Source: Glycomyces buryatensis (lineage in GTDB: Bacteria > Actinomycetota > Actinomycetes > Mycobacteriales > Micromonosporaceae). From it: a stretch of DNA of 64,000 nt. Both the position numbers and the translations under genes were made by a program. The stretch spans positions 62,001-126,000 of the forward strand of contig NZ_STGY01000010.1 in NCBI RefSeq assembly GCF_004912275.1. The letters run 5' to 3'. Positions 1-64,000 of this stretch are shown piece by piece. The first letter of the stretch is position 1; the number at the start of each line of letters is the position of its first letter. Below the pieces are notes generated by a model. That model was given only the letters and a program-made list of their open reading frames with translations, did no database searches and had not been told where the DNA came from.

Positions 1-1
1 C

Positions 2-97
2 AAGCTCGGCGAGACCGCGCAGGCCCCGCGCTTCCTGCACACGGTGCGCGGCGTCGGCGTCAAGATCGTGGATCCGGCCGAGGGGAGTGCGCAATGA
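2..97 (+). CDS. Response regulator, C-terminal end (partial)
   Basis: Thirty-one codons and a TGA stop are visible; the gene begins before the window. The residues RFLHTVRGVGVKIV match the last strands of the winged-helix DNA-binding domain of OmpR/PhoB regulators, where a TVRGVGY motif forms the wing. The stop overlaps the start of the histidine kinase gene by 4 nt (ATGA), so the two are translationally coupled and are presumably cognate partners. The receiver domain is not visible, so its phosphorylation site cannot be checked. Confidence 0.85.
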   Translation, partial: KLGETAQAPRFLHTVRGVGVKIVDPAEGSAQ

Positions 98-1353
98 GGG
101 CCCGGCTGACGCTCCTGGTCGGCGCCACCGCGACCCTGATCCTGCTGGCCTTCGCGATCCCCATGGCGATCCTGCTGAAGAACAGCGCCGCACAGGAGGC
201 CATCGCGAGTGCCGAACAGGAGGGTCAGCTGCTGACCCCGATCGTGAGCACCGGCGATGTGGGCCGCGTCGAGAACGTCGTGCAGACCTACAACGCGTCC
301 GGGGCGTACCCGGTCACCGTGTTCTGGCCGGACGGCACCGTCACGGGTGAGCAGGTGCCCCGGTCGAACGCGGTGGAGTTGGCCGCGCGCGGACAGTCGT
401 TCACCGCCGAGACCGCCGGCGGCCGCGAGATCCTGTACGGCATCGGTCTGGCCGACGGTTCAGCCGTCGTGCGCATCTATGTCAGCGATGACCAGTTGAC
501 AGCCGGAGTCGGTCGGTCTTGGCTGCTGCTCGGGGCGATCGCGGTGGCGCTCTTGGCTTTCGGGCTGCTGCTGGCCTCGCGGTTCGCGCGGTTGCTGCTG
601 GTGCCGCTGAACGATCTGGCGGCCGTCTCGCACCGCCTCGCGGGCGGGGATCTGGATGCGCGGGCGGACGCGTCGGGTCCGGCGGAGCTGCGCAATGTCG
701 GCACGGCGTTGAACACCCTTGCGGAGCAGATCAAGGAGCTGCTCGAGGGCGAGCGCGAGCGCGTCGCCGACCTCTCCCATCGGCTTCGCACCCCGCTCAC
801 GGTGCTGCGCCTGGAGACCGAGGCGTTGCGCGATCGGGCCGAGCGCGAGACGATCGAGCAGGCGGTGGGCGAGGTCGAGCGGGCCGTCAACGCGGCCATC
901 GAGGATGCCCGCAATCCGGCCGAGGCCGGGACGTGCGACGCGGCGGCGGTGGTGGCCGAGCGCGTCGAGTTCTGGTCGGCCCTGGCCGAGGACACCGCCC
1001 GCGAGTGCCGGGTGCGGCTCGCCCCCGGCCCGCTGCCGGTGTCGCTGTCGGCCGCCGAGCTCGCCGCCGCCATGGATTCGCTGCTGGCCAACGTCTTCGC
1101 GCACACCCCCGACGGGACCGCGTTCGAGGTGCGGTTGACGCCGCGCTACGAGGGCGGCGCCACCGTGGACGTGGCCGACGAGGGTCCGGGCCTGCCGAAC
1201 CTGGCGGTGTTCAATCGGGGCGCCAGCGAGGGCGGTTCGACCGGGCTCGGACTCGACATCGCCCGGCGCGCCGCCGACGCCTCGGGCGGCCGGCTCGTGT
1301 TCGGCCAGGGCACGGGAGGCGTCGGCGCTCTCATCAGACTCGAACTCGGTTAG
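94..1353 (+). CDS. Sensor histidine kinase, two-component system
   Basis: A 419-residue membrane sensor kinase. One transmembrane helix lies near residues 5-28, a periplasm-facing sensor region of about 110 residues follows, and a second helix lies near 142-165. A HAMP linker comes next, then the dimerisation helix with the phospho-acceptor His229 in DLSHRLRTPL, then a HATPase domain with DEGPG (from D362) and GLGLDIA boxes. The family autophosphorylates on histidine and passes the phosphate to the regulator, here encoded immediately upstream. The N box is loosely kept (SLLANVFAHTPDG). The signal sensed cannot be inferred. The 3' end overlaps the convergent VTC gene by 4 nt. Confidence 0.93.
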   Translation: MRARLTLLVGATATLILLAFAIPMAILLKNSAAQEAIASAEQEGQLLTPIVSTGDVGRVENVVQTYNASGAYPVTVFWPDGTVTGEQVPRSNAVELAARGQSFTAETAGGREILYGIGLADGSAVVRIYVSDDQLTAGVGRSWLLLGAIAVALLAFGLLLASRFARLLLVPLNDLAAVSHRLAGGDLDARADASGPAELRNVGTALNTLAEQIKELLEGERERVADLSHRLRTPLTVLRLETEALRDRAERETIEQAVGEVERAVNAAIEDARNPAEAGTCDAAAVVAERVEFWSALAEDTARECRVRLAPGPLPVSLSAAELAAAMDSLLANVFAHTPDGTAFEVRLTPRYEGGATVDVADEGPGLPNLAVFNRGASEGGSTGLGLDIARRAADASGGRLVFGQGTGGVGALIRLELG

Positions 1354-2117
1354 ATCAGAGCCAGGTTGGGCCCGAAGCATTCGCGTCGGGCCCGCGCCCA
1401 CGGATTCGCCCGCACTCCGGGCGAGAGCACCGAGACGGCCAGGCAGTACTTGCTGATCGATTCCGGGCGGGCCCCCATCGCCCACAGGATGCGGTCGGCC
1501 GTGCCTCCGGGCCGGGCCGCCTTCACCTCGACCAGGTGCATGGGTCGCGACGCCACCGTCGCCTCGCTAGCGACGCAGCGCAGGTCCTCGTCGCAGGTGA
1601 CGCGGGTGTCCTCGGCGAGGTTCACGAGCGTGTGCCGCCGGTAGTCGGTGCGAAGCCGCGGGGCCATCCCGGCCGGGACGGCCATGCCGTAGGCCTCCCA
1701 CAGGGTCCGGGCCAGGTGCTCGGCCGCGTCGGGGGCGATCCGCCCGGCGTCGGCGGCTCGGTAGGGCAGCCGTTCCTTGACGGTGTCCTGGCGGGCGCCC
1801 TTGAGTTTGACCTCGAAGGCGCAGTCCCCGGAGTCGACGTAGGTTCGGGTGCGGACCTTGAAGCGGCGCCGGCGGCCCTGGCGGTGCTGCCGGTAGGTCA
1901 ACAGGTCCGGGGTGTCGAAGTAGACCGATTCGTAGGCGAATCGTCGCCTGCCGTCGATGTCCAGGCAGGCCCAGGTCCCCGTGGCCGCCAAGGCGTCTCG
2001 GAACCGCCGGTACTGCTCCGGGGCCAGCAGGTACTTGGTGTCGACGCGGGTCTGGAGGTCGGCGGCGGCGATGACCGCGTCGAGTCCGATGCCGCGGAAG
2101 GCGTCCAGGCCGCTCAT
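1350..2117 (-). CDS. VTC-domain (polyphosphate-polymerase-like) protein
   Basis: A 255-residue soluble protein with the VTC tunnel-fold pattern: RVDTKYLL near residue 24, ESVYFDTPDLLTY with a following run of arginines (residues 62-93), FEVKLKGARQDT, and a late LVEVKAARPGG strand. In eukaryotes this domain makes polyphosphate from ATP. The bacterial stand-alone versions are usually annotated from the fold alone, so the reaction here is inferred. The start overlaps the stop of the DUF4956 gene by 4 nt, and the pairing of these two families recurs in bacteria. That suggests a membrane partner feeding or being fed by this enzyme. Confidence 0.82.
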   Translation of the reverse strand: MSGLDAFRGIGLDAVIAAADLQTRVDTKYLLAPEQYRRFRDALAATGTWACLDIDGRRRFAYESVYFDTPDLLTYRQHRQGRRRRFKVRTRTYVDSGDCAFEVKLKGARQDTVKERLPYRAADAGRIAPDAAEHLARTLWEAYGMAVPAGMAPRLRTDYRRHTLVNLAEDTRVTCDEDLRCVASEATVASRPMHLVEVKAARPGGTADRILWAMGARPESISKYCLAVSVLSPGVRANPWARARRECFGPNLALI

Positions 2118-2713
2118 CGGTTCCTCGCCAGCGGGACGGTGCGCTCGGCCTGGGCCACCGGGGCCGGGAACGGCTGGAAGCGTACGTCGACGGTCATCGT
2201 CTCGCGCACGTAGTCGGTGTCGATGACCTCGAACTTGCGGATCCTCGCGTCGAGCCGATGCTGTAGATCCTCGCGGAGGCGGGCCTCGTCGCGGTGGACG
2301 GTGTCGAGGATGACCAGGCGGTGCCGGGACCGGCCTGCGAGGCGCGGATGGTCGGCGACGTACATGACCGCGACGAGCAGGGCGCTCAAGCCGATCGCGA
2401 TGGCCGGGCGGGAGGAGCCGATCCCGTTGATGAGGCCGAGGGCGAGGGCGGTGAAGTAGTAGCCGACGTCCCGCTGGGAGATCTGGTCGGAACGCAGCCG
2501 CAGGATCGACAGGACGCCGAACAGGCCGAACGCGAGGCCGAGGCTCACCTGCTGAGAGAGCATGAGCGCCGACACGGCGAAGACGCCGACATTGAGCGCC
2601 ACGTAGGCGAGCGCGAGGTCGGTGCGGTGGTGGCGCCGGTAGTAGATCGCGCAGGCGAGAACGGTGATGGCGAACAGGTCGACTGGCAGGGCGAGCGCGA
2701 GTGCGAGACTCAA
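2114..2713 (-). CDS. DUF4956 membrane protein
   Basis: About 199 residues with four predicted membrane helices and the family motif FGVLSILRLRSDQISQRDVGYYF spanning the third. I chose the TTG start at 2711-2713 because GAGGAGG lies 5-6 nt before it and the first helix (LALALALPVDLF) follows at once. An upstream in-frame ATG at 2768-2770 lacks a ribosome site. It is coupled to the VTC-domain gene and has no assigned biochemical function. The soluble C-terminal third contains RLREDLQHRLDARIRKFEVIDTDYV, a small cytoplasmic domain. Confidence 0.8.
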   Translation of the reverse strand: MSLALALALPVDLFAITVLACAIYYRRHHRTDLALAYVALNVGVFAVSALMLSQQVSLGLAFGLFGVLSILRLRSDQISQRDVGYYFTALALGLINGIGSSRPAIAIGLSALLVAVMYVADHPRLAGRSRHRLVILDTVHRDEARLREDLQHRLDARIRKFEVIDTDYVRETMTVDVRFQPFPAPVAQAERTVPLARNR

Positions 2714-2803
2714 CGGGTCCTCCTCGATGGAAGCGGATGCGGCACCGCCGGACCCGGGGCCCCGCGGCATGAGGAGAACCGTAGGCGCGCAGAGGTTAAG
2801 GCA

Positions 2804-2832
2804 CCGATAAGTCGTGAATAAAGACCGGACAA
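2804..2832 (-). promoter_or_regulatory. Possible promoter of the DUF4956-VTC operon
   Basis: On the minus strand TTGTCC (2827-2832) and TATCGG (2804-2809) are separated by 17 nt, about 90 nt upstream of the chosen TTG start. The -35 is good and the -10 weak, so this is a suggestion only. Confidence 0.3.
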
Positions 2833-2910
2833 GCGATGAACGGACGGTGGCCGACCACCGGTGTGTCGGACCGGGGTCGTTGCGCTGGTTGAGATGCCGC
2901 GAACTCGGCA

Positions 2911-2953
2911 AGACGGTGGCCCCGAAGCGCGAAGCGCTTCGGGGCCACCGTCT
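2911..2953 (-). terminator. 20-bp perfect hairpin after the PIN toxin gene
   Basis: A perfect 20-bp stem (2911-2930 with 2934-2953) closes on a 3-nt loop, 10 nt after the vapC-like stop on the minus strand. There is no clear U tract. It could terminate the toxin-antitoxin operon. Its 29-nt core is nearly the same as the hairpin on the other side of the module (3757-3789). Confidence 0.6.
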
Positions 2954-2962
2954 AGTTCTCAG

Positions 2963-3370
2963 TTAGTCGTCCATGCCAGGAGAGGCTACGGGGAGCCCCT
3001 GCTCGCGAGCGGCCTTGAGCAGGCGGCGATCGTAACTGACCAGCGAGGTCAGATAGTCTTCGATGCTCAATGCCGTGGCAACATGCAGGGCGTCCAATGT
3101 CCGCAGGCTCCGGGGCAGCGTGGAGGCAATGTCACGAACCTCCTGAGTCATGGTCAGTTCGCCGTACATCGTCGACAGTTCTGCCATGAGCGTCGGATAC
3201 TGCCCGTAGTGGCTTGCGCCGCGAACGGTCTCGACGAATCCGATAGAGCTAGTGGCCATCGGAGTCCCTGAATGGTCCTTCAGGAATTCGATCAGGTCTT
3301 CCACTGGGTCTCGCTCGATCGTCAAGGCGATGAGGGCGCAGGAATCGAGATAAATCACGTCAGTCCTCAT
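2963..3370 (-). CDS. PIN-domain toxin, VapC type
   Basis: A 135-residue PIN-domain protein. The expected acidic residues are present: the Asp of YLDSCALIAL near residue 9, the Glu of GFVETVRG, the Asp of LDALHVATA and the Asp of SYDRRLL. VapC toxins are Mg-dependent ribonucleases that cleave specific RNAs; the target here is unknown. The gene overlaps the upstream antitoxin gene, the usual toxin-antitoxin order. An ATG at 3368-3370 is preferred, with a GTG one codon earlier (3371-3373) as the alternative. It sits between the DUF4956/VTC operon and the polysaccharide cluster with its own terminators, consistent with an inserted module. Confidence 0.85.
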   Translation of the reverse strand: MRTDVIYLDSCALIALTIERDPVEDLIEFLKDHSGTPMATSSIGFVETVRGASHYGQYPTLMAELSTMYGELTMTQEVRDIASTLPRSLRTLDALHVATALSIEDYLTSLVSYDRRLLKAAREQGLPVASPGMDD

Positions 3371-3686
3371 CACCCGTCAGCATGCGGAGCATCTCCGTCT
3401 CCCGTTCCGCATCGGCGTCCCGCATGTCGAGGATCGTCTGAATCGGGCTGTCGGGCTGGTCGGTCTGATGGAGCGGCCGCCGGTCGATGTCGTCGGTCGT
3501 GAAAGACGCCAGCTGGAGCTGGCCGCTCTTCACGAGTTCGGTGTACTTCCCCAGTCGGTCGGAGGCGGGGAGCAGTATCGCAATCGGTCTCCCACGTTTG
3601 GTCACCGTCACTGAGTTGCCTTTCTCTGCGAGCGCGAAGAAAGCGCTTGGGTTGTGTGAGAACTCCCGTACGGTCACTTCGCGCAT
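3360..3686 (-). CDS. Phd/YefM-family antitoxin
   Basis: A 108-residue protein with the Phd/YefM DNA-binding N-terminus: MREVTVREFSHNPSAFFALAEKG, then VTVTKRGRPIAILLPAS. Such proteins bind their own promoter and wrap their disordered C-terminal tail around the toxin. The start at 3686 is chosen because GGGAGGGC lies just upstream; the reading frame stays open further up without a ribosome site. The last codons overlap the PIN toxin gene by 11 nt, giving coupled synthesis. Pairing of a Phd-type antitoxin with a PIN toxin is common in actinobacteria. Confidence 0.82.
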   Translation of the reverse strand: MREVTVREFSHNPSAFFALAEKGNSVTVTKRGRPIAILLPASDRLGKYTELVKSGQLQLASFTTDDIDRRPLHQTDQPDSPIQTILDMRDADAERETEMLRMLTGDED

Positions 3687-3756
3687 TGTGCCCTCCCCAG
3701 GGTTGTATGTACTTACAGATAGTACCACGTTGCCCTTTCGAATCGGCGAGATGGAA

Positions 3757-3789
3757 CCGGCCCCGGAGCGCTTTGCGCTCCGGGGCCGG
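3757..3789 (-). terminator. Hairpin between antitoxin and glycosyltransferase genes
   Basis: A perfect 15-bp stem (3757-3771 with 3775-3789) with a TTT loop lies downstream of the minus-strand glycosyltransferase gene, so it is probably the terminator of the sulfotransferase-glycosyltransferase pair. Its core GGCCCCGGAGCGC differs by one base per arm from the hairpin at 2911-2953. Confidence 0.6.
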
Positions 3790-3812
3790 CATGTTCGGTA
3801 TTGATGCCCTGG

Positions 3813-4718
3813 TCAGATGCCTCGGCCGCTGCGGTGGAGGGCCGCCATGACCGTGGGGACGCTGATGAGGCCCGCCGACGCCACAGCCGCCACGGCCGCT
3901 CTGGGCTCGCCCGGGTTGGCCTTGGTCGCCCGCACGGCCCATTTCATGGCCTGGCGGCGGTCGCCGATGGCGGCGTGCCAGCAGGCGATCTGGCCGTAGA
4001 CCCGGGACGCGCCCTCGGGGCTGCCGTGGATCTCGGGGTGCCGTTCGAGGATCCAGCGCAGCGAGGAGATCTTGGTGTCCCAACGGGTCTCGAAGTGCGA
4101 GCCCGCCCAGTTGATGAGCGCGTAAGGGGTGTCGACGTGCGCGATGGGGCGGCGCCGGGCCGCCCGCAGCAGCATGTCCCAGTCCTCGTTCTGGCTGCCG
4201 GGCGCGTCCTCGGAAACCATGCCCAGGCCGCCCAGCAGCGCGGAGCGGCGGAACAGGAATGTCGAGGAGTGGAGCATCATCATGCGCGAGCGAAGCAGGT
4301 CGACGTGGCGCACCGTGGTGCGCTGCGCCAGGCGCGCGTTGCGGCGGCCCCGGTAGTCCACCTCGATCGCGGTCGTGCACATCTCGGCGGCGGTGCCGAG
4401 CGCCTGGACCTGCGCGGTGAGTTTGCCCGGCAGCCATTCGTCGTCATCGTCGAGGAACGCCACCAGTTCGGTGTCCAGCGCGGTGATCCCGGTATTGCGG
4501 GCCCCGGACAGGCCGGGGGTGCGCTGGTTCTTCATCACCCGCACCGGCCGTTCGCCGCCTGCCGCGACGGTCTCGTCCGGCTTGGCCCGGTCGTAGACCA
4601 CGACGACCTCGAGGTCGCCGGGGTAGAACTGGGTGAGCACCGAGCGGAGCGCCTCGCGCATCTGCTCGGGCCGGTCGTGGGTCGGGATGACCACCCCGAC
4701 CGAGGGCCAATCACTCAC
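3813..4718 (-). CDS. Family 2 glycosyltransferase
   Basis: A 301-residue GT-A fold enzyme. VGVVIPTHDRPEQMREALRSVL opens the nucleotide-binding domain, GARNTGI follows, and FLDDDDEWLP near residues 88-97 carries the metal-binding acidic motif. It transfers a sugar from a nucleotide donor to a growing glycan; donor and linkage cannot be read from sequence. GTG at 4716-4718 is taken as the start, giving an 8-nt GTGAGTGA overlap with the upstream sulfotransferase stop. The upstream open frame falls inside that gene. The coupling suggests that sugar addition and sulfation act on the same polymer. Confidence 0.88.
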   Translation of the reverse strand: MSDWPSVGVVIPTHDRPEQMREALRSVLTQFYPGDLEVVVVYDRAKPDETVAAGGERPVRVMKNQRTPGLSGARNTGITALDTELVAFLDDDDEWLPGKLTAQVQALGTAAEMCTTAIEVDYRGRRNARLAQRTTVRHVDLLRSRMMMLHSSTFLFRRSALLGGLGMVSEDAPGSQNEDWDMLLRAARRRPIAHVDTPYALINWAGSHFETRWDTKISSLRWILERHPEIHGSPEGASRVYGQIACWHAAIGDRRQAMKWAVRATKANPGEPRAAVAAVASAGLISVPTVMAALHRSGRGI

Positions 4719-5736
4719 CGCCGGCCGTCCTTCCGGTCTGGAGCGGCTGCTCCTCGGGGAGTATTTCGTCCTCATTGAGGTAGCCGTAGCGGCCCAGCAG
4801 CGGCCGCGTCAGCGTCGAGACCATGCGGCGGGTGCCGTCGGGCATGTCCTCGGTCCAGGCCTCGTCGGACCTGATCGGAATGCGCCCCACGGTGAACCGC
4901 ATCGGGTTCCCGGCCGCGGAGTGGCTCGGGCCCAGGTCGGCCCAGCCGTCGCCGATGAAGTTCAGGTCCGTCTCGACCAGGTCGAGATCGCAGAAGCGCG
5001 CCAGCGAGGCGATGACCTTCCTGGGGCGCTGGATGATCCGCTCGTAGCGGACCCGGCGCACCGGCACTCCGCGCCGGGCCAGCAGGCTGAACGCGGCGTT
5101 CTGCGCGTTCCACAGGATCGCGGCCTTGGCGGGGGAGTAGCGGGTCATCTGGTCGCCCGTGGGCGATTCGGGGCGGCGAACCTGCTTGGTCCAGGAGTAG
5201 GCGACGCCGCGGGCGTCCCGCACCACGTGCATGACCCGCAGGTCGATATTGGGGGACCAGCGCAGGCAGTACGCGAGGGAGGCGTGCTTGGAGGAGTCGA
5301 CGATGAGTCGCGCGTTGGTGTCCTTGGCGGCGGCGGTGTAGATCTTCTCGAAGTAGCCGGCGTACTCACTCACCAGCTGGTGCTGGGCGGGAGCCAGCTT
5401 CTTCGAGGCCAGCGCCGGGATGTGGCGGGTCCGGTCGATGGTGGCCTTGAGCGCGTTGATCCGTTCGACGTCGACCGCCTCCCAGGAGCCGAAGGCGGAG
5501 TTGCCGACCCGCTCCCAGAACTCGCAGTGCGAGAACGTCGCCCCGCAGGCGCACATCTCGTTGCCGCGCAGGTCGCGTTCCCACAGGTGGGTGATCTCGC
5601 CCAGCGGCATCACCCCCGGCAGCTGTCCCAGCAGGCGCTCCAGGAGCGTCGTGCCGCTGCGGCCAAGTCCTCCGATGAAGACCACCTTCACGCGGTCCTC
5701 GGACTGCTCGGCCGTGTCGGCGATCTTGACGCTCAC
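4711..5736 (-). CDS. Sulfotransferase
   Basis: A 341-residue PAPS-dependent sulfotransferase. The 5'-phosphosulfate loop is VVFIGGLGRSGTTLLERLLG near residues 18-36. The 3'-phosphate site is recognisable in LRVMHVVRDARGVAYSW, and a cysteine-rich CACGATFSHCEFW segment typical of one bacterial sulfotransferase branch lies between. The GTG start at 5734-5736 has GGGAGAGG a few bases upstream. It heads a two-gene operon with the GT2. Sulfated glycans are the most likely acceptor because of the cluster, but a lipid or protein acceptor cannot be excluded. Confidence 0.87.
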   Translation of the reverse strand: MSVKIADTAEQSEDRVKVVFIGGLGRSGTTLLERLLGQLPGVMPLGEITHLWERDLRGNEMCACGATFSHCEFWERVGNSAFGSWEAVDVERINALKATIDRTRHIPALASKKLAPAQHQLVSEYAGYFEKIYTAAAKDTNARLIVDSSKHASLAYCLRWSPNIDLRVMHVVRDARGVAYSWTKQVRRPESPTGDQMTRYSPAKAAILWNAQNAAFSLLARRGVPVRRVRYERIIQRPRKVIASLARFCDLDLVETDLNFIGDGWADLGPSHSAAGNPMRFTVGRIPIRSDEAWTEDMPDGTRRMVSTLTRPLLGRYGYLNEDEILPEEQPLQTGRTAGGE

Positions 5737-5864
5737 TGAACCCTCTCCCAACTCTGCTCGTTCGGCTTGGCTATGCACCTATAACGACTCTGGGTGGGGT
5801 TGAGGACACGCCCTGGAATGAAAAATCCCGGAAAAAGCCGCACGGGTGTCTACCGTCAGTTGGC

Positions 5865-6680
5865 ATGGAGCGCTTTGGCCCTTCGCGGCACCACCAGCCG
5901 CATGGCGACGCCCGCCGTCGAATTCGTTTGAGCGGCATAGGCATCGACCAAGTCACCGAACAGCAGGCGGTGGCTCGCGTCCTGGACGCGATCGATTCGG
6001 GGCGCGGCGGACAGATCGTCACCCCGAATGTGGACATCATGGCGGCGGCCAGGTGCAGCAGGGAACTTCGCACCATCATCGAGGCCTCGGACCTGGTGGT
6101 GGCCGATGGCGCGCCCCTGGTGTGGGCCTCGAAGCTGGCCGGGACGCCGCTGCCCGAGCGCGTCGCGGGCTCGGATCTGGTGTGGAGCCTTTCGGAGGCG
6201 GCGGCCGGACGTGGCCTGAAGGTCGCCCTGCTGGGCGGCACGCCCGACGGCGCGGCGCGTCCCACCGAGCGGGCCGCCGACCGCTTGGAGCGCCGCTATC
6301 CGGGTCTGAAGGTCGTCGGGGCCTGGTGCCCCCCAATGGGGTTCGACCGCGACGAGTCGCAGTGGCGGGCCCTGACCGACCGCTTCGACGCCGCCGCACC
6401 GGACCTGGTCTACGTCGGACTCGGCTTCCCCAAGCAGGAGCACGTGATGGTGCGGCTGCGGGCGACCGCGCCGCAGTCGTGGTTCCTCGGTTGCGGCGCC
6501 AGTATCGACTTCATTGCCGGTTACCGCCGCCGCGCCCCGAAGTGGATGCGCCGCAGCGGTACCGAGTGGCTGTTCCGTCTGTTGTCCGAGCCGCGGCGCC
6601 TGGCCGGCCGGTACCTGCTCAACGACATCCCCGAGGCCGTCAAGCTTCTGGCGGGCGCCGCCGGGCAGCGGCGCGGCTAA
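5865..6680 (+). CDS. WecB/TagA/CpsF-family glycosyltransferase
   Basis: A 271-residue protein with the family hallmarks TPNVDIMAAA, ADGAPLVWASK, VYVGLGFPKQEHVM and GCGASIDFIAGYRRRAPKWM, then the usual RLLSEPRRLAGRYL tail. Relatives add N-acetylmannosamine or its uronate to undecaprenyl-linked intermediates in teichoic acid and enterobacterial common antigen synthesis. Here it probably adds the second sugar of the repeat unit. It is transcribed divergently from the sulfotransferase operon. No clear ribosome site precedes the ATG; a TTG at 5929-5931 would also fit the family N-terminus. Its 3' end overlaps the convergent methyltransferase gene by 4 nt. Confidence 0.88.
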   Translation: MERFGPSRHHQPHGDARRRIRLSGIGIDQVTEQQAVARVLDAIDSGRGGQIVTPNVDIMAAARCSRELRTIIEASDLVVADGAPLVWASKLAGTPLPERVAGSDLVWSLSEAAAGRGLKVALLGGTPDGAARPTERAADRLERRYPGLKVVGAWCPPMGFDRDESQWRALTDRFDAAAPDLVYVGLGFPKQEHVMVRLRATAPQSWFLGCGASIDFIAGYRRRAPKWMRRSGTEWLFRLLSEPRRLAGRYLLNDIPEAVKLLAGAAGQRRG

Positions 6681-7408
6681 CGCCGCCTGGCGATGTAGAC
6701 GACGTCGGTGGCCCACTTCGAGAACGGGCTGGCGAGCGCGCCGTCGACCGCCTTCGCGGCGCCCGTCCAGGGCTTGCGGTAGCACCCCTGGGTGAACAGG
6801 GTGAAGCCCTGCATGCCGGCCAGTTCGTAGCCGTGCCGGTCGAACAGGTCGGTCATCTCCTGGTGCGAGAGCTCCTGGAACCAGGTGCTGGTGTCGAGGC
6901 GGCCGAACGTCTTGCGCAGGTGGCGCAGTGAGGACGCGTTGCCGTGGTTCTCCACCAGCAGGAATCCGGCGTCCGCGTCGGGCAGGGCCATCGAGGCGAA
7001 ATCCATAAGCTGGTCCCGCAGTCCCGCGTCCACGTTGAGGACGAAGCGGAACGCGGTCACCAGCGCCGGGCGGCCCGGGACGGTCTGCGGGATCGCGGAG
7101 CCGGGGCCGACCAGGTGCGCGTGGCCGGGCGTCCCGAGCTCGCGGCCCTTGGCCAGCATCGCCTCTGATGTGTCGTAGCCGTGCGAGGCCGCCACCAGTC
7201 CCGCCAGCATGCGCGAGACCCGACCGGTGCCGCAGGCGAAGTCGTGGTGCACCGGCGGGGTCTGGAAGGCGCTCGGCACGAACCCGCGCAGCCATCCGGT
7301 CTGCCGTCCGGAGACGATGGACGAGAACGTCCCGGGCGCGTAGGTGCGCTCGGCGTACTTCTCGACCGCGGTCGGGTCTTGGAACACCTCGGTGTAGTTG
7401 CTGGCCAC
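6677..7408 (-). CDS. SAM-dependent methyltransferase, class I
   Basis: A 243-residue Rossmann-fold methyltransferase with the SAM-binding motif HHDFACGTGRVSRML, then GYDTSEAMLAKGREL, where the acidic residue binds the ribose. The GTG start has AGGGGAA upstream. It lies 22 nt after the flippase gene in the same orientation, so it probably modifies a sugar of the same polymer, for example as a methyl cap. The C-terminal part (ELAGMQGFTLFTQGCYRKPW) is less conserved, so the acceptor is unknown. Confidence 0.82.
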   Translation of the reverse strand: MASNYTEVFQDPTAVEKYAERTYAPGTFSSIVSGRQTGWLRGFVPSAFQTPPVHHDFACGTGRVSRMLAGLVAASHGYDTSEAMLAKGRELGTPGHAHLVGPGSAIPQTVPGRPALVTAFRFVLNVDAGLRDQLMDFASMALPDADAGFLLVENHGNASSLRHLRKTFGRLDTSTWFQELSHQEMTDLFDRHGYELAGMQGFTLFTQGCYRKPWTGAAKAVDGALASPFSKWATDVVYIARRR

Positions 7409-7430
7409 GAATTTCCCCTAGGTTGGAGTG

Positions 7431-8939
7431 TCAGATCCTGCGTCGGTAGCGCAGCAGCGCCACCGCCCACGCGATGCCCGCCGCCGCCAGCGCGGCGATC
7501 GTCCAGACGTCGCCGAGCAGGCCGGCAGCCAGCGGCAACGCCCCGAATCCGAGGCCGGTCACCACGAGCACCCGCCTGGTCAACGCCCCGAACGGATGGA
7601 GTCCGAAGGTCCGCCACAGCTGCGCGAGTGGAATCAGATTATTCACCAGAACCGCGGCCGACCATGCGATCGCCGCGCCGACGACGCCGAGCAAGGGAAT
7701 CAACGTCAGGTTCAAGGCGACGTTAATGGCGAGTGAAACGGACACGTCGATCAGCTGCCACGAGGTGCGTCCGGCCATCGCCAGGATCGAGTCGACCACT
7801 CCGCACGCGGAGCTGCACATCATTGCCGGCACCAGGATCCACACCACGGTTCGGGCCGCCTCGGTGGCGTATTCGGCGCCGAACACCCGCAGGTACCAGT
7901 CGGCGCCGATGCCGACCGCGAGGTATACCGGCCAGGTCAAGGCCGCGATCCAGGCCGTCGACTCCTGGTAGAGCCGCTTCGCCGAGGCCGACTCCCCGGC
8001 GGCCATCGCGGCCGCCGCGCGCGGCTGGACGGCCTGGCCGACCGCCCCGGACGCCAACTGCCCCACGATGACGAAACGAGTGGCCACCGTGTACACGGCG
8101 GCCGGTCCGAGTCCGGCGAGCGCGGCCACCAGGATGATGTCCAGGCGCTGGAGGCCGAGCTGCGCCACGCCCGCGAAGGCGCGCGGCGCGGTGAAACCCC
8201 AGTACGCCCGCGCGCTCACCCGGTCGGGGAAGCCCGGGTCGCTCACCGTGGCGCGGTGGCCCCGGCGCAGGTACCAACCGGCCGCGATCGCGGCCGGAAT
8301 GTACGGCAGCGACCAGGCCAGCGTCACCGTCAGCGCCGATGCGCTGCCGGCCATGGCGATCGCACCGAGCGCGACGAGCTGGGCCAGGGTGCGCCCGAAC
8401 TTGTCGATGACGACGGTGGGGCCCATCTGCCGGTACCCTCGCGTGGCCGCCAGCAGTGCCTCCATCGCGACCGACGCGGGAATGAAGATCGCGACGAGCC
8501 GCACCAGGTCGGGGCGGGCGTGCATTTCGGCGGTCGCGAACAGGGCGATGGCGCAGGCCGTCGCGGCGATCGCGGCCGGCCACAGGCCGATGCGCAGGAC
8601 CGAGCCGATGGCGGCGTCGCGGCCCGACTTCCGCAGCCGCGCCACCCAGTACACCAGGCCGGTCGGGGTCCCCAGCCGCGCGACCGCCGCTGCCAGCAGG
8701 AACACCGAGGTCACCGCGAAGAACGCCCCAGCCTCCGCCGGGGAGAGCGTCACCGCGACAAGCCAGGTGACTACCAGGCCGCCGAGCCCGGCGACTCCCG
8801 CGCCGACCAGGTTGACCAGGCCGCCGCGGGCGGTCCCGCGAATCTCCGAGAGCTCGGCGTCGGCGGGCCCGCCCTGGACCGGCACCAGCAGTTCCGGGGC
8901 CTCTGTGACCGACGCCCTAGCGGCGTCCGATGTGGTCAC
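7431..8939 (-). CDS. Wzx-like polysaccharide flippase (MOP superfamily)
   Basis: A 502-residue integral membrane protein with 12-14 predicted helices and the layout of the polysaccharide transporter family: a first helix pair after RGGLVNLVGAGVAGLGG, a charged central cytoplasmic loop near LYQESTAWIAA, and a small C-terminal domain. Such proteins flip undecaprenyl-linked repeat units to the outer leaflet. The GTG start overlaps the stop of the sulfotransferase by 4 nt (GTGA). With the O-antigen-ligase-like and Wzz-like genes upstream, this completes a Wzx/Wzy-type export set. Confidence 0.88.
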   Translation of the reverse strand: MTTSDAARASVTEAPELLVPVQGGPADAELSEIRGTARGGLVNLVGAGVAGLGGLVVTWLVAVTLSPAEAGAFFAVTSVFLLAAAVARLGTPTGLVYWVARLRKSGRDAAIGSVLRIGLWPAAIAATACAIALFATAEMHARPDLVRLVAIFIPASVAMEALLAATRGYRQMGPTVVIDKFGRTLAQLVALGAIAMAGSASALTVTLAWSLPYIPAAIAAGWYLRRGHRATVSDPGFPDRVSARAYWGFTAPRAFAGVAQLGLQRLDIILVAALAGLGPAAVYTVATRFVIVGQLASGAVGQAVQPRAAAAMAAGESASAKRLYQESTAWIAALTWPVYLAVGIGADWYLRVFGAEYATEAARTVVWILVPAMMCSSACGVVDSILAMAGRTSWQLIDVSVSLAINVALNLTLIPLLGVVGAAIAWSAAVLVNNLIPLAQLWRTFGLHPFGALTRRVLVVTGLGFGALPLAAGLLGDVWTIAALAAAGIAWAVALLRYRRRI

Positions 8940-9844
8940 TGGACCGCCGAAGCGGTCTGCGACTGCCGCCAGCTCGGCACCGCCCCGAGCCAGTCGGCGA
9001 GCCGGTCGTCATACGGCGCAAAGTGGTCGGTCAGGTGCTCGCGCAGCGCCGGGGACATCGGGGAGGGCCGCCCGCGCGCATTGTGGCGCGCGAACGCGAA
9101 CTCGCCGAGCCACGGCAGGCCGAGGAACCGCAGCACCCGCTCGAAGGCGTCATCGGGACGGGTGAAGAACTCGCCCGAGTCCAGCACCAGGAGCCGGTCG
9201 CGACCGACCTGCTGGGCAAGCGGCTCAAGGTAATCGGTGTACTGGCCGCGCGCGGTGTAGGCGTGGTGCTGATGGTCGAAGCTGTAGTGGCGCCCGTCGT
9301 GGCGCAGCCGCTCCTCGGTGCCGCGCAGCCTTCCGGGCTCGGCCTCGATGGCGGCGCCGAAGTCGGCGACGTCCTCGAACTCGCGCGCCACCTCGTGGGC
9401 GTGGTGCGACCAGGCCCGCTCGACGGGGTCGCGGACCAGCACGATCACCTTGACGCCGGGCAGGTCGCGGGCGAAGCGCTGCGCGGCCAGCGGGTGGTAC
9501 AGGTAGTACGGGCTGGACTCGAAGCCGATGGGAGCCAGACCGGTGTGGTCGGCGGCGCGGCGGGCGACCGCCTTGGTGGGGAAGTGCGCCCGATACCACG
9601 ACAGTCCCCGGTCATAGGCGGTGTCGAAGTAGTGGACGCCCTTGTGGCACACGGGTTTGAGCATGGCCGGGTGCTGGGCCAGGGCGCGGTAGAGGGAGGT
9701 GGTCCCGCAGCGCTGGCCGCCGCAGACGAGCAGGCCCGGGAGGATCCGCGAGGCCGACGTCATGCGCCCGTAGGCGCGGGTTGAATGGCCGACGGCGGCC
9801 TTGACGGGGGCGGGAACCCGCTCCCGCAATATTCGCTGAATCAA
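8936..9844 (-). CDS. Sulfotransferase, heparan-sulfate-like fold
   Basis: A 302-residue enzyme of the sulfotransferase type that acts on glycans in animals. The PAPS loop is LLVCGGQRCGTTSLYRAL (from about residue 38), and the 3'-phosphate motif is VIVLVRDPVERAWSHHAHEV. It ends with the RLADWLGAVPSW tail typical of this group. The TTG start has AGGAG 6 nt upstream. It is the second, only distantly related sulfotransferase of the cluster, so the polymer may be sulfated at two positions. The stop overlaps the flippase start. Confidence 0.87.
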   Translation of the reverse strand: MIQRILRERVPAPVKAAVGHSTRAYGRMTSASRILPGLLVCGGQRCGTTSLYRALAQHPAMLKPVCHKGVHYFDTAYDRGLSWYRAHFPTKAVARRAADHTGLAPIGFESSPYYLYHPLAAQRFARDLPGVKVIVLVRDPVERAWSHHAHEVAREFEDVADFGAAIEAEPGRLRGTEERLRHDGRHYSFDHQHHAYTARGQYTDYLEPLAQQVGRDRLLVLDSGEFFTRPDDAFERVLRFLGLPWLGEFAFARHNARGRPSPMSPALREHLTDHFAPYDDRLADWLGAVPSWRQSQTASAVQ

Positions 9845-9952
9845 TCGAAGCTCCTAACAGTCCAGTGCCCAGGTCGAAAGGCGCCTGGTCCCTTAAGTCA
9901 GCTCGCGCAATCGGACGCACGGCTTGTTCCCACGATGCCGTGGGTCCCGCGC

Positions 9953-10065
9953 TTTTTCGCGCCGCCGCGCGCTGCACGTTCCACGCTTCTCGCGCTGTCG
10001 TACGCCACGTTCTATTCTTTTTCGCGCTGTCGCGCGCCCTACTCTGTCTCGCGCTGCCGCGCGAT
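9953..10065. repeat. Four-copy GC-rich imperfect repeat
   Basis: Four degenerate copies of TTTTTCGCGCTGYCGCGCG begin near 9953, 9987, 10018 and 10045, spaced 34, 31 and 27 nt apart. Each holds a short inverted repeat, CGCGC-N-GCGCG. The last copy forms the final codons of the kinase gene on the minus strand, whose C-terminus reads RQRETE. The rest fills the 194-nt gap before the sulfotransferase gene. Confidence 0.7.
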
Positions 10066-11304
10066 ATGCCGCAACAAGGTCGGCAGCAGCCACTTGCCAA
10101 GCGCGCCAAGGGCGGCACCGGCCTGTTCGGCCCGGTCGCTCATGTAGCGGGCGGCCAGGTCGACCAGGTACAGCAGCGCGGTCGGCTCCGCTTCGGAGGG
10201 CGCGACGCCCATGGGGGCGAGGACCGCCGGAGCGTTGGCCACCAGTTGCAGGACCGCCGTGGTCGGGTCGGCCGAGCGGGTCACGATGTCGTCCTGCAGC
10301 CGGTAGTGCACCGCGTCGAAGCCGTACGGCACGCCCGCCTCGAACCGTTCCAGGTCCCACAGGTAGACCACGTCGGCCGCTTCGCAGGTGTTCCACGGCG
10401 ACCAGTCGCCGTGCCAACACCCGAAGGTCAGTTCCGTTGCCGCATACCGGTCCAGCAAGGTCGTCCCGGCCGCCACCAGCGTCTCGGCGTCGGGCTCACC
10501 CCGCTCGACGAGCTGCTTCAACCGCGTCCGCAGCCTGGCCGCGTAGTCCGATTCGCCCAGCGGCGAACGGTTCGTGCCGACCGCCTCGGCCAGTTCCCGC
10601 ATGCCCTCGGCCCGCCGGGTCTCGCCGCACTCGACCGGTTCGGACCAGGCCGGAAGCGCCGACGTCACCATGAGATTGCAGCCCCGCCAGGTACCGGAGT
10701 GCAGCAATGTCGGCACCCGCAGGCGACGCAGGTCGCACAGCTCGCTGAGCCGGCGGGTCGCCGTCGTCTCGGCCTCGACCAGCTCTCGCGTGAGTGCATT
10801 GACGCCGAGCTTCGCGAACGCGACCGTCCGGGCCTCGCCGTCGAGGATCTGGAGCACCGGCTTCCGATTGGCCCTGGCCGGTCCGATATGGATGCTCAGG
10901 TGGACCTCGTGGCCGAGCACGGAGGCGAGGTGGTCGTCAATGCCTTCGGCGGAAGCCACCTGGATGCGGTGGGGCAGCAGGAGCCGGTCGAGGCCGAGGC
11001 GCAGCGCCCACACGGCGGCGTCCCGCTTGGCGCGGGCGCCGCGGGCGGCCGGGCGCGCATACCTCGCCAGTGCGCCGGCGGCGACCTTCCGGTCGGCGGC
11101 CGGGATGAGCACCCGCGGCTTGCGCCGGCCGGGCACCACAATGTACGGCCGCGTCTCGGTGGACGCCGGCGTGAACGGGACCAGCCCCGCCGATTCCTTC
11201 CCGGGCGCCGGCCGTTCCGGCCCCGGGTAGAGCTGGTCGATCACCTCTGCCAGGTAGGTCGCGCGGCGACTGAGGTCGTCGGCGGTCTTCAGGGCTCTGC
11301 TCAT
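10039..11304 (-). CDS. Aminoglycoside-phosphotransferase-fold kinase
   Basis: A 421-residue protein with the APH/choline-kinase catalytic loop CWHGDWSPWN and the metal-binding DLERFEAG about 18 residues later. The N-terminal lobe is divergent, with no clear nucleotide-binding lysine motif. The family phosphorylates small molecules such as sugars, choline or antibiotics. Its place between ligase, flippase and sulfotransferase genes argues for a glycan or lipid-carrier substrate rather than drug resistance. The ATG start at 11302-11304 overlaps the ligase stop. The open frame extends further upstream but lies inside the ligase gene. Confidence 0.78.
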   Translation of the reverse strand: MSRALKTADDLSRRATYLAEVIDQLYPGPERPAPGKESAGLVPFTPASTETRPYIVVPGRRKPRVLIPAADRKVAAGALARYARPAARGARAKRDAAVWALRLGLDRLLLPHRIQVASAEGIDDHLASVLGHEVHLSIHIGPARANRKPVLQILDGEARTVAFAKLGVNALTRELVEAETTATRRLSELCDLRRLRVPTLLHSGTWRGCNLMVTSALPAWSEPVECGETRRAEGMRELAEAVGTNRSPLGESDYAARLRTRLKQLVERGEPDAETLVAAGTTLLDRYAATELTFGCWHGDWSPWNTCEAADVVYLWDLERFEAGVPYGFDAVHYRLQDDIVTRSADPTTAVLQLVANAPAVLAPMGVAPSEAEPTALLYLVDLAARYMSDRAEQAGAALGALGKWLLPTLLRHIARQRETE

Positions 11305-12674
11305 GGCTTCTCCGTGTTGGTTCCCGGTATCGCGGTTCTGTTTGCGGCGAGGAGGACGTAACTGAACAGGGTGAGCAGGAGGGGAGTGACGAGCGCGTTG
11401 TAGAAGAACATGGTGACCATCGACAGTCCGATGACCGCCGAGCCGGCGATGCCGATCGCCGAGTGGTCGGAGCGGTACCGCCACAACACGCTCAGGCCGA
11501 ATCCGAGGTAGGCGATCGTCCCGGCCAGGCCGTGGGCGAACAGGACCTGCCACAGCTGGCCATTGCCGCCGAGGGTGCGTCCGCCGCAGCGGGGGCATTC
11601 GGGCGTGGGGCCCACCGCGATCGACTCACCCGAGCCGAGGGTCTTGCGGGTCGACCCGAAGCCGAGCACGGGGGAGTGGGCGAGGACGAGTTCGGTGGCG
11701 CGCTCGGAGGAGAATGCGCGGCCGTCGTCGGAGTGGCCGTTGTCCATGCGAGCCTGCACGACGGTTCCCAAGGGCGTCAGGGCGATCAGGAGGATGACGG
11801 CACCGCCCGCCCCGGCCAGCGCGAGCATCCCGCCGGGCCGTCCGGACACCAGCAGTCGCAGCGCGGCGAAGACGGCGATGGCGGCCAGGCCCAACCACAG
11901 ACCGCGGTTCATCGAGTACACGGCCGGGACGAGCGAGACGCACAGCAGCGCGGTCGCGGCGAGTCGCCAGCGGGTGCGCAGCGGCAGGCAGAACGCGGCG
12001 ACGACGAGCCACACGCCGGTGATGGCGAAGTTGTTGCCCCACGTGTTGGTGTAGCCCCAGGGCGCGGCCGGACGCGGTGTCTCGTACCCGAGGAAGTCCA
12101 TGGTCTGGGCGGCGGCTGGGTGGACGAGGGACTTGACGAAGCCGTCGGCGGCGACCGCCTTGGGCAGGAGCGCCTCGACCGGTGAGGTGTATTCGAAGCC
12201 GCCCGCGAAGGTGCCGAGCAGTCCTCCGGCGACGGTGACGGCGAACAGCCACGCCAGGAGCCGGATGAGCCGCTCCTTCGGATAGCGGCCCTCGACGACG
12301 AGGTTGTAGGCCCACAGGGCGATCAAGGTGCAGCAGCAGTAGAAGCCGAGCCGGAAGGTCGCCCCGGGCAGCTGGGAGAACCAGTTTCCGGGGATGGTCC
12401 CGGGCGGGTCGACGCTGAGGTTGGCCAGGCTCAGGACGACGGCGAGGAGGAACAGCAGCCACCATCCGAACGAGGGCGGCACTGCGATGGAGCGGCGCCG
12501 CAGCAGCTTCACGGCGGCCACCGCGGCGACGAACGGGATGACGAGCACGCCCATGCCGAGCGCCCACCACAGGGGGAACGCCGCGAGCAGCCACGTCAGG
12601 TACCGGCCTTCGCGTTCGGAGTCGGGCCCGGTCTCCGCCCGGACGCGCGGGTGGAGCGGAGCGGTGAGGGTCAT
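11301..12674 (-). CDS. O-antigen ligase/polymerase-like membrane protein
   Basis: A 457-residue protein with about 11-12 hydrophobic helices and a long extracytoplasmic loop around residues 300-370 containing RAFSSERATELVLAHSPVLGFG and a CPRCGG pair. The layout is that of the WaaL/Wzy family, which join polymer chains or repeat units outside the membrane. The loop signature with catalytic Arg/His is plausible but not diagnostic. ATGA overlaps at both ends link it tightly to the Wzz-like and kinase genes. Polymerase rather than ligase is likelier in a monoderm. Confidence 0.82.
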   Translation of the reverse strand: MTLTAPLHPRVRAETGPDSEREGRYLTWLLAAFPLWWALGMGVLVIPFVAAVAAVKLLRRRSIAVPPSFGWWLLFLLAVVLSLANLSVDPPGTIPGNWFSQLPGATFRLGFYCCCTLIALWAYNLVVEGRYPKERLIRLLAWLFAVTVAGGLLGTFAGGFEYTSPVEALLPKAVAADGFVKSLVHPAAAQTMDFLGYETPRPAAPWGYTNTWGNNFAITGVWLVVAAFCLPLRTRWRLAATALLCVSLVPAVYSMNRGLWLGLAAIAVFAALRLLVSGRPGGMLALAGAGGAVILLIALTPLGTVVQARMDNGHSDDGRAFSSERATELVLAHSPVLGFGSTRKTLGSGESIAVGPTPECPRCGGRTLGGNGQLWQVLFAHGLAGTIAYLGFGLSVLWRYRSDHSAIGIAGSAVIGLSMVTMFFYNALVTPLLLTLFSYVLLAANRTAIPGTNTEKP

Positions 12675-14338
12675 CGCGGTTCGGCGGCGCGCGCCGGCGC
12701 GGCCGCCTGAGTCGGACAGGATTCCTCCACGGCCTCAAGCGAATCGGTGGGAGTTTCGTCGGCGGAAACCTGCTCGCCCTGGGCTCCGGAGCGTCGAGCG
12801 GCGGGCAGGTCGAGCGAGCGGCTCTCGGGCAGCGGGACGTTGTTCAAGGGCCCGAGGACTGAGGGGAGCAGGACGGCCCCCAGCAGCGGGATGTCGATCT
12901 GGCGCATGGCGGTCGCGGCCGCGGCGGTCTCGCTGATGGAGTCGCGCTGGGACTGGACGGCGAGGATGACCGCGTCGGCGTGTCCGGCGAGGAGCTGGGC
13001 GTCGGCCGAGCAGGACAGCGGCGGGGCGTCGACGACGACGAACCGGCCGGCCTCGGCGAGCTTGGTGAAGGTCTCGGCGGCGGCCTCGCTGGTGGGCCCG
13101 GCGGCGCGGGCGGCCGCGCCGGGGCCGATGACGGTCAGGCTCGGTTGGCGGGGCGCGGCCCGCATGGTCTCGGACAGGTCCACGCGTCCCGACCACACGT
13201 CGGCCAGGCCGGGGACTGACTCGGTGCCGAACAGTTCGGGGAGTCCCACGGTGGTGGAGGGGTTGGCGGCGACGGTGGTGACGCGGTCGCCCGCGCGGGC
13301 CATGGCGGTGGCGAGGTTGGCGGCGACGACGCTGGCGGCCGGTCCGGGTGCGACCCCGGCGACGACCACGACGCGCTGGTCGTCGGTGAGCTGGGAGGCG
13401 ATGACGTTGCGCAGCTGGGAGAAGACCCGGCCGCCGGGGCTGTAGGCGCCGAAGACCTCGCGGCGCTGGAACCGCACCGACTTGGGGACCGAGCCGAGCA
13501 CGTCGAGCTCGCAGCGGTCGACCAGGTCGGTCGGATACCAGACCCGCCGGGCCAGGCGATGCCGCGCCCAGGCGAGCATGAGCCCGAGCGGCAGGCCGAG
13601 GCCGAGGGCGGCGGCGAGGTTGAACATCGCGTTGGGGGAGGTGGGGGACTCGGGCGCGACCGGGTCGTTGATGATGCGGCCGGGCGTGACGGCCTCCTGC
13701 TCGGCTTCGAGCCCGGAGATCTCGCCTTCGAGCTCACCGGACTGGCGCCGCAGTTCGTCCAGATCGGTCTCGATCGCGGTGCGGCGCGAGTCGCCCGAGT
13801 CGAGCCCGGCCAGTTCGGCCTCGAGCCCGGTGATGTCGTCGTTCAGCGAGTCGAGGCCGAGGCGCCCGGTGGCGATCGCATTGTCGAGCGAGGCCGTGGC
13901 CCCGTCGCGCCGATGGTCCAGATAGGCCTCGCTGAAGGCCGCGGCCCCGGCCTGGGCCGACTCAGGGTCGGCGCCACGGAAGTTGATCTCCAGCACCGAG
14001 GTGTTGGGCGGGACCGTCACCGAGACACGCCCGGCCAGTTTCGTCGCATCGGATTCGCCGAGGGCGTCGGCGGCGGCCTGCGCGACCTCGGTGGACTTCA
14101 CCAGTTGGGCCTCGGTGTCCAGATTGACCTGTCCGGCCGTGCGGGCCCCGGCGACCGCGGTGTCGGTCGCGGTGGGCAGCACCAGGACCGCGGAGGTCGA
14201 CTCGTACACTTTGGCGCTCATCGCGGTATAAGCGAGAGCGGCACCCAGCGCCAAGACCACCGATCCCACAATGAGCCACCAGGATCGGCGGGCGATGATG
14301 CCGTAGTCGGCGAGCGTGCGGGCGGCAGGGGTCCTCAA
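12671..14338 (-). CDS. Wzz-like chain-length protein with degenerate BY-kinase domain
   Basis: 555 residues. The N-terminal part is a Wzz/CapA-type co-polymerase, with membrane helices near residues 20-40 and 240-260 flanking an extracytoplasmic coiled-coil region (about 150-215). The C-terminal part has the fold of bacterial tyrosine kinases, but its Walker A reads GVAPGPAASVVAANLA instead of PGEGKS, so the lysine is missing. Walker A' reads VAANPSTT without the usual DAD, although VVDAPPLS is kept. There is no terminal tyrosine cluster. It probably sets chain length without kinase activity. The TTG start follows AAAGG. Confidence 0.85.
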   Translation of the reverse strand: MRTPAARTLADYGIIARRSWWLIVGSVVLALGAALAYTAMSAKVYESTSAVLVLPTATDTAVAGARTAGQVNLDTEAQLVKSTEVAQAAADALGESDATKLAGRVSVTVPPNTSVLEINFRGADPESAQAGAAAFSEAYLDHRRDGATASLDNAIATGRLGLDSLNDDITGLEAELAGLDSGDSRRTAIETDLDELRRQSGELEGEISGLEAEQEAVTPGRIINDPVAPESPTSPNAMFNLAAALGLGLPLGLMLAWARHRLARRVWYPTDLVDRCELDVLGSVPKSVRFQRREVFGAYSPGGRVFSQLRNVIASQLTDDQRVVVVAGVAPGPAASVVAANLATAMARAGDRVTTVAANPSTTVGLPELFGTESVPGLADVWSGRVDLSETMRAAPRQPSLTVIGPGAAARAAGPTSEAAAETFTKLAEAGRFVVVDAPPLSCSADAQLLAGHADAVILAVQSQRDSISETAAAATAMRQIDIPLLGAVLLPSVLGPLNNVPLPESRSLDLPAARRSGAQGEQVSADETPTDSLEAVEESCPTQAAAPARAAEPR

Positions 14339-14543
14339 CGCGAAGGCCTTTCTCGTTCACGGGATCTCGGTTGAGTAACGAGCCACCGCATGGAAAGGTG
14401 ACGGGCCCGGGCCCGTGTCCGGAAAGTGTCAGTGCTTCGGGTGTTGTCAAAGTGGTCTTGGGGTAGTAGAAAGTAATTCATTCGCTATTATGGTGATTCG
14501 CGACATTTGAGCGTGTGTCACATAGGCTCCGCGGAGGTGCGAC

Positions 14544-16313
14544 ATGAACGAACCGACCAGGCAACCGGGACTTCCACTGCGGACGGGCCGGGGCATCGTC
14601 ACGCTCATGGCGGCACTTCCGCTGGTACTGGCCGGATTCGTCATCGGCTACGGGACCGGCGTCGACCGCGCCCACACCACCGAGACCGTCCCCGAATCCT
14701 GGAGGGGCGGCGAGGGCACCGTCGACCACTCGCCCGTGGCCGCCACCTTCACCGCCACCAGCGTGAGCGAACCCGCCCCCGACGCGCCCACGGTCCTCCC
14801 CGTCGGACAGTCCGACGACCTGGGCATCAGCGTCACCCACCTCCAATTCGGACTGGACGAGTCCACGGTGCGTCCCGACCACACCGCCGAACTGCGCATG
14901 CCCGTCGCCCTCCCGCCCGATTCCGAAGGGATGATGCTGGAGGTCAGCTCCGTGCGCCCCGTCGACTGCCTGTGCTCGCTCACCGCCGAGAGCGCCCCGC
15001 CCTACGGCCGGGTCTGGGACGCCGTCCTCGTCGACTCCACGACCACCGAGATCGTCTTCGACATCTCCGGCGCCATCGACGCGCCCGGCTACCACGGCTT
15101 CGCGATCACCAGCCCCGACAACGACTCCTACCTCGAACTCCAGGGCACCACTGAGGAAGGCTCCGGCCCCAGACTGCGCACCATCTCCACCCCGGCCGCG
15201 GACCCATCGGCGAGCCCGCCCACGGACCCGCCCGCCAGCCCGTATGCCGATCCGACGGGCGAACCCACCCCGGTGCCCACCACGGATTCCACCTCCGGGC
15301 CCACTTCGGAGCCCACCGCCGGACCCGCCGGTCCCGGCATCCCCGAGGCCGGACAGGCCCAGGACAACCTCAACACCTGCACGACCGGCGACAAGCTGAT
15401 CCCCACCTGCGGTGCCCTCGTCGGCGCCGCCGCCGGGGCCCACACCAGCCGCCCGAAGGAGCAGGCCTTCCTCGAATTCGAGCAGACCGTCGAGCGCACG
15501 CAGCAGATCTACCACGCCTACCAGCGCGGACAGGGTCAAGTGTTCCCCACGCCCGAGCAGATCGCGCTGGCCTCCGACCCGGTGCACCCGCGCACCCTGT
15601 TCATCAACTGGAAGCCCAGGGGAGCCACCTGGGGCGAGATCGCCGCCGGGGACGGCGACACCGACGCCTACCTCGATCAGCTTGCCGCGCACATCAATGC
15701 GAACTTCGACGCCGAATTCTTCCTCACCGTCCACCATGAACCCGAGAACGACGTCATCCAGAAGGCCGGATCGGGCATGGAGGCCTCCGATTACGCCGCG
15801 ATGTTCCGCTACGTCACCGAATATCTGCGCGAAGCCGGAGTGGACAATGCCGTCATGGTCATGAACTACATGGGCTACCTGAAATGGGTCGAGAAGCCCT
15901 GGCATGACCAGCTCTACCCCGGAGACGACGTGGTCGACTGGATCGGACTCTCCGGCTATGGACAGTCCCTTGCGGACGACGGCTACTCGGACTTCACCGA
16001 GATCATCGACCAGACCACCGACGGCACCGCCTGGCCCGGCTTCTACCACTGGGTCGGCCAGACCCACCCGACGAAACCGATGATGCTCGCCGAATGGGGC
16101 GTCTTCCACGAATCGAAATACCCCGGCCACCAGGCGGCGGTGTTCAAGGCCGCCAAATACCAGCTGGCGCACTATCCACGGCTGAAGGCGATCGTCTACT
16201 TTGAATCGCCCAACGCCGAGGGCCGCAACTCGGAGGTCCATCTCCACCAGGACACCCTGGACGCCTACCGAGACCTGATGCGGTCACAGGCCTTCGCCGT
16301 GACGCTCGAGTAA
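14544..16313 (+). CDS. Membrane-anchored GH26-like glycoside hydrolase
   Basis: 589 residues, with GGAGGTG before the ATG. A signal-anchor helix lies near residues 14-34. A beta-rich domain (about 70-210) and a Pro/Thr/Ser linker (215-275) precede a TIM-barrel C-terminal half resembling GH26. The acid/base is E399 in HHEPEN, the nucleophile E517 in LAEWG, with WIGLSGYG between. The enzyme would act outside the membrane. Its position beside the Wzz gene and away from the mannan locus suggests it trims or releases the cluster's own polymer, as glycosidases in other exopolysaccharide operons do. Substrate unknown; GH26 members cut mannan, xylan and mixed-linkage glucans. Confidence 0.8.
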   Translation: MNEPTRQPGLPLRTGRGIVTLMAALPLVLAGFVIGYGTGVDRAHTTETVPESWRGGEGTVDHSPVAATFTATSVSEPAPDAPTVLPVGQSDDLGISVTHLQFGLDESTVRPDHTAELRMPVALPPDSEGMMLEVSSVRPVDCLCSLTAESAPPYGRVWDAVLVDSTTTEIVFDISGAIDAPGYHGFAITSPDNDSYLELQGTTEEGSGPRLRTISTPAADPSASPPTDPPASPYADPTGEPTPVPTTDSTSGPTSEPTAGPAGPGIPEAGQAQDNLNTCTTGDKLIPTCGALVGAAAGAHTSRPKEQAFLEFEQTVERTQQIYHAYQRGQGQVFPTPEQIALASDPVHPRTLFINWKPRGATWGEIAAGDGDTDAYLDQLAAHINANFDAEFFLTVHHEPENDVIQKAGSGMEASDYAAMFRYVTEYLREAGVDNAVMVMNYMGYLKWVEKPWHDQLYPGDDVVDWIGLSGYGQSLADDGYSDFTEIIDQTTDGTAWPGFYHWVGQTHPTKPMMLAEWGVFHESKYPGHQAAVFKAAKYQLAHYPRLKAIVYFESPNAEGRNSEVHLHQDTLDAYRDLMRSQAFAVTLE

Positions 16314-16913
16314 CGCCGCGGGCGGCGCCTTCGGGTGCCGCTTGTACGGCGAGACGTACCGGTCGTCGGCGATCCAGAACCGCCACGTGAGGTCGGCCGC
16401 CTTCGAGATCCCGGTCCGCGGCCCGGCCAGTACCGGCAACGCCGGCGAACCGGCGACGACCGATCCGACCAGGTCCGCTCCGTCGTCCGACCGGTCCCAG
16501 CCCAGCGCCTGCGCCAGGCGCGCCGGCCCGCGAGCCAGGTCCCGGAACGAGACCCGCTCGCCGCGACGCTCCCGCGCCGCCTCCGTGCCGGCGACGACCT
16601 CGCCGGCGCGCAGCAGCACCGCCGCACCCGCCCCGTCCGGGCCGCAGGACACGTTGGCGCAGAAGTGCATTCCATAGGTGAAATAGATATAGAGGAACCC
16701 GGGCGGCCCGAACATGACCGCCGTCCGAGCAGTCGGCCCACGGAAGGAATGCGAGGCCGGATCGTCCTGCCGGTACGCCTCGACCTCCGTCACGCGGATC
16801 GTCACGCCGTTCGCGGAGACCGTGCAGCCGAGCAGCTCAGGCGCCACCGCCAACGAATCTCGCGCGAAGAACGAACGGTCGAGCGCCGTCCCCGGCGCCG
16901 CACGCTCGGTCAC
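16284..16913 (-). CDS. DNA-3-methyladenine glycosylase (AAG/MPG family)
   Basis: A 209-residue base-excision repair enzyme. Conserved segments are ARDLLG-like SLAVAPELLGCTV, VTEVEAYRQDDPASHSFRG (catalytic Glu region), GPPGFLYIYFTYGMHFCANV, and VLLRAGE. It removes 3-methyladenine and other alkylated purines. GTG at 16911-16913 gives a 4-nt GTGA overlap with the DUF3515 gene; a GTG at 16917-16919 is also possible. The last 30 nt overlap the convergent GH26-like gene, an unusually long tail-to-tail overlap. Confidence 0.92.
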   Translation of the reverse strand: MTERAAPGTALDRSFFARDSLAVAPELLGCTVSANGVTIRVTEVEAYRQDDPASHSFRGPTARTAVMFGPPGFLYIYFTYGMHFCANVSCGPDGAGAAVLLRAGEVVAGTEAARERRGERVSFRDLARGPARLAQALGWDRSDDGADLVGSVVAGSPALPVLAGPRTGISKAADLTWRFWIADDRYVSPYKRHPKAPPAALLERHGEGL

Positions 16914-17452
16914 GCGCACCCGGTCGGCGCGGTCTCGGCCGCCTTGACCTTCTCGGCGATGACGGTCGACAGATCATTGAGCACATCCGAGGGTTGCTCG
17001 AACTCCGCCGGGAACTCCACCGCGACCGGCACCTGCCGGTCCAGCGTCACCCACGACGAGCCGTCGCCGTTCTCCTCGCTGAACCAGCAGACGCCGTTCA
17101 GCTTGAACACCGGCGCCGTGTCCTCGATCTCGACCGCCGCGGCGCCGCACGTGGCCACCACCGCCGGATCGCCATAGGCCAGAACGAACTCCGAGGCGCG
17201 CTCGCCGCCCTCGACCGGGCGAGCGGGCAATTCGCCCGCGGTGTCAGGAGCCGTCGCCGTCAACGCCAGACAGATCACGGCGTCCTCGCCTTCGAGCGCG
17301 GGAACCTCGACGCTCACCGGCGTCAAGTCGGCCTCGGGCTCGGATTCCTCGGCGGTCGCCGTCATGAACTGGAACGCGAACACACCGGCCACCACCGCCA
17401 CAGGCAGCGCCACCACGGTGGCAATGATCGCCGGAAGCCTCGACTTGCCCAC
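16910..17452 (-). CDS. DUF3515 membrane-anchored protein
   Basis: 180 residues with an N-terminal helix (IIATVVALPVAVVAGVFAFQF) and an exported domain. The domain has the family pattern of CLALTATAPDTAG, ARPVEGGERASEFVLAYGDPAVVATCGAA, GVCWF and a late WVTLDRQVPVAVEFPAEFEQPSDVLNDLS. The family is restricted to actinobacteria and normally sits near thiL, as here. Its function is unknown. Several cysteines are spaced for disulfides outside the cell. Confidence 0.85.
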   Translation of the reverse strand: MGKSRLPAIIATVVALPVAVVAGVFAFQFMTATAEESEPEADLTPVSVEVPALEGEDAVICLALTATAPDTAGELPARPVEGGERASEFVLAYGDPAVVATCGAAAVEIEDTAPVFKLNGVCWFSEENGDGSSWVTLDRQVPVAVEFPAEFEQPSDVLNDLSTVIAEKVKAAETAPTGCA

Positions 17453-17460
17453 GATGCTCC

Positions 17461-17694
17461 TCAGAGATCCAGAATCGAACAGGTCAGCGTGCGGGTAATA
17501 CCCGCCACGCGCTGGACTCTACCGACCACGGCGTGCCCCAGCGCCTCGATGGTGGAGGCCTCGGTGAGCACTACCACGTCATACGGTCCGGTCACGGTGT
17601 CCACCCGGACCACGCCGTCGATCTTCGCGACATGCTCGGACACCTGCTGGGCCATCCCGACCTCGGTCTGGACCAGAATGTATGCCTGCACCAT
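17461..17694 (-). CDS. Stand-alone Lrp/AsnC ligand-binding (RAM) domain protein
   Basis: 77 residues consisting only of the RAM domain: MVQAYILVQTEVGMAQQV, a GVVRVDTVTGPYDVVV core and an ITRTLTCSILDL end. There is no helix-turn-helix, so it does not bind DNA itself. Relatives form octamers that bind amino acids or modulate full-length Lrp proteins. The small gene lies 8 nt upstream of the DUF3515 gene and diverges from thiL, a conserved actinobacterial arrangement. Confidence 0.9.
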   Translation of the reverse strand: MVQAYILVQTEVGMAQQVSEHVAKIDGVVRVDTVTGPYDVVVLTEASTIEALGHAVVGRVQRVAGITRTLTCSILDL

Positions 17695-17771
17695 GCGACA
17701 GGCCTCCAAACGCCAACGGGCAGAAAAGGGACCGGCGGACGAAAAGCGACACCAGCGGATATGGACCGGCA

Positions 17772-17837
17772 CCGAACGCCGTTGCGCGAACGGTGACACC
17801 GGTGGGCCTGACCGGTTCCCGAACGCCGTTGAGCGAA
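17772..17837. repeat. Duplicated 19-nt motif in the Lrp-like/thiL divergent region
   Basis: CCGAACGCCGTTGCGCGAA at 17772-17790 recurs at 17819-17837 with one change, 47 nt apart. An ACCGGT-centred stretch lies between. The spacing is near 4.5 helical turns. It could be a regulator site, but there is no independent evidence. Confidence 0.5.
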
Positions 17838-17887
17838 GATTACGCAGTGATGTGGAGACCGTCAACTGCCCGAGACTGGAACCAACC

Positions 17888-18841
17888 GTGAGCGAAACCG
17901 TCGCCGAAGTCGGCGAGTTCAGACTGATCGAGCGCTTCACCAGGCACTTCGTCACCACCGACGCCGTCGTGCTCGGACCCGGCGACGACGCCGCCGTCAT
18001 CACCGCACCCGACGGGAGGGTCGTCGCCTGCACCGACATGCTCGTCGACGGGCGCCACTTCCGCCGCGACTGGTGCTCCGCGGCCGATGTCGGCCACAAG
18101 GCCGCCGCCGCGAACCTCGCCGACATCGCCTCGATGGGCGCCAGACCCACCGCGCTCCTCGTCGCCGTCTCGGCCCCCCAGGACCTGCCCGCCGAATGGC
18201 TCGAAGGACTCGCTTCCGGCCTGGCCACCGAGTCCGCCGGCTGCGGCGCGGCCGTCATCGGCGGTGACACCACTCGCGGCGAGCAGCTCACCGTCACCGT
18301 CACCGCCCTCGGCGACCTCGAAGGCCGCGCCCCGGTCACCAGGGGCGGGGCCAAGCCCGGCGACGTGCTGGCGCTCGCGGGCAAGATCGGCTGGTCCGCC
18401 GCTGGGCTGAACGTGCTCTCGCGCGGCTTCCGCTCTCCAGGCGCGCTGGTCGGGGCGTACCGGCGCCCGCAACCGCCCTATGCGGCAGGCCGTGACGCCG
18501 CCCTCATGGGGGTGCGGGCCATGATCGACATCTCTGACGGGCTCCTTGCCGACGTGGGACACCTGGCCAAGGCCTCAGGAGTCGCGATCGATGTGGACTC
18601 GGGCACGCTCGACATCCCCGAACCGATGGCCAACGCCGCCGAAGCACTCGGCGTCGAGGCACGCAAGTGGCTGCTGACAGGGGGAGAGGACCACGCGCTG
18701 GCGGCGGCATTCCCGTCGGATGTGCTGCTGCCGGAAGGCTGGCGCCGCGTCGGCACGATCGCGGCGGGCGCGGGAGTGACGGTCGACGGCAACCGCTGGA
18801 CCGGCCCGACCGGCTGGGATCACTTCGGCGGAGCCGAATAG
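17888..18841 (+). CDS. thiL: Thiamine-monophosphate kinase
   Basis: 317 residues from GTG at 17888. The motifs are FRLIERF, VVLGPGDDAAVI for Mg-ATP binding, ACTDMLVDGRHFRRDW, HKAAAANLADIASMGA, GGDTTRGEQ and MIDISDGLLADVGHLA. ThiL phosphorylates thiamine monophosphate to thiamine diphosphate, the last step of cofactor synthesis. It is free-standing here, with no thiamine biosynthesis gene beside it, and is divergent from the Lrp-like gene. No TPP riboswitch was seen upstream. The last codons lie in a short repeat that continues past the stop. Confidence 0.94.
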   Translation: MSETVAEVGEFRLIERFTRHFVTTDAVVLGPGDDAAVITAPDGRVVACTDMLVDGRHFRRDWCSAADVGHKAAAANLADIASMGARPTALLVAVSAPQDLPAEWLEGLASGLATESAGCGAAVIGGDTTRGEQLTVTVTALGDLEGRAPVTRGGAKPGDVLALAGKIGWSAAGLNVLSRGFRSPGALVGAYRRPQPPYAAGRDAALMGVRAMIDISDGLLADVGHLAKASGVAIDVDSGTLDIPEPMANAAEALGVEARKWLLTGGEDHALAAAFPSDVLLPEGWRRVGTIAAGAGVTVDGNRWTGPTGWDHFGGAE

Positions 18842-18892
18842 ACGGCTCAGCAGCGGAGCTGAATAGAGGGGCTTAGTGGCGGAGCCGAATAG
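18826..18892 (+). repeat. Tandem repeat of the thiL stop region
   Basis: The 16 nt covering the last thiL codons and stop, CGGCGGAGCCGAATAG (18826-18841), recur as CAGCGGAGCTGAATAG (18851-18866) and TGGCGGAGCCGAATAG (18877-18892), with a period of 25-26 nt. Tandem slippage at the gene end would explain it. Confidence 0.75.
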
Positions 18893-19175
18893 GGAGCGCA
18901 GTGGCGGTCGGGGCATACCGCTCCCGGGTGGGAGGGGAAGAAAGTACCTGCCCGCTGCCACGGTGCTCTCCGGGTGCGACAGTTCTCGGCCCTATTCGTG
19001 GCCGATGTATTGATCGTCACAGGATATTGGCACGAAAGAGAGCGCCGACGCATCACGGCGCGGTGGCCCATCGGGACGAGGCCGTGCCCGTCACGCGCCG
19101 CCGTATTTTGATACGACGAAACGCCGCCGGGCGACGCCCGGCGGCGTGAAGTCTTTGTGGCCTTGGGCCAGGTCC
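18842..19175. other. Gene-less stretch between thiL and rpmB
   Basis: It holds the tandem stop-region repeat at its left end and the rpmB terminator at its right end. The middle (about 18900-19115) contains no coding pattern, ribosome site or conserved RNA that I recognise. Confidence 0.7.
19121..19147 (-). terminator. rpmB terminator
   Basis: A 12-bp perfect stem (19121-19132 with 19136-19147) with a 3-nt loop lies 28 nt after the rpmB stop and is followed on the minus strand by TTTCG. Confidence 0.75.
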
Positions 19176-19367
19176 CTAGCGGGTCACCTTGTTGGCCTTG
19201 AGGCACGAGGTGCAGACCTTGGCGCGGCGCTTGTTATCGCCGGAGCCAGTCGCGATGCGAATGGTCTGCAGGTTCGGGTTCCAACGACGCTTGGTCTTCT
19301 TGTGGGACCACGGCACGTTGTTGCCGAAGCCAGGGCGCTTGCCGCAGACTTCACACACGCTCGACAT
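19176..19367 (-). CDS. rpmB: 50S ribosomal protein L28
   Basis: 63 residues, full length for the family: SSVCEVCGKRPGFGNNV, SHKKTKRRWNPNLQ, and a final CTSCLKANKVTR. The two CxxC pairs mark the zinc-binding form. Many actinobacteria keep a second, cysteine-free copy controlled by Zur; none is visible here. It binds 23S rRNA in the large subunit. Transcribed alone, with its own terminator. Confidence 0.97.
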   Translation of the reverse strand: MSSVCEVCGKRPGFGNNVPWSHKKTKRRWNPNLQTIRIATGSGDNKRRAKVCTSCLKANKVTR

Positions 19368-19663
19368 AATCCAAAACTCCTGCGTTGACGTTCAAGGGGC
19401 CCGCCCCGACGGCGGGCAACCCGCTAATTCTAACGGACCTGACAGACACCCGACCATCCAGGTCGGAGGTCCTGCATCACAGCGAGCCGCCGGCCTCGAT
19501 AGAAGCCCGTCCATCGGTCCTGCAAGGACGCTCGACGCACGCTCTGTACTGTGGCGGCTGCCGCGGACGGCTACGGTCGGTCACTCTAGGATGAGACGAG
19601 ATCCCGTAGGCTAGCCGCATACAGTGATGTGCCGATGCCCATACTTCCGTTGGTGAGTCGATC

Positions 19664-20815
19664 ATGAGCAACACCCCGCAGCCGCCTGCCGACGGCTGGC
19701 AGCCGCCGCCGCAGTCCCAGCCGCCGGTGTACCGGCCGAACGAGCAGCCCCCTGCCGAGGAACCGCCGCCCTGGTCCCCGGAGAGCCAGCATGTGCAGCA
19801 GTCGCCGATGAGCCAGCCGATGAGTCAGCAGCCCATGAGCCAGCCGATGCCCGTCGAGGATGTCGACGGCACCATCAAATACGGCGGCAATCCCAACCAG
19901 TCGCCGCCGCCGTTCGGTCCCCCGCCCGGCGTCCCGGTGTCCCCCTTCGACTCTCCAGGCCAGCACCCCGGGATGCCCGTGTCGGGCATGCCAGGAATGC
20001 CGGTCTCGGGTATGCCCGGCGCCGGGATGCCCGGAATGCCGGCCCCGGGAATGCCGCCCGTGTCCTCCGTCCCCGCTTCCGGGATGCCCGTCTCGCCCGG
20101 TCAGGGCCAGTTCGGCCCGCAGGGCGGCCAGCTCGCGCCCGTCTCGGGCCCGGCCGGCGGCCAGCAGCCCTGGGGAGGCGCCCAGCCGATCCAGCGCAAG
20201 AAGAAGGGCGGCGGCGGCAAGGGCCCGATGTGGCTCCTGCTCATCGGTGTCGTGGTCGTCGCGGCCGCGCTCGGCATCGGAGGCTTCATCGTCTTCAACC
20301 CGCTGGGAGACGAGCCGACCGACCCACCGACCGGCACTATCGAAACCCCGGCCGGGGCCGAACCCGTCCTGGTCAACGACGCCTCCGCCGGACTGAAGTT
20401 CGTCCTCAGCGGCGAGTCCGCCGAATGGGCCGAATCGACCGAGGTTCCCCCCGTGTTCGCCACCGGCAGCGGCCGCGCCAACGAGGACGGCACCGCCACC
20501 GCCTTCGTCGGCCAGCTCAATGCCGAAGCGCTCGGCGCCACCGAGGACTCGAAACTGGACGACCTGGGAGCGGCCTTCGACGCCGCGATCGCCGAAGGAC
20601 TCGGCGGCGAGATCGACGGCGACGCCAATATCCAGAACTACTGGATCGACGCCCGCCAGGCCCAGTTCCACACCTTCACCGTCGGCGACACCACCGTCTA
20701 CGCGGCCATCGTGCAGGCCGAAGGCGGCCTCGAAGGCTTCGTCGGCACCGCCCAGAGCGACGCGGCCGAAACGGTCGAGGCGGTCCGCAACTCCCTGCGC
20801 TACGGCGAGCTGTAA
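19664..20815 (+). CDS. Pro/Met-rich single-pass membrane protein, unknown function
   Basis: 383 residues in three parts. A cytoplasmic tail of about 185 residues is rich in Pro, Gln and Met, with reiterated GMPVSGMPGMP-type units around residues 100-145 and SQPMSQQPMSQPM earlier. A basic stretch (QRKKKGGGGK) and one helix (residues 187-211) follow, then an extracellular domain of about 170 residues that looks folded and begins after a Thr/Pro spacer. This plan is common among actinobacterial proteins of unknown role. Nothing identifies a ligand. A strong terminator follows. Confidence 0.8.
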   Translation: MSNTPQPPADGWQPPPQSQPPVYRPNEQPPAEEPPPWSPESQHVQQSPMSQPMSQQPMSQPMPVEDVDGTIKYGGNPNQSPPPFGPPPGVPVSPFDSPGQHPGMPVSGMPGMPVSGMPGAGMPGMPAPGMPPVSSVPASGMPVSPGQGQFGPQGGQLAPVSGPAGGQQPWGGAQPIQRKKKGGGGKGPMWLLLIGVVVVAAALGIGGFIVFNPLGDEPTDPPTGTIETPAGAEPVLVNDASAGLKFVLSGESAEWAESTEVPPVFATGSGRANEDGTATAFVGQLNAEALGATEDSKLDDLGAAFDAAIAEGLGGEIDGDANIQNYWIDARQAQFHTFTVGDTTVYAAIVQAEGGLEGFVGTAQSDAAETVEAVRNSLRYGEL

Positions 20816-20846
20816 AGCATCGCCCGAACCATTCGCGTAAGCCGAG

Positions 20847-20881
20847 GGCCTGTCCGGCGCATCATGCCGGGCGGGCCTTTT
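20847..20881 (+). terminator. Rho-independent terminator
   Basis: A 12-bp GC stem with two G-U pairs (20847-20858 with 20866-20877) and a 7-nt loop is followed by TTTT, 31 nt after the stop of the Pro/Met-rich membrane protein gene. Confidence 0.85.
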
Positions 20882-20931
20882 CGGCACTGTGGGGTGCTGG
20901 ACCCGCTCGCGCAGGCGTAGTCTCTGGGCCC

Positions 20932-22545
20932 GTGAGCGACATCCCAGAGCATGGCCGCCAAGTTCTCGACGCCGACGCGATGCGGCAGTGGGCCGCACGC
21001 GGCATCGAGACGCTGACCCGTCACCGCCGCGGCGTGGACGAGCTCAACGTCTTCCCCGTCGCCGACTCCGACACGGCGACCAATATGCTCGCCACCCTCC
21101 AGGCCGCCTTCCAGGGCGCGACGCCGGGCCTGACCCTGCCCGCTCTCATGGATGAGGCCGCCTCGCGAGCGCTCCTCGCCGCACGCGGGAACTCCGGAGT
21201 CATCCTCGCTCAGATGCTGCGCGGCCTCGCCGACGCCTGGACCGCCGCCGGGATCGACTCCAGGGGCTTCGCCGCCGGACTGCGCTCGGCCACCGACGCG
21301 GCCACCGCCGCGGTCGCCGTGCCCACCGCCGGCACGATCCTCACCGTCGCCGAGACCGCCGCCAGCGCCGCCGCGAAGGCCGCCCCGTTCGGACTCGTCT
21401 CGGCAGCCCGTGCGGCCGCCGAAGCCGCCGCCGATGCCGTCGCGGCCACGCCGGGGCAGTTGCCAGCGCTGGCCCGGGCCGGGGTGGTGGACGCGGGCGG
21501 CATGGCCCTGGCGCTGCTGCTGGAGGCCCTGGTGGAGACCTTGACCGGCTCGGTGTCGACCGGTGCGCTGGATCTGCTGGAGCGCCACCGCAACCGCTCC
21601 GGGGCGCAAGTCGAAGAGGTGCCGCGCGAGACCGGCTCCGAAGCGTTCGACTACGAGGTCCAGTACCTGCTCGAATCAGATGCCGAGCGGGCCTCGGAAC
21701 TGCGGCACCGGCTGATCGAGCTGGGCGACTCGGTGGTCATCATCGGTTCGCGCGCGGCCAAGTCCGTCACCACGTTCAACGTCCACGTGCACGTCAATGA
21801 CATCGGCGCGGCGATCGAGGCCGGGATCGAGCGGGGCCGGGTCCACCGGATCTCGGTGACCCGCTTCGACGACGCCTATTCGCGCCACCACGGCGGCCCG
21901 GCCTCTGGCCACGAGGAGGCCGGCCCCTTCACGCTCCAGCGGGCCGTGGCCGCCGTGACCTCCCTGCCGCAGCTGCGCGGCCTGCTCGAATCCGAGGGCT
22001 GCCCGGTCGCCGCCACCGCGAGCCCCGACGACGTGCTCGCGGCGATCCGCGCCGGGGGAGGCCCGAACGCGGTCGTGCTCGTGGACGATCCGGCCGCGCT
22101 CGACGCGGTCCGTGAGGCCGTCGGCGCGGCCCGGCGCGACGGCTACCGGGTCGCGGTCATCCCGACCGGTTCGATCATGCAGAGCCTGGCCGCGTTCGCC
22201 GTCCACGACGCCGAGCGGCCCTTCGACGACGACGTCATCGCCATGGCCGAGGCGGCCGCCTCCTGCCGCACCGGCGAGGTCCGATTCGACGGAGGCACGG
22301 TCCTGGGCCTGGTCGACGGCGACGTCATCCACACCGGCACCGACCCGGCCGTGGCCGCCCTCGACCTGGTCGACCGGCTCTGCTCGGCCGGCGCCGAACT
22401 CGTCACCGTCCTGGCCGGCTCCGGGTCGGACGCCGAAACTGTCACAGCCCTGAGCGATCATGTTCGAAGGGCGTGGCCGCTGGTGGAACTCCAGCAGCTG
22501 CCCGCCGGCCAAGACGAACCGCTGATTCTCATTGGAGCAGAATGA
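20932..22545 (+). CDS. DAK2/DegV-like kinase domain protein (FakA/YloV-like)
   Basis: 537 residues from GTG at 20932. The N-terminal 200 residues are a DhaL/DAK2 ATP-binding domain (VDELNVFPVADSDTATNM with the Mg-binding aspartates, RGNSGVILAQML, DAGGMAL). A middle and C-terminal domain follows, as in FakA, with YEVQYLLE, FNVHVHVNDIGAAIE and a late GVIPTGS-like VIPTGSIMQSLAAF. FakA phosphorylates fatty acids held by FakB proteins; no FakB gene is in this window. It overlaps recG by 4 nt, the usual order in Gram-positive bacteria. Confidence 0.88.
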   Translation: MSDIPEHGRQVLDADAMRQWAARGIETLTRHRRGVDELNVFPVADSDTATNMLATLQAAFQGATPGLTLPALMDEAASRALLAARGNSGVILAQMLRGLADAWTAAGIDSRGFAAGLRSATDAATAAVAVPTAGTILTVAETAASAAAKAAPFGLVSAARAAAEAAADAVAATPGQLPALARAGVVDAGGMALALLLEALVETLTGSVSTGALDLLERHRNRSGAQVEEVPRETGSEAFDYEVQYLLESDAERASELRHRLIELGDSVVIIGSRAAKSVTTFNVHVHVNDIGAAIEAGIERGRVHRISVTRFDDAYSRHHGGPASGHEEAGPFTLQRAVAAVTSLPQLRGLLESEGCPVAATASPDDVLAAIRAGGGPNAVVLVDDPAALDAVREAVGAARRDGYRVAVIPTGSIMQSLAAFAVHDAERPFDDDVIAMAEAAASCRTGEVRFDGGTVLGLVDGDVIHTGTDPAVAALDLVDRLCSAGAELVTVLAGSGSDAETVTALSDHVRRAWPLVELQQLPAGQDEPLILIGAE

Positions 22546-24734
22546 CCGTCGGACTGGAGACCCGGCTGCGCGACGCCGTGGGCGCCAAGACCGCCGCCGC
22601 GCTGACGGACGGCCTCGGCCTGGAGACGGTCGGAGACCTGCTGGGGCACTACCCGTTCCGCTATGCCCAGCGCGGCGAGCAGACCGACCTGGGCGCGCTT
22701 CAGGTCGGCGAGGACGTCACTGTTTTCGCGCAGGTCAAGGCCGCCTTCACCAAGCAGACGCGGCCGCGTCCGGGCAAGCGGCCCGGGAGCCTGCTGGAGG
22801 TCGTCGTCGCCGACGAGGCCGGGCGCACCCTCGCCCTCACGTACTTCAACCAGGCTTGGCGCGCAAAGGAACTCAAGGTAGGACGCTGGGGCCTGTTCGC
22901 CGGCCGGGTGGGCCAGTTCCGCGGCCGCCTCCAACTGAACTCGCCGCAGTCGCGGATGCTCGCCGGAGACGGAGTCGATGAAGCCGACGCCGTCGAGGAG
23001 TTCGCCGGGGCACTCATCCCCGTCTACCCCGCCACCGCCGACCTTCCGACCTGGAACATCGCCAAGGCCGTCCGGACCGTGCTCGACCTCGTCGGTAGGC
23101 CGGATGACCCGCTCCCGTCGGCCATCCGGTCCCGGCAGCACCTCACCGACTACGCCACGGCGCTGCGCCAGATCCACCGCCCCGAATCCTTCGGATCGCT
23201 CGGCGCCGCCAAGAAACGCCTCAAATGGCAAGAGGCCCTGGTCATGCAGGCCGCGCTAGTGCGCCGCAAGGCCGAATCCGCGCAGGAGCAGGCCACGCCC
23301 CGCCCCACGGGCGGCGCGATCCTCGCGGCCTTCGACGCCGCCCTCCCCTTCGAACTCACCGGCGGGCAGCGCCAGGTGGGGGAGGAGATCGCGACCGAAC
23401 TCGCCGCCACACATCCGATGCACCGGCTCCTCCAGGGCGACGTCGGCTCCGGCAAGACCCTGGTGGCGCTGCGCGCCATGCTCCAGGTCGTCGCCGACGG
23501 CGGCCAGGCCGCGCTCCTGGCACCCACCGAAGTCCTGGCCGCCCAACACCACCGCTCCATCGTCGAAGCGCTCGGCGACCTCGCCAGCGGCGGCGAGCTC
23601 GGCGCCTCGCCCGAGGCGACCCGGGTTGCGCTCCTAACCGGATCGGCCACCGCCGCCCAGCGCCGCTCCACCCTGGAAGAAGTGCGGTCCGGGGTCGCGG
23701 GAATCGTCATCGGCACCCACGCCCTCCTCTACGACGGCGTCGACTTCGCCGACCTCGGCCTGGTCGTCGTGGACGAACAGCACCGCTTCGGCGTCGAGCA
23801 GCGGGACGTCCTGCGCGCCAAGGCGCAGCGGCCCCCGCACACCCTCGTCATGACCGCCACCCCCATCCCGAGGACGGTCGCCATGACCGTCTACGGCGAC
23901 CTGGAGACCAGCCGCCTCACCGAGCTCCCCGCCGGGCGCACGCCCATCGCCACCCACGTCGTCCCCTACACCGACCAGCGGTGGATGTCGCGCGCCTGGG
24001 CCCGCGTCCGCGAGGAGGCCGCCGCCGGCCGCCAGGCCTATGTGGTGTGTCCCCGCGTCGGCGGAGCCGACCAGGAGAATGGCGGTGATGGCGAGAACGG
24101 CGACGCCGGGACCGACGACAAGCGCCCTCCCCTCGCCGTCGTGGACGTCATCGAGGAGCTGCGGAACGGGCCGCTCAGCGAGCTGCGCCTGGGCCTGCTC
24201 CACGGCCGCCTCGACGCCGACGAGAAGGACCGCGTTATGCGCGCCTACGCCGCCGGACAGCTCGACGTCCTCGTCGCCACCACCGTCATCGAGGTCGGCG
24301 TCAACGTCCCCAATGCCACCGCGATGGTCGTCCTCGACGCCGAGCGCTTCGGCATCTCGCAGCTCCACCAGCTGCGCGGCCGCGTCGGACGAGGCGAACA
24401 CCCCGGCCTGTGCCTGCTGGTCAGCGAAGTCGCCGAGGGCACCAGCTCGCGGGAACGGCTCGACGCGGTCGCCTCGACCACCGACGGCTTCGCGCTGGCG
24501 GAGCTCGACTTGGAGCAGCGCCGGGAGGGCGACGTGCTCGGCGCGGCCCAGTCGGGCACCAAATCGCACGTGAAGCTGCTCTCGCTCCTGCACGACGTCG
24601 ACATCATCGAGGCCGCCCGGCAGGACGCCATGGCCATGATCGTCGCCGACCCGGACCTGAAGGGCGAACCGGCCTTCGCGGCCTTGGTCGACGATCTCGC
24701 AGCCGACCGAGGTGAATTCTTGGAGAAGGGATAA
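22542..24734 (+). CDS. recG: ATP-dependent DNA helicase RecG
   Basis: 730 residues. An N-terminal wedge/OB domain (about 1-190) comes before helicase domain 1 with LLQGDVGSGKTLVA (Walker A), LAPTEVLA, VDEQHRFGVEQR (Walker B with a DEQH box) and MTATPIPRT. Domain 2 has LLHGRLDADEKDRVM, VATTVIEVGVNVPNAT and HQLRGRVGRG. It reverses stalled forks and moves branches of recombination intermediates. An acidic Gly/Asn insertion (GGDGENGDAGTDD) lies between domains, lineage-specific. The ATG overlaps the FakA-like stop. Confidence 0.96.
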   Translation: MTVGLETRLRDAVGAKTAAALTDGLGLETVGDLLGHYPFRYAQRGEQTDLGALQVGEDVTVFAQVKAAFTKQTRPRPGKRPGSLLEVVVADEAGRTLALTYFNQAWRAKELKVGRWGLFAGRVGQFRGRLQLNSPQSRMLAGDGVDEADAVEEFAGALIPVYPATADLPTWNIAKAVRTVLDLVGRPDDPLPSAIRSRQHLTDYATALRQIHRPESFGSLGAAKKRLKWQEALVMQAALVRRKAESAQEQATPRPTGGAILAAFDAALPFELTGGQRQVGEEIATELAATHPMHRLLQGDVGSGKTLVALRAMLQVVADGGQAALLAPTEVLAAQHHRSIVEALGDLASGGELGASPEATRVALLTGSATAAQRRSTLEEVRSGVAGIVIGTHALLYDGVDFADLGLVVVDEQHRFGVEQRDVLRAKAQRPPHTLVMTATPIPRTVAMTVYGDLETSRLTELPAGRTPIATHVVPYTDQRWMSRAWARVREEAAAGRQAYVVCPRVGGADQENGGDGENGDAGTDDKRPPLAVVDVIEELRNGPLSELRLGLLHGRLDADEKDRVMRAYAAGQLDVLVATTVIEVGVNVPNATAMVVLDAERFGISQLHQLRGRVGRGEHPGLCLLVSEVAEGTSSRERLDAVASTTDGFALAELDLEQRREGDVLGAAQSGTKSHVKLLSLLHDVDIIEAARQDAMAMIVADPDLKGEPAFAALVDDLAADRGEFLEKG

Positions 24735-24764
24735 TCGGCCGCCCTGGGTTAGAGTGGTGATCCC

Positions 24765-25322
24765 ATGACTAGGATCATCGCCGGCGCCCTCAAGGGCCGC
24801 CGCCTCGCCACGCCATCGGGGGACCGCACCAGGCCCACCTCCGATCGGGTCCGCGAAGCGCTGTTCAACTCGCTCGCCCCCGGCGGGGACCTCCAAGGTC
24901 TCCGCTTCGCCGACCTCTACGCCGGTTCCGGCGCGGTCGGCCTGGAGGCGATCTCGCGCGGGGCCGAACACGCGCTCTTCGTGGAGTCCCACGCCCTCAC
25001 CGCGAAGCTCTTGCGGCGCAATATCGCCGAGCTCGACGTCGACAACGCGGATGTGATCTGCGCCCCTGTCGAAAAGGCGCTCGCCACGCCCCCGGACGAG
25101 CCCTACGACATCGTCTTCGCCGACCCGCCCTACGCCGTCACCGACGCCGCCGTCGCCGCGTTCCTCGAGGCGCTGGTCGAGCATGGCTGGCTCGCTCCCG
25201 ACGCCGACCTGGTGGTCGAGCGCGCCGGGCGCGACGCGAGCGTGCCGTGGCCGCCGAAGATCGCAGAAGACCGCGTCCGCCGATACGGCACCACCGCTCT
25301 TTGCTACGGTCACCGGCTGTGA
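24765..25322 (+). CDS. rsmD: 16S rRNA (guanine966-N2)-methyltransferase
   Basis: 185 residues beginning MTRIIAGALKGRRL, then RPTSDRVREALFNSL, the SAM site FADLYAGSGAVGLEAISRGA, and the catalytic FADPPYAVT. It methylates G966 of 16S rRNA during 30S assembly. Full length. It is coupled to coaD by an overlap of 4 nt, the conserved rsmD-coaD pair. Confidence 0.95.
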   Translation: MTRIIAGALKGRRLATPSGDRTRPTSDRVREALFNSLAPGGDLQGLRFADLYAGSGAVGLEAISRGAEHALFVESHALTAKLLRRNIAELDVDNADVICAPVEKALATPPDEPYDIVFADPPYAVTDAAVAAFLEALVEHGWLAPDADLVVERAGRDASVPWPPKIAEDRVRRYGTTALCYGHRL

Positions 25323-25810
25323 AACCTGAAGCTCGCCATGCCGTCTGTCCCGGTTCATTCGATCCGGTGACCTACGGTCATCTCGACATCTTCGGCCGCG
25401 CATGCCAGCTGTACGATGAGGTGTGGGTCGCGGTCTTCCACAACGCTTCCAAGAACGCGCTGTTCAGCGTCGAGGAACGAGTGGAGCTCCTTCGCGAGAC
25501 CACCGCGGACTTGACGAACGTGAAGATCGCGTCCTTCCAAGGCCTGACCGTCGACTTCTGTCAGAAGCACGGTGCCGGCGTGATCGTCAGGGGCGTCCGC
25601 GCCGCCTCGGACTTCGACTACGAACTGCAGATGGCCCAGATGAACTACGGAATGGGAGGCATCGAGACGGTGTTCATCCCGACCAACCCCCTGTACTCCT
25701 TCCTGTCCTCTTCGATGGTCAAGGACGTGGCGAAATGGGGCGGCGACGTCTCGCCGCACGTGCCGCCCGTCGTCCAATCCCGACTGATCGAGCGTTTGCG
25801 GCAGGATTGA
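25319..25810 (+). CDS. coaD: Phosphopantetheine adenylyltransferase
   Basis: 163 residues from GTG at 25319, the family's normal length. The nucleotidyltransferase motif is PGSFDPVTYGHLDIFGRA, the middle has GVIVRGVRAASDFDYELQMAQMN, and the second motif is SFLSSSMVKDVAKWGGDV. The enzyme converts 4'-phosphopantetheine and ATP to dephospho-CoA, the penultimate step to coenzyme A. An ATG start is not available; GTG overlaps the rsmD stop. Confidence 0.96.
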   Translation: MKPEARHAVCPGSFDPVTYGHLDIFGRACQLYDEVWVAVFHNASKNALFSVEERVELLRETTADLTNVKIASFQGLTVDFCQKHGAGVIVRGVRAASDFDYELQMAQMNYGMGGIETVFIPTNPLYSFLSSSMVKDVAKWGGDVSPHVPPVVQSRLIERLRQD

Positions 25811-25845
25811 CCACGTTTCAAACCCCAATACGGGACAATAGTCCC

Positions 25846-26382
25846 ATGACAGACATTGACGGGAGCAAATCGGTGGGTGCGCTCGACAGGATCGAAGAGA
25901 TCATTGCCTATGTGGAGGCCGCGAAGGCGGTCCCCATGTCCCGCGCGTGCAAAGTGGACCGCGCCGAGCTGATCGCCATGCTCGAAGAGCTCCAAAGCGA
26001 GCTCCCCGGCGACATCCGCCGGGCCGAGGCGATGCTCCAGGAACGGGACAAGATCATCGAGGCCGGCGAGCGCGAGGCCGAGCGGATCATCACCGAGGGC
26101 GAGTCCGAGCACGCACGGCTGGTGTCGCGCCACGAGGTCACGGTCTCCGCCGAGCACGAGGGCAACCGCATCATCAACGAGGCCCGCGGCGAGGCGCAGC
26201 GCCTGCGCGACGAGGTCGACGAGTACGTCGACACCACCCTCGCCAACTTCGAGCAGTTCCTGCAGCGCGCCCTCTCGGGCGTCGAGCGCGGCCGCGACAA
26301 GATGCACACCCTCCGGGAGATCGGCACCTTCGCCCCGCAGCAGGAAGAGCACGAGGACGAGAAACCCCTCCCGCAGATCTGA
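25846..26382 (+). CDS. DivIVA-like coiled-coil protein (SepIVA-type)
   Basis: 178 residues, almost all helical. A short lead (ALDRIEEIIAYVEAAKAVPMSRACKVDRAELIAMLEEL) is followed by a long charged coiled coil from about residue 50 to 150 (ERDKIIEAGEREAERIITEG and on), and an acidic tail. The pattern and the position after coaD match SepIVA of mycobacteria, a DivIVA-domain protein needed for septation. The ATG is 35 nt after coaD. The equivalent role here is inferred from family and order. Confidence 0.85.
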   Translation: MTDIDGSKSVGALDRIEEIIAYVEAAKAVPMSRACKVDRAELIAMLEELQSELPGDIRRAEAMLQERDKIIEAGEREAERIITEGESEHARLVSRHEVTVSAEHEGNRIINEARGEAQRLRDEVDEYVDTTLANFEQFLQRALSGVERGRDKMHTLREIGTFAPQQEEHEDEKPLPQI

Positions 26383-26658
26383 CGAGGCCGCGCGGGAAGG
26401 CCGAGGCCGGCCCGCGCCGTCCCGGACGACAGTGCGGGACCGGGGTATCGCGTCGGCCCCTGCCCAAGCCGCGATCGCCCGAGCGAAACGCGGCCGGATT
26501 CACCCCCGCGAGGCGTGCGTTCCATCCCCGCCGCCCGGCGGGCGCGACCCGCGTTTCACCCGCCGTACCTCGATGGATGGCGCCATTCAGGCTGATGTAA
26601 CATTGTCGGTCGGCCTCATTCGAGGCGCATCTCCCGAACGAAGGACCGCCGTTCTCCC

Positions 26659-27225
26659 ATGACGAACACCCTGGACCCCGCCGCGCCGCTGGTGATTGAC
26701 ACCGCGACGCTGGGGCGCAGCTCGGGCACGACCCTCGCGGTCGCCCGCGAGGTACCCGCGCCCCCGGCGCTCGGTACCGACGTGTTCAAAGTGCCGGAGT
26801 CGTCGGCCATCGACATCGACGTCCTCCTCACCGCGGTGAGCGAAGGCGTCCTCGTCGGCGGCGAGGTCACGGCCTCCGCCGAAGGCGAATGTGGGAGGTG
26901 CCTCGCACCCGTGCGGGACACTCTCAGGGTCCAGGTGCAGGAGCTGTACGCTTACGAAGGCTCCATTACCGAAGAGACCACTGACGCCGATGAGATTCTG
27001 CGGCTTCAGGGGGACCTGCTCGATCTGGAGCCCGCGGTTCGGGACGCGCTGGTGCTGGCAATGCCGGTCACCCCGCTGTGCCGACCTGACTGCCCCGGGT
27101 TGTGCACCGAATGCGGTGTTCCCTGGGACGAACTGCCCGACGACCACAGTCACGAGACCGTGGACCCGCGTTGGGCGGCATTGGACAAGTTGCGGCTCGC
27201 CGGCGAAGACGTCGAACCGAATTAG
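26659..27225 (+). CDS. DUF177 (YceD) family protein
   Basis: 188 residues with the family cysteines: GECGRCLAPV in the middle and CRPDCPGLCTECGVPWDELP near the end, a likely zinc site, and the final DPRWAALDKLRL. In most bacteria the gene directly precedes rpmF, as here (27 nt gap), and the YceD family has been tied to 23S rRNA accumulation. The exact action is unresolved. Confidence 0.92.
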   Translation: MTNTLDPAAPLVIDTATLGRSSGTTLAVAREVPAPPALGTDVFKVPESSAIDIDVLLTAVSEGVLVGGEVTASAEGECGRCLAPVRDTLRVQVQELYAYEGSITEETTDADEILRLQGDLLDLEPAVRDALVLAMPVTPLCRPDCPGLCTECGVPWDELPDDHSHETVDPRWAALDKLRLAGEDVEPN

Positions 27226-27252
27226 CACAGCGTAAAAGTATGGAGTTCTGAA

Positions 27253-27426
27253 GTGGCTGTTCCGAAGCGTCGTATGTCGCGTAGCAACACCCGGCACCGC
27301 CGTTCGCAGTGGAAAGCTGCGCCGGTGCGTCTGGTCGAGTGCCCGCAGTGCCACGCCCAGAAGCGCGGCCACCAGGTCTGCGAAGTCTGCGGCACCTACA
27401 AGGGCCGCCAGGTCCTCGAAGCTTAA
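27253..27426 (+). CDS. rpmF: 50S ribosomal protein L32
   Basis: 57 residues from GTG at 27253, starting [22 protein letters not shown] and ending with a four-cysteine zinc knuckle ([18 protein letters not shown]). The length is normal. It is a structural protein of the large subunit near the peptidyl-transferase exit side. In an operon with DUF177. A weak hairpin (27435-27441 with 27446-27452) follows the stop but has no U tract. Confidence 0.97.
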
Positions 27427-27660
27427 GTGGGGTCGGGGTCCGTCAGGACCCCCGGGCGGACCGCCTCAGCACGAATCGCTGTGCACATGCTCGGCTCGCA
27501 AGCTTCGCCGAGTTGCGGCCCGCTCGTCGCAAGTACGCTCCGCAAGTTCCGCACAGGTACTAGCTCCTCACGGACCCTTGTCAGATTCGCCCTGAAACGG
27601 CCCCATGGGTCGCGGTAAGGCGGGACGCGGAGCGGACTGCTCAATGCGTTTAGGAGACTC

Positions 27661-28377
27661 ATGGGCGACCAGGCCGTACAACATTTCGAAGCCGTGTTCG
27701 GGGTCAAGGATTTCGACCCCGAACTGCTTCGTCTTGCCCTGACCCACCGGTCCTACGCCTACGAGCACGGCGGGCTTCCCACCAACGAGCGCCTCGAGTT
27801 CCTCGGGGACTCGGTGCTCAGCGTGGTCATCACCACCGCGCTTTACCGCAACCACCCCCAGCTGCCCGAGGGACAGCTGGCGCGGTTGCGTGCGTCGGTG
27901 GTGAACATGAAGGCGCTGGCCGTCGTCGCGCGCCGGATGGGCGCCGGCGGGATCGGTCCGCACCTGCTGCTCGGCAAGGGCGAGGAGTCCTCGGGCGGGC
28001 GCAATAAGAACTCGATCCTGGCCGACGCGGTGGAGTCGCTGCTCGGCGCGGTCTACCTCCAGTACGGGATCGACACCGCCAAGCGCGTGGTGCACGACTT
28101 CTTCGACCCGCTCATGGAAGAGGCCGCCGGCCAGGGCGCGGCCCTGGACTGGAAGACCAGTCTCCAGGAGCTGACGGCCGATTCGGGTCTGGGTGTGCCG
28201 GAATACCGGATCACCGAGACCGGGCCCGATCACGCCAAGCAGTTCACCGCTTGGGCGGTCGTGGCGAACGAGGAGTTCGGCGAGGGAACCGGCGGTTCCA
28301 AGAAGGACGCCGAGCAGATCGCCGCGAAGCTGGCATGGAAGGTGCTGTCAGAACGCCTAGGCGTCGACCACCGCTAA
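27661..28377 (+). CDS. rnc: Ribonuclease III
   Basis: 238 residues. The catalytic signature is [12 protein letters not shown], with the second acidic cluster in [20 protein letters not shown]-terminal double-stranded-RNA-binding domain (about 160-235) ends in [23 protein letters not shown]. It processes rRNA precursors and other duplex RNA. TAGGAG precedes the ATG. It is downstream of rpmF by 234 nt, a gap without any recognisable gene. Confidence 0.96.
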
Positions 28378-28497
28378 CGCGGGTGAATCCGGCGTTTGCC
28401 AATAAACTGGACCCGTGGGGTCCCCCCTTTACCAACGGTGCCCTGCGGGTGTGACGATTTTTGGCCTTGCGGGCCGCTGTCAGGGTTGGCGGTGTTC

Positions 28498-29328
28498 TTA
28501 GCGTTGGCACTGCGGGCAGTAGTGGTGGGACCTGTCTCCGATCACTGTCTTGGTGATCGTGGTGCCGCAGTTTTTGCACGGGTGTCCGGCGCGACCGTAG
28601 ACCGCCAACTCCCTTGCGAAGTATCCGGCCTCGCCGCGCGCGTCCACGTACAGCTCGTCGAATGAGGTTCCGCCGACCGCGAGGGACTCGGTCAGCACGT
28701 CCTTGACGTGGCCGAGCAGTTCCAGGGATTTGGCCTTCGATACCCGTTCGCCGAGGCGCTTGCCCGGCAGCTTGGCCCGCCACAGGGCCTCGTCGGCGTA
28801 GATATTGCCGACCCCGCTGATCCAGCCCTGGTCGAGCAGGGCCTTCTTCACTTCGATCCGCCGCGTCCGCAGCTTCGCGGCGCTCGCGGCCGCATCGAAT
28901 TCAGGCTCGAACACGTCGGGGGCGATGTGCCCGAGCGTTTTGGGGACCGCGCCGTCCATGTCGGCGAGTTCCCAGAAGCCGAAGGTCCGCTGGTCAATGA
29001 ACCACAGCTCGCGGTCGTCGGTGAAGCGCAGCCGCGCCCGCAGGTGCCGGTGCGGCTCCCGCCCGTCCGTGACCACGTGCAGCTGGCCGCTCATTCCCAA
29101 GTGGCACACCAGGGCCCGGCCGTCGTCGAGGCCGAGCCACATGAACTTGCCGCGCCGTCCCGAGCCGGTGATCTCCAGCCCTCGCAGGTTCGCCGCGAAA
29201 TCGTCGGCGCCGGGGGCGTGACGGCGCACCGCCCTCGGATTGAAGATCTCGGCGGCGCTGATGCGCCCGCCGGTGAAGGCCGCATCGACCCCGCGGCGGA
29301 CCGTCTCGACTTCGGGAAGTTCTGGCAC
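28498..29328 (-). CDS. mutM: Formamidopyrimidine-DNA glycosylase
   Basis: 276 residues with the invariant N-terminus MPELPEVETVRRG (GTG start), in which Pro2 and Glu3 are catalytic. The middle has KKALLDQGWISGVGNIYADEALW, and a C-terminal zinc finger (HPCKNCGTTITKTVIGDR ... YCPQCQR) follows. It excises 8-oxoguanine and opened purines. It is convergent with rnc, whereas in many relatives the two are co-directional, so this segment has been inverted or mutM has moved. Confidence 0.95.
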   Translation of the reverse strand: MPELPEVETVRRGVDAAFTGGRISAAEIFNPRAVRRHAPGADDFAANLRGLEITGSGRRGKFMWLGLDDGRALVCHLGMSGQLHVVTDGREPHRHLRARLRFTDDRELWFIDQRTFGFWELADMDGAVPKTLGHIAPDVFEPEFDAAASAAKLRTRRIEVKKALLDQGWISGVGNIYADEALWRAKLPGKRLGERVSKAKSLELLGHVKDVLTESLAVGGTSFDELYVDARGEAGYFARELAVYGRAGHPCKNCGTTITKTVIGDRSHHYCPQCQR

Positions 29329-29407
29329 CTCTCAAGTATGGGCGTGCACGTTCCGTGGGCTGGACGCAGGCGGCCGACCGGTGAATCCGGTCGGCCCGCG
29401 ATCCATC

Positions 29408-30049
29408 TCAGCTCAGCTGCGGGTGCGTCTCCCGCACCTTCTCGATGTTGTAGTTGAGCGCGAAGGCGATCGCGGCCAGCCTGGAGTTGACGCCGAGCTT
29501 GCCGAGGACGTTCTGCACGTGCGAGCGGACGGTCGAGACCGACACCCCCATCTGGTCGGCCATCTGTGCGGTCGGTTCCCCCCTGACGATGCGGCGCAGG
29601 ACGTCGTCCTCCCGCGGCGTCAGGTGATGTGCGAGCTCGTGGGCATCGTCGTTGCCGAGCAGCGGCGATGGTTCCAGCGCCGCCCGCAGCAGCTGCGGGT
29701 CGTAGTACGGCGGGCAGGCCACGCTCCGATCCACGGCGTCGAGCAGGTCGTCAGCCATGATGTAGGTGTTGATGATCCCGGCCGCCGATACCGAGACCGC
29801 CTTGCGCAGAACCGACCCGTCATCGCGGTCGGTGATGAGGAACACCGGTCTTTTGCACTCCATCAGGACCCGATTCCGGGACACCGCCTCCAGCGCGACC
29901 AGACAGCAGTCGATCTGCGTGTCCGCAGCGGCGAGCGCCTTGGCGCTCTTGGCTTCCACTGCGAAATCCCCGCGTCGATGAAGCAGAGGTCGGATGCTGG
30001 CGGAGAAGACCTGATTGGGGTCGTACAGCATGATACGCACGGTTGGCAC
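29408..30049 (-). CDS. LuxR-type regulator with degenerate receiver domain
   Basis: 213 residues. The C-terminal helix-turn-helix is clear (LTPREDDVLRRIVRGEPTAQMADQMGVSVSTVRSHVQNVLGKLGV). The N-terminal 120 residues have the receiver fold, but the phospho-acceptor strand reads CCLVALEAV with no aspartate, the DD pair is YDPN, and the conserved lysine strand reads GIINTY. It therefore probably works without phosphorylation, perhaps by binding a ligand. No histidine kinase is adjacent. The GTG start follows AAGGATGAG. Confidence 0.85.
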   Translation of the reverse strand: MPTVRIMLYDPNQVFSASIRPLLHRRGDFAVEAKSAKALAAADTQIDCCLVALEAVSRNRVLMECKRPVFLITDRDDGSVLRKAVSVSAAGIINTYIMADDLLDAVDRSVACPPYYDPQLLRAALEPSPLLGNDDAHELAHHLTPREDDVLRRIVRGEPTAQMADQMGVSVSTVRSHVQNVLGKLGVNSRLAAIAFALNYNIEKVRETHPQLS

Positions 30050-30304
30050 CTCATCCTTCAGGTTTTTGCACGCCTCCCCAGTCGCGCGCCCATTCAGGCG
30101 GCTATCTCAGAATGACTGTTTGTAATCGCGTCGTCCAGCGTTGAGTCAGATGGCCGACAATAAGAGGTAAGGTGCCGTCTCAGCTGCAATAATGCTGAGC
30201 CTTGGGTTCGCGGACGATCGGTCCGCGAGTTCCGAGGCATGGCGACCCGGTCTGGCCCGCGGGACGGGCCCAGGGGGTTCGTGGTCACCGGTGAGCGCTC
30301 GGCG

Positions 30305-31033
30305 TCAGGACCCGAAGTTCTGGACCCAGTACAGAGTCCCGTCGCGGTCGGCCAAGCCGACGCCGATGACGTTGTAGCCGCAGTTCAGGATGTTCGCGCG
30401 GTGGCCCTCGGAGTTCATCCAACCCTCCATGACCGACTCCGCGTCGGGGTACCCGGCCGCGATGTTCTCGCCGACGCCGCCCTCGAAGCCCTGCTCCTCG
30501 GCCCGGTCGGTGGGGGAGCTGCCGTCCAGGCCGGTGTGGTCGAAGTAGTCGTTCGTCGCCATGTCCTCGGCGTGGAGCCGCGCGGCCGTGTCCAGGAGGG
30601 GATCGCTCTCCAACGCGCCGCAACCGGCCTCGTCGCGGGCGGTGTTGACGAGATCGACCACGGCCGACTCGACCTCGTTATCGGACCCTGACTCGGCGTC
30701 GTCGGCGGAGCTCTCCTCCGGCTCAGGTTCGGGCTCGGTCGGTTCCGCTTCGGTCGTGGCGGCCTCGGTGGTCGGGGCCGGCTCGGGCTCCTGCGAGTGG
30801 ACCGAGGTGTCGCCGCCCTGCGCATCGGCCTGGGCCCGGTTCGACTCGGAAGTCGCAGGGGAATCGGGTGATTCGCCGGATTCGGACGATATGGCGGTGC
30901 CGTCGAGTGGCGAATCGAGTGCCCAAAGTGAAGTCCCCGCCGCCGCTAGTCCGAATGCCAGGAGGATCGCGAGAAGCATCCGGCGTTTCGGTTCGGCGGG
31001 ATCGCGGTGGCGCCCGCCCTGCGGTCCGGTCAT
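30305..31033 (-). CDS. CAP/SCP-domain secreted protein
   Basis: 242 residues. An N-terminal membrane helix (residues 19-39) and an acidic Pro/Thr/Glu-rich linker of about 80 residues come before a CAP domain: VDLVNTARDEAGC, LHAEDMATNDYFDHTGLDGSSP, GENIAAGYPDAESVMEGWMNSEGHRANILN and YWVQNFG. The two His and acidic residues of the CAP pocket are present. Bacterial CAP proteins are exported and mostly of unknown function. The last residues differ from the usual CAP end by stopping right after QNFGS. Confidence 0.88.
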   Translation of the reverse strand: MTGPQGGRHRDPAEPKRRMLLAILLAFGLAAAGTSLWALDSPLDGTAISSESGESPDSPATSESNRAQADAQGGDTSVHSQEPEPAPTTEAATTEAEPTEPEPEPEESSADDAESGSDNEVESAVVDLVNTARDEAGCGALESDPLLDTAARLHAEDMATNDYFDHTGLDGSSPTDRAEEQGFEGGVGENIAAGYPDAESVMEGWMNSEGHRANILNCGYNVIGVGLADRDGTLYWVQNFGS

Positions 31034-31353
31034 GGGGGTGCAGCGACCTCATTACTGGGAGTTACATGACAATTCTTCCGATTTGCCGGGCACTCTATCA
31101 GGTGAATAGAGTGAGCGGCGTCCCACAGGTGTGACCCCCGTCGAATTCCAAGGACAAAGCATGTGCAAACCTTGACGGGGAGCGCCGTAGAGGCGGATGA
31201 TGTTCCTAGACGGCCGGTGTTCACGAGCCGTGCTCCACTGGTCCGGCGAGGGGCAATTGGCTCCAGCGGCAACAATAATTCACTCAGTCAGACGCGACGT
31301 ATTTATGGTGCGTACACCACCGTCACCATGCGCCGCGATCGCAAGGAGACACT
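31034..31353. other. Gene-less divergent region upstream of the CAP gene
   Basis: A perfect 8-bp inverted repeat, CACTCTAT (31091-31098) with ATAGAGTG (31106-31113), lies 58 nt before the CAP start, a possible operator or 5' hairpin. The right half is AT-richer than its surroundings (31260-31320) and probably carries the promoter of the small gene at 31354. No other feature was found. Confidence 0.6.
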
Positions 31354-31542
31354 ATGGCGAAAGCCCTCTACGGTCACATCGGCCAGGTACCTGACAAGCG
31401 CCTGCTCGAAGAAGTGGCCCAGCTACGTGCGCGCGTGCGCAACCTCGAATCCGAGCTTGCGGAGCTCCGTGCTCAGGAGCATCAGCAGCAGCTCGATGAT
31501 GCTGAGGAGTTGATGCGGCTGTCAGAGCCCGCGTTGACATAG
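31354..31542 (+). CDS. Small conserved coiled-coil protein
   Basis: 62 residues beginning MAKALYGHIGQVPDKRLLEEVAQLR, then a heptad helix of Leu, Glu and Arg (residues 18-55). AAGGAGA sits 5 nt before the ATG, which supports translation despite the size. Short proteins of this shape occur widely in actinobacteria and have no known role. A hairpin follows, so it is probably a single-gene transcript. Confidence 0.75.
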   Translation: MAKALYGHIGQVPDKRLLEEVAQLRARVRNLESELAELRAQEHQQQLDDAEELMRLSEPALT

Positions 31543-31568
31543 CCGTCACCCGCGACACGGAAACATCA

Positions 31569-31597
31569 GCGCGCCAGCTGGAGAACAGCCGGCGCGC
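31569..31597 (+). terminator. Hairpin after the small coiled-coil gene
   Basis: A 12-bp stem (31569-31580 with 31586-31597, one G-U pair) with a GAGAA loop lies 27 nt after the stop, followed by a short ATTGCTGT. Confidence 0.55.
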
Positions 31598-31710
31598 ATT
31601 GCTGTGCCCGGCACCGGACGATATGCCGGGTTCACTCGGCACCGGCTTGTAGTCTAGGGCGGAGCCGTCAAGACCCGCCGACCCCGCGCCAACCCAGTCC
31701 GGAGCGACCG

Positions 31711-34700
31711 TTGCACCTCAAGAGCCTCACGCTGAAGGGATTCAAGTCCTTCGCCTCGGCCACGACCCTGCGCTTCGAGCCGGGCATCACCTGCGTCGTC
31801 GGCCCCAACGGATCCGGTAAGTCCAACGTGGTCGACGCGATCGCCTGGGTCCTCGGCGAACAGGGCGCGAAATCCCTGCGCGGTGGCAAGATGGAGGACG
31901 TCATCTTCGCCGGCACCTCCGGGCGTCCCGCCCTCGGCCGCGCCGAAGTCACCCTCACCATCGACAACTCCGACGGCGCCATCCCCATCGACTACACCGA
32001 AGTCTCGATCACCCGCCGCATGTTCCGCTCCGGCGAAGGCGAATACGAGATCAACGGCGACCGCTGCCGCCTCCTCGACGTCCAGGACCTCCTCTCCGAC
32101 GCCGGCATCGGCCGCGAAATGCACGTCCTCGTCGGCCAGGGCAAACTCGACTCCTACCTCCACGCCCGACCCGAGGACCGCCGCTCCTTCATCGAAGAGG
32201 CCGCCGGAGTCCTCAAACACCGCAAGCGCAAAGAGAAGGCCCTGCGCAAGCTCGAAGGCATGCAGGGCAACCTCGACCGGCTCTCGGACCTCACCACCGA
32301 ACTGCGCCGCCAGCTCAAACCCCTCGGACGCCAGGCCCAGCTGGCCCGCCGCGCCCAGACAATCCAGATGGACCTGCGCGAGGCCCGCCTGCGCCTCCTC
32401 GCCGACGACCTCACCGGCCTGCGGGGCAATATCGCCAAGGACCTCGCCGACGAAGCGGCCCTGAAGGAACGCCGCGACGTCCTCGCCGAGGAACACGACC
32501 GGCTCTCCGCCCAGATCGAACAGATCGAGGCCTCGCACGCCGCCGACAAGCCGCGCCTGGCCCGCCTCCAGGAGACCTGGTACCGCCTCCAGGCCGTCGC
32601 CGAGCGCCTGCGCTCCACCGCCCAGCTCGCCGCCGAACGCCGCCGCTACCTCGCCGAGGACACCGCCGACGACCGCTCCGGCCGCGACCCGGAGGTCCTG
32701 GAGACCGAGGCCCAGCGCATCCGCGAGCAGGAGATCGAACTGCGCGAAGGCATCGCAGAGGACTCCGAACGCCTCGCCTCCGCTGTGGAGGCTCGCGAGG
32801 AGACCGAAGCCGCGCTCGCCGAGGCGGAACAGCAGATCGTCACCGCCGTCAAGGCCGCCGCCGAACGCCGCGAATCCCTCGCCAGGCTCACCGGCCGCGT
32901 CGACTCCCTGCGCAGCCGAACCGCCGCCGCCGCAGAAGAACTCGAACGCGCCTCCATCGCACTGGCCGAGGCCCGCGAGCGGGCCGAAGCCGCCGCCGAG
33001 GCCGTCGCCGAAGCCGAGGCCGAAGGCGAAGCGGTCGAGGCCGACACCGAATTCGACGAGCAAGTCGAGGCCGCCCGGGCCCGCGTCGCCGCAGCCAAGG
33101 CCGAAGTGGACCGACTCGGCCAGGCCGAACGCGCCGCCGACCGCGAGGCCTCCCAATGGGCCGCCCGCGAAGAAGCACTCGCGATGGGCCTGCGTCGCAA
33201 GGACGGCGCGGCCGCGCTGCTCGCCCGCGACGAGACCGTCCCGGGCCTGCTCGGCTCCGTCGCGGCACTGCTCACCGTCGAGGCCGGGTACGAGGCCGTG
33301 CTGGCGGCCGCGCTCGGCCGCCTCGCCGACGCAGTCGCCGTCACCGACGCCTCCAGCGCCGCGGCCGCCCTTCGCATCCTCCGCGACGAGGACGGCGGGC
33401 AGGCAGGATTTCTCATCGCAGGAGCCGCCGCCCACGCCGCCATTCCTGCTGAGTACAAGGCCGTCGCCGACACCGTCTCGGCCCCAAGCGAACTGGCCGG
33501 CACCGTCCGGGCCGTCCTTGCGGGCATGGTCGTCGCCGACGACCTCGACGCCGCCCGCGCCATCATCGCCGCACACCCCGAACTCACCGCCGTCACCCGC
33601 GACGGCGACGTCCTCGGCGCCGCCACCGCCCACGGCGGTTCCTCCAAGGCCCAGTCCTACATCGAGATCCAGGCCGCCGTGGACGAGGCGCGCGACTCCA
33701 AGATCGCCGCCGAATCACTTGCCGCGCAGCTCGGCGAGCAGCTCGACATCGCCCGCGAGGCCCTCACCGAGGCCGAGGCCGCGTCCGAGGAAGTCCGTGC
33801 CGCGCAGCGCCAGGCCGAGGCCGCCCACTCTGTCGTCGCCCGCCGCCTCGCCGAACTCGGCGCCGCGGCCCGCTCGGCCGAGGCCGAAGTCGCCCGCCTC
33901 GCCCAGGCCAAGGAACGGGCCGAGACCGCCCGCGAGGCCGACACCACCGGACTGGTCGAGTTGGAGGCCCAGCTGGACCTCCTCGAGGCCGAACCGGAGA
34001 TCGAAGAGCCCTCCACCGACGAGCGCGACGCCCTCACCAGGGAACTCGATGCCGCCCGCCAGAACGAGATGGAGACGCGCCTGTCCGTGCGGACCGCCGA
34101 GGAGCGGGCCTCCGCTCTCGCCGGCCGCGCCGACGCCCTGGCCCGCCAGGCCCAGTCCGAGCGGGCCTCCCGAGCCCGCGCCGAGGCCCGCCGCGCCGCC
34201 CGAGCCCGCGGCGCCGCCGTCGCCGCGCTCGTCGCCGAGGCCGCCGAGACCGCCGGCGTCCAGCTCACCGAGTCGCTGGAGGCCGCCGCGATCGAACGCG
34301 ATGCGGTCGCGTCCGAGCAGACCCGCCGCGAGGCCCAGCTCGCCGACCTGCGCACCCGAGCCACCGCCACCGCCGGAGAGCTCGACCGCATCACCTCCGC
34401 CGCCCACCGCGACGAGGTCGCCCGCGCCGAACAGCGCCTGCGTATCGAACAGCTCGAAGAGAAGGCCGGGGCCGAATTCGGCGTCGACATCGAGACCCTG
34501 CTCGGCGAGTACGGTCCCGAGCAGCCCGTCCCGCCGACCGCCGAGGAGATCGCGGCGGCGGAGGAGAAGGGCAAGCCCGAACCGGAGCCGCTCCCGTTCG
34601 ACCGGGCCACCATGGAGAAGCGCGCCTCCCGCGGGGAGCGCGAACTCAAGCTCCTCGGCAAGGTCAACCCGCTCGCGCTCGAGGAGTTCGCGGCCCTCGA

Positions 34701-35256
34701 AGAGCGCTACAAGTTCCTCAACGAGCAGCTCGAAGACGTCAAGCAGACCCGCGGAGACCTGTTGACGGTCGTCAAGGAGGTCGACGACCGCATCCAGATC
34801 GTCTTCGCCGAGGCCTACGCCGACACCGCCCGCGAATTCGAGCATGTCTTTCAGACGGTGTTCCCCGGCGGCGAGGGGCGGCTGCTCCTGACCGACCCGG
34901 ACAACCTGCTCACCACCGGCGTCGAGGTCGAGGCCCGCCCGCCCGGCAAGAAGGTCAAGCGGCTCTCGCTGCTGTCCGGTGGCGAGCGGTCGCTGACGGC
35001 GCTGGCGCTGCTGTGCGCGATCTTCCGCGCCCGCCCCAGCCCGTTCTACCTCATGGACGAGGTCGAGGCCGCACTCGACGATGTCAACCTGGGGCGCCTG
35101 CTGGACCTGCTGCGCACACTCCAGGATCAATCGCAGCTGCTGGTCATCACGCACCAGAAGCGGACGATGGAGATCGCCGACGCCCTGTACGGCGTAACGA
35201 TGCGCTCCGGCGTGACGCAGGTGATCAGCCAGAGGTTCGCGAAGGACGAGGACTGA
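31711..35256 (+). CDS. smc: Chromosome segregation protein SMC
   Basis: 1181 residues, normal for the family. The N-terminal ATPase half has LKGFKSFA and [23 protein letters not shown]. Long coiled coils (about 165-495 and 640-940) flank the hinge near 500-640. The C-terminal half has [19 protein letters not shown] (signature) and [13 protein letters not shown] (Walker B). It compacts and helps separate chromosomes with ScpA and ScpB. TTG at 31711 is the start, with GGAG upstream. The coils are unusually Ala- and Glu-rich. The stop overlaps a 28-bp palindrome by one base. Confidence 0.96.
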   Translation: [1181 protein letters not shown]

Positions 35257-35283
35257 ATCCTATAGGATATATCCTATAGGATT
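35256..35283. promoter_or_regulatory. 28-bp perfect palindrome between smc and ftsY
   Basis: The 28 bases are self-complementary throughout and consist of two TCCTATAGGA palindromes (35258-35267 and 35272-35281) joined by TATA. It is AT-rich in GC-rich surroundings. It begins on the last base of the smc stop and ends 112 nt before ftsY. A dimeric or tetrameric regulator site is the simplest reading. As RNA it would form a cruciform-like hairpin, but it lacks a U tract. Confidence 0.6.
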
Positions 35284-35395
35284 TGAGGTCCGGGGTGAGG
35301 TTGCGAGGCCCGCGGCACCTCCGGGCCGCTCCCGGCACCGGCTCGGAACCCGCCAGTACAGTGGTTGTGCATTCGGAATCGTTGGAGGATTTTTC

Positions 35396-36547
35396 GTGGA
35401 CAACCTGTGGATCTGGCTGGTCGTGGCGGCCGCTGTGGTGGTGGCCGTCGTCGTCGGCGTAGTCGTCGCTAGGCGGGGCAAGGCGAAGTCGGTGCCTTCG
35501 GCCGAGCGGGCCGAACCGCAGGTGGAGAGCCCCGAGTCCGGGGCTGCGGCGCCCGAATCCGAGACCGCCGTCGAGCCTGCGGTCCCCGCGGCTCCGGCCA
35601 TCGAGACCCCCGAGCCGACGGCCGGGCGCCTGGTGCGGTTGCGTTCGCGCCTGGCCCGCTCCAATAGCGCCCTCGGCAAGGGCCTGCTCTCGCTGCTGGC
35701 GAGCGACAAGCTGGACGACGAGGTGTGGGAGGAAATCGAGGACACGCTCCTCGGCGCCGACGTCGGCATCGCCGACACCACCGAGATCGTCGCGCGGCTG
35801 CGCGAGCACGTCCAGGTCCTCGGCACCCGCAGCCCGGGTGAGCTGCGCCGGCTCCTGACCGAGGAGCTGACCGCCGCGCTCGAACCCGAGATGGACCGGT
35901 CCATCGCGACCATATCGCCGACGGGCGAGGGCCCGGCCACGATCATGATGGTGGGCGTCAACGGCTCCGGCAAGACCACGACCTGCGGCAGGATCGCCCG
36001 CGTCCTCATCGCCGACGGCAATACCGTGATCATGGGCGCGGCCGACACGTTCCGTGCGGCCGCCGCCGAGCAGCTGGAGACCTGGGGCAGCCGGGTGGGC
36101 GCCGAGGTGATTCGCCGCGGTGAGGGCGCCGACCCCGCGTCCGTCGCATTCGACGCCGTCAAGGCCGGCGCGGACACCGGTGCGAACGTCGTCCTCATCG
36201 ACACCGCCGGGCGCCTCCAGAACAAGGCCGGGCTGATGGACGAGCTCGGCAAGGTCAAGCGAGTGGTCGAGAAGCAGGGGCCGGTGGCGGAGACACTGCT
36301 GGTACTCGACGCGACCACCGGCCAGAATGGTCTCCAGCAGGCGAAGGTCTTCGGCGAGGTCGTCCAGATCTCTGGCATCGTCCTGACCAAGCTCGACGGC
36401 AGTGCCAAGGGCGGGATCGTGATCGCGGTTCAGCGACAGTTGGGAGTACCGGTTAAGCTGGTCGGACTCGGTGAGGGCCCGGACGACCTGGCTCCCTTCG
36501 AGGTAGGAGCGTTCGTCGACGCCATTGTCGGCGGCGCCGACAGCTGA
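35396..36547 (+). CDS. ftsY: Signal recognition particle receptor FtsY
   Basis: 383 residues from GTG at 35396 (GGAGG 8 nt upstream). An N-terminal membrane helix (residues 3-24, WIWLVVAAAVVVAVVVGVVV) and an acidic spacer precede the NG domain: GVNGSGKTTTCGRIARVL, DTFRAAAAEQLETW, LIDTAGRLQNKAGLMDELGKV and TKLDGSAKGGIVIAVQ. The GTPase docks ribosome-SRP complexes at the membrane. The anchor helix is the actinobacterial form. It follows smc, a conserved order. Confidence 0.96.
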   Translation: MDNLWIWLVVAAAVVVAVVVGVVVARRGKAKSVPSAERAEPQVESPESGAAAPESETAVEPAVPAAPAIETPEPTAGRLVRLRSRLARSNSALGKGLLSLLASDKLDDEVWEEIEDTLLGADVGIADTTEIVARLREHVQVLGTRSPGELRRLLTEELTAALEPEMDRSIATISPTGEGPATIMMVGVNGSGKTTTCGRIARVLIADGNTVIMGAADTFRAAAAEQLETWGSRVGAEVIRRGEGADPASVAFDAVKAGADTGANVVLIDTAGRLQNKAGLMDELGKVKRVVEKQGPVAETLLVLDATTGQNGLQQAKVFGEVVQISGIVLTKLDGSAKGGIVIAVQRQLGVPVKLVGLGEGPDDLAPFEVGAFVDAIVGGADS

Positions 36548-36578
36548 TTCATACACGGGCAGGGCACAGCGGAGACCG

Positions 36579-37367
36579 GTGAGCCAAGACGAGATTCCGC
36601 TTATTGGCGGCAACACGAGCACGGTGACCCGACTGGGGGACACGGTCCGGCGCAATACCGGACCCTGGACACCTGCGGTTCACGCCCTGCTGCGGCACCT
36701 GGACGGGGCCGGTTTCTCCGGTGCGCCAAGGCCGTTGGGCATCGATGAACTCTCCCGCGAGGTGTTGTCGTTCGTCGAGGGCGAGCCGGGGAAATACCCG
36801 CTCGCCCCGCACTGGACGACCGACGAGACCATGATCGCGGTGGCGAAGATGCTGCGGATGTTCCATGACGCGCAGTACGGGTTTCGGCCCTCGCCGGGCG
36901 CGGTGTGGCGGTCGTTCGGGCCTCCGCCCGCCGACACCGAGGTCATCTGCCACCACGACGCCGCGCCCCACAACGTGGTGTGGCGGCCGGACGGGACGCT
37001 CTCCCTCATCGACTTCGACCTGGCCAGCCCGGGCGCGCGCATTTACGACGTGGCGTACTCGGCCTGGACATGGGTGCCGGTCTTCACCGACCGGGACTCG
37101 ATCACCTTGGGCTGGAAGAAACCCGACCGGGCGAGGCGGCTGCGGCTGTTCGCCGACGCCTATGGGCTCTCGGACCGGGACCGCCAGCGCTTCATCAAGG
37201 TGATCCGCAAGCGCATCGTCGACCACATCGAGGGCATCAGGCGCATGGCGCAGGCCGGTGATCCGACGTTCGAACGAATCGTGCAGAAGGGCCACCTGCG
37301 GCGGCCCGCCAGGGACCTGCGGCTGCTGGATGCCGAGCGCTACATCCTGGACGAGGCGCTGCGCTAG
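36579..37367 (+). CDS. APH-family phosphotransferase
   Basis: 262 residues from GTG at 36579. The N-lobe has GGNTSTVTRLGDTVRRNTGPWTPAV in place of the nucleotide loop. The catalytic loop is ICHHDAAPHNVVW, and the metal motif is LIDFDLASPGARIYDVAYSAW. The fold is that of aminoglycoside and homoserine kinases; the substrate cannot be told. It follows ftsY by 31 nt and may be co-transcribed. A drug-resistance role is unproven. Confidence 0.82.
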   Translation: MSQDEIPLIGGNTSTVTRLGDTVRRNTGPWTPAVHALLRHLDGAGFSGAPRPLGIDELSREVLSFVEGEPGKYPLAPHWTTDETMIAVAKMLRMFHDAQYGFRPSPGAVWRSFGPPPADTEVICHHDAAPHNVVWRPDGTLSLIDFDLASPGARIYDVAYSAWTWVPVFTDRDSITLGWKKPDRARRLRLFADAYGLSDRDRQRFIKVIRKRIVDHIEGIRRMAQAGDPTFERIVQKGHLRRPARDLRLLDAERYILDEALR

Positions 37368-37909
37368 GGGAAGTTCGAGACGGCGCCGGTTTGCCTCCGG
37401 CACTGACTGATCGATTGCCGCTTTGCGCGAGTGAACGCGAAGCGGCGAGGTGTCGCCGGCAAGCCGGGAGCCGGCGGGCACCTCACCGCTGCAATGGAAT
37501 CCTTTGGGGTGGTATCGAACGCCCGGGGAACTGGAGCGCTCCCAGATAGACTGGAGCGTTCTAGTGGTGTCGAGACTCGAAGGATTTTGAGGGATTTGAA
37601 GGTAAATGTACCGTGTGAGCGCTTGCCCGTCAATACATAGTTGCACATCAATGTGAGGGTCATCGTGCGGGCTTTGATCCGATTGCGCTTCAACGAAATT
37701 CGCGTGAGGACAAGGAGTCGGGCGGGGTCGGAAGCGGCGATCGGGAAGGCCTCCTTCGACGCGTCAGGGACGGATCGAGGCCGCGTCCGGCGAGACCGAC
37801 TCCCAGGGCCGGCGATTTCACCGATCCGTAAGGACGCGATGCGGGTATTGCACGCGAGATTCGCCGCATGATGGTGGAAACAGCTTCGCCCCTCGAAAGG
37901 AACGATCCG
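37368..37909. other. 542-nt gene-less stretch with one long hairpin
   Basis: A branched inverted repeat occupies 37442-37491: AGCGGCGAGGTG pairs with CACCTCACCGCT (one mismatch), enclosing GCCGGC with GCCGGC. A LacI-like half-palindrome (TGAGCGCTTGC, near 37617) lies further on. Two short open frames (37431-37640, 37641-37871) have no ribosome sites and unnatural composition, so I read them as noncoding. The region probably holds the promoter of the redox lipoprotein gene. Confidence 0.55.
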
Positions 37910-38509
37910 TTGAAACGCACCGTTACCGCTAAGGCCACCGGCATTGCCGCCGCATCGCTCGCCGCGCTGTTCGCCCTGGGCGCCTGCGGCTCCGATGACG
38001 ATCCCGCCGCCGAGGAGGAGATGACCTCCGAAGACGCGATGACTCAGGAGGCGACCGGCGACGAGGCCGAGAGCCCCTCCGAGGACATGGCCGTTCCCGA
38101 GCTCCTCGACTTCACCGCCACCACCATCGACGGCGAAGATTTCGAGGGCGCTTCGACGCTCGGCGACCCGACGGTCCTGTGGTTCTGGGAGCACGACTGC
38201 CCGGTCTGCCAGAGCCAGGGCCCGGCTGTCGCGGCGCTGGTCGAGGAGTACGGGGACGAGATCGACGTCGTCGGCGTCTCGGGCGCCGGCCTGTACGCCG
38301 CCAGTGGTGCTGAGGACCGCGCCGGCTTCGTGGACCAGACCGGCACCGGCGACGCGGTCCACATCGAGGACCAGGACTACGCCATCCGGACGGCGTTCGA
38401 GGTGGTCAGCCAGAGCACGTACGTGGTGCTCGACAGCGAGGGCGCGGTCCTCGAAAGCGGCTCGCTCAGCGAGGACGACCTGAACGCCGCAGTCGAATCG
38501 GCGATGTGA
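37910..38509 (+). CDS. Redoxin-type lipoprotein (thioredoxin fold)
   Basis: 199 residues from TTG at 37910, with GAAAGG upstream. A lipoprotein signal ends in LFALGAC (Cys25), then an acidic spacer rich in Glu and Asp (30-65). The thioredoxin domain has VLWFWEHDCPVCQSQGP, with the active pair Cys97 and Cys100. It would act outside the membrane as a thiol oxidoreductase. A CcdA-like electron carrier lies 0.9 kb downstream on the other strand and is a plausible partner. Confidence 0.87.
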   Translation: MKRTVTAKATGIAAASLAALFALGACGSDDDPAAEEEMTSEDAMTQEATGDEAESPSEDMAVPELLDFTATTIDGEDFEGASTLGDPTVLWFWEHDCPVCQSQGPAVAALVEEYGDEIDVVGVSGAGLYAASGAEDRAGFVDQTGTGDAVHIEDQDYAIRTAFEVVSQSTYVVLDSEGAVLESGSLSEDDLNAAVESAM

Positions 38510-38675
38510 GGGGCCGACGCGAACGTTCCCACGGCCGGGTGAATCTCCGGCGGTGCGCCGCGTGCGGGGCCGGGAACTGTCACACCCGGCCGGGAGGGTG
38601 GGGAATACCTTAGGTGGTTCCCCAAGGGTGGGTGGGGCCCTTCGCGCTGATGTGCCGATACCCGGGAGGCGAGTC

Positions 38676-39071
38676 ATGATCGGTTCCGCCGACGAATTCG
38701 TGACGCTTCGATCGAGCGGTGATCCGGCCGAGTACCGGCGGGCCGCTCACGAGGAGGCGCCTCTCGCTGTCTGGTTGGCGGTGATCGATGGCCATCCGGA
38801 GTATCGAAAGTGGGTGGCGCACAACAAGACGGTCCCGCTCGAGGTGCTCGACCTCCTCGCCGGGGACGAGGATGCGATCGTTCGCCTGCGCGTTGCCGGT
38901 AAGCGGAAGGTGTCGGATCGGATCCTCCGTCGCCTTGCCGACGATTCGCACGAGTCAGTACGGATGCGCGTCGCGCGCCATCGGAATGCCTCGAGGGAGA
39001 CGCTACGGCTCCTTGAGCAGGATTCCTGGGACGAAGTCCGCAAAGTGGTGCGCGACAGGCTGACTGACTAG
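38676..39071 (+). CDS. HEAT-like repeat protein
   Basis: 131 residues built from helical repeats of about 22-24 residues with the pattern (L)LxxLAxDxxxxVRxxVAxxxx: DLLAGDEDAIVRLRVAGKRKV, RRLADDSHESVRMRVARHRNA and RLLEQDSWDEVRKVVRDRL. This resembles the variant leucine-rich (LRV) or short HEAT families, which bind other proteins. GGGAGG precedes the ATG. No function can be assigned; the C-terminal half is strongly basic. Confidence 0.78.
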   Translation: MIGSADEFVTLRSSGDPAEYRRAAHEEAPLAVWLAVIDGHPEYRKWVAHNKTVPLEVLDLLAGDEDAIVRLRVAGKRKVSDRILRRLADDSHESVRMRVARHRNASRETLRLLEQDSWDEVRKVVRDRLTD

Positions 39072-39205
39072 CGGCTCATGCTCGGGTTCAGTCGCCGAAC
39101 TCGGCGTCATCACCGGGAATGACGGGGCATTCTTCAGGGGTAGCGCAGGGTGGTTCGGCTGGGCGGTGGCCCGCCTTCGCATCATGGCTTCGCCCTGGTC
39201 GGACC

Positions 39206-39384
39206 CTATTGGGCGAAGTACGCCTGCAGTCGCTTGGCGTAGACCTGGCGCTCGGCAGGAGTGGCCCAGCCGGGTCGAGGCCGCGACCTGTAGAGCTCGT
39301 CTCCCTCGTAGCGGGGGAACACGTGGACGTGCAGGTGCCAGACGTCCTGGTCGCCGGCGGGTTCGTTGTGCTGACGGCGGCGGC
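39206..39384 (-). pseudogene. C-terminal fragment of a HIT-family hydrolase
   Basis: Directly after the ccdA-like stop, the minus strand in another frame encodes QHNEPAGDQDVWHLHVHVFP, ending 56 residues later at YFAQ-stop. The HLHVHVFPR triad is the catalytic HIT motif of nucleotide hydrolases, and the QHN..AGDQ lead is the family's usual approach to it. The N-terminal 80-90 residues, including the first beta strands, are missing and replaced by ccdA-like sequence. I read it as a decayed remnant cut off when the ccdA-like gene was placed in front of it. Confidence 0.75.
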
Positions 39385-40161
39385 TTAGTTGCCGAAGAGG
39401 GTTCTTACGAACTCTTCCAACGCCCGCTGCACTTCCAGTGCCCCCTCGATGATCGGGTCTGACGGGTCCCCGCCGCTCAAGACCCGCAGGTCCCACCAGC
39501 CGTAGTAGGCGACGTACAGGCCCGCCAGCAGCAACAGCACCCCCACCGCCCGCATCACCTTGGGGAACTGCCGCTTGATCCAGGTGATGAGCCCCTGCCT
39601 CGCCAGCGCGATCGCCAGTGAAACCGCCCCGATCACCAGGGTCATGCCCAGCGCGTAGGCCAGGAACATGGCCGTGCCGCCCAGGATCGATGTCGAGCGG
39701 AATGTCTGCGCCACCAGCGCCAGGAACGGCGCGATCGTGCACGACAGCGAGGCCAGCGCGAAGAACAGGCCGAACACCGTCATCGAGCCGAACGAGCGCT
39801 TCACCTCGCGGCCTGCGAGCTTCGGCATGAACGTCGGCAGCTCCCGGCCCAGCAGCAGCCATACCCCCGCGGCCACCACGACAATGCCGACCACGATGGT
39901 CACCCACGGCAGGAAGGTCGTGACGCCCACTGCCGCAGTCGATACGAGAAGTCCGAAGGCGCCGAATACGGCGGTGAAGCCGATGGTCATGGCGAGGGTG
40001 AACAGGCCGGCGCGGCCCAGCGCTCGCCACTTGGAGACTTCCTCGTCGGCCTCACCGGTGATGAGGAAGCCGGCGTAGACCGGGAGGAGCGCGAATCCGC
40101 ACGGGTTCACGGCGGCCACGGCACCGGCCACGAGCGCGATCGCGAAGGGGAGTTCTTGCAT
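39385..40161 (-). CDS. CcdA/DsbD-like membrane electron carrier
   Basis: 258 residues with six predicted helices and the two membrane cysteines of the family: AVNPCGFALLPVYAG near residue 21 and LASLSCTIAPFLALVAQTF near residue 140. It carries reducing power from thioredoxin across the membrane to exported thiol proteins. The redox lipoprotein gene at 37910 may be its client. The C-terminal tail (GGDPSDPIIEGALEVQ) is an extra amphipathic helix after the sixth membrane segment. It abuts the HIT remnant. Confidence 0.88.
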   Translation of the reverse strand: MQELPFAIALVAGAVAAVNPCGFALLPVYAGFLITGEADEEVSKWRALGRAGLFTLAMTIGFTAVFGAFGLLVSTAAVGVTTFLPWVTIVVGIVVVAAGVWLLLGRELPTFMPKLAGREVKRSFGSMTVFGLFFALASLSCTIAPFLALVAQTFRSTSILGGTAMFLAYALGMTLVIGAVSLAIALARQGLITWIKRQFPKVMRAVGVLLLLAGLYVAYYGWWDLRVLSGGDPSDPIIEGALEVQRALEEFVRTLFGN

Positions 40162-40218
40162 GCTTCGAGTCTGCCCGCCCGCAGCGATCCGGTGCGGGCC
40201 CAGGCGCTTACAGAGTGC

Positions 40219-41433
40219 TTAAGTCGCGGTCCAGCGGAGTTCTCGTTCGGTCAGGACTCCGTACGGGGTGCTCGCCGCCAGGTTGGCCCGATGGTCGCCC
40301 TCGGTCTGGTCCAGCGGCCAGGCGGCCGAGGGGCTCGGTCGGCCGTCCATGACTCCGCCCGCCGCGTACGGGTGCTCGGGGACCAGGCGAATGCCCGGTG
40401 CCCCCTCCACCTGCGTTATCGCTATCGCGAGGTCGGACAGCCTCGGGTACGCCTCCGCCGAATCGTGCAGCAGGCGCTCGGTCTCGATGACGGTCCCGCC
40501 CTGAAAGACCGGGACGAAACCCTTCGGTGCCCAAGCGGAACCGGTGACCGACGCGTATTGGAAGTACGCCGCCCACAGTTCGACGTCCTTGATGCCGTCG
40601 CGGGGGCCGACACTCACCGGGCGGGCCGGGTGTTCCCGGGCCTGGAGCTCGGGGAGGCTCAGCGGCCTGGACTCCTCGTCCACCCAGTAGGTGCCGTGCT
40701 GCCCGTCCAGCAGCACCCACCGGTCCAGGTCGTCTATCCAGGCTTCGGCCACGGCGTGGCCCTTGCCGACCCCGTCGTGGTAGTCGCCGCGGCGCAGATC
40801 CGCCTTTCTGGCGGGGATGCGCAGCGCATTGAGGCCCTGGGCGAGGACGATCGAGTACTCGACGCAGGAGTAGCGGGCACCGAGCGCGACCTGTTCCAGG
40901 ATGTCCAGGGCATCGCCGGCGTTGATGCGGGCGTTGGCGTGGCGCCAGCGGGCGCAGGTCCAGGCGAGCAGCTCCTTCGCGGTCTGCCAGGCGCTGGCCG
41001 ATGGCGCCGGGAGGCGGGCGCGCAGCTGGGTCTCGCGGGGTGCGGCGATCCGGTTCAGCCGCAGGGGCGCGGTCGGGCCCGGTTCGGGCCATACGGTGAG
41101 TCGCAGCGGGGGCCCGGGGACGTTGGCTCGGGCGCTGTCCAGGAGGCCGGGCCAGGCGGGGTCGGTGCCGAACGCCGCCGTGAGTTCGGGTTCAAAGAGG
41201 TCGATCTGGTGGAATCCGGCCGCGATGGCCTCATCCAGGCGGGACCGCGCGTCAGGGAGTCCGACCTTGCTGGCGGCGATGGCGAGGCTCGGCGCCCATA
41301 GGTCGCGCCAGTACTCGGTGTCGGCGCGGAGGGTCGGCTCCAGGTCCAGGAGGGTCCACCAGCGCCCGCCGCGCATCGCGTCCTGGGCGACGGTGCGGAC
41401 GCGGGCGAGCTTGGCGGGGCGCGGCGCGGTCAT
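40219..41433 (-). CDS. Transglutaminase-like cysteine protein
   Basis: 404 residues. The transglutaminase-core triad is visible: Cys in GARYSCVEYSIVLAQGLNALRIPAR, His in GKGHAVAEAWIDDLDRWVLLD, and Asp in LLDGQHGTYWVDEES. The N-terminal 170 residues are helical, and the C-terminal 120 show no recognisable domain. There is no signal peptide, so it is cytoplasmic. Such proteins can be proteases, amidases or protein cross-linkers; nothing in the neighbours decides. It lies 57 nt before the ccdA-like start on the same strand. Confidence 0.78.
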   Translation of the reverse strand: MTAPRPAKLARVRTVAQDAMRGGRWWTLLDLEPTLRADTEYWRDLWAPSLAIAASKVGLPDARSRLDEAIAAGFHQIDLFEPELTAAFGTDPAWPGLLDSARANVPGPPLRLTVWPEPGPTAPLRLNRIAAPRETQLRARLPAPSASAWQTAKELLAWTCARWRHANARINAGDALDILEQVALGARYSCVEYSIVLAQGLNALRIPARKADLRRGDYHDGVGKGHAVAEAWIDDLDRWVLLDGQHGTYWVDEESRPLSLPELQAREHPARPVSVGPRDGIKDVELWAAYFQYASVTGSAWAPKGFVPVFQGGTVIETERLLHDSAEAYPRLSDLAIAITQVEGAPGIRLVPEHPYAAGGVMDGRPSPSAAWPLDQTEGDHRANLAASTPYGVLTERELRWTAT

Positions 41434-41752
41434 GCACCTGAGGGTAGCCAGTCGGGGCGGTCAGCGCGAGTGTCGAGCGCCCGCCGTCCCCACCTGGGCG
41501 CGTGGCGGCGGCGGGCCGCGTTCGAAAACCTCGTTGTGCTCCACCGAGGGGACCGGCTAGAGTAGCGGCATGATCCTTTAGAAGAGAGAGGCCGCTTCCA
41601 ATGCGGCCCCGTCGCGCCCCCACCCGAGGTCGTTCGGGCCGGTGCGCGGCCGAGCGATCGGTTCCATGACGTTGAGCTGGGCTGACTTACGGCCTGTCGG
41701 CTGCTCCGTCCGGCACGAGCGTCTTCCATTCTCTAACCGTGAAGGTATCCAC
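41434..41752. other. Gene-less stretch before the small basic gene
   Basis: It separates the transglutaminase-like gene from the divergent small gene. GCGGC (41575-41579) and GCCGC (41591-41595) could pair in the leader. No promoter match good enough to report and no RNA family was recognised. Confidence 0.5.
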
Positions 41753-41944
41753 ATGACTGACAAGACTCCCGAAACGCCTGAGGCAGAAGAGCCGCTCAAC
41801 CGCGAGCAGCGCCGCGCCCTGGCTCGCGGCAAGAAGGCCGGCAAGCCTGTCAAGAACCCGATGGACGCCAAGAAGTCCAAGGGTCGCTCGCAGCTTCCCG
41901 GCGGCGGCGTGGGCAAGCACCAGCTTCCCACCAAGAACGGCTGA
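41753..41944 (+). CDS. Small basic protein, unknown function
   Basis: 63 residues: an acidic start (TDKTPETPEAEEPLN), then REQRRALARGKKAGKPVKN, and a Gly/Lys-rich tail to KNG. GAAGG lies about 7 nt before the ATG, and a strong terminator follows, so it appears to be a real single-gene unit. The charge pattern suggests RNA or DNA binding, but this is only composition. No homologous domain is recognised. Confidence 0.6.
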   Translation: MTDKTPETPEAEEPLNREQRRALARGKKAGKPVKNPMDAKKSKGRSQLPGGGVGKHQLPTKNG

Positions 41945-41972
41945 TCCAGCTAGCCGGTAACCACATACGGCG

Positions 41973-42009
41973 AAGCGGGCGGCGGGCTTTCACAGCCCGC
42001 CGCCCGCTT
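41973..42009. terminator. Bidirectional terminator
   Basis: A 16-bp perfect stem (41973-41988 with 41994-42009) with a 5-nt loop lies between the small basic gene and the convergent GH5 gene. It reads GCTT on one side and AAGC on the other, serving both. Confidence 0.85.
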
Positions 42010-42034
42010 TCATCTGTTGCTCACCCGAACCGGA

Positions 42035-43351
42035 TCACGCGGTCGGTTCCTCGGTGGGCGCGTCGGTCGGCTCGTCAGTCGGAGCGTCCGTGGGCTCGTC
42101 GGTCGGACCATCGGTGGGTTCGTCTGTGGGACCATCCGTCGGCTCGTCGGTCGGGCCATCGGTGGGCTCATCCGTCGGAGCGTCAGTGGGCTCGTCCGTG
42201 GGACCATCCGTCGGCTCATCGGTGGGAGCGTCCGTAGGGTCCTCCGTCGGCTCGCCCGGCTCGCCCGGCTCGCCCGGCTCGCCCGGCTCGAACACGCTGC
42301 ACCGCTCCGCGGTGGCCGTGATGCCGAACTCGGAGTCGAAGACCCGCTCGCCCCAGGTCGTCTTCTGTGCCGGGTCGAAGTCCAGGAACTGGTCGAAGAC
42401 GCCGCCGGTGTTACCGGAGTAGGACCACGAGATCCACCCCAGTCCGCGGGCCTGGGCCTCCGATTGGACGGTCTCCCAAGCGATCGGGGTGCCCTCCCAG
42501 TCGTCGCCGTACTCGCCGACGATGAGCGGCAGGCCCATCGCCTCGAACGCGTCGAAGTACTCGGTGACCTTCTCGGGGCTGTCGTACACGCCGTACATGT
42601 GGATCGAGAAGAGCGTGTTCGCGTTCGGGTCGGCGGCGGCGACGGTCTCGGCGTTGGCGAGCATCACCTGCTCCCAGTCCTGACCCCAGTTCGGGGCGTC
42701 GACGACGAGCGTGTGCTCGAAGCCGATCTCGCGCATCCGCTCGACGGCGCCGACGGTGGCGTCGGTCCACTGCGCCGAGTCGGTGTTGCCGATCGGCTCA
42801 TTGCCGATATTGATGAGGGTGTAGGCCTCCTCGCCAGCGAGGACGTCGTACATGCCCTCCCAGAAGTCGACCGCCTCATCGAGACTGGCCGCGCCCTCCT
42901 CCTCGCCGTAACCGGTGGTGTCGTGCACCTCGAGGACGCAGATGACCTGGTTCGCCTTGCAGTCGGCGACGATCGACTCGACCTCCTCGGCGGTGGTCAG
43001 GCCCCAGTCGCGCTGGCCGGAGCCGAGCACCACCCGGACCGTGTTCGCGCCGAGCTCCGAGATCTCGCCGATGCTGTCGGTCTCTCCCTGGTACCAAACG
43101 TGAGGGTGGGTCGAGCCGCGCATGATGAAGGGGTTCCCGTTGCCGTCGATCAGCTGGGTGCCGTCGATCGAGAATCCCGCTTGCTGTGCATCTCCGGTGT
43201 CGTCCTGCGGTTCCTCGGTCTCCGCACCGGCGGGCGCCAATTGCCAGGCGCCGCCGATCGCGATCGTGAGTGTCGCCGCGGCTGCCATGAGCCACTTACG
43301 AATCGGACGTCGCTGCCGTGCCGGGGTGGCATCGGCGCTGCCGATATCCAT
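42035..43351 (-). CDS. GH5 (subfamily 8-like) beta-1,4-mannanase
   Basis: 438 residues. A signal peptide (basic start, then LMAAAATLTIAIGGAW) ends near AGA (residue 43). The TIM-barrel catalytic domain starts at GFSIDGTQLID and has GANTVRVVL, ICVLEVHDTTGYG, the acid/base Glu185 in INIGNEP, IHMYGVY and the nucleophile Glu280 in LIVGEYGD. These segments closely recall actinobacterial ManA mannanases of GH5 subfamily 8. After residue 355 the protein is a linker of EPG and PTDEPTDG units (84 residues) that ends without a binding module. It would cut mannan outside the cell. Its leader may hold an operator (AATCGGTT, near 43373). Confidence 0.9.
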   Translation of the reverse strand: MDIGSADATPARQRRPIRKWLMAAAATLTIAIGGAWQLAPAGAETEEPQDDTGDAQQAGFSIDGTQLIDGNGNPFIMRGSTHPHVWYQGETDSIGEISELGANTVRVVLGSGQRDWGLTTAEEVESIVADCKANQVICVLEVHDTTGYGEEEGAASLDEAVDFWEGMYDVLAGEEAYTLINIGNEPIGNTDSAQWTDATVGAVERMREIGFEHTLVVDAPNWGQDWEQVMLANAETVAAADPNANTLFSIHMYGVYDSPEKVTEYFDAFEAMGLPLIVGEYGDDWEGTPIAWETVQSEAQARGLGWISWSYSGNTGGVFDQFLDFDPAQKTTWGERVFDSEFGITATAERCSVFEPGEPGEPGEPGEPTEDPTDAPTDEPTDGPTDEPTDAPTDEPTDGPTDEPTDGPTDEPTDGPTDEPTDAPTDEPTDAPTEEPTA

Positions 43352-43490
43352 GTCTATCCCTTCCGTTAGGTGAATCGGTTAATCCCAACCTGTCGGATAG
43401 ACAATCATAAATACGGACCAAACTCAACCTTGGGGCGTCACGGACATTTTGCCCGCGTGCGTACGCAGGGACGGGGCTCGCGGGTAATCG

Positions 43491-44540
43491 CTACGCGACA
43501 GCCGTGCGCGCCGGGGCGGGGCCCGTCGAGCCCCGGGGGAGGAGCTGCGCCGGCTCGCACTGCACCGAGAACGTCCGGCTCTCCATGCTCTGCTCCTGAC
43601 CGATGACCGAGAGCAGCAGATCGGAGACTTTCGAACCGTACGAAGGGATATCGCGGGTCAAGGTGGTCAGTGACGGGTGCGTCAAGCGGCACAGCGGCGA
43701 GTCGTCCCAGGCCACGATGGACACATCGTGCGGGACCTTGAGCCCCAGCTCATGGGCGACATTGAGGCCGGCCACCGCCGTCACGTCATTGTCGTAGAGG
43801 ATCGCCGTCGGCATCGGACGCGACGTCAGCAGCCGCCTGGTCAGCCTCGCCCCCTCCTCGCCGGTGTAGTCCCCGTGGACGATCTCGACGTTCTCGAAGC
43901 CCAACTCGCCCACCGGCTCATCGAAGGCGCCGTCGCGGATCGACGTGTGCAGCAGGCCCTCGATGCCCGCCACCCGGGCAATGCGCCGGTGCCCCAGCGT
44001 GTGCAGGTACCGCAGCACCTGCCAGACCGGCTCGACGTCGTCGTGCCACACGAAGGGGATCACCGGCTCCGCGAGCGGCCCGCCGATGGCGACGGCGGGC
44101 AGTCCCATCGCCGCCACGGCCTGCGGCCTCGGATCGCTCAGCTTGATGTCGCACAGCAGCACCCCGTCCACCCGGCGCTCAGCCCACCAGCGCCGATAGA
44201 CGTCCAGTTCCTCCTCGGTGGAGCCGACGATCTGGAGTGTCAGGCCGAACGAATTCGCCGAGAGCGTCGCCTCGATGCCGCTGATGAGCTCCATGAAATA
44301 CGGCTCGATGCCCAGCGTGCGGGCGTCGCGGCACAGTGCCAGGCCCACCGCCTGCGCCGAGGACACCGACAGCGACCGCGCCGCCCGGTTGGGCACGAAG
44401 CCCATCTCGGCGGCGATGGCCAGGATCCGCTCCCGCGTGGCGGCCGAGACGCCCGGCCTTCCATTGAGCGCGTAGGAGACAGCGCCCTTGGACACGCCGG
44501 CGGCGATGGCGATGTCGGTAATGGTCGGGCGTCTGGACAT
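43491..44540 (-). CDS. LacI-family transcriptional repressor (paralogue 1)
   Basis: 349 residues. The helix-turn-helix and hinge occupy about 1-60 (TITDIAIAAGVSKGAVSYALNGRPGVSAATRERIL ... AARSLS), followed by a periplasmic-binding-type sugar domain ending in VSIVAWDDSPLCRLTHPSLTTL. GGAG precedes the ATG. It is divergent from the aldo/keto reductase gene with an AACCGGTT operator in between. It is very similar along its length to the LacI protein at 45784-46857, with the same FMELISGIEA and LYDNDVTAVAGL segments. The inducer is probably a mannan-derived sugar. Confidence 0.92.
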   Translation of the reverse strand: MSRRPTITDIAIAAGVSKGAVSYALNGRPGVSAATRERILAIAAEMGFVPNRAARSLSVSSAQAVGLALCRDARTLGIEPYFMELISGIEATLSANSFGLTLQIVGSTEEELDVYRRWWAERRVDGVLLCDIKLSDPRPQAVAAMGLPAVAIGGPLAEPVIPFVWHDDVEPVWQVLRYLHTLGHRRIARVAGIEGLLHTSIRDGAFDEPVGELGFENVEIVHGDYTGEEGARLTRRLLTSRPMPTAILYDNDVTAVAGLNVAHELGLKVPHDVSIVAWDDSPLCRLTHPSLTTLTRDIPSYGSKVSDLLLSVIGQEQSMESRTFSVQCEPAQLLPRGSTGPAPARTAVA

Positions 44541-44679
44541 GATGGGCTCCTCGTCTGCGTGCCGACGCGGCGCTGGCAGGGCGGCCAGGTCGCCGCGACC
44601 GCCACATGGTGATTGTCGCCGACTGCTCTCGGGCGGAAGAATAGGTTGCGCTCCCATGGGTGGGCGCGGCGACCGCTGG

Positions 44680-44691
44680 TGAACCGGTTCA
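44680..44691. promoter_or_regulatory. LacI-type operator between repressor and aldo/keto reductase
   Basis: TGAACCGGTTCA is a perfect 12-bp palindrome, 47 nt before the aldo/keto reductase ATG and 139 nt before the lacI ATG. The AACCGGTT core matches the operators of the two transporter promoters at 52.6 and 53.0 kb. Confidence 0.65.
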
Positions 44692-44738
44692 GATGATACG
44701 CTCGCCCAAATTCCCCCCAAAGTCCTACAAGGAGCGCT

Positions 44739-45737
44739 ATGCGTACCCACTCCCTGACACCCTCCCCCCGGGCCGCCGGAGAGGCCGAGCTGGAGGTCTC
44801 GCGCCTGTGCCTGGGCGCGATGGACTTCGGCACCAAGACCGGCCGCGACGAGTCCTACCGGATCCTCGACCGCTACGCCGAGGCCGGCGGCAATCTGCTC
44901 GACACCGCCAACTGCTACGCCTTCTGGGCCGAGGGCGGCACCGGCGACGAGAGCGAGACCCTCATCGGCGCCTGGCTGGCCGACCGCGGCCAGGCCGGAC
45001 GCATGAAGGTGGCCTCCAAGGTCGGCGCGCACCTGGCACGTCCCGACGAGCCCTACAGCGGCCGCAATCGCGAGGGACTGTCCGCCGCCCGCATCCGCGA
45101 ACAGGCCGACCGGAGCCGCGAACGGCTCGGCGTGGAGACCATCGACCTGTACTACCCCCACTGCGACGACCGCTCCACCGACCAGGCCGAGACGGTCGAG
45201 GCCTTCGCGGCCCTCGTCGCCGACGGCACCGTGGGGACCCTGGCTGCCTCGAACCACGCCACCTGGCGGCTCGACCGGGCCAGGTCCATCGCCGCCGCGC
45301 GCGGCCTGCCGACCTACCGGGCCGTCCAGCTGCGCCACACCTATCTGTACCCCCGGCCGAACCCCGTCCCGGTCCCCGAGGCGATCCAGCTCCCGGCCAC
45401 CGACGAGATGTTCGACTACATCGAGTCCGAGAACCTGGCGCTCTTCGCCTACTCGCCGCTGTCCGGCGGCGCCTTCGACCGCGACGACCGCGGCGCGCCG
45501 CCCGCGCCGGTCGACTATGACCATCCCGGGTCGACCGAGCGGATCGCGGTGCTGCGCAAGGTCGCCGTCGAGCTCGGGGTCAAGCCAGGGCAGCTCGTCC
45601 TGGCCTGGATGATGTCCCACCGCACCACCGTGATCCCCATCCTCGGAGTCAGCTCGGTCGATCAGCTCGACATGGCGCTCGCCGCCCTGGAGATCGAGCT
45701 GGACGAGGAGACGCTCGCCCGCCTCAACGCGGCATAG
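44739..45737 (+). CDS. Aldo/keto reductase
   Basis: 332 residues of the AKR barrel: VSRLCLGAMDFG, LLDTANCY (Asp and Tyr of the tetrad), KVASKVGAHL (Lys), TIDLYYPHCDD (His), and a C-terminal cofactor loop VIPILGVSSVDQLDMAL. It reduces carbonyls, or oxidises sugars, with NADP(H). AAGGAG precedes the ATG. Flanked by two LacI genes in the mannan locus, it could act on a manno-oligosaccharide product. The first 17 residues (HSLTPSPRAAGEAE) are atypical for the family. Confidence 0.9.
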   Translation: MRTHSLTPSPRAAGEAELEVSRLCLGAMDFGTKTGRDESYRILDRYAEAGGNLLDTANCYAFWAEGGTGDESETLIGAWLADRGQAGRMKVASKVGAHLARPDEPYSGRNREGLSAARIREQADRSRERLGVETIDLYYPHCDDRSTDQAETVEAFAALVADGTVGTLAASNHATWRLDRARSIAAARGLPTYRAVQLRHTYLYPRPNPVPVPEAIQLPATDEMFDYIESENLALFAYSPLSGGAFDRDDRGAPPAPVDYDHPGSTERIAVLRKVAVELGVKPGQLVLAWMMSHRTTVIPILGVSSVDQLDMALAALEIELDEETLARLNAA

Positions 45738-45797
45738 TGATCAACGGCCGCGAGACAGCATTGGCGATCGACCCTCGCCCGCCTCAACGCGGCCTAG
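45714..45797 (+). repeat. Duplicated aldo/keto reductase 3' end
   Basis: The last 24 nt of the reductase gene (45714-45737, ending in TAG) recur at 45774-45797 with one change. The second copy lies 60 nt downstream and contains the stop codon of the second lacI gene on the other strand. A recombination or slippage event at this junction is likely. Confidence 0.85.
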
Positions 45798-46857
45798 AGG
45801 GTTGGGCACGAGCGGGCATCGGCTGGGGCGCGGCCCCGGTCGATGCCCGCGGCGTCAGCTGCGGCCGCGGGCACTGCACCGAGAGCCCGGCCGGATCAGC
45901 CTGCGCCGACCGGTCCCCGATGACCCGCAGCAGCACCTCGGCCGCCGTCGCCCCGTACGAGTGCGTGTCCCGGCTCAGCGCCGTCAGGGCCGGGTGGGTC
46001 AGTCGGCACAGCAGCGAGTCGTCCCACGCCACCACCGACAGATCGCGAGGCACCGCGAAGCCCAGCTCGTGCACGACCCCGAGCCCGGCTATGGCCATGA
46101 CGTCGTTGTCGTAGACGATCGCGGTCGGGCGCTCTGGCCCGGTCAGCATCCGCCTGGTCAGGCGCGTGCCCTGCTCGCCGGTGTAGTCCCCGTGGACGGT
46201 CGCGACGGCCTCGAAGTCCAGCGCCGCCGCGGCCCGGTCGAACGCCGCGTCCCGCACCGCCGTGTGCAGCAGGTGCGACATCCCGCCGACCCGCGCGATC
46301 CGCCGGTGCCCCAAGACGTACAGGTAGTCCAGGACCTCCCGGCACGGCTCGGCGTCGTCGTGCCACACCGTCGGGACCGGCGACCCCTCCACCGGCCCGC
46401 CCACCGTCACCGCCGGAAGCCCCAGCTGCGCGACCACCGCCATGCGGCGGTCCTCGACCCCGACGTCGCACAGCAGCACCCCGTCGACCCGCCGCTCACC
46501 CCACCAGCGCCGGTACACCTCCAGCTCCTCCTCGACCGAATCGACGATCTGGAGCGTCAGGCCGTACGCGTCGGTCGACAGCGCCGCCTCGATGCCGCTG
46601 ATGAGCTCCATGTAGAACGGCTCGATGCCGAGCGTGCGGGCCGAGCGGCGCAGCGCGATCCCCACCGCCTGCGCCGAGGACACCGACAGCGAGCGGGCGG
46701 CCCGGTTCGGGACGTACCCCATCTCGGCGGCGATGGCCAGGATCCGCTCCCGGGTGGCCGGAGAGACGCCGGGCCGCCCGTTCAGCGCATACGACACCGC
46801 ACCCTTGGACACGCCGGCGACCGCGGCGATGTCGGCGAGGATCGGGCGTCTGGACAT
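45784..46857 (-). CDS. LacI-family transcriptional repressor (paralogue 2)
   Basis: 357 residues, very close to the LacI protein at 43491-44540: PILADIAAVAGVSKGAVSYALNGRPGVSPATRERIL, FYMELISGIEAAL, YRRWWGERRVDG, IVYDNDVMAIAGL, VVAWDDSLLCRLTHPALTAL. The recognition helices are nearly identical, so the two probably bind the same operators. The effector domain differs more, suggesting a different inducer. The C-terminus (PARAQPSRPR) is encoded partly by the duplicated reductase end. AGGAG precedes the ATG. It lies after the five-gene transporter operon, separated by two hairpins. Confidence 0.92.
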   Translation of the reverse strand: MSRRPILADIAAVAGVSKGAVSYALNGRPGVSPATRERILAIAAEMGYVPNRAARSLSVSSAQAVGIALRRSARTLGIEPFYMELISGIEAALSTDAYGLTLQIVDSVEEELEVYRRWWGERRVDGVLLCDVGVEDRRMAVVAQLGLPAVTVGGPVEGSPVPTVWHDDAEPCREVLDYLYVLGHRRIARVGGMSHLLHTAVRDAAFDRAAAALDFEAVATVHGDYTGEQGTRLTRRMLTGPERPTAIVYDNDVMAIAGLGVVHELGFAVPRDLSVVAWDDSLLCRLTHPALTALSRDTHSYGATAAEVLLRVIGDRSAQADPAGLSVQCPRPQLTPRASTGAAPQPMPARAQPSRPR

Positions 46858-46885
46858 GCTGGCTCCTGGTGGGAGGGACATCGGA

Positions 46886-46956
46886 AGGGCCGCCGCGACG
46901 AGTTGTGCGCGGCGGCCCTGGAGGGGTGCTCGCCGATTCACCATCGGCGGGCACCC
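46886..46956 (-). terminator. Double hairpin between transporter operon and lacI
   Basis: Two stems in series: 46886-46897 with 46908-46919 (12 bp, 10-nt loop) and 46924-46937 with 46943-46956 (14 bp with one G-T pair, 5-nt loop). They lie between the dppF-like stop and the lacI start. An inverted repeat, TGAACTGCCGGTTCA (46960-46974), overlaps the ATPase stop and could be an operator variant. Confidence 0.6.
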
Positions 46957-46971
46957 ATCTGAACTGCCGGT

Positions 46972-47859
46972 TCAGCCGACCGACGCCACCCAGTGGCGCT
47001 CGTCGACCTTCGTCAGCGGTGCGGGCGGGCGCGAGCGGTCGCCGTCGGGTTCCAGCTCCACGACCGGGATCGGATTCTCCGACCACTTGGTGTGCAGCTG
47101 CGGCACCGAGGCGAGCAGGTTGCGCGAGTAGGGATGCCGGGGGTCGCCGAAGACCTTCCCGGTCGCCCCGGTCTCCACGATCGCGCCGTGCCGCATGATG
47201 ATCACGCGCTCGGAGATGTAGTTCGCGAGCGACAGGTCGTGCGTGACGAACAGGACCGCCAGGCCCCGCTCCTTCAGGCTGCCCAACAGGTTGAGCACGT
47301 CGATGCGGGTGGAGGCGTCGAGCATCGAGATGATCTCGTCGGCCACCAGCACCTTGATGTCCAGCAGCAGCGCCCGCGCGATGAGCATTCGCTGCAACTG
47401 GCCGCCCGAGAGCTGGTGCGGGTACTTGCCCAGGACGGCGCCCGCCTCGAGCCCGACCGACTGGAGCGAATCCTCGACCTTCGAATCCCACTCCGAGCGC
47501 TTCACGCGCGGGAAGTAGGACTCCTTGACCATCTCCAGCACCCTGTCCGCCCGGAAGATCGGGTTGTAGCTGCTGAACGGGTCCTGGAAGACGCCCTGGA
47601 CGTTGCGGTAGTACTCCTTCAGGCCCCGCTTGCCGGTCTTGGTGATGTCCTCGCCGTCCAAGCGGATGGCGCCCTTGGAGACCGAGATCAGTTGCAGCAC
47701 CATCTTCCCGACGGTCGTCTTGCCGCTGCCAGACTCGCCGACGACCGAAAGCACCTCGCCCGGCGCGATCGAGAAGCTGACATCGCGCACCGCGGTGAGC
47801 TTCTTCGAGCCGAGCGAGCCGACCCGGTAGGACTTCCACACTTTCTCAAGTTCGAGCAT
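46972..47859 (-). CDS. ABC transporter ATPase, DppF/OppF type
   Basis: 295 residues. Walker A is VGESGSGKTTVGKM, the Q loop VFQDPFSSYNP, the signature YPHQLSGGQLQRM, and Walker B KVLVADEIISML, with His in VTHDLSL. The usual DE pair of Walker B is kept. The C-terminal 50 residues hold the PYSRNLLASVP motif of oligopeptide and oligosaccharide importers. The ATG at 47857-47859 follows GGGGA within a duplicated 52-bp segment. It hydrolyses ATP for the permeases upstream in the operon. Confidence 0.9.
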   Translation of the reverse strand: MLELEKVWKSYRVGSLGSKKLTAVRDVSFSIAPGEVLSVVGESGSGKTTVGKMVLQLISVSKGAIRLDGEDITKTGKRGLKEYYRNVQGVFQDPFSSYNPIFRADRVLEMVKESYFPRVKRSEWDSKVEDSLQSVGLEAGAVLGKYPHQLSGGQLQRMLIARALLLDIKVLVADEIISMLDASTRIDVLNLLGSLKERGLAVLFVTHDLSLANYISERVIIMRHGAIVETGATGKVFGDPRHPYSRNLLASVPQLHTKWSENPIPVVELEPDGDRSRPPAPLTKVDERHWVASVG

Positions 47860-47946
47860 GTCGGTTCCCCAACTTCCAGCCGGCGGCCTGCGGGTTCTCA
47901 AGTTCGAGCATGTCAGTCCTCCAACTTCCAGCAGGCGGCCTGGTGG
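47843..47946 (-). repeat. 52-bp tandem duplication at the ATPase gene junction
   Basis: 47843-47894 and 47895-47946 agree at 46 of 52 positions. Each copy holds the end of the first ATPase gene and the start of the second (ATG-CTC-GAA). The upstream copy now has an ATG (47909-47911) right after the first ATPase stop, with GGAGG before it. That ATG opens a 21-codon frame (47846-47911) that runs through and past the real start in another frame. Confidence 0.85.
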
Positions 47947-48866
47947 CCGCCGTCGACGTCGACCATCGGCGGCTGCTCGGCGCACTCGTCCGAGGCCAGC
48001 GGGCACCTGGCCCGGAACCGGCATCCGGTCGGCGGATTGAGCAGCTGCGGCGGCTTGCCGGGGATGCTCTTGAGGCGCTTGTCCCCGTACTCCAGGCCCA
48101 CCTCGGGCAGCGCCGAGATCAGCGCCTTGGTGTAGGGATGCTTGGGCGCCTTGACGATCGTCTCGGCCGGGGCCTTCTCCACAATGCGCCCGGCGTACAT
48201 GATCATGATGGTGTCGGCGATCTGGTAGACCAGCGACAGGTCGTGGGTCACCACGATCATGCTCTTGACGAACTCCATGTCGCGGAAGCGCACCAGGGTC
48301 TCGGCCACGGCCTTCTGGTTCGACACGTCCAGGGCCGAGGTGATCTCGTCGGCGATGAGCAGGCTCGGATCCAGCAGGGTCGACAGGACCATGACCATCC
48401 GCTGCTTCATGCCGCCGGACAGCTCGATCGGGTAGTTGTCGAGCACCCGCTCGGGCAGGCCCACCAGCTCCAGGCGGTGCACCAGTTCGTCCTTGAGGTT
48501 GCGATAGGACAGTCCGCGCGAGCGCAGCAGGTCCGCGATCATCTTGCCGATCCGCCGGGTCGGGTTCATCGCGCTCATCGAGTACTGCGGGATGATCGAC
48601 ACGTCCTTGAACCGGTGCTTGTTCATCGCGCGGTCGTTGCCGATGGGCAGCTCGTCCCCGTCGAGCAGGACGTTCCCGCCGACGTGCCGCATGCGCCCGT
48701 CGAGGCGGATCAGGCTTTTGCCGAGCGTGGTCTTGCCGCACCCGGATTCGCCCGCGAGCCCGACGATCTCGCCGTCCGCGATGGAGAAGCTGACCCCGTC
48801 CAGGGCGCGCACGTCGCCCTTCGTGGTCCGGTAGTGGACCCGCAGATCATTCACGTCAAGGGCCAT
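47913..48866 (-). CDS. ABC transporter ATPase, DppD/OppD type
   Basis: 317 residues. Walker A is LAGESGCGKTTLGKS, the Q loop IIPQYSMSAMNP, the signature YPIELSGGMKQRM, Walker B SLLIADEITSAL. The C-terminus has the cysteine-bearing PPTGCRFRARCPLASDEC segment typical of peptide-type importers, where an iron-sulfur or disulfide site is often found. The ATG is 2 nt after the permease stop. The signature reads GGMKQR, as in OppD. The operon order is SBP, B, C, D, F. Confidence 0.92.
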   Translation of the reverse strand: MALDVNDLRVHYRTTKGDVRALDGVSFSIADGEIVGLAGESGCGKTTLGKSLIRLDGRMRHVGGNVLLDGDELPIGNDRAMNKHRFKDVSIIPQYSMSAMNPTRRIGKMIADLLRSRGLSYRNLKDELVHRLELVGLPERVLDNYPIELSGGMKQRMVMVLSTLLDPSLLIADEITSALDVSNQKAVAETLVRFRDMEFVKSMIVVTHDLSLVYQIADTIMIMYAGRIVEKAPAETIVKAPKHPYTKALISALPEVGLEYGDKRLKSIPGKPPQLLNPPTGCRFRARCPLASDECAEQPPMVDVDGGHQAACWKLED

Positions 48867-48868
48867 GA

Positions 48869-49750
48869 TCACTTCTCCCTGAGTTTCGGGTTGAAGACCT
48901 CGTCCAGGCCGACATTGGTGATGTACAGGCCGCCGACGATCAAGGTGATCGCCGCGCCCGGCGGCACGAACCACCACCACAGGCCCAGGTGGAGGGAGCT
49001 CCAGGCCATCGCCTGCTGCATCATCGAACCCAGCGACACCGAATTCGACGGCCCCATCCCGATGAAGTCGAGCATCGCGGCGAACAGGATCGCGCCGCCG
49101 AACAGGAGGATCACCGACATCAGCAGGTACGACGCCATGTTCGGCATGATCTCCCGCATGATGATCTGCCCCGGGCGCTTGCCAGTCAGCTTCGCCAGGT
49201 CCACATAGTCCCTATTGCGGAGCGTGAACGTCTGCGCGCGAACGGCCCTCGCCACCCACGGCCACGAGAACAACCCGATGATGACCGCCTGCGAAATGAC
49301 GCCGCGAACCTCCAGATAGGAGGAGATCACGATGAGCACCGCCAGCGCCGGGAGTACCAGCACCACGTTGGTCAGCATGTTCAGGAACTCGTCCACCAGA
49401 CCGCCCCGGTAGCCGGCGGTGAAGCCCACGGACATGCCGATGACGAACGCGATCAACCCGCCCAGCGAACCCACCAGATAGGACGAACGCAGGCCGTGCA
49501 CGAACTGCGTGAACACGTCCTGCCCGAAGTAGGTGGTGCCGAGCCAGTGGTCCGCCGATGGCGCCTCCGACTTCGGCCCGATGTACTCGTTCGGCGTGGC
49601 GCTCAAGAAGAACGGGCCGATGACGCCGAGCAGCGCCAGGCCGACCACGATGGTGAGCCCGATGAGCACCTTCGGATTGCGCAGCGCGAAGTACAGGTTC
49701 TCGCGGCGCTGGCCGACGGTGTCGGCCGTGAGCATGACGTCGGTGGTCAT
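48869..49750 (-). CDS. ABC transporter permease, DppC/OppC type
   Basis: 293 residues with six helices. The EAA loop is near DYVDLAKLTGKRPGQIIMREIMPNMASYL, and the N-terminal lead (NPKVLIGLTIVVGLALLGVIGPFF) is the family's. The WLGTTYFGQDVFTQFVHGLRSSY segment is a hallmark of the C subunit. It starts at ATG 49748-49750, overlapping the B subunit stop by 4 nt. It forms half of the channel. Confidence 0.92.
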   Translation of the reverse strand: MTTDVMLTADTVGQRRENLYFALRNPKVLIGLTIVVGLALLGVIGPFFLSATPNEYIGPKSEAPSADHWLGTTYFGQDVFTQFVHGLRSSYLVGSLGGLIAFVIGMSVGFTAGYRGGLVDEFLNMLTNVVLVLPALAVLIVISSYLEVRGVISQAVIIGLFSWPWVARAVRAQTFTLRNRDYVDLAKLTGKRPGQIIMREIMPNMASYLLMSVILLFGGAILFAAMLDFIGMGPSNSVSLGSMMQQAMAWSSLHLGLWWWFVPPGAAITLIVGGLYITNVGLDEVFNPKLREK

Positions 49751-50742
49751 GAGACGCCTCCTTCGAGTCCGAGCCGGGTGCGGGGGTCGACCAGGACGTA
49801 GACCACGTCGGCCAGGAAGTTGAACAGGAGCACCCCGATGACGATGAACAGCAGGATGCCTTGGAGCAGGAAGAAGTCCTGGTTCTGGATGGCGTTGAGC
49901 AGGAGGGACCCGAGGCCCGGATAGGCGAAGACGACCTCGGTGACCAGGGCCCCGCCGACGACGACGCCGAGCTGGAGGGCGAGGCCGGAGATCTGGGGGA
50001 GCATGGCGTTGCGGAAGGCATAGCGCCGCACCAGCCTCCGCGGGGCGCCCAGCGCCTGGAGGTAGTTGGAGTAGTCCGACTCCAGTTCGTAGATCACCAG
50101 GTTCCGCATGCCGATCGCCCAGCCGCCGAGGGCGACGAGGAACAGCGACAGGAACGGCAGGACCCAGTGGTGGAACAGGTCGACGATGAAGACCCAGGTG
50201 AACGACGGCCGCAGCGCGAAGCTGTAGCCGCCGGCGACGGGGAACCAGCCGAGGATGACGCCGCCGACCCAGGCCAGCAGGATCGCCAGCCACATGTAGG
50301 GCACGGCGGTCAGGAGGTAGCTGGCGGGGAGGGCGGTGTTGTCGAGCCACTTCGAGCGGGCGGCCACGGCGCCGAGGCTGTTGCCGACGAACCACGACAG
50401 CAGGATGGACGGCAGCAGGAGCCCGAGCGTGTAGGGCAGCGCGTCGAGGATGATCGAGGTGACCGGCGAGGGGAACGCGAAGACGCTGACCCCCAGGTCT
50501 CCCTTGAAGAGGGCGGCCCAGTAGTTGAGGTACTGCTGCCACAGGGGGACGTCGAGTCCGAACAGGTCGGTGAAGTAGACCCGCATGGCCTCGGAGGATT
50601 CGACGTTCGCGACCTTGTTGCGGGTGAGCATGCGCGCCACCGGGTCTCCGGGCATGAGCCGGGGGATGGCGAAGTTGATGGTGACGGCGATGAAGAAGGT
50701 GACGCCGTAGATGAGGAGTTTGCGCCGGAAGTAGCGGCCCAT
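49747..50742 (-). CDS. ABC transporter permease, DppB/OppB type
   Basis: 331 residues: a first helix (LLIYGVTFFIAVTINFAIPRLMPGDP), a periplasmic stretch with FGLDVPLWQQYLNYWAALFKGDLGVS, five further helices, and the EAA loop in SNYLQALGAPRRLVRRYAFRNAMLP. RLMPGDP and the GDLG motif identify the B subunit. It heads the permease part of the operon, 71 nt after the binding-protein gene and its hairpin. ATGA overlap with the C subunit. Confidence 0.92.
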   Translation of the reverse strand: MGRYFRRKLLIYGVTFFIAVTINFAIPRLMPGDPVARMLTRNKVANVESSEAMRVYFTDLFGLDVPLWQQYLNYWAALFKGDLGVSVFAFPSPVTSIILDALPYTLGLLLPSILLSWFVGNSLGAVAARSKWLDNTALPASYLLTAVPYMWLAILLAWVGGVILGWFPVAGGYSFALRPSFTWVFIVDLFHHWVLPFLSLFLVALGGWAIGMRNLVIYELESDYSNYLQALGAPRRLVRRYAFRNAMLPQISGLALQLGVVVGGALVTEVVFAYPGLGSLLLNAIQNQDFFLLQGILLFIVIGVLLFNFLADVVYVLVDPRTRLGLEGGVS

Positions 50743-50773
50743 CGGATCTCCTTGCGATCAGGGGGGTGTGTCG

Positions 50774-50803
50774 GGCCGGGGCGCCTTCGCAGGCGCCCCG
50801 GCC
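50774..50803 (-). terminator. Intra-operon hairpin after the binding-protein gene
   Basis: A 13-bp perfect stem (50774-50786 with 50791-50803) and a 4-nt loop sit between the binding-protein stop and the permease start. Partial termination or mRNA protection here would give more binding protein than permease, as in many ABC operons. Confidence 0.65.
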
Positions 50804-50813
50804 GCATTGCTAC

Positions 50814-52535
50814 TTATCCGGCGCTCTCGAGCTGCGTGAGCATGTAGATCGAGCCCATGCCGAACATCTCGTTCCACACCGAGGGGTAGACCCCGGGGGT
50901 GTCGCCGTCACCGGACGGCCAGTTCGTCCACACCTGGTTCGAGGACTGGGCCCAGACGCCGTTGTACCAGATCGGGATCGCCGGCATCTCCTCCATGGAG
51001 ATGCGTTCGAGTTCGGCAATGATCTCGGCGTAGTGCGGGTCGTCGGTGGCGGTGGCCGCCAGTTCCTGGGTCAGCTGCCAGGCCTCCTCGTTCTCGATGC
51101 GGGAGAAGTTGGCGGTGCCCTGGTTGTCCTGGACGGGCAGCTGGTAGAGGTACCGGTAGTGGCCCCACGGCGAGTTGGTGATGCCGCTCCAGTTGTTCAG
51201 CATCAGCTGGAAGTCGCCGGTGGTGCGGGCGTCGTCCACGGCGCCGGCGTCGATGAACTCCTCGGTGACGTTGATGCCGACGTCGCGCAGGTCCTCGGCG
51301 ATGGAGCGCGAGGCCTCTTCCCAGTCGGTCCAGCCGCTGGGCACGTTGAGGGTCATGGAGACCGCCTCGCCGTCGAGGTTCTCGACGAAGCCGTCGCCGT
51401 CCGAGTCCTCGTAGCCGGCGTCGGCCAGGATGGTCTGGGCGTCGGACGGCTCGAACTGGAAGCCTGCCTCCGAGATGGCGCCCTGGTCGTAGAAGTCCTG
51501 CCAGATCGGCAGCAGACCGGTCGGGCTGGCCTCGGAGACGATGCCGGAGTAGACCGAGTCCACGATCTCGCCAGGGCTGATGGCGAAGGCCATGGCGCGG
51601 CGGAACTCGGGGTCGTCCAGGGGCTTGATCGTGGTGTTCGGGATGAGCATCGCCGTGTTGGCCGAGGCCATGTACGGGGCCTCGGAGTAGTAGGTGCTCA
51701 GGGTCGGGTCGCCTTCGAGGAGGTCGGAGATCCCGGGCAGGAAGTTGTTGGACAGGTCGATCTCGCCCTGGATGAGCTGGTTGAGGGTGACCTCGTTGCT
51801 GGTGTTGACGATGTCGACGATGTAGGTCGGCTTGACCTCCAGGTCGAGCGCCTCGGTGGCCCACCAGTCGTCGCGCTTGACCCAGGCGATGCGGTCCTGG
51901 TCGTAGCTGTGGACGGTGTAGGGGCCGGAGACGACCGGGTCCTCGTTCGCGCCGGTAAGGATCTCGTCCTCGGAGTACTCGGCGAAGACGTGCTCGGGCA
52001 CGATCTCGGTGGTGAACAGGAAGTTGTCCCATTCCTGGTGGCGCGCTTCGTCGAAGGTGAACCTCACGGTGAGATCGTCGACGACTTCGACGCCGGCGAG
52101 CCAGTCCCACACGTTCGCGTAGGGCACGGCCTCGATCTGACCGAGTTCGACGGTGTACTTGACGTCGTCGGCGGTCATCTCCTCGCCGTCGCTCCAGGTG
52201 ATCCCGTCGCGCAGTTTGAGCTCGAAGACCAGGTCCTCGGTCCACTCGCCCGACTCGGCCAGCCAGGGGGAGAGCTCCTGGGTGTTGGGGTCGAACAGGT
52301 ACAGCGTCTCGTACCCGAGTCCATTGAGGCCGGTGGCCTGGCCGGGGTTGACGGGGTTCCAGTCGCTGGGCGGCTCCCAGGCGGTACCGGTCGTGTAGAG
52401 GGTTTCATTGCGGGGGAACTGCTCGATTGACAGGTTCTCGGGATCTTCGCTGCTGCCGGAGTCGGTGCAGGCGGCCGCGAGGGCCAATGTGCACGCGGCC
52501 GCGAGGGCGATCGCCGCTTTGCTTCGGTGTCGCAT
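50814..52535 (-). CDS. ABC substrate-binding lipoprotein, family 5
   Basis: 573 residues. The lipobox is LALAAAC (Cys23). Family-5 features are LYTTGTAWEPPSDWNP, LRDGITWSDGEEMTADDVKYTVE, SGPYTVHSYDQDRIAWVKRDDWW and FRRAMAFAISPGEIVDSVYSGI. This family carries peptides but also beta-gluco- and beta-manno-oligosaccharides in several bacteria. The many Trp residues of the cleft (for example PSDWNP, VWDWLAG, SPWGHYRY) fit sugar stacking. Being next to mannan-degrading genes, I infer a manno- or gluco-oligosaccharide ligand. It is first in the operon. Confidence 0.9.
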   Translation of the reverse strand: MRHRSKAAIALAAACTLALAAACTDSGSSEDPENLSIEQFPRNETLYTTGTAWEPPSDWNPVNPGQATGLNGLGYETLYLFDPNTQELSPWLAESGEWTEDLVFELKLRDGITWSDGEEMTADDVKYTVELGQIEAVPYANVWDWLAGVEVVDDLTVRFTFDEARHQEWDNFLFTTEIVPEHVFAEYSEDEILTGANEDPVVSGPYTVHSYDQDRIAWVKRDDWWATEALDLEVKPTYIVDIVNTSNEVTLNQLIQGEIDLSNNFLPGISDLLEGDPTLSTYYSEAPYMASANTAMLIPNTTIKPLDDPEFRRAMAFAISPGEIVDSVYSGIVSEASPTGLLPIWQDFYDQGAISEAGFQFEPSDAQTILADAGYEDSDGDGFVENLDGEAVSMTLNVPSGWTDWEEASRSIAEDLRDVGINVTEEFIDAGAVDDARTTGDFQLMLNNWSGITNSPWGHYRYLYQLPVQDNQGTANFSRIENEEAWQLTQELAATATDDPHYAEIIAELERISMEEMPAIPIWYNGVWAQSSNQVWTNWPSGDGDTPGVYPSVWNEMFGMGSIYMLTQLESAG

Positions 52536-52616
52536 GGTGCTCCGCTTTCGTTCTGAGGAGTGACCGGGCGTGGCCCAGAGGCATCGCGAAGTAGGGGGCT
52601 TCTGTCACGGACCACC

Positions 52617-52667
52617 ACTTAACCGGGTCAGTGACGCCACTGAATCACGCATTCACGAGGCTGTCAA
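52617..52667 (-). promoter_or_regulatory. Promoter and operator of the peptide-type transporter operon
   Basis: On the minus strand TTGACA (52662-52667) and TTCAGT (52639-52644) are 17 nt apart. After 6 nt comes the palindrome ACTGACCCGGTTAAGT (52617-52632), covering the expected transcription start. Binding there would block initiation. Confidence 0.7.
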
Positions 52668-52939
52668 GCAGGCGACATGCGGAATTATCCGCCCCATGTC
52701 AGGCGCAAGATGACATCGCTCCCAGTTGGGCGCGCGCACCACACGGGTCTACATTGCACTCTTTCTGTCCGACTTGAAGTGTAGTCAAAGTCCATGTACC
52801 AGCAGGTCAATGGTGATATGGCGGAACGAGAATGGGCGGTATGGAACCGATACTCATCAATGTCTCGGCTTCGACGCAGGTCCGCGGCTCGGTTCATCGA
52901 CACACTTGATTTCGATTCGATCACAGTGCTATCAAGATA

Positions 52940-52990
52940 TTGACGTATTTCGACATCACGGCTAGGTTCAGGTCACTTATCCGGTTAAGT
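52940..52990 (+). promoter_or_regulatory. Promoter and operator of the CUT1 mannan-sugar operon
   Basis: TTGACG (52940-52945) and TAGGTT (52963-52968) are 17 nt apart. After 6 nt comes ACTTATCCGGTTAAGT (52975-52990), palindromic except for one base pair. The geometry is the same as in the opposite promoter at 52617-52667. Confidence 0.72.
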
Positions 52991-53033
52991 CTCGCCGGGT
53001 AAACCCTCACCTCTGAACGGAGTGACCCTCACC

Positions 53034-54305
53034 GTGATCTCAAAAACCAAGCGCCTGGGTGCGGCGGCGGCCGCGGCCGCGGTAGCGCTCACCGCCGCGG
53101 CCTGCTCGGACGGTGGATCCGGCGGCGCCGGGACCTCCATGGAAGAAGAAGACGTCGACACCATCACCGTGTGGCACACCGGTGACGAGACCCAACTGCC
53201 CATGATCGAGGCCGTCGGCGAGCTCTTCGAGGCCGAACACGGCGTCAAGGTCGAAGTCGAGACCCTCGACTGGGCGGACGCCCACGCCCAGATCCTCACC
53301 GCCATCCAGAGCCAGGACGGCCCCGACATCTTCACCGGCGGCCTGTCCTGGGGCATCGAGTTCGGCGAGAAGGGCGGCCTGGTCGACCTGCGCGACTACG
53401 ACACCCAGAACCTCGAGGACAATGTCATCGAGGGACTGTGGAACTCGATCGAGTCGCCTGGCGGCGAGCTCTACGGCGTCCCCCTCAACATGACCACGTA
53501 CTCGATGTTCTACCGCTCCGACATCCTCGAAGAGGAGGGCATCGAGGTCCCCGGCACCTGGGACGAGATGGACGCGGCCATCACCGAGCTCCAGGGCGCC
53601 GGCTACGAGACCCCGTTCGCCGCCACCTGGGAGCCCATCGGCTGGCTCGACTGGTTCAACTACATGCACGAGGCCGGCGGCTCCCTCTACAACGAGGACT
53701 GCACCGAGGTTCTGGTCGACTCTCCCGAGGTCGTCGCCGGCACCGAGTACTGGGCCAAGCGCTTCACCGACCAGAACGTCCCCACCGACCAGCCCGACCT
53801 GGGCGCCGGCATGGACAAGGGCGAGTACGTGTTCGCCACCGGCGGCTCCTGGAATTACGACGTCCTCGCCGCCGGCTTCCCCGAGCTGGAAGGCAAGTGG
53901 AGCTCCGCGCCCCTCCCGGCCGGACCGGCCAACGCGGGCAGCTTCATCGGCGGCAACGTCATGGGCGTCATGCTCGACTCCGAGGCTCCGGGCACCTCCG
54001 CCGCCTTCATCGACATGGTCTACTCCGACGAGGGCGTCGCCGCCTCCCTGGCCGCAGCCGAAGCGGAAGACACCCTGTGGCTGCCGCCGCGCACCGACAA
54101 GGTCGCCGACACCCACCTCAGCGAGGACAATAAGGCCGCCCTGACCGAGATCTTCGAGACCTCCGTGGGCCCGCCGAACTGCGCCGGTTGGGAAGAGGCC
54201 TCCCCGAACGTCCAGCGCGCCCTCCAGACCATCGCCCTCGACGGCGCGAGTGTCGAGGAAGGCCTGGCCGAGGCCAAGGCCGAGATGGAAGCCACCCTCA
54301 AGTAG
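53034..54305 (+). CDS. ABC substrate-binding lipoprotein, family 1 (CUT1)
   Basis: 423 residues from GTG at 53034 (GGAG 11 nt upstream); GTG at 53022 is a possible alternative. The lipobox is ALTAAAC (Cys24). The fold is that of MalE-type proteins: ITVWHTGDETQLPMIEAVGELFEAEHGVKVEV, NMTTYSMFYRSDILEEEGIEVP, FIGGNVMGVML and a C-terminal helix with ALQTIALDGASVEEGLAEAKAEM. It probably binds short manno-oligosaccharides for the permease genes downstream. A cysteine pair may form a disulfide in DC...NC. Confidence 0.9.
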   Translation: MISKTKRLGAAAAAAAVALTAAACSDGGSGGAGTSMEEEDVDTITVWHTGDETQLPMIEAVGELFEAEHGVKVEVETLDWADAHAQILTAIQSQDGPDIFTGGLSWGIEFGEKGGLVDLRDYDTQNLEDNVIEGLWNSIESPGGELYGVPLNMTTYSMFYRSDILEEEGIEVPGTWDEMDAAITELQGAGYETPFAATWEPIGWLDWFNYMHEAGGSLYNEDCTEVLVDSPEVVAGTEYWAKRFTDQNVPTDQPDLGAGMDKGEYVFATGGSWNYDVLAAGFPELEGKWSSAPLPAGPANAGSFIGGNVMGVMLDSEAPGTSAAFIDMVYSDEGVAASLAAAEAEDTLWLPPRTDKVADTHLSEDNKAALTEIFETSVGPPNCAGWEEASPNVQRALQTIALDGASVEEGLAEAKAEMEATLK

Positions 54306-54318
54306 GACGAGCGACGGG

Positions 54319-54340
54319 AGGAGCCCCCGCTTCGGCTCCT
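54319..54340 (+). terminator. Hairpin after the CUT1 binding-protein gene
   Basis: A 7-bp perfect stem AGGAGCC (54319-54325) with GGCTCCT (54334-54340) and an 8-nt loop, in the 114-nt gap before the permease gene. It occupies the same operon position as the hairpin at 50774-50803 and may likewise attenuate. Confidence 0.45.
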
Positions 54341-54419
54341 GCGCCGGGCCCCTTCCGCCCCCTCCCCGACTCCCCTTCTGCCTCCGCTTCCAGAACGCGA
54401 CCAGCCTCGGAGAACCGCC

Positions 54420-55388
54420 TTGACCACCACGCAAACCCCGAAACTCGACCCCGAGGAAGCACCGCCGAGCCCGTCCGCGCCCCGCTCTCGCCGCTCCCAC
54501 CGGCTCCAGCGATTCGGACCGGCCTACCTCATGCTGCTGCCCTTCGCGGTCCTGTTCCTCGTCTTCGGGATCTTCCCGCTCGGTCGCTCGTTCTACTACG
54601 CGCTCACCGACTTCAACGGCATCAGGCCGCCGGAGCTGGTCGGCTTCCAGAACTTCTCCGAACTCATCCTCGAAGACGACCGGTTCCACACCGCCCTGTG
54701 GAACACCCTCAAGTACGTAGTCGCCTCGGTGGTCCTGACCATCACCATGGGCCTGATCCTGGCCCTGGCCTTCAAGACCACCTCGCTGCGCGACCGCGTC
54801 ATGCGCACGATCTTCTTCCTGCCCTCGGTCTCCGCCGGCGTCGGCATCGTCCTGGTGTGGAGGTGGATCTTCATGGTCGACTCCTGGGGCCTGGCCAACA
54901 CCCTCAGCCGCTATTTCGGCGGCGGCAACCGGGCCTGGCTCGCCGAGCCGTCGCTGAGCATCCCCATCCTGATCACCATGGCCGTCTGGGGCGGCGCCGG
55001 TTACGCGATGGTCCTGTTCGTCGCCGGGATCAACGCCATTCCCGACGAGCTCTACGAGCAGGCCTCCATCGACGGTGCCACCAAGCTCCGGCAGTTCTGG
55101 CACATCACGCTGCCGCTGCTGCGCCCGGTCACCGTCTTCGTGGTCATCACCTCGACCATCGGAGCCTTCCAGGTCTTCGAGCCGATCTACTTGCTGTGGA
55201 ACCGATCCGCCGCCGTGGTCGGCGGTCCGCTCGACAGTGCGCTCACCATCGTCCCCTACCTGTACGACATGGGCTTCAACCGCTTCGAGCTCGGCTACGC
55301 CTCCGCGATCGCCTGGGTCCTGTTCTTCATCATCTTCCTCGTCACGCTGGTCCAGCTGCGAGTCACCAAGACCTTCAAGGAGTTCTGA
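54420..55388 (+). CDS. CUT1 permease, MalF type
   Basis: 322 residues from TTG at 54420. The first helix (YLMLLPFAVLFLVFGIFPLGRSFYYALTDFNG) and the EAA motif (ELYEQASIDGATKLRQFWHITLPLLRPV) are typical; six helices in all. It forms the channel with the MalG-type subunit. There is no ATPase gene in this operon, so it probably shares a multitasking MsiK-type ATPase encoded elsewhere, as in other actinobacteria. Confidence 0.93.
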   Translation: MTTTQTPKLDPEEAPPSPSAPRSRRSHRLQRFGPAYLMLLPFAVLFLVFGIFPLGRSFYYALTDFNGIRPPELVGFQNFSELILEDDRFHTALWNTLKYVVASVVLTITMGLILALAFKTTSLRDRVMRTIFFLPSVSAGVGIVLVWRWIFMVDSWGLANTLSRYFGGGNRAWLAEPSLSIPILITMAVWGGAGYAMVLFVAGINAIPDELYEQASIDGATKLRQFWHITLPLLRPVTVFVVITSTIGAFQVFEPIYLLWNRSAAVVGGPLDSALTIVPYLYDMGFNRFELGYASAIAWVLFFIIFLVTLVQLRVTKTFKEF

Positions 55389-56332
55389 TGAGCGTCAAGA
55401 CCCTCGCCGCCGCCGATCAGGTCTCCAGGAAGCCCGGCGACCGCATCAACTGGGGCGCCGAGGCCGCCCGGCTGCCGCTGTACCTGTTCGCCGTCGTCGT
55501 GCTCATCCCGTTCTGGTGGATGATCATCGCCGCGTTCAAGACCGTCCCCGAACTGATGATGAACCCGCCCACGTTCTACCCCAGGGACCCCTCGGCGGAC
55601 TCCTTCTACGACCCGGCCTTCTCCGGCGGCGCCGATCCCGGGGCCGGCCACGTCGAAGGCGTGTTCCAGCGCTGGACCGGCGTCGCCGGAGGCTTCTTCC
55701 GCTTCGCCGCCAACAGCTTCGGGATCACCGTCGTCGTCACGATCCTGAGCCTGCTCATCGCGTCGCTGGTGGCCTACATGCTCACCAAGACCGCCGCGCC
55801 GGGTCGCCGCACCGTCTTCGTCGTGATCATCTCCTCGATGATGATCCCCTGGCAGGTCAGCCTCATCCCCAACTACCTGCTGACCTCCGATTTGGGCATG
55901 ACCGACTCCTACCTGGGCTACGTCATCCCCGGCCTGGCCAAGGCCTTCGTGGTGTTCTTCCTGGTGCAGTACCTTCGCTCGATCCCCGACGACCTGGTCC
56001 ACGCCGCCCGCGTCGACGGCGCCAGCGAATGGCGGATCTGGTGGCAGATCATCCTGCCGCTGCTGCGCCCGGCCCTGGCCGCCATGGCGATCTTCGTGGC
56101 GCTGGCCGAATGGAACAACTTCCTGTGGCCGCTCATCATCATCCGCTCCGACGAGCTGTACAACCTGCCGGTGGCGCTGTCGAGCCTGAGCAACTCCATC
56201 GTCTCCAGCCCCGGTTCGATGGGCGTCGCGATGGCGGCCTCGCTGCTGGCTACGCTCCCCACGGTCGTGTTCTTCTTCATCTTCCAGAAGCACTTCATCA
56301 AGGGGATCGCACTCTCAGGTATCAAGGCATAG
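55388..56332 (+). CDS. CUT1 permease, MalG type
   Basis: 314 residues. The start is TGATG-coupled to the MalF-type gene. Helices begin at YLFAVVVLIPFWWMIIAAFKTVPELM. A family loop holds MMIPWQVSLIPNYLLTSDLGMTDSYLGYVIPG, and the EAA motif is VHAARVDGASEWRIWWQIILPLL. A 45-residue insertion after the first helix (PTFYPRDPSADSFYDPAFSGG) enlarges the periplasmic loop. The C-terminus, QKHFIKGIALSGIKA, is followed by two degraded repeats of itself. Confidence 0.93.
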   Translation: MSVKTLAAADQVSRKPGDRINWGAEAARLPLYLFAVVVLIPFWWMIIAAFKTVPELMMNPPTFYPRDPSADSFYDPAFSGGADPGAGHVEGVFQRWTGVAGGFFRFAANSFGITVVVTILSLLIASLVAYMLTKTAAPGRRTVFVVIISSMMIPWQVSLIPNYLLTSDLGMTDSYLGYVIPGLAKAFVVFFLVQYLRSIPDDLVHAARVDGASEWRIWWQIILPLLRPALAAMAIFVALAEWNNFLWPLIIIRSDELYNLPVALSSLSNSIVSSPGSMGVAMAASLLATLPTVVFFFIFQKHFIKGIALSGIKA

Positions 56333-56334
56333 CG

Positions 56335-56444
56335 ATGCCCTTGATGAAGCAGCGGTACAGGATCAAAGGCATCGCTCTCTCAGGAATCAAGGCATGAACA
56401 CCGATAGCACCGTAAACACCGCAAAGCCCGGCATCAAGGCATAG
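56335..56444 (+). repeat. Two mini-ORFs repeating the MalG C-terminus
   Basis: After the permease stop, an ATG (56335) opens 20 codons ending QRYRIKGIALSGIKA-TGA. Its stop overlaps a second ATG (56394) that opens 16 codons ending KPGIKA-TAG, and that stop is the first base of the AGGAG ribosome site of the beta-mannosidase gene. The first copy matches the common MalG ending QRY.IKGIALSGIKG better than the permease's own end does. They may be duplication scars or keep ribosomes moving into the next gene. Confidence 0.75.
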
Positions 56445-56452
56445 GAGTCTCT

Positions 56453-58891
56453 TTGAGTACCAAGCGAAACCTGCACGACGGTTGGACCCTCTCGGGCGGG
56501 CGGGAAGGCCAGATCGAAGTCGACGGCCTCCCCGCGGCCGTCCCGGGAAGCGTCCACACCGACCTGCTGGCGGCCGGGCTCATCACCGACCCGTACGTCG
56601 ACCAGGCCGAAACGGAAACGGCCTGGATCGGCCGCACCGACTGGACCTACCGCCTCGCCTTCGAGGCCGGCGCCGAACCCTTCGACGGATCCGATCTGGT
56701 CTTCGACGGGCTCGACACCGCCGCCCGGATCAGCCTCAACGGCGCATGTCTCGGCGAGACGGCGAACATGCACCGCCGCTACCGCTTCGACGTGCACGAC
56801 TTGATCCGCGAGGGCCGCAACGAACTCGAGGTCCACTTCACCGCCCCGTACACCTACGCCCAGGCACAGCGTGATCGCCTCGGCGACCTCCCCAACGCCT
56901 ACCCCGAACCGGGCAACTTCATCCGCAAGGCCGCCTGCAACTTCGGTTGGGACTGGGGCCCGAACCTGGCCGGCGCCGGCCTCTGGCGGTCGGTCCGGTT
57001 GGAGCGGTGGAACATCGCCCGTATCGATGCCGTCGTCCCGCGCGTCACCGTCGAAGACGGGCGCGGCATCGTGGACCTGGAAGTGCGGCTGCACAAGGCC
57101 GTCGCGACCGATGTCGAGCTGGTGTGCGCGCTGGCCGGCACCGAGCGAAGCGTCCGCGTGACGGCCGGCGAGGACCGCGCCCAGGTCCGGCTCGAACTCG
57201 ACGACCCGCAGCTGTGGTGGCCGATCGGCCACGGAGACCAGCCGCTCTACGGCCTCGCCGTGGCCCTGCTCGCCCACGGCCAAGAGCTCGACTCCTGGAC
57301 CAAGCGGATCGGCTTCCGCACCGTCGAGCTCGACACCGAACCCGACGGCGAGGGCCGCCCCTACACTCTCAAGATCAATGGAAAGCCGGTGTGGGTCAAG
57401 GGCGTCAACTGGATCCCCGACGAGGCCCTGTTCTCCCGCATCGACGCCCCCCGCCTGCACCGCCGCCTCGCGCAGGCCGTGGACGCGAACGTCAACTACG
57501 TCCGCGTCTGGGGCGGCGGCATCTACGAGTCCGAGGACTTCTACGACCGCTGCGACGAGCTCGGGCTCCTCGTCGGCCAGGACTTCCTGTTCGCCTGCGC
57601 CGCATACCCCGAGGAGGAACCGTTCTGGTCCGAGGTGGCGGCCGAGGCCCGCGACAACCTCGAACGCCTCACGCCGCACCCGTCCCTGGTGACCTGGACC
57701 GGCAATAACGAGAACATCTGGGGCTGGCACGACTGGGACTGGCGGGACGGATTCTCCGACCGCACCTGGGGCTCGGGCTACTACTACGACCTGCTCCCCA
57801 AGCTCGTGGAGACCGTGGACGGCACCCGCCCGTACTGGCCCGGCAGCCCCTACTCCGGCGAGCGCGACCTCCACCCCAACGACCCCGCGCACGCCTCCAT
57901 GCACATCTGGGACGTGTGGAACGACCTCGACTACACCCACTACCGCGACCAGAGGCCGCGCTTCGTCGCCGAGTTCGGCTACCAGGCGCCGCCGACCTGG
58001 GCCACGGTGCGGCGCATGGTCACCGACGAACCGCTCGAGGCCGAGTCGCCCAATATGCTGTGGCACCAGAAGGCCATGGACGGACAGGCGAAACTCCAGA
58101 GAGGACTGGAGGCGCACCTGCCGCCCGTCCGGGACTTCGACGACTGGCTCTACTTCACCCAGGTCAATCAGGCCCGGGCGCTGCGGCTCGGCATCGAGTA
58201 CTTCCGCTCGCTCCAGCCCCACTGCATGGGCGCGATCATGTGGCAGCTCAACGACTGCTGGCCCGTCACGTCCTGGGCGGCCGTCGACGGCGAGGAGCGC
58301 AAGAAGCCCCTGTGGTACGCGCTCAAGGACGTCTTCGCCGATCGCCTGGTCACCTTCCAGCCGGATGACGAGGGCAAGGGCGAGGGCGTGAAACTGGTGG
58401 CCGTCAACGACTCCGACGAGCCCTGGAACGACGTCGTCGGCTTCTGGAAGTGCTCCGCCGAGGGCCGCATCCTCGGCCGCGCCCTGCTCAAACTCGAAAT
58501 CGGCGCTCGGGACAGCGCCACCGTCGAACTGCAAGAAGGGTCCGTCCCCACCGGCGGCGAATTCCTCATCACCGGCACCGAGTCCTTCCCCCGCGCCACC
58601 TGGTTCTCCAAGGAGGACAAGGACATGGACTGGGCCAAGGCGCACTGGACGGCCGAGGCCCGCCCGGTCGACGGAGGCGTGGCCGTCACGGTCACGGCCG
58701 AGACCGTCCTGCGCGACCTGTGCCTGTTCCCCGACCGCCTCGACCCCGACGCGGCAGTGGACCGCGCCCTCGTGACCCTGATCCCCGGCGAGCAGGCGAC
58801 CTTCACCGTGACGAGCGAGGCGCTGGCCGCCGACCCCGCCAAGTGGGAGGCCCTGTGCGCCAAACCGGTCCTGAGGGCGGTCAACGACTGA
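56453..58891 (+). CDS. GH2 beta-mannosidase
   Basis: 812 residues from TTG at 56453 (AGGAG 4 nt upstream). The layout is that of GH2: a sugar-binding jelly roll (residues 1-180, with RKAACNFGWDWGP, a beta-mannosidase signature), an immunoglobulin-like domain, and a TIM barrel. In the barrel the acid/base is Glu420 in TGNNENIWGW and the nucleophile Glu507 in FVAEFGYQAP. C-terminal beta domains follow. No signal peptide, so it removes mannose from imported oligosaccharides in the cytoplasm. It is the last gene of the CUT1 operon. Confidence 0.94.
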   Translation: MSTKRNLHDGWTLSGGREGQIEVDGLPAAVPGSVHTDLLAAGLITDPYVDQAETETAWIGRTDWTYRLAFEAGAEPFDGSDLVFDGLDTAARISLNGACLGETANMHRRYRFDVHDLIREGRNELEVHFTAPYTYAQAQRDRLGDLPNAYPEPGNFIRKAACNFGWDWGPNLAGAGLWRSVRLERWNIARIDAVVPRVTVEDGRGIVDLEVRLHKAVATDVELVCALAGTERSVRVTAGEDRAQVRLELDDPQLWWPIGHGDQPLYGLAVALLAHGQELDSWTKRIGFRTVELDTEPDGEGRPYTLKINGKPVWVKGVNWIPDEALFSRIDAPRLHRRLAQAVDANVNYVRVWGGGIYESEDFYDRCDELGLLVGQDFLFACAAYPEEEPFWSEVAAEARDNLERLTPHPSLVTWTGNNENIWGWHDWDWRDGFSDRTWGSGYYYDLLPKLVETVDGTRPYWPGSPYSGERDLHPNDPAHASMHIWDVWNDLDYTHYRDQRPRFVAEFGYQAPPTWATVRRMVTDEPLEAESPNMLWHQKAMDGQAKLQRGLEAHLPPVRDFDDWLYFTQVNQARALRLGIEYFRSLQPHCMGAIMWQLNDCWPVTSWAAVDGEERKKPLWYALKDVFADRLVTFQPDDEGKGEGVKLVAVNDSDEPWNDVVGFWKCSAEGRILGRALLKLEIGARDSATVELQEGSVPTGGEFLITGTESFPRATWFSKEDKDMDWAKAHWTAEARPVDGGVAVTVTAETVLRDLCLFPDRLDPDAAVDRALVTLIPGEQATFTVTSEALAADPAKWEALCAKPVLRAVND

Positions 58892-58898
58892 CCCGGGA

Positions 58899-58933
58899 GG
58901 CGGGGCCGGGCGCGAAACGAGCCCGGCCCCGCC
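58899..58933 (+). terminator. Terminator after the beta-mannosidase gene
   Basis: A 13-bp perfect GC stem (58899-58911 with 58921-58933) with a 9-nt loop begins 8 nt after the stop. It has no U tract. It separates the intracellular operon from the secreted GH26. Confidence 0.7.
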
Positions 58934-59007
58934 CACAACTGAACAGTGCGACAGCGATCCCCTCCTCCATAACTCGCTCAAGGCACTTCACGTCAAAGGA
59001 GACGCAC

Positions 59008-61002
59008 ATGCACCTCTCATCCGCCCGCGCGCGACGCCGCGCGGTCCTCACGGCCGGCGCGGCGGCGGTCGCGGCATCGAGCCTCGGGGCCCCGGCATCC
59101 GCCGAGGCCGCCGCGACACGGATCCGGATCGTCGACGACCGGGCCACCGAGCAGACCCGCGCCCTCTTCCAGTACCTGCTCGACATGCAGGGCCAGGGCA
59201 TCATGTTCGGCCACGAACACAGCCTGTCCGACGGGTTCACCTTCGACGCGATGGACGGCCACGCCTCCGACGTCGAGGCCACGACCGGCGACTACCCCGC
59301 CGTCTTCGGCTGGGACACCTTGATCCTCAACGGTTTCCAGAAGCCCGGCGTGTACGGCGGCACCGTCGAGGAGAACATCGAAGCCCTCACCTACGCGCTG
59401 GAGACCAGCGACGCACGCGGCGGGATCAATGTCCTCAGCGCCCACCTGTACAACTTCGTCACCGGTGGGGACTTCTGGGACACGGGCGGCCGGGTGGTCG
59501 GTGAGATTCTGCCCGGCGGTTCCAAGCACGCCGATTTCAACGAGTTCCTCGACCGCATCGCCGCGGCAGTGGGCGGCGCCGTGCGAAGCGACGGCTCACC
59601 GGTCCCGGTGGTGTTCCGGCCCTTCCACGAGAACAACGGCGGCTGGTTCTGGTGGGGCGCAGGGCACTGCACCTCCGCCGAGTTCATCGAGATCTTCCGG
59701 TACACCGTGGAGTACCTGCGGGATGTGAAGCGGGTGCACAATCTGCTCTACTCCTACTCGCCGGGTGCGTCCTTCGGCGGCGACCCCACGAACTACCTGA
59801 AGACCTACCCGGGGGACGAATTCGTCGACATCCTCGGCTACGACGCCTACGACGGGTCGGCCGGTTCGCCCGAGTGGTTCGCGAGCACGGTCGAGGACCT
59901 GGCCATGGTCGTCGGCCTCGCCGACGAGCGCGGCAAGGTCCCCGCCTTCACCGAGTTCGGCGAGTCCGGCGAGGAGGGCCGCAACCCGACCTGGTTCACC
60001 GAGCTGCTCGCCGCTCTGGCGGACGACGCCGCGGCGAGCCGGATCTCCCACATGCTGACCTGGGCGAACTTCGGCGGCGACAACCGCGCCTACGTGCCCT
60101 ACCCCGGGCATCCCCTGGAAGCGGACTTCGTCGCGTACCACCAGGACCCGTACTCGCTGTTCGCCTCCGACCTGTCGGGCGTGTTCGACTCGCCCACCTC
60201 GCCGGTCGTGAACCCGCCGTTCCTGCACCTGGTGACCCCCACCGACCGCCAGCGCGTCACGACCGCCGAGACGGTGATCCGGGTGCGCACGACCGGCGGC
60301 CGGGCCAAGCACGTGACCTATGCGGTCGACGGCGGCGATCCGGTGCCGCTGTGCCTGGACGATGATGGCTTCTACTCGGCGACCTGGTCGATCGATCCGT
60401 CCTGGCTGGACAACCGCTCGGTCACCCTCAGCGTCACCGCGAAGGTGAAGGGCAAGCGGCACACCGACTCCGCGTTGGTGCTGCTCGGCGAGGTCGAACC
60501 GCTCCCGGCCGGATGGGTGGACGACTTCGAGGGCTACGCCGGCGACGACGTCAGCCTCTCGGAGGCCTACAGCCACGTCAATGCCAACACCACCGCGCTC
60601 TCGGCCGAGCACAAGGCCGGCGGCTCCTACGGGCTGGCGTACTCGTACGACTTCGCCTCCGCCGGGTACACCGGCATCGGGAAGTCGGTCAATGCCGACT
60701 GGACGGCGTTCTCCACCATGGGGATGTGGCTCCAGGGCGATGGCTCGACCAATGGCGCGACGCTCCAGATCGTGGCGAACGGCGCGTACTTCGAGTACAA
60801 CGTCCCGCTCGGCAATACACAGGGGCAGCAGATCCTGGCCCCGTTCACCGAGTTCGCCCCGGCGCCGTGGGACACCGGCCACGCCGATGAGGTGCTGGAC
60901 GCCGAGCACCTTGCGAACGTGGCGACGTTCAACCTTTACCTCGGACACGGCGGCGGTGCGTCGACAGGCACCGTCTACGTGGACGATATCCGGGCCGAAT
61001 AG
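59008..61002 (+). CDS. Secreted GH26 beta-mannanase with C-terminal binding module
   Basis: 664 residues. The Tat-type signal (RARRRAVLTAGAAAVAASSLGAPASA) ends near residue 32. GH26 barrel: IMFGHEHS, YPAVFGWD, the acid/base Glu208 in FRPFHENNGGWFWWG, the nucleophile Glu316 in FTEFGESG. A beta domain (about 405-500) and a C-terminal module (about 505-664, from WVDDFEGYAGDD) of the CBM23-like, mannan-binding type follow. It would cut mannan outside the cell, complementing the GH5. AAAGGAG precedes the ATG. Confidence 0.92.
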   Translation: MHLSSARARRRAVLTAGAAAVAASSLGAPASAEAAATRIRIVDDRATEQTRALFQYLLDMQGQGIMFGHEHSLSDGFTFDAMDGHASDVEATTGDYPAVFGWDTLILNGFQKPGVYGGTVEENIEALTYALETSDARGGINVLSAHLYNFVTGGDFWDTGGRVVGEILPGGSKHADFNEFLDRIAAAVGGAVRSDGSPVPVVFRPFHENNGGWFWWGAGHCTSAEFIEIFRYTVEYLRDVKRVHNLLYSYSPGASFGGDPTNYLKTYPGDEFVDILGYDAYDGSAGSPEWFASTVEDLAMVVGLADERGKVPAFTEFGESGEEGRNPTWFTELLAALADDAAASRISHMLTWANFGGDNRAYVPYPGHPLEADFVAYHQDPYSLFASDLSGVFDSPTSPVVNPPFLHLVTPTDRQRVTTAETVIRVRTTGGRAKHVTYAVDGGDPVPLCLDDDGFYSATWSIDPSWLDNRSVTLSVTAKVKGKRHTDSALVLLGEVEPLPAGWVDDFEGYAGDDVSLSEAYSHVNANTTALSAEHKAGGSYGLAYSYDFASAGYTGIGKSVNADWTAFSTMGMWLQGDGSTNGATLQIVANGAYFEYNVPLGNTQGQQILAPFTEFAPAPWDTGHADEVLDAEHLANVATFNLYLGHGGGASTGTVYVDDIRAE

Positions 61003-61016
61003 CAGCGGCCGGCCCG

Positions 61017-61047
61017 GCCGCCGCGCCTGTTCTGCAGGCGCGGCGGC
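61017..61047 (+). terminator. Terminator after the GH26 gene
   Basis: A 13-bp perfect stem (61017-61029 with 61035-61047) with a 5-nt loop starts 15 nt after the stop and is followed by TCTCCCCT. Confidence 0.75.
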
Positions 61048-61146
61048 TCTCCCCTGAGGCGAGGTGGCTCGGGTCGAACTGGGTGCGGGGGTTCTGCGTG
61101 GGGTGCACAAGATACTAAAGACATCGAAGCTCTTGTATTTGTGAAT

Positions 61147-61189
61147 GTAATCGTTTACCGTGTGTGGGTTCGCAAATGCAAGCGCTTGT
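61147..61189 (+). promoter_or_regulatory. Two LacI-type operators upstream of the CE8-CE12 gene
   Basis: GTAATCGTTTAC (61147-61158) has the GTAAnCGnTTAC pattern of LacI-family sites, and GCAAGCGCTTGT (61178-61189) is a second near-palindrome. Their centres are 31 nt apart, and the sequence is AT-rich locally. They differ from the CCGG-centred sites of the mannan genes, so another regulator is implied. Confidence 0.6.
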
Positions 61190-61280
61190 CTCGGACCCGC
61201 CCGTCTCACCCCGGGCGGGTCCGGGCGCAAGGCAGGCACCCCCGGGCTTCTGCTCGACAACTTGAAAGGTAGAGCTGGTC

Positions 61281-63161
61281 ATGAACCCTCCTGTCAGCCG
61301 CCGCAATCTGCTCGCCGCCACCTCCATCGCCGCCGGAGCCGCCGTGATTCCCCAGGCCGCCGCCCATGCCGAGCGAGGCCGTCCCGCCAGGGCATTCGGC
61401 GATTACGGCTCTCCCGCCGCGCGCCTCGACTCCGGCACCGTCTACGTCGATGCGGCGGGCAAGGGCGACTTCACGACCGTGCAGGCCGCCGTCGACGCCG
61501 CCACCGCCGGGACCACCGTCGTCCTCGCCGCGGGCGAATACCGCGAGCGCGTCACGGTGCCCTCCAGCCTCGCCGACCTGACCTTCATCGGCGCCACCGA
61601 CGACCCCGAAGACGTCGTCATCGTCTACGACCTCGCCGCCGGTTCCCCCGATCCGGACGACCCCGACGGCGGCACCGTCGGCACCTCCGGCTCGACCACC
61701 GTGCAGCTCAACGGACCCGGCTTCACCGCCCGGTGCGTCACCTTCGCGAACGACTGGCTCCGCGCCGACCACCCCGAGGTCACCGGCACCCAAGCGGTCG
61801 CCTGCAAGGTCCAGGGCGACCGCTCGGCGTTCTACCGCTGCCGCTTCCTCGGCCACCAGGACACGCTGTACGCCAACAGCCCCTCGGGCAGCTCGGTCGC
61901 GCGCCAGTACTACCGCCAGTGCCACATCGAAGGCGACGTCGACTTCATCTTCGGGCGCGGCACGGCCGTGTTCGACCGCTGCGAGATCCACATGCTCGAC
62001 CGCGATGTCTCGTTCACTCCCAAGGGAATGCCGTTCGCGCCGTCCACTTCGAGGGCCTTCGACCACGGCTACCTCGCGAGCGAATGCCGCTTCACCTCCG
62101 GCGCCGAGGACGGGGCGTACAAGCTCTCCCGGCCGTGGGTTCCCAGCTCCGACGCCACCGCCTGGCCCGCGCTCGTCATCCGCGACAGCTGGATCGGCCC
62201 TGGCATCGACGCGGCCGAGCCGTACACGAATATGAGGGACGAGCACCCCTGGCAGGACCAGCGGTACTACGAGTACGCGAACATCGGCCCCGGCGCCGAG
62301 ATCGTCGACCCCGCCACCCGCCCGCCGCAGCTCACCGAGGAGCAGACCACCGAGCATTCCGTCGTCGGCTACCTGGGCGACTGGGACCCCTACGACGAGC
62401 CCGACCTGACCTTCTCCGCGCGCCAGAGCTTCACGGTGTACGTTTCCGGCGACTCCACCGCCTCCGCCTACGCCGAGGCCCGGGAGCCGCGCGTCGGCTG
62501 GGGCCAGGCGCTCCCGGTCTTCACCGGGCAGCGGGTCGAGGTGGACAACCGGGGCTGGTCGGGCGCGAGCTCCAAGAGCTACGCGGACGCGGGCGTGCTC
62601 GACGCCGTCGGCGCTCAGCTCCGGCCGGGCGACTGGTTCCTGATCTCCTTCGGCCACAACGATCAGAAGGTCGACGATCCGGACCGGGGCACCGATCCCT
62701 GGACGACCTACCAGCAGTACCTGCGCACCTACGTCGAGACGGCGCGCCTGCGCCAGGCCCACCCGGTCCTGGTGACCTCGGTGGAGCGGCGCCGGTTCCG
62801 CGACGGCCACGCCTACGAGAGCCTGGGGGAGTACCCCGAGGCGATGAAGGACCTGGCCGACAAGGAGGGCGTCCCGCTGGTCGACCTCCACGCCCTCAGC
62901 CTGGCGCTGTGGGAGCAGGTCGGCGAGGAGGCCAGCAAGGACCACTTCCTGTGGCTCGACGCCGGCCACCCGAACTACCCCGACGGCATCGCCGACAACA
63001 CCCACTTCCAGGCGAGGGGCGCGATCGAGGTCGCCCGCCTGATCGCGAAGGAAGCCGACCGCCAGAGCCTCCTCCCGACCGGCTCCTGGGCCGATCTCGA
63101 CCGCGACGTCCCCGAAGAGGAGATCGACTGGCCCGAATCGGTCGCGCAACCGCCGCTGTAG
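61281..63161 (+). CDS. Pectinesterase (CE8) fused to SGNH esterase (CE12-type)
   Basis: 626 residues. The Tat signal is SRRNLLAATSIAAGAAV. The N-terminal half is a beta-helix pectin methylesterase with YVDAAGKGDFTTVQAAVDAA, GHQDTLYANS and GDVDFIFGRG (the two catalytic aspartates) and KLSRPWVPS. From about residue 385 a rhamnogalacturonan-acetylesterase-type domain follows: VSGDSTASAY (Ser), SFGHNDQK, and DAGHPNYPDGIADNTHF (Asp and His). One chain would thus remove methyl and acetyl esters from pectin outside the cell. Confidence 0.92.
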   Translation: MNPPVSRRNLLAATSIAAGAAVIPQAAAHAERGRPARAFGDYGSPAARLDSGTVYVDAAGKGDFTTVQAAVDAATAGTTVVLAAGEYRERVTVPSSLADLTFIGATDDPEDVVIVYDLAAGSPDPDDPDGGTVGTSGSTTVQLNGPGFTARCVTFANDWLRADHPEVTGTQAVACKVQGDRSAFYRCRFLGHQDTLYANSPSGSSVARQYYRQCHIEGDVDFIFGRGTAVFDRCEIHMLDRDVSFTPKGMPFAPSTSRAFDHGYLASECRFTSGAEDGAYKLSRPWVPSSDATAWPALVIRDSWIGPGIDAAEPYTNMRDEHPWQDQRYYEYANIGPGAEIVDPATRPPQLTEEQTTEHSVVGYLGDWDPYDEPDLTFSARQSFTVYVSGDSTASAYAEAREPRVGWGQALPVFTGQRVEVDNRGWSGASSKSYADAGVLDAVGAQLRPGDWFLISFGHNDQKVDDPDRGTDPWTTYQQYLRTYVETARLRQAHPVLVTSVERRRFRDGHAYESLGEYPEAMKDLADKEGVPLVDLHALSLALWEQVGEEASKDHFLWLDAGHPNYPDGIADNTHFQARGAIEVARLIAKEADRQSLLPTGSWADLDRDVPEEEIDWPESVAQPPL

Positions 63162-63170
63162 ATCAGCGTC

Positions 63171-63193
63171 GTCGCCCTGGGCCCCAAGGCGAC
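63171..63193 (+). terminator. Short hairpin after the CE8-CE12 gene
   Basis: GTCGCC (63171-63176) pairs with GGCGAC (63188-63193), extended inward by a few GC pairs with one mismatch. It lies 10 nt after the stop. Weak, without a U tract. Confidence 0.4.
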
Positions 63194-63324
63194 AACCTCG
63201 CACCACCCACCGGTTCGACGGTGGGCCGGTGCACCGTGCGTTGAACGGATAGCCTGGGGCCGGTCGTGAGTCTCCGTCGCCTCGCGACCGGCCCCCGGGT
63301 CCCCGAACGAACGGATGCAGCCGT

Positions 63325-64000
63325 ATGACGCCGCCGCTGTCCCGCCGCAAGCTCCTCGCCATGGGCAGCGTCGCCGTCGGCTCAGCCGCCATCACCGCCG
63401 CCATCGCCAATGCCGACCCCCGAGGGGCGACCGCCTCCTCCGGAGGCCGGATCTTCATCGTCGGCGACTCGACCGCCGCGATCTACCCGACGTCGGCCGC
63501 GCCTCGCGCCGGTTGGGGTCAGGCCCTGCCCGCGTTCGTCGCCGACGGCATCGAGATCGTCGACCGGGCCCAGCCCGGGGCCAGCTCGAAGAGCTACGCG
63601 GACGCCGGGCTGCTCGACGCGGCCCTGCGCGAGATCGACGAGGGCGACTGGATGCTGATCTCCTTCGGCCACAACGACCAGCGGATCAACGTGCCCGACC
63701 GCTACGCGGCCCCGTACTCGACGTACCAGCGGTACCTGACGGGCTACATCGAACGCTCCCGCGCCCGAGGTGCGTTCCCGGTCCTGCTCACCTCGGTGGA
63801 GCGGCGCTCGTTCTGGGGCGGGCGCGCCCGCCCGACGCTGGGGGAGTATCCCGAGGCGATGCTCGCGCTGGCCGAGGAGACCGGCACCGCCGTCATCGAC
63901 CTGCACGCCCTGAGCTTGGCGCGGTGGGAGCAGTTGGGGGAGGAGGCCACCAAGAGCCGCTTCATGTGGGTCCCGCCGGGCCATCCGAACTACCCCGCAG
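63325..64000 (+). CDS. SGNH esterase, CE12-type (truncated by window end)
   Basis: 225 codons are visible from the ATG at 63325. The Tat signal is SRRKLLAMGSVAVGSAAITAA. Motifs are IFIVGDSTAAIYP (nucleophile Ser), GWGQALPAFV, SSKSYADAG, SFGHNDQRI and the HPNYP segment just before the end. The final Asp-x-x-His of the triad falls outside. It closely resembles the C-terminal half of the preceding fusion, including SVERRRF-like SVERRSF and LHALSLA, so it is probably a duplicate domain living on its own. Confidence 0.9.
   Translation, partial: MTPPLSRRKLLAMGSVAVGSAAITAAIANADPRGATASSGGRIFIVGDSTAAIYPTSAAPRAGWGQALPAFVADGIEIVDRAQPGASSKSYADAGLLDAALREIDEGDWMLISFGHNDQRINVPDRYAAPYSTYQRYLTGYIERSRARGAFPVLLTSVERRSFWGGRARPTLGEYPEAMLALAEETGTAVIDLHALSLARWEQLGEEATKSRFMWVPPGHPNYPA

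Follow-up and report, generated by a model that had tools for sequence, protein, structure and literature searches.

The window, a 64,000-nucleotide stretch of a Glycomyces buryatensis contig, contains a beta-mannan locus in which two transporter operons diverge, one encoding a peptide-type ABC transporter and a LacI protein and the other a CUT1 transporter and enzymes of glycan breakdown (Table 1). Among the closest structures of the peptide-type SBP, 4pfu/5hm4 carry the name 'mannoside ABC transport system, sugar-binding protein', and for the GH5 protein the top structural match is 4fk9, whose name refers to its binding domain. The closest solved relatives of the CUT1 SBP include none that is mannan-specific, so the substrate of this transporter is deduced from its neighbours; CUT1 SBPs at five other Glycomyces loci are 79-84% identical to the one in the window. 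No ATPase gene was seen among the CUT1 transporter genes (53022-56332), which are presumably served by a shared MsiK-type ATPase. The pectinesterase-GDSL fusion is possibly the last gene of the CUT1 operon and, if its function may be guessed, possibly a mannan deacetylase. The two putative repressors, LacI-A and LacI-B, each combine an N-terminal LacI helix-turn-helix with an effector domain of the periplasmic-binding-protein type, and residues 6-343 of the 357 in LacI-B align with 4o5a and with the LacI, PurR and CcpA structures.

Table 1. Features of the mannan locus in the window, with strand and the basis of, or a remark on, each assignment.
Feature	Position	Strand	Basis or remark
GH5 endo-beta-mannanase	42035..43351	-	structural relatives 3wsu, 1bqc named beta-mannanase
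Weaker operator-like site GATTAACCGATTCACC	43369..43384	-	directly upstream of GH5 mannanase
LacI-A repressor	43491..44540	-	PF00356 + PF13377; recognition helix as in LacI-B
Weaker operator-like site TCTGAACCGGTTCACC	44678..44693	-	between the starts of LacI-A (44540) and the divergent aldo/keto reductase (44739), upstream of both
Aldo/keto reductase	44739-45737	+	between the two LacI genes, opposite strand
LacI-B repressor	45784..46857	-	PF00356 + PF13377; left operon
Peptide-type ABC ATPases	47913-48866, 46972-47859	-	within 46972..50742
Peptide-type ABC permeases	49747-50742, 48869-49750	-	within 46972..50742
Peptide-type SBP	50814..52535	-	best PDB relatives 4pft, 1vr5, 4pfu/5hm4
Peptide-operon candidate operator ACTGACCCGGTTAAGT	52632..52617 (= 52617..52632)	-	sequence; mismatch counts
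Peptide-operon -10 TTCAGT	52644..52639 (= 52639..52644)	-	TG-N in front (extended -10)
Peptide-operon -35 TTGACA	52667..52662 (= 52662..52667)	-	sequence; promoter comparison
CUT1 -35 TTGACG	52940..52945	+	sequence; promoter comparison
CUT1 -10 TAGGTT	52963..52968	+	sequence; promoter comparison
CUT1-operon candidate operator ACTTATCCGGTTAAGT	52975..52990	+	sequence; mismatch counts; genus sites
CUT1 SBP	53022..54305	+	best solved relative 5ysb (Lin1841)
Two CUT1 permeases	54420-55388, 55388-56332	+	first: Pfam match; second: frame and orthologous matches
GH2 beta-mannosidase	56453..58891	+	right operon
GH26 endo-beta-mannanase with CBM11	59008..61002	+	right operon
Pectinesterase-GDSL esterase fusion	61281..63161	+	preceded by a 279-bp gap

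An earlier, sequence-only reading of this DNA had proposed that both promoters take the form TTGAC-N17-(-10), with a 16-mer beginning 6 nt downstream, and this is exact to the base: the CUT1 promoter reads TTGACG-N17-TAGGTT-N6-ACTTATCCGGTTAAGT on the + strand (52940 to 52990), and the peptide-transporter promoter reads TTGACA-N17-TTCAGT-N6-ACTGACCCGGTTAAGT on the - strand (52667 to 52617). The 16-mers also have the position and the CCGG centre that it gave them, but the palindromes that it described are imperfect, with 7/8 (ACTTATCCGGTTAAGT) and 6/8 (ACTGACCCGGTTAAGT) base pairs as counted by eye. Because the -10 hexamers are weak (each is 3/6 identical to TATAAT) and a sigma-70 consensus scan called neither window promoter, the assignment of the promoters rests on conservation. 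An even palindrome with a central CpG suits a LacI-family operator, and both window sites are CCGG-centred palindromes of this kind that lie upstream of sugar genes. When up to three mismatches are allowed, these two candidate operators are the only matches in the window, where shuffles lead one to expect 0.02, and nowhere else in the whole genome (5.8 Mb) is there a place 1-2 mismatches away from the symmetric consensus. Another three places in the genome, with 3 mismatches, were rejected as operators, their number being at the level of the reversed-pattern control (four), with none standing above it.

Upstream of the CUT1 -35 element, comparison by eye picked out a conserved stretch (52913-52939) resembling CAATTCGGTCACGGTGCGGTCAA, which also stands before the CUT1/GH2 promoters of L062, L065, L066, L073-L076, L079 and L080 and was not seen in the promoters of the peptide-type transporter; it is possibly the site of a second regulator. 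Looping between the paired operators was considered and set aside, since by hand reckoning their spacing keeps no common helical phase; the two operators are 358 bp apart in the window and 233-252 bp apart in 10 further intergenic regions that contain the pair.

Across the genus, 25 sites with at most two mismatches are spread over 16 of the 22 Glycomyces genomes, compared with none in the 22 for the reversed-pattern control. All 25 lie upstream of genes for beta-mannan uptake or degradation, which answers positively the check proposed in the sequence-only reading, that hits should fall only near glycan genes. When window proteins were mapped onto the surrounding DNA, 21 of the 25 were found to precede the peptide-type SBP, the CUT1 SBP or GH2, a count that includes a site in G020 (L082:92; C223:92) whose faced gene is off the contig and which has the peptide-type transporter on its other side. 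This site and L083:126, likewise from G020, lie at contig ends in near-identical context and may be one site, although each is included in the total of 25 and again among the 33 sites considered below. The remaining four, in G004 and G009, precede a GH26 mannanase homologue (two) and a GH134 protein (two), and these GH26 and GH134 sites deviate from CCGG at the centre; GH134 is a family of beta-1,4-mannanases (PMC4646033, which describes Man134A). The peptide-type transporter is preceded by a site with 2-4 mismatches in 12 other Glycomyces loci. Of the six genomes with no site at up to two mismatches, four keep one in the expected place with more mismatches, three in G002 and G014 and four in G011 and G017; in G010 there are just two PWM scores near 14, both between GH2 and LacI, and in G007 no PWM score exceeds 5.8.

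In several other species GH2 comes first behind the operator, and in G013 (L074, 8614-9006) the CUT1 permeases match only in short pieces between operator and GH2, so that the CUT1 transporter looks decayed there. At the separate peptide-transporter loci of G008 and G013, mirror-placed second operator-like sites (L085 7331 and L086 7392, with 3 and 4 mismatches) are kept though GH2/CUT1 no longer adjoins; in G008 the next long frame encodes an Hsp70-WD40 protein.

The spacing between promoter and operator is conserved together with the sites. TTGAC starts 34-36 nt before the operator at 27 of the 33 Glycomyces sites that face the peptide-type transporter (13/13), CUT1 (6/6) or GH2 (8/14), compared with a mean of 0.09 and a maximum of 2 in mononucleotide shuffles of the upstream stretches, although the sites are related by descent and this figure, like the Fisher value given below, overstates their independence. 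In other genera TTGAC is found 35-36 nt ahead of the operator at 15 of the 21 sites examined for spacing, out of 27 found. The six Glycomyces sites outside the 33 include L085 and L086, with TTGAC at 36 nt, and two GH26 sites with TTGAC at 37 nt; at the two GH134 sites, no TTGAC was found at this spacing in either orientation. The -10 is TGNTTCAGT in all 13 listed promoters of the peptide-type transporter and TARRTT in all six CUT1 promoters, and the -10-proximal half-site is ACTGACCC in 13/13 of the former and ACTTA(T/C)CC in 6/6 of the latter. The suggestion that the equal spacing in the window is hard to explain by chance is thus borne out, both by the 0.02 matches expected in window shuffles and by the conservation of the spacing in relatives. 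Because this spacing is kept across species and genera, the equal distance is, as judged from sequence comparison, a conserved design that puts the operator over the expected transcription start. In three genomes from one genus of the family (L125-L127, 1490-1516), a site before GH5 lies directly behind TTGAC, so the operator there would sit in the promoter spacer and not 3' of the -10.

At the level of the family, 35 of 200 genomes contain an exact match to the degenerate pattern, compared with one of 200 for the control. At a cut-off of E up to 1e-95, a LacI orthologue is present in 162 of 200; this cut-off is arbitrary in that it scores G032 as negative, whose LacI reaches 3e-83 and stands next to a 2-mismatch site. 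The 35 genomes with an exact site all belong to the 162 that are LacI-positive, leaving none among the 38 scored LacI-negative (Fisher p 5e-4), the LacI and site counts coming from the same kind of draw and from the same genomes as far as these are listed, with 18 of the LacI-negatives unlisted. Since 127 of the 162 LacI-positive genomes have no exact match, the motif evidently drifts. The distance from site to LacI was measured in 17 of the 26 site-bearing non-Glycomyces genomes (the remainder include G083, G098, G117, G122 and G135) and is 114-306 bp in 15 of them; in the other two the site lies 7-9 kb from LacI, at operons of the peptide-type transporter. In G024 and G206 LacI is on the contig of the site, ~184 and ~138 kb away, and in G151 and G176 it is on a different contig. 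Of the distal sites in the family, three stand before GH5 genes, one before a GH26 gene and one before a GH12 gene; strictly speaking, GH12 is not a mannan family. Among 345 genomes drawn from the whole class, 5 match, compared with 2 of 345 for the control; two of the five are inside the family, and of the three outside it, two have a site adjoining a LacI orthologue and then the peptide-type SBP, and G474 has neither.

The exact geometry, its conservation, the nature of the target genes and the co-occurrence with the LacI clade are direct observations; from these we infer binding, repression, the effector and the dimer state, and consider it highly likely that the clade represented by LacI-A and LacI-B binds the 16-mers and represses both divergent operons until released by a sugar. 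The clade would recognise 16-bp operators with ACTKAMCC and GGKTMAGT as consensus half-sites, and these, starting 6 nt past the -10, would span roughly +1 to +16, as lac O1 does. When inducer is absent, a LacI dimer on each operator would block initiation of both operons, that is, of the peptide-type transporter with LacI and of the CUT1 transporter with GH2, GH26 and the esterase. Basal mannanase would then make oligosaccharides, basal transport would import them, and the repressor would be released, the inducer probably being a manno-oligosaccharide such as mannobiose. A different palindrome-binding regulator, for example of the IclR or GntR type, might instead occupy the 16-mers while LacI is merely nearby, and an IclR-type gene does adjoin two of the family sites (L130, L131); however, the regulator gene found repeatedly next to the sites in different genera belongs to this LacI clade, the exact site is absent from all 38 family genomes scored without a LacI orthologue, and the form of the palindrome suits a LacI-family operator, so that we regard this reading as very improbable. 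It is, if anything, slightly less probable still that the palindromes are activator sites or conserved sequence of no regulatory function. The sign of regulation is indeed not given by conservation alone; however, the site occupies, at 27/33 Glycomyces sites and 15/21 in other genera, the fixed lac O1-type place just 3' of the -10 and over the presumed start, which is where a repressor acts, and most members of the LacI family are repressors.

Whether one repressor serves both operons or two paralogues share them bears on the further claim of the sequence-only reading, that a single LacI-type repressor switches off both transporters. In the tree, LacI-A and LacI-B fall on separate branches at the base of the Glycomyces rows, with G021 represented on each, although the fork between the two branches has a support of just 91/74. 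The paralogues might divide the targets, one serving the peptide-transporter operon with its ACTGACCC half-site and the other CUT1 with its ACTTATCC half-site: the half-sites differ consistently between the two (13/13 and 6/6), the separate branches would fit such a division, and G019 has one LacI per locus. We nevertheless think this unlikely. The recognition helix, VSKGAVSYALNGRPGVS, is identical in LacI-A and LacI-B and common to all 25 Glycomyces rows compared, and at E up to 1e-60 only one LacI orthologue is found in 19 of the 22 Glycomyces genomes (more distant LacI proteins may exist), several of these genomes keeping both operator forms. These include G008 and G013, where operators stand at the LacI/GH2 locus (with 4 mismatches in G008) and at the operon of the peptide-type transporter on another contig, the two loci being separated by no less than about 377 and 458 kb, respectively. 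Because a single LacI there faces two distant target loci, this is the arrangement that one repressor for both operons requires, and on sequence grounds it is the strongest argument that a single LacI can act on both. Together with the mannan-linked sites and the conserved spacing, G008 and G013 support the single-repressor claim, and the mannan programme in Glycomyces and its relatives very probably answers to one kind of repressor.

The mechanism looks ordinary and familiar in kind, while the operator and regulon look new when compared by site with CelR and GlyR2; we found no printed description of this operator in the open-licence literature. The lac O1 operator of E. coli lies just 3' of the -10, over the transcription start; the placement here is alike, but here two divergent operons have one operator each. 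For another actinobacterial regulator, SsManR of Streptomyces sp. SirexAA-E (Ohashi 2021), a response to mannose and mannobiose is reported, together with a palindrome of 12 bp that recurs at four sites, alpha-1,2-mannosidases among them. In full form the CelR operator is TGGGAGCGCTCCCA. Variants of TGGGAGCGCTCCCA are given for the CelR/CebR cellulose regulators of actinobacteria in passages of PMC3377646, where, as here, a LacI repressor adjoins an oligosaccharide ABC transporter and a glycosidase, and palindromes also precede dispersed secreted glycanases. In contrast, the site here is a 16-mer, mostly CCGG-centred, at mannan genes and two transporter types, and the Glycomyces operators are ACTKAMCCGGKTMAGT-like and not of the TGGGAGCGCTCCCA type. 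According to passages of PMC8457756, GlyR2 of Clostridium thermocellum is a mannobiose-responsive LacI repressor of man5A and man26A and thus, as proposed here, a LacI-type regulator of mannanase genes; however, it comes from another phylum, the targets described in those passages include no transporter operon, and its site, GTAAnnTTAC, is found in neither window 16-mer. Control of mannoside use by LacI proteins is established as a type: PMC4052901 counts LacI-family ManR groups for mannose and mannosides in 5 lineages, and its main text mentions neither Streptomyces nor mannan nor CCGG. What emerges is a candidate repressor, with its operator and its genes, for the use of beta-mannan by Glycomyces and related actinobacteria, in which separate mannanase genes (GH26, GH134, GH5) are predicted to be targets. 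The findings also suggest that the two transporter types are induced together and point to a portable operator-promoter unit for mannan-inducible expression.

Two weaker sites in the window suggest that LacI-A is autoregulated and that the GH5 mannanase has a weak operator of its own. With a PWM built from 54 sites outside the window (L078:9897 and L083:126 left out), the window operators score 29.6 and 28.2 and TCTGAACCGGTTCACC scores 14.4, where the maxima of 20 window shuffles range from 3.8 to 13.7; a related site precedes LacI in 10 other Glycomyces loci, mostly with low scores (2.8-14.2). GATTAACCGATTCACC, at 7.3, is within the chance range, and together with its surrounding promoter sequence it recurs before GH5 in 19 other Glycomyces loci. 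The aldo/keto reductase was rejected as a member of the regulon: its homologue loci in 8 other Glycomyces (~1.5 kb per side) have no site above 7.3, and the 44678 site is therefore assigned to LacI-A, of which it is a probable autoregulatory site. Since LacI is encoded within or next to the genes that it would regulate and appears to have a weak site of its own, negative autoregulation is likely. Recurrent 4-mismatch hits with the sequence ACTTTCTCGGTTCAGT were discounted, as they fall inside the 3' coding end of LacI and reflect coding conservation. We put forward, tentatively and as a possibility short of even, a graded single-input mannan programme with strong operators at the transporters and weak ones at LacI and GH5, read by two old paralogues that perhaps form mixed dimers. 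Genes for scavenging, uptake and sensing would then switch at different oligosaccharide levels, and the half-site forms of the peptide-type and CUT1 operons would be held apart by selection across the genus.

In G021 the LacI genes are adjacent, as opposed to the window, where the aldo/keto reductase separates them, and in G003 and G020 a homologue of this reductase is found on the contig of the mannan locus, ~9 kb from LacI.
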